Both the position numbers and the translations under genes were made by a program. The notes under the pieces are model-generated. The model ran no database searches. It saw only the letters and a list, made by a program, of their open reading frames with translations, and was not told where the DNA came from. A DNA stretch of 64,000 nt from Cheilinus undulatus (lineage: Eukaryota; Chordata; Actinopteri; Labriformes; Labridae), in contig NC_054885.1 of assembly GCF_018320785.1 (NCBI RefSeq), positions 2,988,921-3,052,920 on the forward strand. The letters are read 5' to 3'. Shown one piece after another: positions 1 to 64,000 of the stretch. Each line of letters begins with the position of its first letter. The stretch's first letter is position 1.

Positions 1-515
1 ACGGCTACAACATGGCTACAACACAGGCTTTAACATGGCTACAACAGATCTTTAACACGGCTACAACATGGCTACAACACAGGCTTTAACATGGCTACAA
101 CAGATCTTTAACACGGCTACAACATGGCTACAACACAGGCTTTAACATGGCTACAACACATCTTTAACACAGCTACAACACATCTTTAACACGGCTACAA
201 CATGGCTACAACACAGGCTTTAACATGGCTACAACACATCTTTAACACGGCTACAACATGGCTACAACACAGGCTTTAACATGGCTACAACACATCTTTA
301 ACACAGCTACAACACATCTTTAACACGGCTACAACATGGCTACAACACAGGCTTTAACATGGCTACAACACATCTTTAACACGGCTACAACATGGCTACA
401 ACACAGGCTTTAACATGGCTACAACACATCTTTAACACGGCTTTAACATGGCTACAACACAGGCTTTAACATGGCTACAACACAGGCTTTAACATGGCTA
501 CAACACAGGAGTTAA
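1..515. repeat. 56-bp minisatellite, left end open
   Basis: Tandem array of a 56-bp unit. Each unit is made of five shorter subunits of about 11 bp built on ATGGCTACAAC, with variants ending ACAGGCTTTAAC and ACATCTTTAAC. Units 1 and 2 begin at positions 1 and 57 and are nearly identical. The array begins before the window and decays at about 510. No coding frame is supported. Confidence 0.9.
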
Positions 516-2822
516 CATTTTGGCCGTTATTATGCTGAGACAAAGATTGACAAAGATTTCATTATTAAAGGTCACATATTTCATTCTTTAACACTGGTCT
601 CAGAGGTCTCCAAATATTATTATTGTTGCAAAACTATTTCCAAATGCGTACAAAGATCTGCGCATAAATCTGCAAATGCGTTGACAGGTTTCCAATTGCG
701 TGCACAAAGCCACAAATATGTGTACAGTCCTGCAATTAATCTCAAAGATTTTCCATTCTGCAAAAAGAAATTTTTACACATTAGCAAACAGTTTTGCGAC
801 AATAATAGCTCCATACATTTATTCCCCCTTTATGAACTACAATAAAACTCAGGTTTTAAATAGGGTTGTCAAGATTTATCAGTCTGCAGGGCTGATAGAT
901 CACCTCCTCTCCAGGTAAATCAGCCAACCTGGGGAAAAAATAACTTTTTTTGTAAAATGATGAGATTATACCAGATGGATGTAGAAATTATCTGATAAAA
1001 CAGTAGCATGCAGGTCCACCTAGAGCTTTGACAGACTAAATCTCCTCCTTCCTTGCAAAGAACTTGAATAAACTCAGCTGCTTGGAGGTGAAATAACTAC
1101 TTTACGCATAATCAACCTGATTTAATGTTCGGAGAGTTTATGCCTTTTATTGATTAGACTATTTTCACTGTCTGGCCTGAATCATTTTCTTTTCTGTCTG
1201 TTAATTACAGTTAATTAGCCCTATAAATGAACACATAATGATTGAGTCATCATTGTGTGACTCAGTTGTCCTCAGGAGGTTTTTGTTCTATTCAGTTGAA
1301 CAAAGGGAGGGAAAGCATGCTGGTGACTGAGTAAGGATGGCTTTTGTGCTCCTTTAATCAGGTTACAACGCCCCCTGTAGGAGATCCCAGCACACTGCAA
1401 AGCTAAGAAGACTGTCCTAACACTAAACCAGCTGCTAGAGCAAAACACAACAATAGCAGATCCCTAACAGAGCTCTAACAAGAGGCACAGGATACACAGA
1501 TTTCCTCAAGTGCACACAAAATCATGCAGAAAAATCCAGATAACCAGCAGCACAGCTACAGAATCAGAGTTTCTACATTTAGTAACCAATTCATCAACAA
1601 AACAATTGATTCACAGTGTGCCATGATTTATTTATGTAAAAAAAAAAAAAAAAACTCTTTGCTCCTCTCTGGCACAAGTGAGAGGATAATAAATAAATCC
1701 TGTCATGTGTGATTCGCTGGCAGGCTGGGGTGCTCAGGGTCAGCCCTCTCCATCTCACCTGACAGCTGGAGAAATTCATACAATCCCATCAGCGCTGCAC
1801 ATGCACAGAGAGGGAGCTTCTCCCTGCATGCTCCACTCACTCTTAATTCAAATATTCATTACAAAAACGGCTGATTGAAATGGAGTTTCTCTCTTCTTTT
1901 TGGCACCTACGTGGGGAGCTGACGGATCCAAGAGCTTTCAGGAGCTGAAAAACGTCTGTCACTTCTTCTGCCTGAGCTGCTGCAGCCTCTTATTGGAAAA
2001 GACAGAATGGAAAATGAGAACTACCACTAACACTATCGCTCTTAAAGCTGGCTCCCTGCAGCTTTAATTAATGCCTATATCTGTAGATCTTGCATTTACT
2101 TATATTAAGATCATCAAAACGTCCCACACCCTAAAGCTGTACATCTACCTGCTGTTTCACCCTGTGTTTGCATTTGTGTCATGAAGGTTTTTCTACATAT
2201 TCTTGTCTGTACATGACCATAAACAGATGAAACAGTACTGTTAATTTCATATCATCAGAATGACAGAGGCTCCATAATACCATCATGGAAGTGACGGTTT
2301 CAGACTATATGTCTTCTTCCTCCGCCCCAGCTGCCTTTTTTAGAGCTGAATGCTTGCTGCACCCTCATATTCAAATGCACGCTACTATGAATTAATCGCT
2401 TTTGAACTAATTTTGTTGTATTCAGCATGCATTGTCATAAATGTATCTTGGGATTCTAGCTATGTGCTTCCTGGAGAGTCAAAGCATGCTGCTGACTAAC
2501 CCAGGGAGCTTCTTTAGAGCAGAGCCTTCTCCACCAAGTAAAACTGCAGATCCATTTTGCAATAAAATGCTCAAATGTTTGACAAGAGTGTTCCTGACTG
2601 GAATGTAGTTTGTTTAGTGGAGCAGAGTGAAGGCAGGTGGGAGTTACCACCGGCCCTTGTGTACCCATAATACTTAGCAACTGCGCAATTAAACAGACAA
2701 CTTTTGGAGTTTCAGTTCCACCCACTTTCCCAAATGAGTTTGTCTGCAACTTTCCACAGTTTATAACAATAAAGAAATAATCCTCAATCAAATAAAATTA
2801 AAAACATGACCATTCTCTACTG
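516..2822. other. Gene-free stretch, probable mgat5b intron
   Basis: No exon or RNA gene was recognised. There is a poly(A) run near 1639-1654. The part at about 1130-1280 is AT-rich, non-repetitive and carries TAATTA cores and two TGAGTCA/TGACTCA-type AP-1 sites close together, so it is a weak candidate for a conserved non-coding element. Short open frames here have no recognisable protein similarity. Confidence 0.5.
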
Positions 2823-2961
2823 CAGGGGTTCTAAAACTTTCCAGCCCATGACCCCCAAAATAAAAGGTGCTTGAGTCCAGAGACTCCAACTGTACCTGAA
2901 GGTGGCTGAACACAGAATACACAAAAACTGAACATTCTAGAGGAGTCATGTGCAGACAAGG
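2823..2961 (+). mobile_element. hAT-like element, left-end fragment
   Basis: Begins CAGGGGTTCTAAAAC and continues through a GACCCCCAAAATAAA block and a CTGTACCTGAAGGTGG block. Both blocks are shared with the longer element at 10464-11495. The fragment stops where LINE sequence begins, so it was truncated or interrupted. Confidence 0.6.
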
Positions 2962-3253
2962 CCGTCCTCGTTGAGAGGAGCCAGATGAGGTGGCTCGGGC
3001 ATCTGGTCCGGATGCCTCCTGGACGCCTCCCTGGTGAGGTTTTCCAGGCAAGTCCCACTGGGAGGAGGCCCCAGGGAAGACCCAGGATACGCTAGAAAGA
3101 CTATGTCGCCTGGCTGGCCTGGGAACGCCTTGGGATCCCCTGGGAAGAGCTGGACGAGGTGGCCAGAGAGGGAAGTCTGGGCTTCCCTGCTTAGGCTGCT
3201 GACCCCGTGACCCGATCTTGGATAATCGGAAGAAGATGGATGGATGGATGGAT
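2962..3253 (+). mobile_element. LINE 3' end with ATGG tail
   Basis: Encodes the last part of a non-LTR retrotransposon reverse transcriptase ORF (RSQMRWLGHLVRMPPGRLPG, then PTGRRPQGRPRIR), with an in-frame stop just after. The sequence ends in an (ATGG)n tail at about 3235-3253. A related copy of the same ORF region is at 19817-20257, also ending in ATGG repeats. It is a dead 5'-truncated copy. This kind of LINE end is common in teleosts; I did not settle the clade. Confidence 0.75.
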
Positions 3254-5119
3254 TATCTACAGAAACTGGCACTGATAGCCCGCTAATCGAGAATAATGTG
3301 TCCCCTTTTCTAAATCCAGTTGTCTGTGACTTGACAAGCTGAATCACAGTAAACTACAACACACTGATGCTGCCAAGGCTCGCTTCAGAGTCCTGCGACG
3401 CTTACGCTTGACAGCTGGCCACATAGTGCACATGTACGTTTTTAGAAAGTGTCATTTTCCCTGTTTACACGGAGATGGGGGCATTTTGGAAAACTTCCAC
3501 TGGAGCCTGTTTCCAAAATGTTCCATTTCCAGGTGCCAAAACGCCGTTCTCATGTAAATGGACCGCCAGAATGCTACAAAAGTCTTTTTCACCTGAAAAC
3601 GTTGTCATGTAAACAGGGCCTAAGACTACACAGTTCAGACAGATTATCTTGAGGTCATTAAAATAATAAATATATTTCCCCAGCCCTATCTTAATCTATC
3701 CTAGAGAGCAGAGGACAAACCCCCATTCAGAGAGAGGCAGTGAGGTGTTTTCCTGTTCTGTGCTGCTGCAGTGTTTATTGATTTAATACAGCTTTACATG
3801 GCGGCTACATTTTCTCAGTGAGAGCAGACGAGCACATTCAGAAGGCGAGTAAAGTCGGATTCAAACGCAGCAAACACACTCCCACAAACACACCAGCGTT
3901 CCAGCATACAGTCTTTTCCAGGACGGCAGTTTTGTAGTTTTATTCCCTTTCATGCTCTCACTCCAACACCGAGCACAGCCATGAAAATAAGATGAGCATT
4001 TGCATAAACATATTTCTGTTTCCACACAGAAAATTCCACCATGAATGCAGAAAAGAAACAACAGGAATAGAAAATGCTACCGAAAGCATGTCTGGAAGTG
4101 AACTTCATGACCCAGTTTCTAATCACTCACCCTACACAGCTGGAAATTCCTGATAAACAATATATACGCTGCAAAAATAGGCTGAAATCTGACTACCAAA
4201 TTCACTCCACACTACTGTTTTCAACAATACCACATAGGAGGCTGCTCAGTGTTGTTAGTGGATTCGTTTTATGGGGAGACATGGAGTTTCTGTGTTTACT
4301 AAATGTTTGAGCACTTCAATGCATGCTCTGATAAGGGTTAGAATACTGCAGCTAATTTAAAGCAGTAATGCCAATCACAGCTGGAATGTTAAACCTCCTG
4401 CTGCTCCCCACAGGGGACCATCGACAACCCAGAAGTCTGCAGCAACGTCTACTCACCAGGGATGCTACAACACTGGGATTTTCAACTTCGATATGTTTAA
4501 AATAAAAAATATGTTATGGTGAACTTATTTTAGAAGCAAATATGCTCAAAAAACTGTAGATAAACCATGTTTGCCACCCACACACCATCACCAGTCAACA
4601 GCAGGCCACCACACCTCACAGATAAACCAGTGAGAACACTGTATCTGATTACAATATCTCTCTATGCAGATGACACTGTTCTGCACAGTTCTATCGACAG
4701 TCTGCTAACTTAACTCTTCTTCAACACCAGCAACAAGACATTTGTGCATCATTCAGCGGGGATCTGGAGTGGAAATAACCCTGCAGCGGACGCTTAACCA
4801 AAATAAATAAAAGCCATTTTTAACCAATAAATGAACAAATAAAAAGACAAATACATAGACATATGGTGTTTCACTTACATTTCCAACTTTGTTCATCAGT
4901 CAGTGGACAACACAACCGTGTCTGTCAACAATATCTTCCCCCTCAAATACAAGGAACAGTCATACAGCTAGCCACGATCACTACCCACAGCCAATCACAG
5001 CTCTTTCTCTCAACACACACAGAGGTCCATTCAAATTTGATGTACTGCTGACTGTGCAGGCTAGCAAATTATTTGAGACCTTTATTTGACTCAGAACATG
5101 ACTCAGCAAATAGAAGCAG
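3254..5119. other. Gene-free stretch, probable mgat5b intron
   Basis: Nothing recognisable. There are short frames only, with no supported exon, RNA gene or clear transposon end. Confidence 0.45.
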
Positions 5120-5850
5120 CAGTGTTACTCAACCCTGCTCAACCAAAGGGCCAAACGGTTGAACTGGAAAAGCACCTGGAGAGCACAGACCTCCGCCTTT
5201 AGCCCTATCTCCCAATAGTACAGAATCCTTTAAAAAATTCCTGGATCCAGACGGTGATCCGAATCACTCCCAAAATCTAATCAGTTCTTCCTTATGCCAT
5301 TTCTGACAGTTCCTGAAAATTTCATCAAAATCCATTCATAACTTTTTGAGTTATGTTGCTAACAAACAAACAAACCCTGCTGATCAATAACCTCCTTGGC
5401 GGAGGTAAAAATACATTTGCAAGAGCCACAATCTAAGTGGTGAAAAGTGGCAATTAAAATAAGTTAAAAGTGGCAAAAATAGTAAAAAAAGCAGCAAACA
5501 CTGGGAGAAAAGTGGAAAAAATGGGTGTGAAGCGACTAAAATGGGCAAAAATCAGAAAAAGGTGGGAAAATGGGCAAAAAGTAGCATTTAATAACAAAAG
5601 GCAGCTTAAAAGGGTGAGAAGTGGCAAAAAAATGAATTACAGGTGGCAAAAATGGTCCAAAAGTGGCAAAAAGGTTGAGAAAAATGAATGAAAAGTGACT
5701 AAAATGGGCAAAAATTGGAAAAAGCTGGATGAAAGTGTCAAACGGGAGAAAAAAGACAAAAAGAAGTGGCAAAAATGGGTGAAAAGTGGCAAAAAATGAG
5801 TTACAGGTGGCAAAAATGGACAAAACGGCTAGCTTCAAGAGGAGAAACAA
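5120..5850 (+). mobile_element. Non-autonomous element with GTGGCAAAAATGGG array
   Basis: Starts with CAGTGTTACTCAACCCTGCT, a sequence also found inside the elements at 24529-25754 (reverse orientation) and 47195-48286. It continues as TTTGCAAGAGCCACAATCTAAG, then into a degenerate array of AAAAATGGGC / GTGGCAAAAA motifs from about 5430 to 5830. A different dispersed repeat (5164-5408) is inserted between the head and the array. The right end is not clearly bounded. Confidence 0.55.
5164..5408 (+). repeat. Dispersed LINE/SINE-like tail repeat, copy 1
   Basis: About 245 bp running from CTGGAAAAGCACCTGGAGAG through TTCCTGGATCCAGACGGTGA and GAGTTATGTTGCTAACAAAC to CCTCCTTGGCGGAGGTAA. Two further copies lie at about 33790 and 34230. 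The (ACAA)n-like run before a fixed 3' end suggests a retroposon tail. It sits inside another element, so it inserted later. Confidence 0.6.
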
Positions 5851-8183
5851 GTAAGAGGCAGTGATTTATGGTTCAAAAGTGATTTTACCATTGATAAACT
5901 GTGTCACTTCCTGTCGTGTACGACAGCGCCGGTCTGGAAGGCGTTTTAATGATCACATTCAGAGACAAACTGTCACCCAGCCTCCATTCCTTGCTGCTGC
6001 AGTGGGACCTTTGGTTCTTCTTTGCTGCTCTGAAACGGTAGCTTGTGCATGCAGCATTTTCAGGTAGAGAAGAAGAATTGATTTATGGTTTATATTGCTA
6101 ACAGTTGGCATGGCTAAATGAAGCAAAATTAAACCAAATGGTGACAGATTGGTGCATAAACTGATGTGCTCGCCGATACCAACACCTGCATTTTAAACAG
6201 CTGATAACCAACACCTTGGTATCTGAACATCCCTAACATGTTGACATTTCAGTACCTACAAATCTGTGGAACAGTGTTGACAAAGTGCTGAAGTAACAAT
6301 AGTAGATTGTAGATCAGTCTCTAAATTTCTATCAATTACAGCTGAATGAAATAAAGCATCCATCTGAGACGTGTATTTGTTAAGAATCACTCACCAACCC
6401 TCAGTTCAACCCCCCACCTGCAGCACAATCCATGAGAAAATCACTCCTTTCCCACCAGGTGACTGAGAGAGAGAAGAATGAGCCATCATCTTTAATTCAC
6501 ATTTCTCTTTTTCTTCTTCTTCCAGGCTGACAGGCCAGGCAGCCGGCTGCATATTAATTTCCAGTTATTCTTGACTGCCAGCGAGGCAACATCAGAAGCA
6601 AAAGGTCAGTTTATTTTATCTGGAACACTCTGAAGAGAAGGAGCCGAGCGCTTCTATTTCTAGATGATTGTTTATCTGGTTTTTAATAAAAAACATTTCT
6701 CATAAAAGAACCCATGCTCACAGCTCTGATGGACCTGCAAATACCACAGCCCCGCGAGGAGCTGTGTTGGTTTGGACAATTTTAATGCATCACGGCGAGG
6801 AGAGCGCTGAGCCATGTAATAAAAAGTTCCAGCAGTGTCTAAAGGCTGGCCGGGATGCTCCCTGCACACCTGAGGCTCTGCTGCTCCAATAAGAGGTGGA
6901 TTTAAGACTTTCAGGCAGTGAGATGAGATACAAACTCCAGGGTTAATATAAGACACTGATGCTGGAGAACATAAAACTGCAGTTTCCTGAGTGCCCACTA
7001 GAGGCTGGCTCTAAAAATAAGGCTTTTTGTCAGTGACCTAAAACCAAAAACCTATGTTTTCAAAAATATCCACAGATACAATCCTGTGCAGAAGTTTAGG
7101 CATGTAGGGCTGACAGCATCGGTTTGTCTGAGCCTTTTTACACCTGGTAATACGTCCAGAGACCGCCAGCGGTTTCCGTGCCCTTGTGACATCCACAGCA
7201 TGACTAGGGCAACCCATCAACCCACCTGGGTGGTACCCTAGGATGTGCTTACCCTCCACATCCACCCCTTACACCATCGTAAAGGTGGGGGCTTTTTTTC
7301 ATCAGATTGTTGTCCCATGCCCCTGGACATCCAGAGCACTGCCAGGGTTGTGTCAATCCTCCATCCCCCCCCCGAAGATGCACGCTTACTCTCCACGTCT
7401 ACGCCTCACCTCAGCCTCAGATTTTAGTCCAAACAGGTGTTGCACACTTGGACAAAAACAGGGACTTCCAGGTGTGCATGGGTTCGTTTAATAAACCTTT
7501 GACTGTAAATACAAGAACACAAGCACATCAGTTAAGCATGAAATCATATCAGCGGGCATCTCTGTCTACTGCACAACATGTACACTTACTCGCTCACTGG
7601 CACCAGTGCTAATAAATATATTCCGTCATTCACACTCACACTGAAAATATTCTGCACACTCACACAGTACAAATTAAAGCAGGAAGTCTGATAATCTACT
7701 GGCATCTTCGCGGGCAAAATACGTCAGGCATGTTTTTTCATTGTTTATGTGGAAAAAAAAGCCGGTGGAAGAAGATTTCTGGTTTTGTCCTTTTCTACGC
7801 CACCTTTCTTCTTGGTTGCCGTTTGTTTGTGACGACAGCGCCCCTTAGGGGCAGAGGTTGTAGATGGTCTGACCGTTTGGTCCGTTTGACTAAGAGCAGT
7901 GAGAACGCGAACCAAGCCAAAGGACAGTGCAACAATGCCGCAATTTATGCTCCAAAACGTACAGAGTCCCTCGGACTATCAGGTGTGAAAACAACCTAGG
8001 ACCAAATACCTGGATCTTTGATTTGGCTCTAGAGACGTGCCTTCCCAGCGATTCAGGCTCCTCACTCCCCAAGTAAAGATCCCCCAAAGGCAAGGGAAAT
8101 TTATTCAGACATTTGTTTATCGCAGTGTTGATATTAGGTACCAGCAATTCAATATATAGAGTTAGGAATACACCACGTTGCTA
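5851..8183. other. Gene-free stretch, probable mgat5b intron
   Basis: No exon was recognised. The part at about 6460-6620 is non-repetitive and includes a pyrimidine tract and TTCCAG resembling a splice acceptor, but no coding frame follows it. The rest carries only short, unconvincing frames. Confidence 0.45.
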
Positions 8184-9167
8184 CAGTCATGGATGAAAGT
8201 ATTGGCACCCCTGGAATTTTTCCAGAAAATACACCATTTCTCCCAGATATTGTTGCAATTACAAATGTTTTTGGGATACACATGTTTTTGCTTTTATGTG
8301 CATTGGAGCAACACAAAAAATCCTAAGAAAAAAAAAATTGACATAATTTTACACAAAACTCAAAAAATGGGCTGGACAAAATGATTGTCCCCCTTTTAAA
8401 ACTGTGGGTAAATCATTTTATTTCAAGCATGTGATGCTCATTTAAACTCACCTGTGGCAGTAACAGGTGCTGGCAATCTAGAAATCACACCTGAAGCCAG
8501 TTAGAATGTCTAAAAGTTGACTCAACCTTTGTGTTGTGTGTCTGTGTGTGTCACACTAAGCATGGAGAAGAGAAAGAAGAGCCCAGAATTGTCTGAGGAC
8601 TTAAGAAGTAAAACTGTGGAAAAATATGAACAATCTCAAGGTTAAAGACCATCTCCAGAGATCTAGAAATTCCTTTGTCCACTGTGTGTAATATAATCAA
8701 GAAGTTTATAACCCATGGAGCTGTGGCTGATCTCCCTGGATGTGGACAGAAGAGAAAAAATGACAAAAGAATGCAACACAGGATAGTTGGAATGGTGGAT
8801 AAACATCCTCAGTCATCTTCCACACAAATTCAGGCTGTCCTGCAGACTCAGGGTGCAAAAGTGTCAGCTGGGACCATACGTGGTCATCTGAATGAGATGA
8901 AGCGCTATGGCAGTTATTTTTTTTCCAAGGGTTTGAAACCAAATATTAAGTTGAGGGTGCCAACAATTTTGATCGGCCAATTTTTTGAGTTTTGTGTAAA
9001 ATTATGTCAATGTTGTTTTTTTCTTCAGATTTTTTGTGTTGCTCCAATGCACATAAAGGAAATAAACACATGTATACCAAAAACATTTGTAACTGCAACA
9101 ATATATGGGAGAAATGGTGTGTTTTCTGGAAAAATTCCAGGGGTGCCAATACTTTCGTCCATGACTG
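8184..9167 (+). mobile_element. Tc1/mariner-like element, internally deleted (984 bp)
   Basis: Bounded by long inverted repeats of about 200 bp (8184-8385 and 8966-9167), each starting CAGTCATGGAtGAAAGTATT (one base differs between ends). It is flanked by TA on both sides (8182-8183 and 9168-9169), the Tc1 target-site signature. Between the repeats lies only the DNA-binding part of a transposase; the DDE catalytic part is missing. It could move only with a helper transposase. Confidence 0.9.
8675..8900 (+). pseudogene. Tc1 transposase N-terminal fragment
   Basis: Open frame of about 75 codons that reads as the paired-like helix-turn-helix region of Tc1-family transposases (ADLPGCGQKRK, then SSTQIQAVL and SAGTIRGHLNE). 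Upstream residues of the same domain (LSEDLRSKTVEK) can be read near 8590 in another frame, so there is at least one frameshift. After HLNE the frame runs directly into the right inverted repeat, so the catalytic domain is deleted. Confidence 0.85.
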
Positions 9168-9169
9168 TA

Positions 9170-10463
9170 TGTATTAAAACTATTTTGACACCTCAGAAAC
9201 AAAAATAGAAGTCCTTGACACCCAGTATTGAGTCATCTCTTGTTTTCAATCACCAAATAACACACAAAACCCTCCTACACACAGTCTAAATTATTCAAAT
9301 GTATTTATAATGTGTTGGTGAAAAGTGTTGACACTGAAAATTCCAAAAGGTTTAATAGTTTGAGCTAAATATTCGATAGTCTTTATGCAGCAGGTTTTGC
9401 TAATTTTCCATACTATCAGTTGTTAAAATGATTAATTCTATTGTTTAAAAGTGTTGTGCTAAAGAGTACCAAGGATTTCTAAAACCTTAATCTGCCTTTT
9501 GTCCCTTCCTACCATCTTCTCCTTGAGGAGGAGCACTAATGTGTTCGCCTGCAGAAAAACAGAGTTTTTCCATCTGTGACTGCCGGATGCTTAGAGGAAA
9601 AAAAAGCTCGCAGGTAAGAGAAGCAGAGCGCATTAACATCCCAACCATTTAGTCTGCTCTGACCAAGAAAAAGCCTGAAAGCTTCCTCGGCCTCCTTTTG
9701 TGTGAAAGCTGCATTTAGAGCCCCGAGGTAAAGGGACACGCTGTGAAGGTGGTCTTCAAAGAGCTTATTAGGAAGCTACAGTACACCTCTGCAGCCTTTA
9801 AGATATCTGGGATCAAATGCCTCAGCCTTTCAAACCTCCCACTTTGGCAGAAATAGCCTCCCCCCCGCCCCCTGCCTTCTTTTTAACATCATTAGTTTCC
9901 TCTACCTTCAAAGGGAGGTAATGAAGAAAGCGCACGCATTTTCAATCTGGATACAGCTCCGTGTCCAAATACAACTACGAGGCTTTTTTAGTCTCTGGGC
10001 TCTGAGAGTGCTACGCTTTCAAACAGTAATTTAACTCTCATTTTTACAGGAGATAAAAACTCTGAGAGAGAAACGAGGATGTTTTAATGAGTAGGGACAA
10101 CAAAAGATGGTCGAAAAGCTTCAAGCATCTTAGAGTAGAGCTGTTTGGATAAAACTGTTAAATGTTGATCCCATTCTAGTGAAAATCCACCAGGATCAGC
10201 CCAACGGCAACAAGTCCAAGGCATCCAGTCTTTGGTGTTCTCTTGATTTCATTCATCAATTATTGTCAACAAACCTGTGATGGCACACTGAACTCACGTC
10301 AAGATCAAAAATGATGTTAAACTACACCTGAGGTTAACTTTCATTTCTTTCTTGCTGAGGTGTGACAGGCTTCTTCTGACAACACCGCATTTCCACCAAG
10401 AAAAGTAACAACTACGGGCTTTCATTGTAAAGAACCTAGTGTACTGAGTACTGTACTGTAGTG
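9170..10463. other. Gene-free stretch, probable mgat5b intron
   Basis: No exon was recognised. The blocks at about 9530-9740 and 9780-10030 are non-repetitive, mixed-composition sequence. The 67-codon minus-strand frame there has no family similarity I can name and no convincing splice context. Confidence 0.4.
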
Positions 10464-11495
10464 CAGGGGTTCTCAACCTTTTCAGCCAGGACCCCCAAAA
10501 TAAAGGTACCAGAGCCCGGGGACCCCCACTGTACCTGAAGGTGGTTGAACACAGACATGCACATTCTAGAATAGTCATGTGGAGACAAAGCTGTACATAA
10601 GGGGTATACAGGGGAGAGCTTTCAGGGGCCCAGCCAAACTGGGGGCCCATGGAGGTCAACAAAACCATGGTCTGTTGTAAAGTTAAGCATTGATATCCTT
10701 ATCTTATATTTAACCTGAAAAAATAACCACTCTTATCAATGAATCAAGTCTCTTTGTTAAATCATTTGTGTTGTATATTGCCTTTTTAAAGATGTTAATC
10801 TATTTTATAAATAATAATAATAATAATTAAAATGGGTTAGAAATTGAAAAAATGAGCTAATAATGACAAAAAAAATGGAGGGAAAGGTGGTGAAATTGCA
10901 TTTTAAAAGTAGCAGAAATGGGTTAGAAGTGGCAAAAATTATGTAAGAATGGCAAAAAATAACCGAAAAAAGGCAAAAATGGGCATAAATATTGGTAAAA
11001 TTGAATTAAAAGTGGCTGAAAAGGCTTTAAATTGGCAAAAATGGGTGGAAACCTGGTGAAATGGGAAGAAAAATCGATATGAACTGGCAAAATAGTGCTG
11101 ACTGAAAAAGAAAAAAAGGCAGAAATGGGTCAAACTGGCATATCTGATAGTGAAATGTGGTTAAAATGGGAAAAAATGGGCATAAAAAGTAGAAAAATGG
11201 GGATAATAGTGGCAATTATGGGTCAACAGAATGGCAAGAATTGGTTTAGAAGTGGCAAAAAAAGTGGTGGAAAGGCTTTAAAATGGCAAAAATAAGCATT
11301 AAATGCCAAAAATGTGTTAAAATTTGATTTGTGGGAGAAAATGATGAAAACTGATTAAGATTTGGCAAAATTGGTGTAAAGTAGCAACAGAGGAATTTAA
11401 AAAATATTATAAGTTTTTTTTTAGGGAATCTGGAGACCTCCTTTCAGTGTCTGGCGACGTTCAAGGGGGTTCAGACCCCAAGGTTGAGAACCTTG
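10464..11495 (+). mobile_element. hAT-like non-autonomous element with internal array
   Basis: Left end CAGGGGTTCTCAACCTTTTC; right end reads GGTTGAGAACCTTG, so the ends are inverted repeats of about 15 bp typical of hAT elements. An 8-bp target duplication is not recognisable. Inside is the GGGGAGAGCTTTCAGGGGCC module (about 10591-10648), followed by a degenerate AAAAATGGG / GTGGCAAAAA array (about 10830-11340). No transposase is encoded. Confidence 0.7.
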
Positions 11496-12900
11496 GGGTC
11501 AGCAACTGCATGTTGCTGTTATTACAGACTTTAAAGAGGAGAGGATTTTACCTTATTGCTCTGCTTCACATGACTTTTACTGACACGAATGACGTTTGGC
11601 TTTTTTTCTGGCTGCTCTTTAATGTCAGAATGAATTAAGCTGTTGTCACATATCACTCTGCTATACTAGCAGTGGCATCAGTTAGGCTGTGTGCTCTACT
11701 ACACATGCATGTAAACAGAAATTCTGCTGGTGACAGTATTGACACCAGTTTATCACCCACCACTTACAGAGTGGATCTGAATCATGCCAGAGACCCCGTC
11801 CTCAGGCAGACCTGTACGTCACACTTGCATGATGTATACGGAGCCAGACTTTGAGGTCAAGAGTACTCAGAAAAAGAAATTACCCCAGTGTAGAGTTTTT
11901 AAAGTTCTGCTACTTTTCAATATCAGTTGTTCAAATATCAGAGACTGCACCATTTATCAAAAAACATAAAAATGTTGGCGTTTCTATAAAATAAGACTGT
12001 GACAGGGAGCAGAGCCGTAGAGAAATGTATGCGGACTGAAGAATTGGAGGGAAACAGGCAGGCAGTGAGAGGAGAGAGCGATGCCGGCGGCAGAAAGACA
12101 ATAATTACATATTTCTCTTCTAACCTTTTGCTCCCAGGCAATCGTTGCCATTCAGAGGAGCAACAATAAATGAGGCAGTTGCTCCTCTCGGCGCTGCCTG
12201 GCCGTTCTGTTTACCCTTTTAGTTTCAAAACACTCTGCTGCCTCCACTGCTTGCATGAATCTTTTACATTTCCTGCATGAGTGCATGTTGCAGACATGTT
12301 TGCGTACAGACCGTCTCCCCTGCATCTCTCCGCAGCATCCAGCAGCAGCTCGGCCTCGTCTCGCTGGGCGCGTGCAGGATCTGGATTAGTATTTCCAGCT
12401 CATTCATTACACCGACTCTCCGTGCAGCTAATCGTCATTCCACAAATGCACATGAACACAAATACACAAACACACGCAGCAAACAGAGGGTGAAAATTTT
12501 CACAGGCTGGCTCTCGCTGGTTAGCGGCCAGGCAGCGTTTAATGAGCTGGAGGCCAGATGCTTTCCCCCGACTGCAGCTTATGAGTAGTTAATTAATCAG
12601 ACAGCTTTCCTTTCCTATACACCCCCACTCGTCCTTCTCTGTTTGTCTCGGCTTCACCATGAACCAGCCAGGCGTGGATTATCTCACATATAGGTGGAAT
12701 CCTTGAATGATCTCAACAGAAAACACCTGCAGCATTTGCTGATAGATTCACTGCATTATAACACCTACAGAGTCGCTCTTCTTCTCTGTCCGTGTGACTC
12801 AGTAAGGTCGTTCTGATGAATGCACCAGACGTTGATACTTCCTAACATGTAGCATCAGGTAATAATGACTGTAGCAAACAATGCACCAACCAAACAGACA
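11496..12900. other. Gene-free stretch with possible conserved non-coding block
   Basis: No exon was identified. The part at about 12060-12600 is non-repetitive, has balanced composition and contains TAATTAATCAG and clustered CAGGCA/TGCCTGG motifs. This composition is unlike the repeat-derived sequence around it, so it is a candidate intronic regulatory element. The overlapping open frames at 12277-12588 have no recognisable domain. Confidence 0.4.
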
Positions 12901-13183
12901 ATCAGTAGAGGTGTGAGGAATATCAAAACCACTTGAGATGCAAACATTCCAAATTATTATGCAAATTGGATTTTAGTGTCATAAACATTCAATTTTTTGT
13001 TAGATGGATGGTATTGTGTCTCATGGTTCTTTGGATCACTAAAATCAATCTCAGACACCTGTGATAGTTTGCCAGGTGAGCCCAATTAAAGGACAACTAC
13101 TTAAGAAGGACGTTCCAGAGGCTTGCAGTCGTTCATAAACCTACTATTCAGCCCCCCCAACCAATGCTCACAAGCAGAAACGG

Positions 13184-13418
13184 TTGCAGTGGGCCCAGAA
13201 GTACATGAAGACTTATTTTCAAACTGTCTTGTTTACTGATGAGTGCTGTGCAACCCTGGATGGTCCAGATGGAGGAGTAGGGGATGGTTGGTGGATGGCC
13301 ACCATGTCCCAACAAGGAGGGGGCGGAGTCATGTTTTGGACCAGAATCATGGAGAGAGAGCTGGTAGGCCCCTTTAGGGTCCCTGAAGGTGTGAAAATGA
13401 CCTCGGCAAAGTATAGAG
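13184..13418 (+). pseudogene. Tc1 transposase catalytic-domain fragment
   Basis: Reads as the first part of the Tc1 DDE domain: LQWAQKYMKT, the first catalytic Asp in VLFTDEC, GGGGVMFW, then ELVGPFRVPEGVKMTSAKY. The matching downstream part, with the second Asp (IFMHDNAP), starts only after the nested insertion at about 14187. The stretch after GPDGG is shortened and the downstream part has an in-frame stop, so it cannot encode a working enzyme. Confidence 0.85.
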
Positions 13419-14186
13419 AGGGCACTTTCACATTAGGCCCAGTTGTTTCAAACTGCTCCATGGCACGATTTCTCCCCCTCCCCTTGGCTTGCTTTCACAC
13501 TAGCAACATCGAACCATACTGGGCCCACTTGCGTATTTACTCAGTCTGAAACAGCAGGTGGCAGTATGCAGGTAGCTGGCTTACAGCCCCGCAAAGAAGG
13601 TGAAGGAAGAAGAAGCTACCATGGCAACCACTGGGGTCATGACCTCAGCGAAGATTGTTTTTGATTTGACCTGGCAAAAAGTCCATCCTGCAGCCGTGGA
13701 TGATTAAAATCACTTTTTAAGATGCCAGCAACTTCACTCTACGTATCTGCACATCTACGTGCAGATCAGAGGATTACATGGGCTCGTGCTACGCAGATAC
13801 AGCGGTTTTTGAGGTGACAGGAGACTTTTATTGCCTTTGTACCTCCTCTCACTGACTCCAACTTGTGTTCATCTGTAAGGTGAGTCACAACAGACCGCAA
13901 ATGTGCCAAAAATGTGAACAAACTGCCGCACTGTGGAAGGAGGTTTAGTTATTACGATGACGTCATAAAGCTGATACGGCGCTCTGTCCTGTATCCGAGC
14001 ACGGTTGCATTCACATCTCATCGGAACCGTGCCAGAGTCCACTTGAACTGCGCCAGAGCCCACCTGCCAAATGGGCCCGGGCCCGGTGCCCAGGCACGGT
14101 TCGTTTGCATTCACACTACCGAAATGAACCGGACTTTGGGCTCAAGTGCACTCAGACCTGGGACCGGGCCCCTAGTGTGAAAGCAC
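13419..14186. mobile_element. Nested hAT-like element inside Tc1 transposase
   Basis: The ends are imperfect inverted repeats: left GGGCACTTTCACATTAGG; right, read inward, GGGTGCTTTCACACTAGG. The position is fixed by the host transposase frame, which breaks at TATAGAG on the left and resumes with AGAGTTTCTGAC on the right. This is compatible with a short, partly decayed target duplication. There is no transposase inside. A second GCTTTCACACTAG at about 13490 suggests internal rearrangement. Confidence 0.65.
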
Positions 14187-14444
14187 CCAGAGTTTCTGAC
14201 TGACCACTTTCTTCCATGATACAAAAAGAAGAACCATGCCTTCTGTAGCAAAATGATCTTCATGCATGACAATGCACCATCTCATGATGTAAGTCACGAT
14301 CATCAACATCTCAAGAAATAAAGGCTTGAAATATTTCACTTCATGTGTAATGCGTCTATAATATATGGGTTTCACTTTCTGAAATGAGTGACAAAAAATA
14401 TTGAACATTTTCATGATATTCTAAGATTTTGATGTGTACCTGTA

Positions 14445-15955
14445 TCTGATACTGCTCTTAAGTGTCAGAGTGAAACCTGCTGATGACTGGACTCAGACTG
14501 GATGTTGTCCATTACCTATCACTCAGCAATGCCAATGGTGACATTGGTGATATCTCAATATGCATGCAACACATGCATTTGAAATGGTGATTATGGTGTT
14601 GCAAAAATTCATTTGTGGAAGAAATTCTACCAGTGAAGGTACTGACAGTGGTTTACTGGCCACCACTTACAGATGCAGAGCAACAGCCATCATAATGAAA
14701 TCCAAGGATGCACAGTATCATCAGCATTTTTGCAGACATGTACAAACAATATATCAGGTGTTAATTTTTGCCAATGTACATATGTTTATGGAGTTTTAGG
14801 TCTGAACTACATTCATAAAGGCATTGATATCAGTATAAGCAAAAGTGAACCTGTAAATATCTGCAGAAATTCATTGTCATGCCTTCCTTAAAATTAAAGA
14901 CTGTAAATCTCTGCCAATCCCTACCCTAAACTAAGTTCCTGTGATGTATAAAGAAATGAATGGACAGGTAGATTAAGCAGCAGGCCCTTGACACTGACCC
15001 TGCCCTCGCAGAGATCATCAAATCAACCCCAAGCCAGACAGCAATCCAAACTTTTCATAGAGGAACTTGTTATCTTTCTCATCACGTTCTGTGTTTGCTC
15101 ACTGTGAGGCTGCATATCAACCACCACAGCACGAGCCATCAGGGAGAGTCTGTGTTAGCTCTCGGACTATTGTCTCTCACCTTTTTATCTCTGCCTGGCA
15201 CAGTGTTGACTCTGCGTGTTATCCTCGCCTCTGTGACCGATACCAGCCGGCACGGGAAGGACCGTTGGTGCTATCTGTCAAAACCCCACTGAGGAGACGT
15301 GTCGACTGTGGCTTTGGTTTGACTATTCAAATGATGCAGCAATAAGTCCGTTCTGCTGAACAATGCAGCCCATCTCTGAGCTAATTAGAGAACAGCTTAT
15401 TGTCATGGGCTTTGTTCTTCAGGATGGAACGATAGTGTTGAAACAATTCAACTCACACACACGAGTGTGTTTTGTATTCTGCTAGTGATTCTGATACTTA
15501 GACTCTGATATCTGCTGATGCTGAGTATTTCTGCAGCAGTAGTATGAAAATGAAAAAGCATATTCCCTATAAAGAATAGGATTTAAACTCTAATAATTGC
15601 AACACTATAATAGCACATTCTTTAATGTTGCTGTGGTGACAAAGCCTTGAGCTGGAGGTTGTTTGTGATCCAGTCTATCTGTACCATTCTTGTGAACATG
15701 GGATCTCATTTATTAAATTTTGTAAAAATGCTCAACCAGAGTTCAGGATAAACTTTCTAAATATTTGTAGGTTGTAGGTCAAGGTCATTGGGCTTCATGA
15801 TCATCTCTCTAATTTAACACCAGAATCCATCTGGATGCACTACATTGGATTTGCTGATTTCCAGCCAGGCCATTTAAGCTGACAAAGGCTAATGGGTGCT
15901 TTCTGAGACACTTCAAGTAATTTGTACATCAAGCCACGGCTTAAATAAGCTAATA
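14445..15955. other. Gene-free stretch, probable mgat5b intron
   Basis: No exon or RNA gene was recognised. The part at 15060-15350 has higher GC and open frames, but no recognisable domain and no clear splice sites. Confidence 0.4.
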
Positions 15956-15959
15956 TTCA

Positions 15960-18265
15960 GAACTTATATATGTCGATTTTCACAACCAATATGGGCCAAA
16001 ATTGGCAGCTGATGAATGCCAATATTTACAGCTGATATAAACAAATATATATTGCTGATATAGACTGAAATTTACGGCTGAAATAGACTAATTTATATAG
16101 CTGAAATAGGCTGATATTTACTGCTGATGTAGGCTGATATTTACAGCTGATATAGGCCAACATTTACAGCTCATATAGGCCGATATTTACAACTGATGTA
16201 GACAAATATATACAGCTGTATAGGCCAATATATACTGCTGATATAGGCTAATATTTACAGCTCATATAGGCCAATATTTACAACTGATATAGGCTGATAA
16301 TTACAGCTGATATAGGCTGATATTAACAGCTCATATAGGCCAATATTTACAGCATATATAGGCTGATATTTACAACTGATGTAGACAAATATATACAGCT
16401 CATATAGAGCTGATATAGACTGATATTTACAGCTGATATAGGCCAATATTTACAGCTCATATTGGCTGATATTTACAACTGATGTAGACAAATATATACA
16501 GATATATACAGCTGATATAGGCCAATATATACAACTGATAGGGGCTAATATTTACAGCTCATATAGGCCAATATTTACAGCTTATATAGGCCAATATTTA
16601 CAACTGATATAGGCTGATATTTACAGCTAATATAGGCTGATATTTACAACTGATGTAGACAAATATATACTGCTGATATAGGCCAATATATACAGCTGAT
16701 ATAGGCAAATATTTACAGCTTATATAGGCCAATTTATACAGCTAATATAGGCCAATATATACAGCTGATATAGGCCAATATATACAGTTGATATAGGCCA
16801 ATATATACAGCTGATATAGGCCAACATTTACAGCTCATATAGGCCGATATTTACAACTGATGTAGACAAATATATACAGCTGTATAGGCCAATATATACT
16901 GCTGATATAGGCTAATATTTACAGCTCATATAGGCCAATATTTACAACTGATATAGGCTGATAATTACAGCTGATATAGGCTGATATTAACAGCTCATAT
17001 AGGCCAATATTTACAGCATATATAGGCTGATATTTACAACTGATGTAGACAAATATATACAGCTCATATAGAGCTGATATAGACTGATATTTACAGCTGA
17101 TATAGGCCAATATTTACAGCTCATATTGGCTGATATTTACAACTGATGTAGACAAATATATACAGATATATACAGCTGATATAGGCCAATATATACAACT
17201 GATAGGGGCTAATATTTACAGCTCATATAGGCCAATATTTACAGCTTATATAGGCCAATATTTACAACTGATATAGGCTGATATTTACAGCTAATATAGG
17301 CTGATATTTACAACTGATGTAGACAAATATATACTGCTGATATAGGCCAATATATACAGCTGATATAGGCAAATATTTACAGCTTATATAGGCCAATTTA
17401 TACAGCTAATATAGGCCAATATATACAGCTGATATAGGCCAATATATACAGCTGATATAGGCCAATATTTACAGCTCATATAGGCCAATATTTACAACTG
17501 ATATAGGCTGATGTTTACAGCTGATATAGACCAATATATACAGCTTATATGGGCCAATATTTACAGCTTATATAGGCCAATAATTACAGCTTATAAAGGC
17601 CAATATTTACAACTGATATAGGCCAATATATACAGTTGATATAGGCAAATATTTACAGCTCATATAGGCTGATATATACAGCTGATATAGGCAAGATATA
17701 CAGCTGATATAGGCTGATATTTACAGCTTATATAGGCTGATATTTACAGCTTATATAGGCTGATATTTACAGCTCATATAGGCAGATATATACAGCTGAT
17801 ATAGGCTGATATTGACGTCTGGTGTAGACAAATATATACAGCTGATAGAGGCAAATATTTACAGCTCATATAGGCTGATATATACAGCTGATATAGGCTG
17901 ATATTTACAGCTTTTATAGGCTGATATTTACAGCTTATATAGGCTGATATTTACAGCTTTTATAGGCTGATATTTACAGCTCATATAGGCTGATATATAC
18001 AGCTGATATAGGCAAATATATACAGCTGATATAGGCTGATATTTACAGCTTACATAGGCTGATATTTACAGCTTTTATAGGCTGATATTTACAGCTCATA
18101 TAGGCTGATATATACAGCTGATATAGGCTGATATTTACAGCTTTTATAGGCTGATATTTACAGCTTATATAGGCTGATATTTACAGCTTTTATAGGCTGA
18201 TATTTACAGCTCATATAGGCTGATATATACAGCTGATATAGGCAAATATATACAGTTGATATAGA
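15960..18265. repeat. AT-rich satellite of 23-bp units
   Basis: About 2.3 kb of tandem 23-bp units of the form CAGCTGATATAGGCCAATAT plus ATA, with variants (TTTACA, CTCATATAGG, CTGATGTAGACAAA). The start is diffuse: units degrade toward 15960. It ends at about 18265, where unique sequence resumes. Repeat-derived open frames on the minus strand (YISCKYQPI-type) are not genes. Confidence 0.95.
16145..17468. repeat. Recent tandem duplication of ~664 bp inside the satellite
   Basis: The block at about 16145-16804 recurs at about 16809-17468, offset 664 bp, with the same order of variant units, including the rare CTCATATAGAGCTGATATAG junction (near 16399 and 17063). The same 63-codon frame appears at both places with identical translation. 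This indicates a block duplication by unequal exchange rather than unit-by-unit spread. Confidence 0.9.
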
Positions 18266-18269
18266 ACCT

Positions 18270-19103
18270 TATTTGCTGCCAATATAGGTAGCAGCTCCAT
18301 GTAGTGTACTGTAGCATAATTAGCACATAGCAAGGTTAAATATCTTAGCCAATTAATGGCATTAATGGCTTACAGTATATGCTTGGATGTAAGTCTTGGT
18401 CCATGGTGTAGAATCTTTGAATTTTCTTTGATAAATGATTGTGACCTTAAAGATGAATGGCACAATGTACACCCCTAATTTAAAGGAGACTTTTAATCAG
18501 CTAAAAAGTGCATCATTTATCATTTGAATAAACCTTTTCCTGCTTTGTGATCTCAGATCTGTCCTTAAACAACATGACTGTAGTTATACTACAGCTGTAT
18601 CCAACCGAGTAATTTGATTGGACGAGAGGCATTTAAAACAGAGCTTGCATTCTTTTAAAAAAGGCAGAAAATTATCATGGTATTTAAAATTTAGACAACC
18701 TTGATCTTGAAAATCTTCTGCATGAGCTGAAATAAGTGCCGACAGGCTCAACATAGCTGAGTTTAAAAAAAAGACTCTCAAAGTTTCCCCTCTGCCTCTA
18801 CAAACTCTCATCTCCCTGTGAAACGGCTAAAAATGAGTTAGTGTGGGTCAGTGGGAGGTCATATGGGCACCGAGCAGAGATGAAAGTGAGTGTTTAAAAC
18901 GAAAGAGGTGAGGATGAGAGGAGAGAGCAGCGTCTTCCCCCCCGACACGCTCCCGATGAGCAAAGTGAGCAGGTCGCTCGTCCTGCTGGTGGCAATCAAG
19001 GAAACCCCACGAAGCTCTCAGCATGTTCCCGGCCTGTTCGTTACACAGAGGAGAGAGAGAGAGGCGACAGAGCTGCACCGACATGGAGCAGAGAGTGTCT
19101 TAC
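18270..19103. other. Intron 2 of mgat5b, proximal part
   Basis: Downstream of the exon 2 donor (in minus orientation). The next coding exon was not found here or anywhere to the left edge. The region around 18890-19100 is GC-richer, but its plus-strand frame is antisense to the mgat5b exon. Confidence 0.5.
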
Positions 19104-22100
19104 CTTCTGTTCGCACTGTAAACGGTGAATCTCCGGGTCTCTTGGCTGAAAACTGGCCCCCCAGAGAGGTCATTAGGAAGCACAGGCTGAAGAAGCCGAT
19201 CCCCAACACAAAGATCCTGCAGGGAGGGAGGCAAAGCAGGAGGAGGATTAGGTGGCATGGCAAGGTGAGAGTCTAAGAGACAGGCAGAGGAAGAGCGACA
19301 GGCTAGATGAGGACAGAAAACTACCAGAGCAGCGTTTAGATCCTAGAAAAGCTCCTTCACACATCAGCAATTTCACTTTATTTTATAAGCTTTGTTGGCA
19401 GAAATGTGAGCAGGGATATAACGCCTAAGCATGAAGAGACAATCTGATTACAAAGAAGAGAAAGAAACAAAAACATGTTCATGACTAAACAATGAATGTT
19501 TCAGAGAGTGTGTTTGTGTCTCAAGGATCCCATAAAGTTTATCGTCTTTAACAAAGATGCAAGAACACAAAACGAAATAAAATTAGAAACGAAGGGCTCG
19601 GCTGAAAGAAAGAATTAATAGAAAAATGCTCCACAGAGCACAAATGAGAGTCTGTAATTGTGTTTGAAAGTTTGTTCAAGGTCTTTCTTTGTTTGGAATC
19701 AATGTTTCTGTGTCGATTTGTCTGTGTGCAAACGTGAGGATTTCCAGACCTCAGAATTTCTTCTCTACAGTTGCAGATGAGCTGGTTCTGTTGGTTTCTA
19801 CAGCCAGAGTTCAAGTACCTCAGGGTCTACCAGAGAGGGTAGAATAAACCGTGAAATTGATAGGCAGATTGGTGCAGCATCAGCAGTATTTTCAGTGTAC
19901 CAGACCATCATGGTGGAGAGGGAGCTGAGCCAGGAGGCAAAGCTTTTAATACACCGGTCAATCTATGTTCCATCCCTCACCTATGGTCATGAACTCTGGG
20001 TAATGTCTGAAAGAATGAGATCGCAGATCTGAGCAGTTGAGATGAGATTGCTTCAGAGAGGGTCTGGGCTCAGCCTAAGAGAAGGGTGAGGAGCTCGGAC
20101 ACTTGGGGGATCTCATAGTAGAATCACTTTGTTTCAAAAAGGAGTCAGATAAAGTCAGTTATCTTATCAGGTTGTCTACTAGTCACCTCCCTTTGGAAGT
20201 CCTCAAGGCATGTCCAACTGTTAGCAGACCCTGGGGACCCAGAACTCATTAGAGGGAAAGATGGATGGATGGATGGATGGATGGATGGATGGATGGATCA
20301 ATGGAAGGATGGATGATGGATGCATGGATGGATGGATGGATGTATCAGTGAATGAATGGAAAAATGGATGCATGCATGCAGGGATGGATGGATGGATGGA
20401 AGCATGGATGGATGCATGAATGCATGCATGGATGGATGGATGGATGGATGAAAAAATGAATGCATGCATGCAGGGATGCATGGATGGATGGATGATGGAT
20501 GATGGATGGATGGATGGATGGATGGATGCATGCATGCAGGGATGCATGGATGGATGGATGATGGATGATGGATGGATGGATGGATGGATGGATGCATGCA
20601 TGCAGGGATGGATGGATGGATGTATTTTTTTATTCAAGAAGTAATAAATTAAAAGTGTTCTTAAAGTTATGATTTAAGTTAACATTTCTGCTCCCCTGTT
20701 TCATTTCATAAGTCAAGCATAAGTTTGTTGAGTCTTAGGCAGAACGATAGGTTTGGGTATCAGTAACAGAAGTTATTTCAAAATAAGGGCAGGTATGATA
20801 TCAGCAAAAACAGCATTTCTTGCATCTCTTTTTTAAGTGCTTCACAGTTCACAGAAACGGCACACTGAAGACTTTTCTTGGACAAAAAAGAGGTCTCTAC
20901 TCAGGAAGTCATTAAAACATGTTTCCCTCTGTGGGAGAGCCCACCACAAACCTACTGCATCTGAACAGCAGTGTGCTTATAATCTAAATTTTACTCTAAT
21001 TTTGCTGCTATAGATTTTTAAATTGATGCTTTTATTTTGGTAAATCTGGTAAATTCTCTCCGTCTGTTACTGGAATGTTATGTTGGGATACATCTGCTCC
21101 ACTGGGGTATTCTGGGGCATCTAAGGTTACAAAGTGCAGTCTTACTCTTTCTTTATGGCGTCAGGATGTGAGCAGAATCCACGGCCATCACTCCAGGTCT
21201 TTGCTTTGTGAGGCTCCTCAGAGCGTAGAAATACTTTCATATTGTACAAACCAGCCCATGGAAAGAGCTTTGTGCACTCGCTTGACTGTGTCATATCAAA
21301 TAAAGCATTACATGGACGCTGTGGTTCTCTGCCTCACACTGTGTTCAGCCAGCTAACATCTCAAATAAAAGCTTTAAATTACAGCCCAATGGAACACTTT
21401 CTGCAGAAAGAGAATTGTCAAGCTCTCAGCTTTGAAAGCAAAATGCTGCGGACACATCAGCTCAACAGTGAAATGTCTGCTCATTCCAAAAGTCCTGCAG
21501 AGAAAATGCCAGAAACAACGCTTCTGTAGAGAATCTTTAATTGAAATGGAAAGGAGAGGGTTGTCATGATACCAGAATGATAAACCGACATATGACTGTA
21601 GTGAAAACAAATGATAATACCTGTTTCAATACCAAAACAACAAAAAGAAGCCCTAAGTGCTAACAATTGACAATGCACAAATATATTGTGCACTTCAGAC
21701 AGTGTGCAGGTGGGTTCATTCCCCTCCAGTGCAGCCGTCTAATGAAATAGATGTAATTCTTTAAGCTTTTGCACCTTTTTGGGTCAGCAGAAGTCTCAGC
21801 CAGACCACGTGTGGGTACTGGTCTGGAAGCTAAAGCCTTCCAAGATGCCCTTTAACAAGACAACAAAACCCCAGCTGCTGGGGCGCCTCTTCCTGTGCAG
21901 TCGCTCTCTTTGGCCCTGTTTATATTTTACATGAACAATCCATTCTGAGCAATCAGATCCTGAGTGACTGCTCGTTATACCATGCATCCATACTCTGCAT
22001 TAATGATCAGTCTTCAGTGACGGCCTGATGTCAGAAGTCACTGTCGCTCCTACTGTGTGCAGTGAAGCTGCAGCTGATAAGAATGAATGAAAGTGAATCA

Positions 22101-25100
22101 GCCGTGAGCTAAGAGGCCAGTAGGGCCTTTAAACAGCTTTTCTCCCTCATGTAGTTATTAACACGCTCAAAAGGACACAGTGATAGGTACGACGGAGTCA
22201 TGATGGGTCGTTAACGGACAAGTCGGTTCAAAGAGCTGGCTCCTGTTCGAAAAGAAGTTTCTAGAGATGCCTGGATTGTGGAAATCAGGTGCACAACCAA
22301 AAAAGACTTGCAGGAAAACTGAAGGGTCAGTACTCAAAAATGTCCTCTAAAGCTCTTTTAGTTCAAATATCTCTGTCAGGGACAATGCTAGGCAAGACGA
22401 TTCTAAATCAAGGGCTGCACAGTGGCATGGGGTGCACTGTTGCAGCAAGAAGGTCTCTGGTTTGTTTCCCGGTCAGGGCCTTCCTGGGCGGAATTTGCAC
22501 ATTGTTCCTGTGCATGCATGGGTTCTCACCCGGTTCTCTGACTTCCTCCCACCACCAAAAATATGCTCATTAGGCTAACTGGTGCCTCCAAATTGGCCGT
22601 AAGAGTTGTTGGTTGTTTCTATATGTCAGATCTGGGGTTGAACGGCCAGGGCGCACCCTGCCTCTTACCCAGTGACAACTGGGATAGGGTTTACGCCAAG
22701 CTGTAAAGAAAATAAAGATGCTAAACCACATAATGCATCCATCACAACAGCATGGCATCACAGTAGAAGAGTCTGGTTGCAGCCTGCCTGCAGTCAAGTC
22801 CTTTCATGGCAGAAAACATTTGAAGCATCAACAAATCAGAAATCTGGCATGACAAAAACTAGACTAAAACTAACAAAAACAGATCGGTGACAACTAAAAC
22901 TGACAAAACCTAAGTTTAGTTTTTGTCTAGATGACTAAAACTAGACTAAAATGTAATGTTGTTTTCGCCAGACATTCGAAATCCATGATATTTCTCCACT
23001 GTGGCTGAATCTGTCAAAAAACAATTCAGCGGTATCTATTCTGCCTCTCAGCTGTAGAAAGCAAGCAAAAAGTTAATGAAAAGCATCAAACATCCTGTTG
23101 AATTCTGGGAAAACCTGCTGCTCTCTGAGTCCCAGATTTCAGTGATTTAATATACAGACATGCTGCTGCTTCCTCTCTCAGATCAATACTCACTTTATCA
23201 CTCTGCTCTTATTCAATGCCAGAGATTCCTGTGACACTAATCACTGCATGTTTATCAGACTTGGCTGTTTCCTCCCCCACAAGGAAGAATGATGATGACC
23301 TGTATCTTTTTAGTTTTACCCCTACTGGATATTCAGAACCCCATTTATCCTGGGAAAGGCTCTCCTAACATTCTGATGCTTCAAGTCCTGCCAATATTCA
23401 AGTTTTGGTATCATGACAGCCCTACTTTCTAGCGCTGGGATCTGGGTTCTTAATAAAACCTGAACTCATATATAACATCTCTGCTCAGTCTAGTGACTTC
23501 AGAGATGCTTCATTTGCTTTCAACTTGTGGAAAAACACAGTTATAAAGGGGGGATGCTAATTATGGCACAGCAGGTGTCATGCTGTTACAATTAACACCA
23601 AATCAGGCTGACCCTGCAGGGCCTCTACATCAAACACAGATTATCAGTTAGTTAAAATCAAAATCTACCAAAACCAGAATTTAAACCATGCCAAAAAATA
23701 GAGGACCCAGTCAGCCAACCCTGGTTAAATCTGTGTTTCCCTTCATCAAAAATTGCAAGAAAACTCCTGCACACGGTCTAAATGTCCTAGTCATTACATT
23801 TTAATGAGCTCCATGTCAGCACCAAATTGCTACCAGTGATTTCGTGCAGTTTCGATGGTAAAAAGGAGTTCACTTGAAACTTTTAATCACTGACAGCAAG
23901 AAATGATTCCAGACTGGATGCTTTAGGTTTCTATTATAGGTGTCACTCTATTAAACAGACATGAATACTGTTTGATTTTACCTATGATCATAACATGCAT
24001 CAGCAAAAGCCTGCAGAATGCTCCTAGACAGGAAGGGGGATTACAAATATGCAAATGCAGAAATATTATATTGTTGCAAAAAGACTCCTGCAAACTTTCT
24101 AAATGGCACAAAACATTGGCATCATTTCAGTATGTAAATATTGCAATGCACTTGTGCAGTTCAAAACTGTGCAGAAAAACCCAATACTGGCTACAGAGGA
24201 CATCTATGCTTCTTGCTGTGGTATAAAAATAGATATCAGAGTATCATATCACAATTTATAAATCTTATATTGTGAGCACAGGAGTCCTGCAACTTCAGTA
24301 CAAACCAGTCATGGAGCCAGAATTTTAAACTTCAGTATGATATGCCGATGATTTTGGGCAGCTTAGACGGTGTGCAGGAGTCTGCCTGCAACTTAAGATA
24401 ACTGAAAACAAGAAATCAAACAACACTAGATGACTATGTAGATCAATACAGTTCAATTATGCCTAGTATGACATCATGTAATCAAAACATCACTGTTTTA
24501 ACACTGTTTTTTACTATTCCATCAAAATTAGGGCTGAACGATTTGCAAAAATAATCTAATTGCAATTTTTTCCTGCAATATTGGGATTTGAAATGCGATT
24601 ATTTAGGTTCCTCATTTTTTTCTGTTGTTCAACAAACATGAGCAAGAAATCATTCTATATTATAATAAGTACAATATTAGATAAGTTAAACCAGGGCTAA
24701 ATTTAGGGAAAAAAATATCTAACTGCCATTTTGGCTCATATAGCAAATTTGATATCAATTGCTTTATTGAAGGGATGATCATTTCTCTTATTCTTCTCAT
24801 TTTGATGAAGAAAAATAAATACATGAGCAAGAAAAGTAAGATTTTTCTAAAAAATTAAATAAATACAAATATACTTGAAGGTTTGAATAACGTATAAAGT
24901 AGTGATAACGTGTGGCTCTTTTATGTCCAAAATTTAAATATCATTCCCCCAGAAAACCTTGAATAAAGGAAACTTTTTTGCCCTTTTTCACCATTTTCCC
25001 ACTTTTTACCTATTTAAGCTACCTTTTGCCTTTGAAAACCACTTTTTTCCTACTTTTTTGCCACTTTTTTGCCACTTTTATCCCATTTTTGCCTATAAGG

Positions 25101-26504
25101 GCTATCTTTTGCCATTTAACACCACTTTTTTTCCTACTTTTTTGCCCCTTTAGACACTTTTTTTGCAACTTTTTACCCATTTTTTGCCATTTTTATCAAA
25201 TTTTTGCCATTTTTCACCCAATTTTCTCCACATTTTCACCCATTCAAGCTACCTTTTGTCATTAAATACCACTTTCTCCTAGTTTTTGCCCATTTTAGCC
25301 AATCTTGACTGTTTTTTGCCCATTTTAGTCACTCATTTTTTTCATGGTTTTGCCACTTTTGTACCATTTTATGCCAATTGTTACTCATTTTTGTCACTTC
25401 TTACCCATTTTTGCTACTTTCTGACCCTTTTTTCACTTTGCCTACCCATTTTCACCCATTTTTGTTGCTTTTTGACCATTTTTGCCACCTTTAACTTATT
25501 TCTATTGCTACTTAAGCTGTTTTTGCCACTTTTCACCTCTTAGATTGTGGTTCTTGCAAAGATATTTTTCAACTATTTGGCTCTTTGGTGGAGCAGGGTT
25601 GAGTAACGCTGGTATAAAGGATAAAAAAGAAAAAAAGATTCCAGCTGGTTTTGACACTTCTCAGGTCAAAGAAATATTGCACTGTCTGCGATTTGAATAC
25701 TGCAGCATGCCAAATTGCAATTTAATCTAATTTGTGATTAACTGCCCAGCCCTAGTCTAAATGTCAGATTCTGGCACTGTAGATTTTAGAGGTTCTGCAG
25801 AAAGTCAAAAAAATTTAGACTTGGACACTAAGACAACCAATATCCTGTGATTTCTTCCTTTTAATTTGCAAAACTGCAGACAAACACCTGCAAACCCCAT
25901 AAAAACTCTGCTGACATTGGTGTCTGTGGTAACAGTCCCAGTAGACTGAGCTATTTGGACAGTGAGTAGGGTTTACCTAAACTTTGTTAAAGTTCATCAT
26001 CTCCTCTATTTCACTTTTCACTTTTATTTATCATTATAATAAAGGAGACTGTTGTTTAAATCATGTTGTATTGGAAAAGTATTGCACATTTTGATCATTT
26101 TACAAGTATGCATCAAATTTCCTGCTGTGTGGAGGAGTAAGTAAAGTCATTGCAGCCTCTTTCAGTTCTTTATTATGTTTTATTGATCCACAGTCGTCCA
26201 TGCAGAGTTTATTAGTTTTAAGTATGGATATTTTGACAACCCTAAACTCTAACTGCAGACACACATGAGCTAGACTTTACATTCTGTCCTTTCTTTGTGT
26301 TTACCTGATGACTTTTTAACTTCTGTGTTTTTTTCTTGCATTATTAAAATTTCAGGCTGTTTTTAATCTTTTATGGCAGATCAAATGTAAAGATTATGTC
26401 TCACGGTAGAGAGTAGGAAAGGTAGGCTGGTCTCACCTGAACGGTTTGAAAGTGAGAAGGCATCTCCTCAGCATAATGAAAAGCTCGCTGCTGGTTGTGA
26501 TCAT
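19104..26504 (-). CDS. mgat5b: Alpha-1,6-mannosylglycoprotein beta-1,6-GlcNAc-transferase B, N-terminal exons
   Basis: MGAT5B (GnT-Vb/GnT-IX) is a Golgi type II membrane enzyme that adds beta-1,6-linked GlcNAc to N-glycans and O-mannosyl glycans. Two coding exons are visible. Exon 1 (26504 down to 26437) starts [15 protein letters not shown] and ends KPF plus AG. Exon 2 (19216 down to 19104) completes the Arg and continues [20 protein letters not shown] (the signal anchor, about residues 24-43), then [17 protein letters not shown]. The join is in frame across GTGAGA and CTGCAG splice sites. From what I know of the family, vertebrate MGAT5B has the same arrangement: a short cytosolic tail, an FVLGIGFF-type anchor and GDSPFT after it. 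Exon 2 ends in phase 1 at GTAAGA. The catalytic exons are not in the window, so intron 2 exceeds 19 kb. Intron 1 is 7.2 kb. The start codon is set by alignment with the usual 15-residue leader before RRC. Confidence 0.9.
19217..19816. other. mgat5b intron 1, distal part
   Basis: Immediately upstream of exon 2 in gene orientation. The acceptor side is CCTCCCTGCAG. No other gene is visible. Confidence 0.5.
19817..20257 (+). mobile_element. LINE reverse-transcriptase 3' fragment
   Basis: Plus-strand frames read as the end of a non-LTR retrotransposon [54 protein letters not shown], then a stop and frame changes. It is the same family as the fragment at 2962-3253, extending further 5'. The ATGG array that follows appears to be an expanded form of its tail. 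It is dead: several stops and frameshifts. Confidence 0.75.
20258..20625. repeat. (ATGG)n microsatellite/minisatellite
   Basis: Expanded ATGG repeat with interspersed ATGC and GATGATGG variants, beginning exactly at the 3' end of the LINE fragment. A block of about 65 bp (GCATGCATGCAGGGATGCAT followed by GGATGGATGGATGATGG) is repeated near 20463 and 20527. The long open frames here (HPSIHPS or MDGWMD) come from the repeat and are not genes. Confidence 0.95.
20626..22402. other. mgat5b intron 1, gene-free
   Basis: No exon was recognised. Around 22184-22275 is a weak hAT-terminus-like stretch (ATGGGTCGTTAACGGACAAG, then TCAAAGAGCTGGCTCCTGTT). Similar sequence with a hairpin occurs at 42912-42934. 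Confidence 0.4.
22403..22700 (+). repeat. Teleost dispersed repeat with tRNA-like head
   Basis: Reads GGGCTGCACAGTGGCATGGG, ACTGTTGCAGCAAGAAGGTC, then GGTTCTCTGACTTCCTCCCA and CCAGTGACAACTGGGATAGG. This matches, from memory, a very common interspersed repeat of teleosts. Part of the same family appears in opposite orientation at 37745-37930. No coding content. Confidence 0.65.
22860..22975. repeat. GACTAAAACTA-type degenerate repeat
   Basis: Short run of (A)GACTAAAACTAACAAAAAC-like motifs and their reverse complement. A second T-rich version is at about 61200-61400 (TTTTAGTTTTAGTT). Confidence 0.5.
22976..24528. other. mgat5b intron 1, gene-free
   Basis: Nothing recognisable. There are several near-repeats of the phrase CCTGCAAACTTTCTAAATG / CCTGCACACGGTCTAAATG (near 23765, 24089, 24370) that hint at an old, degenerate tandem structure. 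Confidence 0.4.
24529..25754 (-). mobile_element. hAT-like non-autonomous element (TAGGGCTG ends), copy 1
   Basis: 1226 bp with inverted ends TAGGGCTGAACGATTTGC and, on the other side, TAGGGCTGGGCAGTTAATCA. It is flanked by an 8-bp near-duplication (ATCAAAAT at 24521-24528, GTCTAAAT at 25755-25762; 6 of 8 match). It is the inverted counterpart of the element at 47195-48286. The interior holds the T-rich complement of the GTGGCAAAAATGGG array (about 24970-25550) and a reverse copy of the head seen at 5120. No transposase is encoded. Confidence 0.85.
25763..26436. other. mgat5b intron 1, proximal part
   Basis: No additional exon or repeat was recognised. The donor of exon 1 (GTGAGA) is at 26431-26436. 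Confidence 0.5.
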
Positions 26505-26536
26505 TGTCCACTCACGTCCTCAGCTCTCCTGCTCAT
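26501..26536 (-). promoter_or_regulatory. Upstream ORF overlapping the mgat5b start
   Basis: An 11-codon ORF ([11 protein letters not shown]) starts in a strong context (CACCATGA) 32 bases before the mgat5b start. Its TGA stop overlaps the main ATG in the sequence ATGATC, so stop and start share bases. It lies in a different frame from mgat5b. If the transcript includes it, translation of mgat5b would depend on leaky scanning or close-range reinitiation. The sequence GACGTGAGT inside it also looks like a splice donor, so the 5' exon structure is uncertain. Confidence 0.55.
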
Positions 26537-26965
26537 GGTGCACTTTTAATCACAGCTCAACTTTTATCCACGGAGCTCCACGGAGCGAGATAAGGACGCA
26601 GGTAACTTCCAACTTCAGCTCCAAGCCCGCACAGCGCCGAGTCCTGCTGCAGAGCTCAAACAACCACCGCTACGGCAGCTGCAGAGGGACAAACAACACC
26701 AGCAGACACGGGCTCTCCTTAAATCAGCGATGATAAAAATCCAGACATTAACCGGAGATGAGGAGAGCGTTAACGCAGCACTGATGAGTTCACGGACTCC
26801 CTCTGAATGAATGAAGCGGAGACTGAAGCTCGTGAGTGAGCGGAGCTCCTCTGCTGTGGCTCCTTTACTCACAGCGCCCCCTATCGACTCAACACCTGAT
26901 GGTGCTGTTAGTGTGTGGATGAGAGGAGAGAAACAGCAGAGATGAGGAGTCACCTCTGAGAGGAG
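26537..26965 (-). promoter_or_regulatory. mgat5b 5' UTR/promoter region
   Basis: GC-richer, CpG-containing sequence directly upstream of the first coding exon. It has no transposon content, contrasting with the T-rich repeat that begins at about 27040. It includes GAGCTCCGTGGAGCTCC-like palindromic sequence and CCGCTCACTCACGAG. No clear TATA box; the transcription start cannot be placed from sequence alone. Confidence 0.45.
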
Positions 26966-27039
26966 GAAGAGTTTCATGTGTTATTTACCTCCAGAATAAA
27001 GTCAGTAAAGTCAGAACAGGATTTGTGGAAAAAACTAAA

Positions 27040-28560
27040 TGTTCAAAAGAAAAGTGTCAAAAAACAACAACAAGTTTCAGCTGACCTTTCCCCAATACTT
27101 TTATTTTTCAACTTTTTTCCTCAAAAAGTTTTCACTTGTTTATTCATATCTTTACCTTTTCTTCACTTTATCATTTTTTCCAAACATTTTGACTTTTGAC
27201 ATTTTCAACTTTTTTCTGAGTATTTCCCTTCTTTTTCTTTTATAAAGTTTGAGTTTATATCAGGCGTGTTGACTTTTTTCTCAAAATTTTTTACTTTCTG
27301 ATCAACAATTTGATGTTTTTTGACTGTGTCCGTTGTTCTTTTCTCAACATTTTTTTTTCTACAATTTGACATTTTTTCCTTATTTTTCTCAAAATTTGTG
27401 TTCACATTATTCTGACCTGTTTTGACATTTTAACATTTAATTTTCAATTTTTCCATTTTTTTAAGGTTTTGACCGTGTCTGTTTTTTTTCTTTCACATCT
27501 TGAATTTGTGTTCAACATCTCTTTTTTTTTTCTTGTGTTTCTTCAACATTTTCATGTCTTTACAATATTTTGACTTTTTCTTTTATTTCCTTTTTATCTC
27601 AATATATTGATCATTTTCTCAATATTTTAAATATTTTTCTTTTTATATCCTGATGTTTGATTTAAATTTTCCCTCCTTTTCAATGTCCTGAATTTGAGAT
27701 CAAGGCAAAGTCAAAAAAATGTTAAAATGCATATTTGGATACAACTTTTTTTCCCAACATTTCTCTCAATATTTTAACGTTTTGCTGAAATATTCAACTT
27801 TGAAAAAAAAAAAATTCTCAATATTTTGACTTTTATTCTCAACAGTTCGACTTTTTTATTGATTATTTTATTTTTGATTTTCGATTTTACATTTAATCTC
27901 AGACATTTTTGTCAGACTTTTCGTTTTTTTTTTTTTTTACTCTCTACTTTGATTTTTCTTGACATCTTAACTTTAGATTTTCATTTTTTTTAATTTAGGG
28001 GGAAAAAGTCAAAGGATCAGAAATGAGCTTTCAAATTTTGTTCATTAGTTTGACTCTTTGCTTGACATTTCCCAATATTTTGAGTTATTTCTTGGAATGA
28101 TGATTTTTCCTCAACATTTTCCCTTTTTTATCTCAACATTTTGATTTTTTTTAATATCAACATTTTGACTACTCATCTGGATATTTTTGACATTTCCTTT
28201 TTTTAAAGTTCAGTGTTTTGTCTTTCAGAAAAGTAAAAACTAAAAATGTTGAAATAGAATTTTAGAGATGTATTTTTTCTAACATTTTAGATTATTTTTA
28301 CAACATTTGACTTTTTTTCAAGGTCTGTTCTTTAGTCCTTAGATTTTTAACTTTTTTTTCCTTAACACAATGATCTTTCCAACATGATGACTTTCCTTAA
28401 AATTTGACTTTCTGTTTTCTTGGTTTAAACTTTTTTTTCATAGTTGGATTCTTCTATAGATTTTTTTTCTCAGCACTTTGACTTTTTTTTATGACATTTT
28501 GACTCTTCTTTTTTAATTTGACATTTTTTCTCAGTGTCTCGATACTGTTAACCTTTTGTT
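27040..28560. repeat. T-rich degenerate repeat (TTTTGACATTTTTTCTCAA type)
   Basis: About 1.5 kb dominated by T-rich phrases built on TTTTGAC, CTCAACATTTTGAC and ATTTTTTCTC, too diverged for exact periodicity. It begins close upstream of the mgat5b promoter. The frames seen here are composition artefacts. Confidence 0.75.
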
Positions 28561-30291
28561 TTTGACATCTTAACAAGAAGAGCTTCATACTGGTGCAGAG
28601 GTGGGCCGTGCCACCTCACAGTAAAACAGTTCAGGTTTGATTTTTAACTAACTTTTTTCATATAAGCTCCTTTTGTTAGTTTAGACCTTTTTATATATAT
28701 ATATATATTTAAAGTTTTTTCTGGTAAAACTATATAGTGCTATATAAATAAAGTTGAACTGAGACTTCTGTAGTTAAATAACTCTAATCCACCGGTTGCT
28801 CTGTCACAGGCTTCAGGCTGAATTTCAGCACCAGGGACAGCTCCAACTGTGGGACTGCAGGCGGCTCAGCAGTGACACCCAGTGGTCAGACTACAGAATA
28901 CACCCACAGTGTAGAGTATCTTAGACCCTGTCAGAGCCTACAGGTGGATGCTGGAGTTGTGGTGAGAGGATGAAAACAAGAACTCAGTGCTGATGCAGCT
29001 GAGCTGGTGATGACAGAGCAGAGGGAGAGACAGGAAGCCTCGTTGCTTAAATAGACCTCCAAACTGGGAGGATTATAGTCAGGTGACTAGCTAATGATAC
29101 CAGAGACACCTGAGTCATCTGCTAAACTAGCTCACATGCACCAGTTTAAGTCTGGTTGGTCAAGTCTTGAAGCTGGTCTGGTCTCACCTCTAGTGCATGT
29201 CCAAAGACAAAGGACAAAATCTCAAGACTTGATCCCATTAAAAAATATGCCAGTTAGAAATATTGTGGTTACTGCTGGTTCAGTAGAAGTTTGATATTTA
29301 TGGGTTAAATCCAGTTGATTTTGCATTCCATTATTGAAATCAGAAGCTATTAAAATATTCAAAAATGTTTTTATCACTCAAAATGTGTTCATTTCATTTG
29401 GCACCAGCACAGAGGGATTTTATTCCCTTTATTTGTCTTGACCTCTGTCACTGAAGCAGAGAGTCATCTCAGGCCACTCGCTAATGGACGGTATGAAGAA
29501 GCTGCAGCAGCAGCATCCTCTGTTTCCATGACGACTGCTCCCTCTCTCTCTGTGTTGTTGTGTTGTTGTTGTTTCTGCTGCCTCTCGGCGTTGAGCCCAG
29601 AAAGACTAACTCTTGCTCTGCTGACACTCAGATCCTCGCTGCTGAAATTAAAAAGGTCCACTGATCACACCGACGCACTGAAACATGACAACAAGACGGA
29701 GGATTGTTTATAAGGAGGACTGATGACAAACAGACTAAACACGAGTAAAACAAAGCAGACTGTCGGTTTTTACAAAGGCATTGAAGATCTACATAATGAA
29801 TAATATTAGACTAACAGGTCTGTGTCTACCTTAGTTAATACATGCAAAGTTTATGCAAAAACTAGATTTACTCCCTGATGGTCCAGTGACTCAGACAGGT
29901 ACGCAATAACTGAATAACAGAGGTGAGTGGAGGGTCAACAAGAAGAGCTGGTGTGTTTTTTTACCTTGGCCTTTGACTTCCAGAATCTCTCAGGTTATCC
30001 TAAAGTCAGAGAGCATGTCTCTGCAGAGTTAGAAGTCCTCGAAGTGTTCTTAACACTGGATTTCACAAGCAAGGGATGAACATCAACAGGGCCCATGACC
30101 TTTCACCTTTGATCTCTAAAATATGATCAGTTCATCCTTCAGAGTAGATATTGTGCTAAATTTTTCTACCATGTGTCCCTCGTGGCACCTGAGTGTTGCA
30201 ATAAATGCAACTAAAGTGCCTTTTGGCTGCCTTTATGGGGTGAGTTGCATAAGGTGCCCTCATGAGTACCATGTAAGAAGAGAATCTGACA
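28561..30291. other. Intergenic, no gene recognised
   Basis: A short (TA)n run at about 28692-28708. The frames at 29438-29713 and its antisense lie in serine/leucine-rich low-information sequence with no family match. No splice-supported exon. Confidence 0.4.
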
Positions 30292-31590
30292 TAGTGCCCT
30301 CTTTAGTGTCCTAAATCCACACAGCTTAACAAAGCGCCCTCTTTAGTGTCCTAAATCCACACAACTTAACAAAGCGCCCTCTTTAGTGCCCTAAATCAGC
30401 AAAACTTAACAAAGCGCCCTCTTTAGTGTCCTAAATCAACAATTTTAAAAAGCGCCCTCTTTAGTGTCCTAAATCCACACAGCTTAACAAAGCGCCCTCT
30501 TTAGTGTCCTAAATCAGCAAAATTTAACAAAGTGCCCTCTTTAGTGTCCTAAATCCACACAACTTAACAAAGCGCCCTCTTTAGTGTCCTAAATCAACAA
30601 TTTTAAAAAGCGCCCTCTTTAGTGTCCTTAATCAGCAAAATTTAACAAAGCACCATCTTTAGTGTCCTTAATCCACACAACTTAACAAAGTGCCATCTTT
30701 AGTGTCCTAAATCAGCAAAACTTAACAAAGCGCCCTCTTTAGTGTCCTAAATCAGCAAAATTTAACAAAGTGCCCTCTTTAGTGTCCTTAATCGGCAAAA
30801 TTTAACAAAGTGCCCTCTTTAGTGTCCTAAATCAGCAAAATTTAACAAAGTGCCCTCTTTAGTGCCCTTAATCAACAAAATCTAACAAAGTGCCATCTTT
30901 AGTGTCCTAAATCAGCAAAACTTAACAAAGTGCCATCTTTAGTGTCCTAAATCAGCAAAATCTAACAAAGTGCCCTCTTTAGTGTCCTAAATCAGCAAAA
31001 TTTAACAAAGTGCCCTCTTTAGTGCCCTTAATCAACAAAATTTAACAAAGTGCCCTCTTTAGTGTCCTAAATCAGCAAAATTTAACAAAGTGCCCTCTTT
31101 AGTGCCCTTAATCAACAAAATCTAACAAAGTGCCATCTTTAGTGTCCTAAATCAGCAAAATTTAACAAAGTGCCATCTTTAGTGTCCTAAATCAGCAAAA
31201 TTTAACAAAGTGCCATCTTTAGTGCCCTTAATCAACAAAATCTAACAAAGTGCCATCTTTAGTGTCCTAAATCAGCAAAACTTAACAAAGCGCCCTCTTT
31301 AGTGTCCTAAATCAGCAAAATCTAACAAAGTGCCCTCTTTAGTGTCCTAAATCAGCAAAATGTAACAAAGTGCCATCTTTAGTGTCCTAAATCAGCAAAA
31401 CTTAACAAAGCGCCCTCTTTAGTGTCCTAAATCAGCAAAATGTAACAAAGTGCCATCTTTAGTGTCCTAAATCAGCAAAATTTAACAAAGTGCCCTCTTT
31501 AGTGTCCTAAATCAACAAAATTTAACAAAGTGCCCTCTTTAGTGTCCTAAATCAGCAAAATTTAACAAGGGGCCCTTTTTAGTGTCCTGG
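30292..31590. repeat. 40-bp minisatellite, ~32 copies
   Basis: Tandem 40-bp unit: AACAAAGTGCCCTCTTTAGT followed by GTCCTAAATCAGCAAAATTT. Variants (GCGCC/GTGCC, CCCTC/CCATC, GTCC/GCCC, CAGCA/CAACA) recur in blocks. The block at 30841-30960 recurs at 31081-31200 with about one difference, a higher-order period of 240 bp. Pre-array sequence at 30180-30290 already contains AAAGTGCC and GGTGCCCTC, a possible seed. Confidence 0.95.
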
Positions 31591-33278
31591 TAAGTAAGTT
31601 CAGTTTGGTGCTGCTAAACTGAATAAAATTTGAAAAACTGACCTCTTTGTTGACCCAAAATATGACGACCTTTGACCAGTGATCTCTAGAATCTTATCAG
31701 GTTATCTCTGGGTCAGTGGCGAAAATTTGTGCAAAGTTTCATAAAATCCCTGGGTGTTATCCAGAGCTTCCCTGGATGTAGAGTGAGGATAAACCTTAAG
31801 GCATGATGCAGCCAGCCTCAGCTATCAGTGAGGATGCATCAAACTAGCATGCTGCAGCACTTTCACTACACCGAGGAACTGACCCTTCAGCTGAATTTCC
31901 TTTCAGATAAAGTCATAGCTTATGTTAGGAAAGAATACGCCATTAATGAGATTTAAATCTCAGAGCAGTAAAGATTTATTAGGATTAGGTTACACTCCTA
32001 TTTTAATCAGTGCATTTAATTTTCCTCTTTTTTTAGATGCATAACTTATACATTCTCCTCTCTCTGGAGTATATTTACCAGTTAAATACTGGTACGGTAT
32101 TTACTAAAGAGGAGATAATTTAAGAGTTTTCCATCCTTGGGCATCTGCTGGTGCAGATCTTCAGTGCAGCAGAGATCAGTCCAAACAAAAAGGGAAAGAG
32201 ATAACCCACAGAGAGGGTAAATAACTGAGAGGCAGGGAGGTAGACGGAGAAAATAAAGGCTCTGTGAGGCAGAAAGATAACAAATATTTTCTATAATACT
32301 GCTGGAGAGGTCGAGTTGAAGCCAGAGACAGCTAAGACAAAAGAAATAAGAAAAAATAAGAAGATATCTACAGGATGGATTACTCAGGACTGAGGGAAAA
32401 AAGCACAAAGAAAATAATAAAGAGCAGATGAAAGAAAAGAGGATGAGAAAAGAGAGAGGACGCTGAAAACTCTCCACAGGTGTATGAGTCATCTTCATAC
32501 TGAGAGATGAGTCACAGGAACTACAGGGGTTTTTCATCTCTGCAACCAGAGGGGGAACGTTTCTCCCAAGTATCTCCAGCCTATAACATCTATATTTAAT
32601 CTAGAGTACACAGCAGACCAGTGTCTGTGTGATTTCAGAATGGATCTGGAGAGTCTGAGGATATAAAACACAGTAGTTTCTATTCTAAACAAAATCAGCT
32701 CGTCCAGCAACATCAGAGAGGAATGATGCCGGGATTATTCCTCCCTCAGGCGACAGCCAGGACCGGAGGCGTTCATGTTTTCAGGTTATTCTTCCATCTG
32801 TCTGTCCGTCTGTCTCGACCGTTCCTGTGAACAGAACATATCAAGATAGCTTTGAGGGATTTTCATCAGATGTTGCATAAACTCTGACTAAAAGATGAAG
32901 TGATGAGGTGTTGGAGGTCAAGGGTGTCCATCCTCTGCTTGTGAAACTTTATTTTCAGAATGCTTTCATGAATTTAATGCAAACTCTGCAGAAAAGTTCC
33001 CTCTGACTGGAGGATGGAGAGGTTAGATTTTAAGGACACTGTCAAGGTCGCTGAAGCTCACGTCCATCCTCGTTTGTGAACATCAGAAGAATACTTGAGA
33101 CATCACGGGGACATGGACGATGACCCCAGGCTGCCAGTTGATAATCACTGCCTCAGATCCTAAACCTACATAGCTCTTAGCAGGTGTCAAGTCCTCTGTG
33201 AACTCCAGCTGTAATGATGTGTTGTTTTAAAGGTGGGATGTTTGGCGTCTTGTTATCTAAAGGTGAGGAGGAAGTAAG
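31591..33278. other. Intergenic, no gene recognised
   Basis: Purine-rich sequence around 32180-32530 produces a long minus-strand frame (151 codons, leucine/serine/phenylalanine-rich) that I regard as a composition artefact. No exon or RNA gene supported. Confidence 0.4.
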
Positions 33279-33712
33279 TTAAAGGTCACATGTTATGGAA
33301 AAATCACTTTTTCAGAATCTTCTAGCAAAAATATGAGCCATTGGCGTGTCCAAAATCCCCCCAAGAATCAGAAAAATCCACTCGCTGGCCATTCTCAGAA
33401 TGTCCCCTCATGATGTCATGTGGGGAGTTAACTCTCCGCTCCCCGCTTGATCGCCTGAGCTGAAAGGAGGACCGGGAGAGCCACATCCATCTCCTGAGAG
33501 GGGTGGAGTCAGGGGCGGAGTCAGACAGCTCAGTAATATTTAAAGCCACAGACACAGAAACAGCTCGTTCTGAGCAGGGCTGAAACAGAGTTTTTAGACA
33601 TGCAGAAATCCAATACTGGAGTGATTTTACAGCAACAAACTTCACAGGCATGTTTGGGGAGCCTCTGAGACCAATATAACCTTGACTTAAAAGGGTAAAA
33701 TATGATCTTTAA
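33279..33712 (+). mobile_element. TTAA-flanked MITE (piggyBac-like target), copy 1
   Basis: 434 bp beginning TTAAAGGTCACATGTTATG and ending AAAGGGTAAAATATGATCTTTAA. The ends are inverted repeats and both outermost bases are TTAA, the piggyBac-type target. The interior (ATATGAGCC... CAGAAAAATCCACTC, GGGGTGGAGTCAGG) matches the longer element at 34577-35174. No transposase is encoded. Confidence 0.8.
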
Positions 33713-33781
33713 TATCTCCAGATGACATCTGAAATTAACTTATCAGGAGAAAAGCAGCTCTTTGAGATGAAAAAAAGGCAA

Positions 33782-34060
33782 GATATAAACTAGAAAAGCA
33801 CCCAGAGAGCGCAGACCTCCACCATCAGCCCTATCTCCCAATAATGAAGAAGCCTTTAAAAACATTCCTGGATCCAGACAGTGATCCGGATCACTCCCAA
33901 AATCTAATTCGCCGATTACTCCCTCCCCTGGTGGGGTGGAGACACGGTGAGGCCAAGCATTGGCTTCACTACCTGTGGACTGTCATGGCAGAAGCACCCA
34001 TGGTCTCACCGGACAACTGGAAGTCATGACAGAGGGTGAATATTCCTCTATTCCTCCCAG
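33782..34060 (+). repeat. Dispersed LINE/SINE-like tail repeat, copy 2 (5' part)
   Basis: Starts AACTAGAAAAGCACCCAGAG and shares AGCCCTATCTCCCAATA and TTCCTGGATCCAGACAGTGA with copies at 5164 and 34215. After TCCCAAAATCTAATTC it diverges and the usual 3' tail is missing. Confidence 0.55.
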
Positions 34061-34214
34061 CATTGTGAGTATTCTCACTACAATTCGCTGTCTTTCTCTC
34101 TGTTATGCTCCAACTCATCTCCTCAACCAGGCATGCATCTTTCAAACTCCAAAAACTCCAAAACTTTGAATAGAAACACCAAAAAATGCTGCTGGGATTG
34201 AAGTTACTCCTGTC

Positions 34215-34466
34215 CACCATCTCCTGGTGTAAAATGGTAAGAGCACAGACCATTAGCCCTATCTCCCAATAGTAAAGAATCCTTTAAAAAATTCCTGGAT
34301 CCAGATAGTGATCCAGATCAGTCCCAAAATCTAATCAGTTCTTCCTTATGCCATTTCTGACATTTCCTGAAAATTTCATCTAAATCCGTCTTTTTGAGTT
34401 ATGTTGCTAACAAACTAACAAAAGAACAAACAAACCCGATCACATAACCTCCTTAGCAGAGGTAAA
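34215..34466 (+). repeat. Dispersed LINE/SINE-like tail repeat, copy 3
   Basis: Contains AGCCCTATCTCCCAATAGTA, TTCCTGGATCCAGATAGTGA, GAGTTATGTTGCTAACAAAC and the 3' end CCTCCTTAGCAGAGGTAA, co-linear with copy 1. Confidence 0.65.
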
Positions 34467-34576
34467 AATGACTTATCATGGGAAAATAATGTTAATGAAA
34501 TATCTGAAAGCATTTCCACTTAGGGCTGCTGTACATATGGCATGGGAATGCATGTTTTAATGTTGTTCCACCTAAC

Positions 34577-35174
34577 TTAAAGGGGATATATTATGCAAAA
34601 AAATTGCTTTCTCAGGCTTTTCTGACACAAATATGTGTCCCTGGCCTGTCCACAATCCCCTCAAGTACCAGAAAAATCCATTCCCTCTCTCCCTCTCTTT
34701 CTCCACCTTTCAGAAAATGTGTGCTGAAACAAGCCGTTCTCAGATTTGACACCTAGTGACCTCACATGGGGAGAAAGCACCTGGTCCCAGGTTTGATTGG
34801 CCCTCCCTAACTTGAGGAAAAGTTCCGCCCTCCTCTACTGATCCTCCTCTCAGCTGCAAGTTCAGATGCTGGATAGCTCAGTGGGCTAATCACATGACTA
34901 CGGTCTGGAAGACCCAGTCAACTCCTAAACCTTAGATAAAAGTGTCTGTAACATCAGGAGTGCTGCATCCATTTCCGGAGAGGGGTGTGGTCAGGGGTGG
35001 AGTCAGACAGCTAATTACCATTTAAAGCCAAAGAAACTGAAACAGAGGGGGTCTTAGACATGCAGAAATCCAATACTGTAGTGCTTTTTCGGCAACAAAC
35101 TTCACAGGTATATTTTGGGGACCTCTGACACCAGTATAAACTTGTCTTAAAAGGGTAAAATATGTCCCCTTTAA
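34577..35174 (+). mobile_element. TTAA-flanked MITE (piggyBac-like target), copy 2
   Basis: 598 bp. It starts TTAAAGGGGATATATTATGC; its end, read inward on the other strand, is TTAAAGGGGACATATTTTAC, giving inverted repeats of about 17 bp with TTAA at both edges. Same family and orientation as 33279-33712, but about 160 bp longer. Non-coding. Confidence 0.85.
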
Positions 35175-36459
35175 GAATTATTGTGTCTGATTTTGGTCCA
35201 TGGTAGAAATGCAACAAAAGACACAATGACACTGTCTGAAACTGCAGATATGGTATAAACATATGTATTTAATTTAACCTCTTTTACAAGAACACATGGC
35301 AATAATATCAGCATAAAAAGGTGCAAACAAAATCATACAAAATAAGACAAAAGGTCAACTCAAAAACAAAGAAAAAAAAACATTCACATAAGGGTTCAAA
35401 GGGACGGTTAAAAACTGACACAGAAAAGAGCGAAGTCATTTTCAGAGTTCATATTAAAGGTATCAGGATACTTCTTGTTGCAAGAAACTCAAAGGGATTG
35501 TGGGAGGAAAGAATCTAGATTTGCATGGATATATGTCCGTCAAAGACTCTGGAAATGTTTCCTGCAGCAGTGCAGTTTGGTTTGATACAGTTTGGCATGG
35601 ATAATCCACAACTTCCAGAGGGTCTGTGCTCATCCTTGAGGGTCAGACAGGCAGACTTGGTACCCCAACCAAGAGTGGCCAAAAACCTAACATAGAATGG
35701 ATCGGTTATTTTGGTGCTTTACCAACTATTAACAGTGGAAATGCAAATACTGGCATACTGAACCAAACCAAACTGGACTGCTTGATTGGTAAATGTTCCA
35801 GGCATAGTTTCCGTTGTGCACATGAAAGTTTCCTGCATGCACAGAAATCCAGATCTTTCCCCAGCCCACGTCTCTTTAGGAATCCTGCAGACACAGCTTA
35901 AATAAAACAGAGGAGCATTTCTTTCCTGTGAACATAAGTCTTAAAGAAGCCGTATGCACTCACATCTCAGAGGTATTTGCAGGTGGTTCAGTAACAGCAG
36001 TCAGATAAAACAACGAGAGTAAAATGTGCAATATTTCAGTGATAGTGAAAGAATAAATTCTGACTATATGACTGACTTTATGCAGATGGATTTCTAAGAA
36101 TAAAACATTCATCAAAGTCAGCGTTTACAGAGGAAAAAGAGCTGTTTTTACACTTGGCTATGCTGGTTCACTAGGATATTTCTACTTTATTATCAGGATA
36201 TTGAGTTTGATGCCTCCTTGAACATGTCCCCTGTTAATATTACCAAACCTTCTACATTTATGAAAGGGAAATGATAATAAAATTTTAAGGATTAGCATGT
36301 CAGTAATCAGATATAGCTTCTACCTGCCCTCGACCTCAGCGCTCATGTTCCATCTTTGTACTGAAAGGACGAAAAAATGACGAGTATTTTATAAGTTCTG
36401 ATTGACTGACGACAATGAAGGTGATTCTGTGAACGCTCCGACTCCCGCGCTCTCTCGGC
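35175..36459 (-). other. desi1 3' UTR and downstream
   Basis: Follows the desi1 stop. No other gene is recognised. The frame at 35626-35901 has no family similarity. The 3' UTR probably ends somewhere in this stretch. Confidence 0.5.
36186..36191 (-). terminator. Candidate desi1 polyadenylation signal
   Basis: AATAAA on the minus strand about 270 bases beyond the desi1 stop codon. Other weak candidates may exist further on; transcript data would decide. Confidence 0.35.
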
Positions 36460-39400
36460 TTAGACGTTCCTCCCTCCGTTGATGACGTTCCCGCCTGGAG
36501 GAGCGATGTGGATCGAGTCCAGAATGGGCCGGAGTAGCTGTCCGAACGGCCTGGAGAAAGACGGATGAGATGGGGATTATCATTTCAACTGAAAAACAAC
36601 ACTACGATTAAAAACGCACCACTAAGACTCCAACAATGTTCTGCAAGTTAGGCAAGCTAATTTTACTCATTGAGAGAAAATGCAGGTTATAAGAATGAGT
36701 ATCACCTAAACATTTATTCTGTTTCTTATGGCCCTGCTTATTATTACAGCACCAACTAGGACAGCCTGTTTTATTTTAAGTCAAACTAAAAGTGTGGCAG
36801 AACTTGTGAGTCTCCTAAGACCAGCCATGTGACGGCAAAAAGAGATGTGCTTTGTGGACAAAGCCTGTAAGCACTTAATAAAACATCTCACATTAACTTT
36901 TTTTGCAGCTCCATAAAGGATTCCATGAGCGAATACTGCAAAAAACACAAGATGCAAGTTGAAAAAACTTATTCCTCAGGTTTTATCAAATGCAATAATA
37001 AATGTAAGGTTACCAAAGACCAGAAAAGCATATTTCAGTGGGTACTGAAGTGACGAAGTACAGTTAAGGTTAGAGAGACTCTGATCCGGCTCAGATGTTA
37101 TCAGGTCAAGGGTGAAGTCGAGGTGTTTCTTATCAGCTGACTTACGTAGAGAGGACTTCAGACGGCAGGTCGGTGATGTAGGTGGGGATGCTCCGGCCCG
37201 TCAGGAATTGGGCCACCTCGTTGGTGAAGGTGTTGCAATTGTGCTCAAACAGGCGATACCTGTCACCTCTAAACAGGAAACAGTGGGAGAGAATGAATAC
37301 ATAAGAAACACCAAATAAAAGCTCACATGCACTACGAACAGGCATGAGACAGCCGCTGGTTTTACTGATAACTACTGCAAAATCCATCATTGTTGTTATG
37401 CCACTTAAGCCGTTGTGAAAACTGAGCTTTGATATCAGGATAAAAATGTCCAGACAGAATGCAATCTAGATTTGTTGAGGTGATTTAAAAATACATCCAC
37501 ACAGGATGTAAAGGAAACATTTCAGGGACTGTGTGACGGTGAATCAAAGAAAATCCTGCACCTTTCTTAGCATGTTTGTTTCTGAGTTTTTAGAGCATAA
37601 ATGAGTGAAGCAATCAGAAAAAAATGCCTTAATTCTCTATATCACTGCTTCGTTTGTTACTACTTTCTCTCCTTAAGCTCAAGTCGATCACCCATTGCTG
37701 CACACTCTCTCTAATGCTCTCTTTCAGCAGCTTTTAAATAACCATCCATTCTTTATCTAAACCCGCTCAGGGCTCCAGCCTGGACTGGTTGCCAGTCAAT
37801 CACTGGACTGACATACAAAGACTAACAACTGGCCAAGCCCACACCCAAACCTACGGGCAATTTAGAGTCCTCCTTAACCTACTGAGCATGTCTTTGGACT
37901 GTGGGAGGAGCCAGAGCACTCAAAAGCTGTTTCCACCACATGTCTGGCTTGATAGAGTACAGTTTCAGTATCTCATACTAGTTTGCATTTGAACAGACAC
38001 CTGTGCCCTCACTTGGTGGGTGAACTATCGAGGCTTTAGCAGCAACAGTTGTGAAATCATTTATTTTTCTGTGCCTGTGTCTACTTTAGGACTTTAAATG
38101 TGTGGCATATAAGAAGAGAATTCTAACATCTACTCCACCTGTATGTGCTTTCTCCTAGAGAGGAGAGATAATCCATGAAGATCTCTTCGGACACCTCAGT
38201 CTCTCCCAGCTCCACCACCGTGTCTGGAGGTCCTAACATCGTCCCACCCTGAAAAACACAGCAGCAAATTCAACACGGCAGCATAAAGATACTGCATCTA
38301 CATTGTTGATCCCCAAACATTCAGGGTCGCATGTGTCTGCAGTGTTGTGCATCTTTAAAGTCTGATTTTGATTGGCTGAGACTCTTGTGCATCATGTTAC
38401 TGTCTCTTTGTAGGACAAAAACGATAATCTGGGTCTGAGCAGAGCACATAAATAAAATCCTTCTGCAGCAATTTGTGACATGTTTCCTTATTATGATGAA
38501 AATAGGCACTGGTTTGATTTCCACCCATCCCACACACTCGCCTGCTTTCAATTACAGACAAACCAAGCACCAAAAAGCCTAAATTGTTTTCTCATTTTAA
38601 TTATGTTTGTTATAAAAACCCCGCTGTGAAGGAAAGGACTCCACTCTTTTTAGATATAAAAGCAGAAGTAGCACAACGAAAGATGTGGAACAGGGTAGTC
38701 TTATAGCAGGATTTGTACTGAAGAATGGTGCAGTTTGGACCTCAGGTGAAACAAAATATACGACTGAAACCACAAGTTTCCATACATTTCCTCAGTTTTA
38801 GTAGCACTGCCTTTAAAGTGCATGGGTCAAATGTTTTAGGTATCCTTCCTCAAGCTTCTCACAAGTTTCCTGGATTTTGCCCCATTCCTCCTGACAGAGC
38901 TGGTCTAACTGAGTCAGGTTTGAAGGCCGCCTTGCTCGCACACACCTCTTCAGCTCTGCTCACAAATTACCTCTAGGACTGAGATCAGGGTTTAGTGATG
39001 GCCGCTCCAAACCACTGACTTTGACGTCCTTCAGCTTCTTTGTAACTAACCTCGCGGTTTGCCGAGGGTCATCAAACATTTGAAGACCCGTTTGTGCCCA
39101 TGTTTCAATCTTTGGGCTGATGTTTTGAGAGTCTGCTTCAATATTTTTACATAATGTTTTTTCCTCATGACGCCATTGATTTTGGGAAGTTCATCAGTCC
39201 CTCCTGCAGCAAAACACCCCCACAACATGATGCTGCCACCCCTGTACTTCACAGTTAGGATGGCGTTCTCAGGCTTTTCCTCTTATTTTGTCCCTGTGTG
39301 CATCTGCAAACTGTAATCTGGCTTTTGGAGTAACGGCTTCTTCCTCAGCTTCAGCAGCATCTTCACAAGCTCTTTAGCCTCTGCTCTTGGGTTAATATGC

Positions 39401-42314
39401 ACATTTTGAACCGAAGTACGCTCATGTCTGGGACACAGAGCCGTCTCCGTCCTGAGCGGACGGCTGGACATTCCCATCATTAGTACTGGTGTGTAACTGT
39501 CTGAACAGCTGAACATGAAACCTTCAGGGATCTGGAAACTGTACCCAAGGATGAACCAGACTTGTTGAGGTCCACAGTTCTCCCCCTATATCGCTGCTGA
39601 TTTCTTTGAATTTTCCCATGATGCCACACAAGGAAGCAGCGTGTTTGAAGTGTGTGTCCAATCAACTCACATGTTGTCAATCAACCTATCAGAAGCTTCC
39701 AAAGCCATGACATCATCATCTGGGCCTTCCCAGATCATTTAAAGTAGTGTTTCTAAACTGGTGGGTCGGGACCCTACAGTGGGTCATGGAGCAGTTTTCA
39801 GTGGGTCGCGAATGTGTGTCTGGAAAAAATGGTGGCAAAAGTCTATGAAGAACATTCAACCGTACCATTTATTTTACTGTTTTTATTGTGATAATGGGTC
39901 AATTTAAATGTTTTATTTATATTTCAACATATTTATCTCCTTTTCTTGCAATAAAAGAGCTGTTTTTACCCTGTCAATGAAGTAATTTCTCAACATCTTT
40001 GGAAAATTGGCTAAAATTTACACGGTATCATGGGGAACAAGAAGTGTAGAACATGAGTTTTGCCCTGTCTCTTGTTCCTGTCATAAATTCTGTTCCATCA
40101 AAGATCCCAAGTGCAACATTTTTATTTATTTAAAAGTGCATTGTTGAAAATTTTTGGAAATCTGGGCGATGATTTGTCATCAAAGATATTGGTGGTTCCT
40201 GGGGCTAGAGCAGTTAATAATCTTAGTGTATGTGAGCGTCTGACTTTGAATAAAATAATAATAAAAAAATCCTCTAAAAAATCGTCTCTCTCATTATTCT
40301 GGGATTTAGCAAATAGAAATAATTTTGGTAATCCTGACTGAGCTAAAACAGGAAAAGTTTAGTCTGATTTAATATCAGACAGCGAGGAAAAAAAAAGGTT
40401 ATGTGTCTTTTTATACAGTGGATGTTCTTGTTTCAACTGTGTTACTGAGAGAAAAGCATATCACCTCAGAAACCCTGGAGATAAATACATGAAAACATTT
40501 TATTTTACTCAATCAGCTGTGGAAATTTGTAGATTGTAGCTGTTCTAAGAGATACAAACACATTATTGAGGGAAGAACAGTTTTGACATCCTAAAATAAC
40601 TAGATAAATGAGTCAAAATCTCAAGAAAACAAGCAAAAGCTCTCGTCTATCACAGCAAAATGATAACTATGAATATATCTGCCTGGTTAAGAGCTTCTTT
40701 TCACACATCTCTTGTACCAGAAAACTTCCACGGCTCATTAAAAGCAGCTCTGAGACTCAATTTTGGCTCACAATGACTGTTCTCTAGAAGTAAAGGCCAG
40801 GTAAATGGAGCAGGTTTAAGACAGTTCTTCTCTCCAGGATAGTGTCAGTGACATTTTAATAAGGCTTTTATAAACACACGGCCCTATGACTGTTTATGGA
40901 TTTAAATTAAGCTGGCAGCGGGAACATTAGAATAATCTGAGTAGCTCCAATCAAACATCAGACATTTGCTACTCTAGAAGCGGTCAGAGAGCTTGTGATG
41001 GACTTACCGGTGAACAGCTCGAGATCCCCTCCCCTCCGAAGAAGAATTCATCTCCGTATGCGACTATAGCTGTGTGCCTGAATGAAAAAGCACAAAGTTA
41101 TTACAAAGAGAACACTTTTATTGTCGCATTTAATGTCCCTGTTAAAGTTTTTTATTAACTAATTTTGGAAAAAAAAAAATCCTAGGGACTGCAGTAGTTC
41201 AGACTCTAAGGACCTCTGGCTGGGAACCAGAGGGCTGCTAGTCCAGACTTCAGTATAAACCTTGGACTGGTTGCTGGAGAGGAGCCAACTAACCCAGAGG
41301 GCATTTATCCACACTTCAACCCCGAAACAACCACGCTGGAGGGCATTTTTCTACACGCGTCCAGTAAGACAGTGTCTCTTTGTCCACTGGGAGCTCCTCT
41401 GAGAGCATTTTTCCATATTTCATTTATGGAATGGCGTCATAAGAAGGCACTTCAGCTGCATCTTCTCCAACATCAGGACAAAGATTGAGATTATATTTCC
41501 CATCAGGGATTAATATAAAGCAAATGTTATTATCATGAATGGTGACGTTAAGGTAAATTCTGATCATCACTGAGAGCAATTCTGGACATATCTTCAACAA
41601 ACGCTGCATAAATATGACCATAGATGACAAAAATCACAATATTTTGGCAGTTGTACATTGCCTCATTATTTCTGACTCTTTGATTTCCTATTTTTTAAAC
41701 ATATATTTGATTTGAGCACATGTTTAAAGCTGTTTTATGGTTTTAATTTGATTTTTAAAAGTCCATGTAATAGCTTCCAGGCCAGGAACAGGTCACAGGC
41801 CTATCTAACCTTTATCTGTTGTGTACACAAATGTAATAAGATTGTTTTCATAAATCAGGTGATCGCAGGTGAGCCATCTGGCAATATAAAAGAGAGAATA
41901 CATACCAGATCCCTTCCAGCTGTTTTCCTATGAGGAGAAGAGAAGTAAGAAGGGACAGATTATAAAGTAAACCTGGAGTACATAACCCTCCGCCCACATT
42001 CGATAGGATAAATCAGTCACGATTCATAATTTATCTTCATTATAAATTAAGAAAAAATACAGGAAAATGAAAATGTAAGGAAAGATCAGCACATTACACG
42101 GTAAGAACCGTATCAAACAGACTAAATACACAGTCCAGCTCCAGCATCTTGACTTGATATTTATAATTAAGAGCCATTTGTCCCCGAGGCCAGACTGTAT
42201 CGGATTTTATTATCTCTACTTACCTAACATGATGGGACTGAGGCTGCGGGCCATTCCTCTCGATAAATCATAAATGTACAGTTGGACATTGTACCGCGTA
42301 GCATTCTTGTCCAT
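36460..42314 (-). CDS. desi1: Desumoylating isopeptidase 1 (PPPDE cysteine protease)
   Basis: DESI1 is a PPPDE-family (C97) cysteine protease reported to remove SUMO from substrates and to work as a homodimer. The coding sequence has six exons (minus strand, high to low): 42314-42224, 41927-41906, 41077-41008, 38248-38139, 37268-37146 and 36550-36460, ending in TAA. They total 507 bp, or 168 residues, the same length as the human protein. All junctions keep frame with GT-AG sites; exon 2 is only 22 bp. The start is [18 protein letters not shown], with an in-frame stop two codons upstream. The PPPDE fold covers about residues 9-145. The catalytic His39 lies in GIWHTAI and Cys109 in [19 protein letters not shown]. 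The C-terminus is [13 protein letters not shown]. Introns contain a Tc1 remnant and other repeats. No lesion was seen, so it should be functional. Confidence 0.96.
37745..37930 (-). repeat. Teleost dispersed repeat fragment in desi1 intron
   Basis: Reads AACCATCCATTCTTTATCTA, CTGGACTGGTTGCCAGTCAA, CGGGCAATTTAGAGTCCTCC, then ATGTCTTTGGACTGTGGGAG. This is the reverse orientation of the widespread family represented at 22403-22700. It lies in the intron between exons 4 and 5. Confidence 0.65.
38750..39745 (-). pseudogene. Tc1-like transposase remnant in desi1 intron 3
   Basis: Minus-strand fragments in several frames read through a Tc1-family transposase: an N-terminal piece near 39480-39680 ([20 protein letters not shown]), a middle piece at 39283-39516 and a catalytic piece at 39046-39252 ([20 protein letters not shown], then [10 protein letters not shown]). 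Stops and frameshifts separate them. The right edge holds CTTTGGAAGCTTCTGATAGG on the minus strand. The left edge (about 38750) is decayed. Confidence 0.85.
39754..39835 (+). mobile_element. hAT-like end fragment
   Basis: AGTGTTTCTAAACTGGTGGG, then AGTGGGTCATGGAGCAGTTT and CAGTGGGTCGCG. Same family as the complete 238-bp element at 54990-55227. The partner end was not located. Confidence 0.5.
41180..41420. repeat. Possible SINE-like repeat in desi1 intron 2
   Basis: CTGGGAACCAGAGGGCTGCT followed by AGTCCAGACTTC resembles the anticodon-to-B-box part of a tRNA-derived SINE. Internal phrases with AGAGGGCATTT / GAGGGCATTTTTC / GAGAGCATTTTTCC recur three times at spacings of about 45-70 bp. Not assigned to a known family. 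Confidence 0.35.
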
Positions 42315-43098
42315 AACTTAAACCCTAAAGGAGCTAAATTTGATTTCTGATCGACCGGCTGAGCTACAGATAGAGATATTTAACGCCACAGCTGACAGAG
42401 AGGATCTCTAAGAATGATGTCATCACGTCTAAAAGCACGTAGAAGCCATCCGATTCTACCACCTTCAAAATAAAATTTTGCCCCAATAACGTCAACAGAG
42501 CATCGCATGGTTTATGAGCTTTATTCTGAAGGAAGATTGAGCTTTTTCCGTTTCACAGTTGCTAATGCTAGATGACTTGACTAACTTTTAATCTTTCTCA
42601 TAACGGTTTTTGCGCTTGGATACGATAAAAAGAGCTTTAAAGAAGTGATAAATTTCTCAAAATGTCCCATATCCGCTCCTCTTAAAGAATTAAATACACG
42701 TTAACTCGTAGATTTGTTTAATATAATACTCAACATTTCAATCAAAGCACACAATTTCGATCATTTAATGGAACTGTAACAGTTTCAGAAACTCGTTACT
42801 CTTATTTTTAGTTGTATTTGGGCATAAATTCTCTCCACAGTGGGTTAAATTCAAAAGTGGGACACTGACACGGTCATGGATGCTGTTTGTAACAATGTGT
42901 CGTACGCGGACGAGTCGGTTTTAAGAACCGACTCTTTTATGTAAACGCTGAGATGCGAATCCCAATCAAGACTCGTTTTTTAAATTTTGTTTGTAAGTGT
43001 GCTGTTTGGTTGATTGATAGGGATCTTTCCTTCACAACACTCTAATTCAGGCTGACCATGCAACAAGGACTCATTGTTGATGGTTAATGTTTTATATC
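42315..43098. other. desi1 upstream region
   Basis: 5' UTR and promoter of desi1 should start here (minus orientation), but no TATA or clear CpG island is visible. A 9-bp stem hairpin at 42912-42934 (GAGTCGGTT / AACCGACTC) with adjacent GTAAACGCTGAGATGCGAAT resembles a decayed hAT terminus. Confidence 0.4.
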
Positions 43099-43192
43099 AT
43101 GGGTGTCAATAAGCCAAGCAAGTGAGAAGATTTTATCTAGCCTGTACGGATAGGAAATAAGTCAAATAAATTCATGATATAGGTTCTTTGGT
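43099..43192 (+). repeat. ~90-bp direct repeat, left copy
   Basis: CATGGGTGTCAATAAGCC followed by AAGCAAGTGAGAAGATTTTA and ATAGGTTCTTTG. The same sequence recurs with about 90% identity, split by a LINE insertion, at 49639-49654 plus 51176-51252. The two copies flank the THAP-DDE transposon block in the same orientation. Confidence 0.85.
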
Positions 43193-43637
43193 GTGACTTT
43201 GTTGTCTGTGTCTGTGATGACATGTTTGTTCAGCGCATTTACAGAGATACCACTGTTTTAAGCACCCTGAAACAGAGTTGTGACAGGTTTTTCTTTTACA
43301 CATATCTGCCCAAATACCGCTCTGTGCTCAGTGACTGGAGAGACACTATGCATAGCAAATTCATTTTTCTCATCATTGTTTAATAGTTTACTTTACTGAA
43401 AACTGAGTTCTGTATTTTGGCAGTTTGTTAATTTTAAAAAGTGACAAAAAAATGACAAACATTTGATTCTACACAGATTTCTGTTTATTTTTCAATTAAA
43501 CATCTTGTGTAATTAATTTGATTCAATTTCATGTATATTATATCCAGACAGAGCATATTAACATTAACAGTAAAACAAAGTCTAACCTGCCTTTTTGGGA
43601 GCTACAAACACCACAGCAACAATTTCAGTGATCTGTA
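43193..43637. other. Left flank of transposon block
   Basis: AT-rich, no gene. Contains CTACAAACACCACAGCAACA near 43613, which weakly resembles the reverse complement of a stretch near 49540 beyond the THAP exon. Too weak to call a terminal inverted repeat. Confidence 0.3.
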
Positions 43638-44483
43638 CAGAGTAGTTATCAAACTTTTTTTTTGCCCAAGGTGCACCTAAGGTTAAACAAAAATCTCAAG
43701 GCACACCATATTCATATCAATACAAAACAGACTTTTAAATAATATAACAATCAAGGTGGCCCATCAGGGGGATAAAGGGGAGAGGTTTCTGGGACCCAGT
43801 CAACTGGGGCTGGCAAAAGGTGGCAAAAATTGGTGATGGAAAAAAACACATGGAAAAAGTGGGCAAATGGGTACAAATGACCAAAAAGGGTTAAATGTTG
43901 TAAAAAGGTGGTAAAAAAAAAAAATTGGTTAAAAGTGATTTAAATTGGAAAGTGGCCAAAGAAAGGTAAAGAGTGAAAATATGCAAAAAGGTGACCAAAA
44001 AATTGGTTGAAAGTGTCAAAAAGGTGGCAAAAGAGTAAAAGTTTGCTAACTGGTTGTAAAAGCGTGTTAAAAGTGATGAAAATAATTGGCTAAAAAAATC
44101 AAAATAATAGCAAAAGTAGGCAAAAAACAGCAAAAGGTAGCAAAAAGGGGTTGATGCAAAAAGATCAAAAAAAGTAGCAAAATTGATCAAAAGTTAAAAA
44201 AAAAAAAGTTGCTAAAATTAAAAAAAAAAAGCAGCAAAAAATGGTTTAAGTTATCAAAATAAGAGGCAAAATGGGTAGAAAGTTGGTTAACTTGGTTAAA
44301 AGTAGCATGAATTCATAGTTTCAACACCAAATTCAATCTAAGAATAGCTTGCTACATGAAATACCTGTTAGCCACTGATATCATCAATAAATCACATTCT
44401 ATAAAAACATTCTCTGGATGTTTTTCAGGGGACCGGCCAGATCCCCGAGGCACACCTTGACTTGCACCATTTGAGAACCACTG
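43638..44483 (+). mobile_element. hAT-like element with array, copy 1
   Basis: Right end TTTGAGAACCACTG, left end a decayed CAGAGTAGTTATCAAAC; both belong to the CAGTGGTTNTCAAAC type. Just inside the left end is TTTGCCCAAGGTGCACCTAA, shared with 59110-60226. It carries the GGGGAGAGGTTTCTGGGACC module and a degenerate GTGGCAAAAA array (about 43813-44290). The target duplication is not preserved. Confidence 0.7.
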
Positions 44484-44662
44484 CCACAGCGCACTAGAGG
44501 ACTTTTTAGAGTTTATCAAGCCTTATGCTTTAATATTAGAATCTCTCTTACAGATTTGAAGGGTGATTTACATGAACAATGCTGACAACATTATTGAAAT
44601 GACAATACAAAAAACAAACTTTTTTTCTTGTGAAAATGTCTGTTGGCTCCACATCTACATTA

Positions 44663-47600
44663 CTAGCACTTGCTTGCCCAGGCTTTGACTAAAGGTCTAT
44701 TTTGGTAGTTAACCAAGAGGCAGGCTACTGAGTTCAGCTGATTGATGCTGCCTGTGAGTGAAAGAGGGATTACTGTACTGAATATCTTGTGCTCTTTCAC
44801 CCTTCGAATAAGCCGTTCAACATGGACTCTCAGTCTTGCAATAGACTGAGTCTCCCTGACCTCGGCTCCAGACATTTGTGCTCTCTTTGACAGGAAGGCA
44901 GGTATGTAGACCTTGCAGGGCACGCAGTCTCCCACAAGAAAACCCTTGTCCACCATGATTGCCATTGTTGGTTTCAGCTGTGACACGATGCCGGACTGCT
45001 TCACGATCTCTTTGTCACTGATGGAGCCTTCATAAAGTGATGACACAAAGGTCACTGCACCATGAGGGGCCATACCAATCAAACCTTTGAAGGTGGAGTG
45101 TGATTTGTAGGTGGAGAAGACCTCGCTCTGAAGGAGAAGAGAGTTTGGTGTTTGGCAGTAGAGTTCAGTGCAGTCCAAGATCACCTGAGTATCAGCAAAG
45201 CCATGAAAAACATCTGGCAGGTGAACCTTCACTTCCTCCTCAGAAAGCCAAATGCCCACAGCTCCCAGCACAGTGTAAAGGAAGTTTGCCCAGGTGTTGA
45301 TGACGCAGCTCACTGTTGATTGGTGAATTTTAAATCTGTGGGCCAGATCTTTCTCCATCAGACCCAATGATAGGTAGGTCATGAACAGAAAAAACTCGTC
45401 AATGGGCTGAAGTGACTGTGGAAAAAAATACAGTTACCTCATAATTAGAGACCATAACTGATGCAACTAATTGTCATGCAAACAATAGAATAAAAAATCC
45501 ACTATCTTCCAAACAATTTTACAGATGATGGGTTGAAAGGGTTACTATTTTGGTTGAATAAAGTAACTAATCACCTAAAAAAATGAAGTAAATTAACCTT
45601 AAAAAAGTTATCAGGTAACTTTAAAACCATCCATTATTTTTAGGTGAACTAAATGATAAGCATAAGCAAATTATGATAAGAAAAGAAAAAACAAGATGGC
45701 TTGATTGAACCCTTACACACCTGTGGACTATATAAGAAAGGTTTTAGTTTCAACCAGCAGTCATGTGTGAGAGGCTCCAAAGATAGAGCAGGGCAAATGA
45801 TTGAACTTCAGTTTCAATTTTGACTTCCTGTGTCCATTAAAACAAAATCTAGGATCAATCATAGACAAGTTAAAATTATTACTGTGCCATATTCCTCATT
45901 GCACTTTTTGAGATGTATTATTTGATTTTGTTTTCATGTGTTTAAAGTTTTCAAGAGTAAAGATTGTTCAAGTTCAAGTAATGCATGTGATGCAGCTATA
46001 GTAAAATCACTTATTTACAGTGTTTAACTGTGATTTTAATAGCAAAGAGAAAAATTGCGATTTTAAATTTTGCAATAATTGAGCAGCTCTTACATGAAGT
46101 GTTATCAATTTCCAATAGATCGAGGTATACATGGTTATAGAGTTGAATATCATTATTTAGAAAAAGTTATCAGGATTTTCAAGGCATAGAATTTAACTTA
46201 AGACACTTTAAGAGAATGACTTACAGACATTAAGATGAAACAAACCTAAGTGACATCAGAAGTTGTACTGCTAACCAAAACAATGCACTGTGTTCAGAAT
46301 CTTATTACCTGCTCCATAAGAATAAGACATTTACCGTTGCATTGGCAGTGTGAGGGGCATCAGCTGCACACCGAACTCTTGTAACACGGACCATCTTGTG
46401 CGTCGCTGGTTCTATCTGCCTCCAAAATGCCATCAGGTGGGCGTGACTAGCAAACCTGTAATACATTCATATCCTCCTGAGACCCTGTGTGCACAACAGA
46501 GGACATCATTGCATTTTGACTTTCCTACAACACGGAAAAACTTTCTGCTATTCGGACTTTAGAAGTATTTGTCCAGAATTTTCATGAAGTTTAAAGTTAT
46601 TTGCTTGGAATATCTGGAGAATTAATTTTGGGTACTTTTATGGGGATTTAAGGAATTTATTCATGGAATTTGGGGGATCTGATTGGAAATGTGTGGAGGG
46701 GATATTCTTTGAGATTTTCCTGAATTTTTATAGAACTTTTAGGGAATTAATTTGGATTTTGGAGGGAACATGTTTGGAATTTTCCCTTTGAAATGTGGGT
46801 TGAATTTATTTGTAAATTTCTGTTAATTTGATTAGAATTTTTTGGGCAATTTTCTAGATTTTTTTCAGGACTTTTCTTGGGATTTTAGGTGAAAACTTTA
46901 TGAAAATCTTTCGGCCTTTTCAGAAAAGCTAACTGAGACATTTTGGGAATATTTGAGGAGATTTGGGGGAATTTTGAAAGAATTTTTAAATTTCACAGAT
47001 TTATTTTTGTAATTTAGGGGATATTTTCTAACCCTCTGTATTTTAAAGGGATTTTTTCCGGGATCTTCAGAACTTTTAGTCAAAATTTAGTTCATACCTG
47101 CCAGGTATCAGGTCCATTATCAGAAACAGGACTTTACTGTATGTCTTTGAATGACTGATACCATTTCTTACTGACTGAAAAACCTCCTATCAACTAGGGC
47201 TGGGCAATTAATCACAAATTAGATTAAATCGCAATATGGCATGCAGCAATTTTCAAATTGCAGACAGTGCAATATTTCTTTAACTAGAAAAGTGTCAAAA
47301 TATCAGTTTGATATAATCTTTTTTTTTCTTTTTCATGCGTTATACCAGTGTTACTCAACCCTGCTCAACCTAAGAGCCAAAGTGTTAAAAAATACCTTTG
47401 CAAGAGCCACAATCTAAGAGGTGAAAAGTGGCAAAAACAGCTTGAAGTAGCAATAACAATAAGTCAAACATGGCAAAATGCTCAAAAATGGGCGAAAATA
47501 GGAAGGAAAAGGGTCAGAAAGTAGCAAAAAAATGGGTGAGAAGTGACAAAACAATGAGTTACAGTTGGCATAAAATGGTCCAAAAGTGGCAAAACTGTGG

Positions 47601-49442
47601 CAAATAAATGAGTGAAAAGTGACTAGAATGGGCAAAATGCAGTCAAGATTGGCAAAAATGGGCAAATAAACAAACAAATGGAAAGAAGTGGTAACCTATT
47701 TAATGGTATAAGGTAGATGAAATGGGTGAAAAGTGGGGAAAGAATGGTGAAAAAGGGCAAAAATGGGATAAGAGTGGCATAAAGGAGTGGCTAAAATGGG
47801 CAAAAACTAGAAAAAGTGGTATTTAATGACAAAAGGTAGCTTAAATGGGTGAAAGTGGGAAGAAAAGGGTGAAAAAGGGCAAAAATGGGATAAAAGTGGC
47901 AAAAAAATGGGCAAAATGGGCAAAAAAGCCTTCAAACCTTCAAGTATTCTTTTAATTTTTTGTATGAAAATCTTACTTTTACTACTCAAGCATTTATTTT
48001 TCTTCATCAAAATGTGAATAATATGAGAAATGATCATCCCCTTCAATAAAGCAAATGATATCAAATTTCTATATGAGCCAAAACTGCAGTAAGACATTTT
48101 TTTCTAAATTTAGCCCTAGTTTAACTTATCTAATATTGTACTTGTTATAATATAGAGTGATTTCTTGCTTATGTTTGTTGAACAACAAAAAAAATGAGGA
48201 ACCTAAATAATCGCATTTTAAATTGCAATCGCAATATTGCAGGAAAAAATTGCAATTACATTACTTTTGCAAATCGTTCAGCCCTACTATCAACTGGCCA
48301 AAACACACTCAAAATGTAAACACAATTTTAAAAATCTACATTTTGTGTGTTACACTGTAAGGTAAGCCTGTTGCCCTCATTTACGGACATAATTTTTTGG
48401 TAAAAACCATCCTGTTCAAAGACAAGTCTTAATACTAGTCAGATGATCTGACTGATGAATCAGAAATGGGTGAAACTAAAAATGCATTCCAAATAAAAGC
48501 TCAGCTCTCAGGAGGATATATATATATGTAATATTTGTAAATGGTGTTTGAGGGGGTTTACTGAGCCCCTAAAACTGAAGACAAAAATGCACATGTACTC
48601 TCAACATCAAATTCCTTAAAACACTGAACCAATCACTTGTTTTGAGCTGCTTCATTAAGATATATAGAAATCTAATTGTGAAACTTGAAATTTCCTTGTA
48701 AAAAACATTTGTTTACTGTCTTTAAGTGCTACATACAACTTGTCATCATTTTCTCTCAATATAGCAAAAACATGCATGTAAAGAAAAGGTGAAGATAAGA
48801 TGAGGGGAGATAAGGAACCGCATCACTGCAACTATGGATTAAACAATCTTTATAAAACGCCTTAAATGATTACCTTGTGTAAAAGTGAATATCATCATCA
48901 GATGCTGCAAACCTCTCCAAACCAAACTTGCTGGTGATGGCCATCTCCTCAATTTGTTTTTGCAGCCTGGAGATCTCTGCACGGAGATACTCAGTTTGGT
49001 CCGAGGCGAGATCAAGAGCAGCAGGCTCGGTAGTGGAGCAGTAGTCATGGTCGGAATATTCAGAGCCCATGGAGGGGTCGGTGTGTGTTACGTCTGTGTC
49101 CGGTCGCTCTGTCCTTTCCACAAGAGTGTAGTTGTTCCACTGGAACAGCGCAGGGATGGCTCCTTTTCTCAGACGCCTTCTCCCGGATGGAGTTTGAGGC
49201 TCGATCAGGTCGGATTTTAGAAAATGCCGACTACAGAGTCTGGTGTGGTTGGTAATTGTAAAATCATCGCGCCTTATATTAATTATCCATCTTCTCTGTT
49301 GTTCTTTGTCTTGAGGAAAGGTGTGGAAACTGAGAAGCGAGCTAAATTTAGCCGAAGATGAACACTGCGGCACACAGCAATGATAGGCAGAAGTGCTATC
49401 CTCCCGTCTTTGGAAAGTCAGTTTAAGACGTTTGGACGCCAT
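44663..49442 (-). CDS. THAP-domain DDE transposase (Harbinger/ISL2EU-like), apparently intact
   Basis: Three exons on the minus strand: 49442-48874, 46455-46335 and 45415-44663. They join in frame with GT-AG sites to give 480 residues and no stop. Exon 1 encodes an N-terminal THAP zinc finger (C2CH): Cys22 and Cys27 in HCCVPQC, Trp52 in RRWI, Cys70 and His73 in LCSRHF, then AIPALF. Residues 160-189 form a short coiled-coil-like segment (LRAEISRLQKQIEEM). Exon 2 carries HLMAFWRQIEPAT and MVRVTRVR. Exon 3 has a helix-turn-helix (DLAHRFKIHQSTVSCVINTW, about residues 253-272) and a DDE_Tnp_4 nuclease with Asp311 (ILDCTE), Asp386 (MVDKGF) and Glu430 (HVERLIRR). This layout is known from THAP-containing Harbinger-like (ISL2EU/IS4EU-type) transposons. 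A second, YqaJ-nuclease-like gene found in some of these elements is not seen. Clear terminal repeats were not identified. A domesticated host gene is an alternative. Confidence 0.88.
46560..47090. repeat. GGAATTT-type degenerate repeat
   Basis: About 500 bp built from phrases such as GGAATTTATTTGGAATTTG, TTTGGGGGAATTTT and GGGATTTTAGG, with no exact period. It lies in the intron between THAP exons 1 and 2. No coding content. Confidence 0.65.
47195..48286 (+). mobile_element. hAT-like non-autonomous element (TAGGGCTG ends), copy 2
   Basis: 1092 bp. Left end TAGGGCTGGGCAATTAATCA; right end reads CGTTCAGCCCTA, so the ends are inverted TAGGGCTG. It is flanked by a perfect 8-bp duplication, CTATCAAC, at 47187-47194 and 48287-48294, the hAT signature. 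It contains the CAGTGTTACTCAACCCTGCT head, a GTGGCAAAAATGGG array (about 47420-47920) and a unique AT-rich half. Same family as 24529-25754, opposite orientation. It sits in the intron between THAP exons 1 and 2. Confidence 0.92.
48295..48873. other. Intron between THAP exons 1 and 2, proximal part
   Basis: No gene. A short (AT)n stretch at about 48518-48530. The exon 1 donor GTAATC is at 48868-48873. Confidence 0.4.
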
Positions 49443-49654
49443 TAAAATACAACGTAAACACAGACAATAAAATGAACCGACAGCAAACAAAACAACAAAT
49501 ATAATTTCTGGAAAATAGATTGATTAATTCCCTGAATAGCTATGGTGTTTGAGCCCAGCGCTCCGCTTGCCGGAAGTTGTTCCACGGTCTAATGTTTGTC
49601 ACCGGAAATACGTCAGAGGCTGCCGTGCATAGAGCGACATGGAGTCCATAAGCC

Positions 49655-51162
49655 GTATTTGTGATATTGATGTTAAAGAAAATGTCAGATACCTGGGGAT
49701 TCATATTACAAAGGAGCGTAAGGAAAAAGGAAAAACTAAATTTTGCTCCAAAGCTAAAAAAGACTAAATCAATCTTTAATTTATGGTTACAAAGGGACTT
49801 TTCCATGTGGGGATGAGCCTCCCGACCAAGGCAGAAGCTGTCTCCAGATTTGTTTACCCGGCCTTGTCACTAGAGGTCAGCAGCGTACGGTGGCCCTGAA
49901 TGAGATAGGAGAGTTACAGTTTGTTTTAAGATGTCATTATAATGCCTTCAAACTTCCTGTCAAACTGTCCACCTTCTACTAACAGGCCTTGTTAGCATGG
50001 AAACTCTGCCCTATACTCATCAGTTCTGACCCCACAAATCAATTATCTGGAATAATGAATCTATCACCAAACACAGTCACTATACCTGAACAAATGGATA
50101 GAAAAAAATGTTATGTTTATACAATATTTGTTTGAGGAAGGAGGGGAAGCTGTGAAATATGAGTTTTTTATTAATAGATTTAATTTTCCTATAACTTCTC
50201 AAGAATTTAATTGTGTAATCAAAAGTATTCCTATAAAGGTATCAGGGAACTAATGAAAGGTCTGAAAAAATACCAAGTTATACAACTGAGTATCTCTTAA
50301 TTAATGGAATTGATATTAAAGATAAAAAAGTGCACCAATAAGCATATTAGGATGACCCTTCAGATTCCAGAACAATCTTACCCTGCTGGCAAGGCCTGCT
50401 GGTCCGCTCAATTTGCCGACATAGATATAGATATAGATGCAGTCTGGCTTCTAACTTTCAGATACTGTATAGACGAAAAAGGTCGACAAATGCAATGGAA
50501 AATCTTACATAACATTTATCCCACCAACTTACAAATTTCCAAAATGATGGATAAATCTCCAGACTGTACCTTCTGCCAAAACAACGTAGAAAACATAAAA
50601 CATCTGTTTTATGAGTGCAGCCCATGTTACAACTTCTGGAAACAATTGGATCAATTTATTGTTAAAAAAAACTCTAAAATAATCAACCTCAATTATCAAA
50701 GTATTGTAATTAATTTCAATCACCAAAAAAAAAAACAATTTGAATTTATCATTAATCTATTTATCATACTGGGAAAATACCACATCCACAAAATGGAATT
50801 TACTGAAAACAGCCACCCCCTCATCAAAGTTTTTTTAATTGAACTCAGCAATTACATCAGATCTTTAACCAGTTGGAACAGAAAATGTGCAAAAACCTTA
50901 GAAATATATAACAAATTCTTTAGTCCTTTCTAAATGAGTTTTTGTTTCTTATTTTTTCTCTTGGTTGGGTAAGCCTCAATGTATTATTATGTATTATGTG
51001 TATATATTATATATCATGTCTTTGTTGTACCTCTGTTTACGTTGGTTTATTTTAAGTTATTATTATAGTCTGTCAACATTATGTTTGTATGCCTTTATGT
51101 AATGTCATTTAATTTTAATTAATAAAATAATAATAATAAAAATAATAATAATAATAAAAATA
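49655..51162 (+). mobile_element. 5'-truncated L1-like LINE with target duplication
   Basis: Flanked by a 13-bp direct repeat, GAGTCCATAAGCC (49642-49654) and GAGCCCATAAGCC (51163-51175), differing at one base. The body is the 3' part of an L1-like ORF2, a 3' UTR and an A-rich (AAT)n tail (about 51120-51162). It inserted into the right copy of the 90-bp direct repeat, separating its first 16 bp from the rest. 5' truncation is usual for LINE insertions. Confidence 0.92.
49660..50933 (+). pseudogene. L1-like ORF2 C-terminal remnant
   Basis: The start reads ENVRYLGIHITKERKEK, then in other frames LPTKAEAVSRFVYPALSLEV, typical of the post-RT part of fish L1 ORF2. From 50304 a 209-codon open frame carries the C-terminal zinc-knuckle region: MQWKILHNIYPTNLQISKMM, CTFCQNNVENIKHLFYECSP and NFWKQLDQFI, and ends at a natural stop at 50931-50933. 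There is no RT or endonuclease domain, and frames are broken before 50304, so it is non-functional. Confidence 0.85.
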
Positions 51163-51252
51163 GAGCCCATAAGCCAAGCAAGTGAGAAGATTTTATCTAG
51201 CCTGCACAGATAGGAAATAAGAAGAATAATTTCATGATGTAGGTTCTTTGCT

Positions 51253-52352
51253 GAAATCATTTAACAGAGGAGAACTCAAAATGGGGGGCAAGAAGTGATG
51301 TCTGCTGAGAGAAGAGCTGCCAAAATGTTCTTGGTTAAAGTTCTGTGCTTTATATTTGGTAATAAATGTTGGTCTACCTTGATACCTTTAAATTGCTTTA
51401 AACATACATCACAGAAAAATCAAGAAAAATAGTTTTGAAAGAAAGAAAGAAAACTGGAACTCAAATATAAGAAAGCTACCGTGATTCAAAATAAAAAGCT
51501 GTTTTGTAGAACAGACTTGTTCATATACACCAGTTAATTACCCAGTCTCTTACCTTACAGGGTTTATTTGGTGAATAGCATATTAGCTTTTCCACTGAAA
51601 GCATGCTTGTTACAAAACAAGGATCTTTTATACATTAAAGGGTCTCAGCTAGCCTCTTAGCCCAGTACTGGACTCCTCTAGACCTTTGTCTCTCTTCATC
51701 TAGCTAGTAGTAGAAAGTCTGCAGGACTAGTAATATGTGATACTGACCACCTGAATGGCAGGTACATTGGTTAAAACCACTTTTTTTGTAAAGAGTAGGG
51801 CTTGTGCTCAGTACATGTGGAGATGATTGCAATGTGCAGGTCCATTTAGAGCGTTGATGTACTAACTCGTTGTTCCCATTTACTCCTCAAGACCATTTTT
51901 CACTCCCTGTCCCATGTCTGGCATTCATTGGAATCATGTGACAACAAAACCACTATTTTCATTAATTGAAAAATCAAGTATTATTGGAGTAAAAAACCAG
52001 TACAAATACCAATCATATGCCATGACACTGATAAATTTGGCAGTTCAAATGAACCCAAATGCTGCCAGTGAAGCACTGGAAACCAAACGATCCAGAGCCA
52101 AATGATCCGGATCACTTAAAAGAGTGTAAATTCCCACCACTGGAGTTTGAAATGACCACTAGAGGTCTTTTTCAAATACAGCGTTTGATTTCTAATTCCG
52201 ACGCAGCAGGTGGCGCTAGTGAGCCAAAGCGCTGTGAGTCAGCCGCCATCAAACAAACACCAAAGAAGACCAGTCCACAGCCAGCCACAACCCCTCACTG
52301 CTCCTGGACCAAAATAGACAGTTGAGGGCTCAGCTGCTGACATCAACCAGAA
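51253..52352 (+). promoter_or_regulatory. flii upstream region and 5' UTR
   Basis: Precedes the flii start codon. The proximal 250 bp are GC-richer, with AGTCAGCCGCCATCAAA (YY1-like GCCATC) and no TATA box. An 88-codon frame (52059-52325) overlaps this stretch but has no recognisable domain. The exact transcription start is not visible. Confidence 0.4.

Positions 52353-64000
<11,648 letters not shown>

Follow-up and report, generated by a model that had tools for sequence, protein, structure and literature searches.

A stranded transposase gene of ISL2EU type with an open reading frame in Cheilinus undulatus

The window analysed here, the whole stretch of 64,000 nucleotides from contig NC_054885.1 of the fish Cheilinus undulatus, carries a transposase gene whose reading frame is open in a transposon copy that, almost certainly, can no longer move itself. 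On its sequence features the gene is assigned to an ISL2EU transposon, because a THAP-HTH-DDE transposase is combined with a YqaJ gene in convergent orientation, a terminal repeat whose first bases are GG and an AT target duplication. The explanation held just probable is that this is a stranded ISL2EU copy, whose frame is open without the need of a present host role.

A splice search joins three exons of the minus strand into 480 codons and a stop, with GT/AG junctions and no internal stop, which confirms the frame proposed by the first-pass annotation. Exon 1 (48874..49442, residues 1-189) encodes the THAP zinc finger, exon 2 (46335..46455) encodes residues 190-230, and exon 3 (44663..45415) contains the HTH_Tnp_4 and DDE_Tnp_4 domains and the stop codon. 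The corresponding Pfam matches extend over residues 22-100 (THAP, 4e-18), 231-280 (HTH_Tnp_4, 2.4e-13) and 310-466 (DDE_Tnp_4, 8.8e-37). They agree with the domains that had been read from the letters alone, and the zinc ligands Cys22, Cys27, Cys70 and His73 are all present, as is the DDE triad D311, D386 and E430 (numbering of the 480-residue form, one residue lower in the 479-residue form). Three alternative combinations of acceptors and donors likewise leave the frame open, with 477, 479 or 482 residues. A search of solved structures with the transposase returned five matches, which all cover the THAP domain; four carry the name THAP and the fifth is called 'hypothetical protein'. The NCBIfam search gave no match, and scans of the window for tRNAs and with Rfam at gathering thresholds gave nothing. 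The 5' leader or promoter region of the gene (49443..49621, minus strand) is not depleted in CpG, with an observed/expected ratio of 1.18 over 49443-49640. The first-pass annotation had also described every other transposon ORF of the window as broken; this holds for the three that were scanned in a partial check, two Tc1-like and one LINE, which are fragments.

The features on which the ISL2EU assignment is founded are found in the window copy or in its nearest relative, the sister copy C4. The three transposase domains are those of the window copy itself. The second gene, a YqaJ exonuclease, is recognised through C4, where it is frameshifted (Pfam YqaJ, 2.7e-14), and appears in the C13 relative as a fragment cut by the end of the locus (Pfam, 3.4e-7). 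The AT adjoins the right end in the window copy and in C4; this right end, as delimited against C4, reads ...GCATAGAGCCC followed by AT, and the terminal repeat of C4, GGGCTCTATGCACGGC, starts with GG. The pair of terminal repeats of a complete element is absent, the left one being replaced by a copy of the flank and the right one split, nor was a left end found for C4. The membership is one of descent, and not that of a complete element. Three other families were rejected: Kolobok, since the target duplication is AT and not TTAA; PIF/Harbinger, since the second gene is YqaJ and not Myb/SANT and the duplication is AT and not TWA; and the P element/THAP9 group, since a Pfam search at E up to 1 gives DDE_Tnp_4 and no P-element catalytic domain.

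The copy is immobile because it has no left end, most of its YqaJ gene is gone and its right terminal repeat is split by a LINE. A relic of about the last 46 codons of the convergent YqaJ gene is left (43189..43327, plus strand). In place of the left end stands a copy of about 80 bp of the right flank (43109..43188, plus strand), 73/80 bases of which are identical to their source at 51169..51248 (plus strand), where the flank begins with the AT target duplication. Apart from the flank itself and this copy, none of the 40 scored matches of 74 candidates corresponds to the first 60 or so bases of the right flank. At the other end the right terminal repeat is divided: its inner segment (GCTCTATGCACGGC, 49622..49635, minus strand) is severed from its tip (51160..51168, minus strand) by a LINE fragment with a zf-RVT domain (49636..51159, plus strand), which has the target duplication ATAGAGC on both sides, the second copy lying with the tip. 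An inverted-repeat search within 43500-51500 found no usable terminal repeats, which is explained by the missing left end and the split right one. A Pfam search for a partner gene, YqaJ or other, with stops as X, in the minus frames of 45416-48873 and the plus frames of 49443-54444 found only the zf-RVT of the LINE. Loss of its own mobility, one of the marks of a domesticated gene, is observed in this copy.

The hAT-like element previously placed in the intron is real and has an 8-bp target duplication (CTATCAAC). It is not alone, however: it lies in intron 1 at 47195..48286, nested in a larger element with inverted ends CCTCCTGAGA (46473..48515), which is absent from C4 and reaches to 17 bases upstream of exon 2. 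A later insertion had also been proposed beyond the 3' end of the gene. The dispersed repeat that lies there, between the two transposon genes (43641..44485), is common to C4 and therefore predates the parting of the two copies; the second later event, besides the intron element, is the LINE upstream of the 5' end. The suggestion that insertions sparing the exons imply selection carries little weight, since the later insertions number only two and some two thirds of what is left of the element is non-coding.

The genome searches scored best candidates only, and among the scored matches C4 is the single close copy, with a protein identity of 94% in exon 3 and 88% in exon 1 and a divergence of about 5% in the introns. 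Its right end is shown with an unbroken terminus. Its transposase is dead, with at least four lesions (a stop at codon 14, a 2-bp frameshift in exon 1, changes of -14/+10 in exon 2 and an exon 3 acceptor altered from AG to TG), whereas the frame of the window copy has no frame-breaking lesion at all. Twenty-one in-frame bases of exon 1 that are present in C4 are absent from the window copy. The 11 relatives examined comprise C4 and 10 others at 52-68% in exon 3, beyond which further relatives give shorter or weaker matches. An intact frame is not unique to the window copy in this genome: of the 11 relatives examined, at least the paralog at C3:51.15 Mb has a full three-exon frame of 511 residues.

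The terminus itself is widely dispersed. Its 16 bases are found at 217 places of the genome at up to one mismatch, against two for the reversed control. Twenty exact matches, drawn from 100 places among the matches listed, were sampled, and AT directly precedes the repeat in 17 of them. Sixteen of the 20 are standard short elements with both ends, 13 with matching 2-bp duplications, 12 of these being AT. These 16 elements differ from their consensus by 4.6% on average (3.1% outside CpG), similar in magnitude to half the neutral divergence between C4 and the window copy (5.4%/2). No young copy was present among the 20 sampled, the closest pair being 93.6% identical.

Selection was estimated with codon models whose outgroups were eight of the 10 non-sister relatives, C4b and C22 being left out. 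Without a clock or CpG masking, the model assigned almost all synonymous change to a single branch and its value for C4 was unbounded; for this reason both were added. With them, dN/dS is 0.17 on the window branch (p=0.0003 against 1) and 0.58 on that of the dead sister (p=0.12), and the branches differ at p=0.04; six variant clock runs gave 0.12-0.19 for the window branch, with p from 0.0002 to 0.014. The departure of this branch from 1 has p=0.06 when the clock is dropped and p=0.001 (from lnL) when CpG masking is dropped as well. The difference between the two copies is not significant on single exons (p=0.12 and 0.15) or without the clock (0.13). When the clock is kept and CpG sites are left unmasked, the value of the dead sister is likewise below 1 (0.46, p=0.007), with no difference between the two branches (p from lnL). 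By parsimony, nonsynonymous to synonymous changes are similar on both branches, 8:7 and 16:12, with 8 and 12 unclear changes.

The time elapsed since immobilisation can be approached from the flank copy, whose 7/80 differences correspond to 8.8% (95% interval 3.6-17.2%), a dating that rests on seven differences, to which error-prone repair synthesis may have contributed. The neutral divergence between C4 and the window copy is 5.4% (interval 4.3-6.6%) when the repeat-rich stretch between the genes (95/1048 positions) and the 5' flank (15/197 positions) are omitted, and 6.9% when they are included. Set against the 5.4%, the flank value places the whole branch after immobilisation by its point estimate and about two thirds of it by its lower bound; three of the seven differences are adjacent, and counting them as one event gives 6.4%, with a lower bound of 2.1%. 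The calculated chance that a neutral frame survives is 0.0002-0.27 over the rates tried, and 0.0005-0.07 at the two lower substitution rates with the whole branch counted. Two further indicators were discarded. The YqaJ relic, with only about 46 codons left, is too short for a neutral control, and the CpGs retained at the 5' end were not taken to indicate an active host promoter, since the dead C4 copy displays them too.

That the gene is still part of an active or recently active autonomous transposon, as its complete transposase and intact catalytic residues might suggest, is very improbable in view of the missing left end, the split right end and the mostly absent YqaJ gene. The many near-identical copies with shared ends that such activity should leave were looked for, and the scored matches of the search include a single close copy, itself dead and about 5% diverged in its introns; no young copy was seen in the short-element sample. 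Recent arrival is likewise not supported. If expressed, the transposase could nevertheless cut other elements in trans. There is similarly very little likelihood that the exons fail in practice to work as a single gene, with exon 2 skipped, which would shift the frame, or the protein never made. The exon 2 acceptor does have the fewest pyrimidines of the 10 copies (7/18, compared with 9/18 in C4 and 11-15/18 in eight relatives), and no branch-like site was seen within the tested range, as in 2/8 relatives; the element 17 bases away may weaken splicing. On the other hand, the AG/GT donor of exon 1 is present in all seven copies checked (this one and six relatives) and the exon 2 acceptor AG is kept at the same place in 10/11 copies, C10 being the exception. 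The position of the exon 3 acceptor shifts slightly among relatives, and the comparison of the exon 2 donor covers one relative.

The alternative posed by the first-pass annotation, an active transposon or a domesticated gene, is partly supported: domestication stays a candidate, with a dN/dS below 1 on this branch. Domestication would mean that selection on the animal kept the transposase after immobilisation, for example as a DNA-binding protein recognising the dispersed terminal repeats, and this host-retained gene is a serious if tentative reading, rated somewhat below an even chance. The dN/dS signal, stable in the six variant clock runs and, with clock and CpG masking, different from that of the dead sister, and the intact frame beside a decayed sister speak for a frame preserved once the element was immobile; the flank divergence would put most or all of the branch after that event, and every domain and the DDE triad are intact. 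This signal weakens without clock or CpG masking, however, and the parsimony ratios are alike in both copies; the adjacent flank differences and error-prone repair could inflate the dating, the CpG-rich 5' end is shared with the dead sister, exon 2 has a poor acceptor next to an insertion, and another paralog is intact too. The stranded-copy explanation, which is slightly preferred, has in its favour the ISL2EU domains and layout, the missing left end with its flank copy, the right end split by the LINE, the dispersed terminus, the age of the short elements, the weak exon 2 acceptor and the second intact paralog; against it count the dN/dS signal, a lesion-free frame facing at least four lesions in the sister, and the calculated chance of neutral survival. 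According to this preferred explanation, and by analogy with the family, the transposase would bind the element ends through its THAP finger and HTH, cut through the DDE site and insert at AT, and the family would formerly have mobilised full elements as well as about 200 short non-autonomous ones that share the terminus. The copy would have landed upstream of desi1. Its left end and YqaJ partner would then have been lost, in the simplest view through faulty repair of a break at that end with the uninserted chromosome as template, as the flank copy suggests, and a LINE split the right end. The frame would still be open because it was intact at the start, because selection acted on the protein during part of its history and because the time for decay has been limited.

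Transposase genes have repeatedly become host genes, and the first steps are seldom seen. Here a left-end loss with a rough clock, a dead sister and short elements of similar age occur together in one genome, which lets the question of whether a frame was kept after movement ceased be asked in numbers, in elements that are little studied. It is even conceivable, though unlikely, that the locus represents an ISL2EU transposase in mid-domestication, which would have lost its mobility at both ends, be subject to purifying selection and still be able to bind a terminal sequence present at more than 200 places, as a regulator with dispersed sites, with the neutrally decaying sister as an internal control.

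Several known systems can be compared with this locus. HARBI1, a domesticated Harbinger transposase, is a host gene derived from a related transposase and is not known to have a THAP domain. THAP9, related to the P element, is a host gene derived from a THAP transposase, and differs by its catalytic region of P-element type, to which the Pfam search gave no match here. The two genes are named in PMC5753468. The window copy resembles the ISL2EU elements of the PHIS superfamily, as presented by Han et al. 2015 (PMC4482050) and, for teleosts, by Etchegaray et al. 2022 (PMC9179366), in its THAP, HTH and DDE domains, YqaJ second gene, AT inside A/AT/T, repeat usually starting with GG and presence in teleosts. 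Unlike complete ISL2EU elements, it is left-truncated and immobile. In PMC9179366, the authors state that to their knowledge no proof of ISL2EU activity had been reported, and themselves report transcription; among the papers listed by literature searches for ISL2EU, none concerns a domesticated ISL2EU gene, as judged by titles and the openings of abstracts. The domesticated Kolobok genes of Xenopus, described with the T2-MITEs in PMC6004289, also combine THAP and DDE domains, and are single-copy genes under purifying selection with related MITEs in the genome. Kolobok differs by its TTAA target and an extra H2CH motif, and the synteny of the frog genes is conserved from one species to another. 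The argument for domestication is the same for the Xenopus genes and for the ISL2EU copy of the window.

The first-pass annotation had described a three-exon THAP-DDE frame at this locus, and this structure is borne out. On the minus strand, a splice search joins exon 1 (49442-48874), exon 2 (46455-46335) and exon 3 (45415-44663) into 480 codons with GT/AG at the borders, and the Pfam families THAP, HTH_Tnp_4 and DDE_Tnp_4 are detected in the product with scores far over their cut-offs. Two of the four splice sites are recurrent among relatives in the same genome: the exon 1 donor AG/GT is found in all seven copies checked, the window copy among them, and 10 of 11 copies share the AG acceptor of exon 2, the exception being the C10 relative. 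The exon 3 acceptor varies slightly in position between relatives, and the exon 2 donor was compared with one relative only.

A protein search of the 1.17 Gb genome, where the window is C21:2988921-3052920, returned at least 93 matching stretches, a lower bound with 89 of 513 candidates scored. One of the scored matches is a close copy, the sister C4 at C4:18.23 Mb (94% identity in exon 3, 88% over residues 1-125). Ten further relatives examined are 52-68% identical in exon 3; exon 1 was also located in six of them, within the loci used (C13, C3a, C18, C3b, C10 and C22). Beyond these ten lie shorter or more distant protein matches. In a DNA search that used positions 43189-46334, the element's 3' half, as query, C4 was again the sole close copy among the 40 of 2883 candidates scored, and the remaining matches were confined to about 43630-44490, a dispersed repeat carried by the window copy and C4 alike. 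At C3:51.15 Mb (C3:51152069-51157087; L029/L004) lies a relative, with about 60% identity in exon 3, whose three exons likewise join into a complete open frame (511 residues) that includes the DDE residues. Openness by itself therefore does not set the window locus apart. In the C13 relative, a 249-residue open frame without any Pfam family above cut-off lies directly upstream of the THAP exon (L032, 1270-2016).

The locus had been proposed as an active transposon or a domesticated gene. The former is refuted as regards self-movement of the window copy, which is immobile: its left end is replaced by a duplicate of its own right flank, and its right terminal repeat is split by a LINE bounded by two ATAGAGC copies. 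This flank copy gives a genome search match of 85 bases at 91%, the last few overlapping the element; outside the element it departs from the right flank at 7 of 80 bases, including three neighbouring ones. Apart from this flank copy, the initial ~60 bases of the right flank match nothing else among 40 scored of 74 candidates, the other matches starting near the end of the flank. In the simplest account, a break at the left end would have been repaired from a chromosome without the element and then end-joined into YqaJ, the convergent exonuclease gene. A recent arrival, also suggested initially, is not supported.

The element's family had a busy past. A search allowing one mismatch finds the terminus GGGCTCTATGCACGGC at 217 genomic places, against 2 for a reversed control. 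Twenty exact matches (L045-L064) were sampled from 100 listed of the 217; AT directly precedes the terminus in 17 and the far end is recognisable in 18. Sixteen standard copies of 397-449 bp were kept, with the exclusion of L055 and L059 (far end not found), L054 (similar to the other copies in the comparison at only about 66-70%) and L064 (roughly double the length). Matching 2-bp duplications flank 13 of the 16, AT in 12 of these. These short elements form a non-autonomous ISL2EU-type family with a 5' end resembling that of the window element; since the 5' ends are about 66-86% alike over alignable parts, they probably derive from a cousin lineage. The mean distance of the standard copies from their consensus is 4.6% (3.1% with CpG sites left out). 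This makes their age comparable in magnitude to the window copy's, which is estimated by halving either the 5.4% neutral divergence from C4 or the 8.8% divergence of the flank copy. Among the 20 sampled there is no sign of recent activity, the best pairwise identity being 93.6% and the median of 190 pairs 86.6%.

Several observations argue for a frame kept by selection. Neutral pieces (intron 2, the remainder of intron 1, the YqaJ relic and its 3' sequence) differ between C4 and the window copy at 88 of 1643 positions (5.4%), or 198 of 2888 with the repeat-rich stretch and 5' flank added; the exons differ by 4.2% (exon 3), 2.8% (exon 2) and 8.8% (exon 1). Indels are rarer in exons, with 4 events over 1429 aligned positions, one being an in-frame gap of 21 bases in the window copy, versus 16 over 1643 (Fisher p=0.02). 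At least four lesions break frame or splicing in the C4 transposase, and none in the window transposase. A codon model was fitted to 381 codons, of which 22 differ nonsynonymously and 19 synonymously, with CpG codons removed, a clock equalizing the sisters' neutral lengths, and eight relatives serving as outgroups. For the window copy it gives a dN/dS of 0.17, which departs from 1 at p=0.0003; the C4 value is 0.58 (p=0.12), and the two differ at p=0.038. When C4 is fixed at 1, the model fits a neutral rate of 0.0266 per site and branch, near half of the neutral divergence. Six clock variants yield a window-copy dN/dS of 0.12-0.19 (p 0.0002-0.014).

Other evidence points the opposite way. With CpG codons retained, C4 is also below 1 (0.46, p=0.007) and the sisters do not differ (p=0.13; both p from lnL). 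Without the clock, the window reaches p=0.06 and the sister difference p=0.13; this difference is not significant either for exon 3 alone (p=0.12) or exon 1 alone (p=0.15). Parsimony nonsynonymous:synonymous counts are similar (window 8:7, 8 unclear; C4 16:12, 12 unclear), and exon 1 as a whole diverges more than the introns. An unconstrained frame would survive with a chance of 0.0002-0.27 over the rates tried, assuming that three quarters of indels break it. Selection during the mobile phase could account for some of the signal. Timed by the flank copy, the whole window branch postdates immobilisation at the point estimate, about two thirds of it at the lower bound of 3.6%, and about two fifths at the 2.1% bound obtained when adjacent flank changes count as one event. 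A further point against present function is an insertion near exon 2 combined with a pyrimidine-poor acceptor. An element absent from C4 lies 17 bases upstream of exon 2, in place of the sequence at the expected branch-point location; no branch-like site was found there in the tested range, as in two of eight relatives. The acceptor has 7 of 18 pyrimidines, compared with 9 in C4 and 11-15 in eight relatives, and skipping this 121-base exon shifts the frame. The finding is genuine and more than routine, and domestication of the window transposase is possible but unproven, at somewhat less than an even chance.

The element inserted upstream of exon 2, at 46473-48515, has inverted ends CCTCCTGAGA between AT...AT, and its 20-base end occurs at 66 genomic places with at most one mismatch (control, 0). 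At 24529-25754, pattern searches match each end of the intron 1 hAT-like element (TAGGGCTG..., one mismatch each), in inverted orientation and with a spacing of about 1.2 kb; this suggests another member of the same hAT family. Tc1/mariner-like transposase fragments lie at 8630-9208 and 13139-13549, with HTH_Tnp_Tc3_2 matches under the Pfam cut-off. The transposon sits upstream of a DESI-family gene's first coding exon. This gene, presumably desi1 as named in the first-pass annotation, has minus-strand exons near 42278, 41058, 38179 and 37243; for the one near 37243, two solved DESI/PPPDE structures, 2wp7 and 3ebq, are about equally good matches. On the opposite flank, plus-strand LRR exons at 58710 and 62336 probably belong to flii, the name given in that annotation.

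The analysis establishes the window copy as an ISL2EU transposase gene that is stranded and open in frame. Its sister is dead, and the short-element family is of similar age. Starting at 43189, homology between the window copy and C4 extends as far as the right end, where both finish in ...GCATAGAGCCC followed by AT; past this shared end the flanks differ, a LINE intervening in the window. On the other side, C4 continues into a convergent, frameshifted YqaJ exonuclease gene (Pfam 2.7e-14), of which the window copy retains a remnant of about 46 codons; the left end of C4 was sought and not found. Published marks of ISL2EU are a THAP+HTH+DDE transposase, YqaJ, AT duplication and a terminal repeat usually starting GG (PMC4482050). 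Comparison with C4 identifies the window element as ISL2EU by its THAP+HTH+DDE transposase, its YqaJ gene, its terminal repeat beginning with GG and the AT beside its right terminus.
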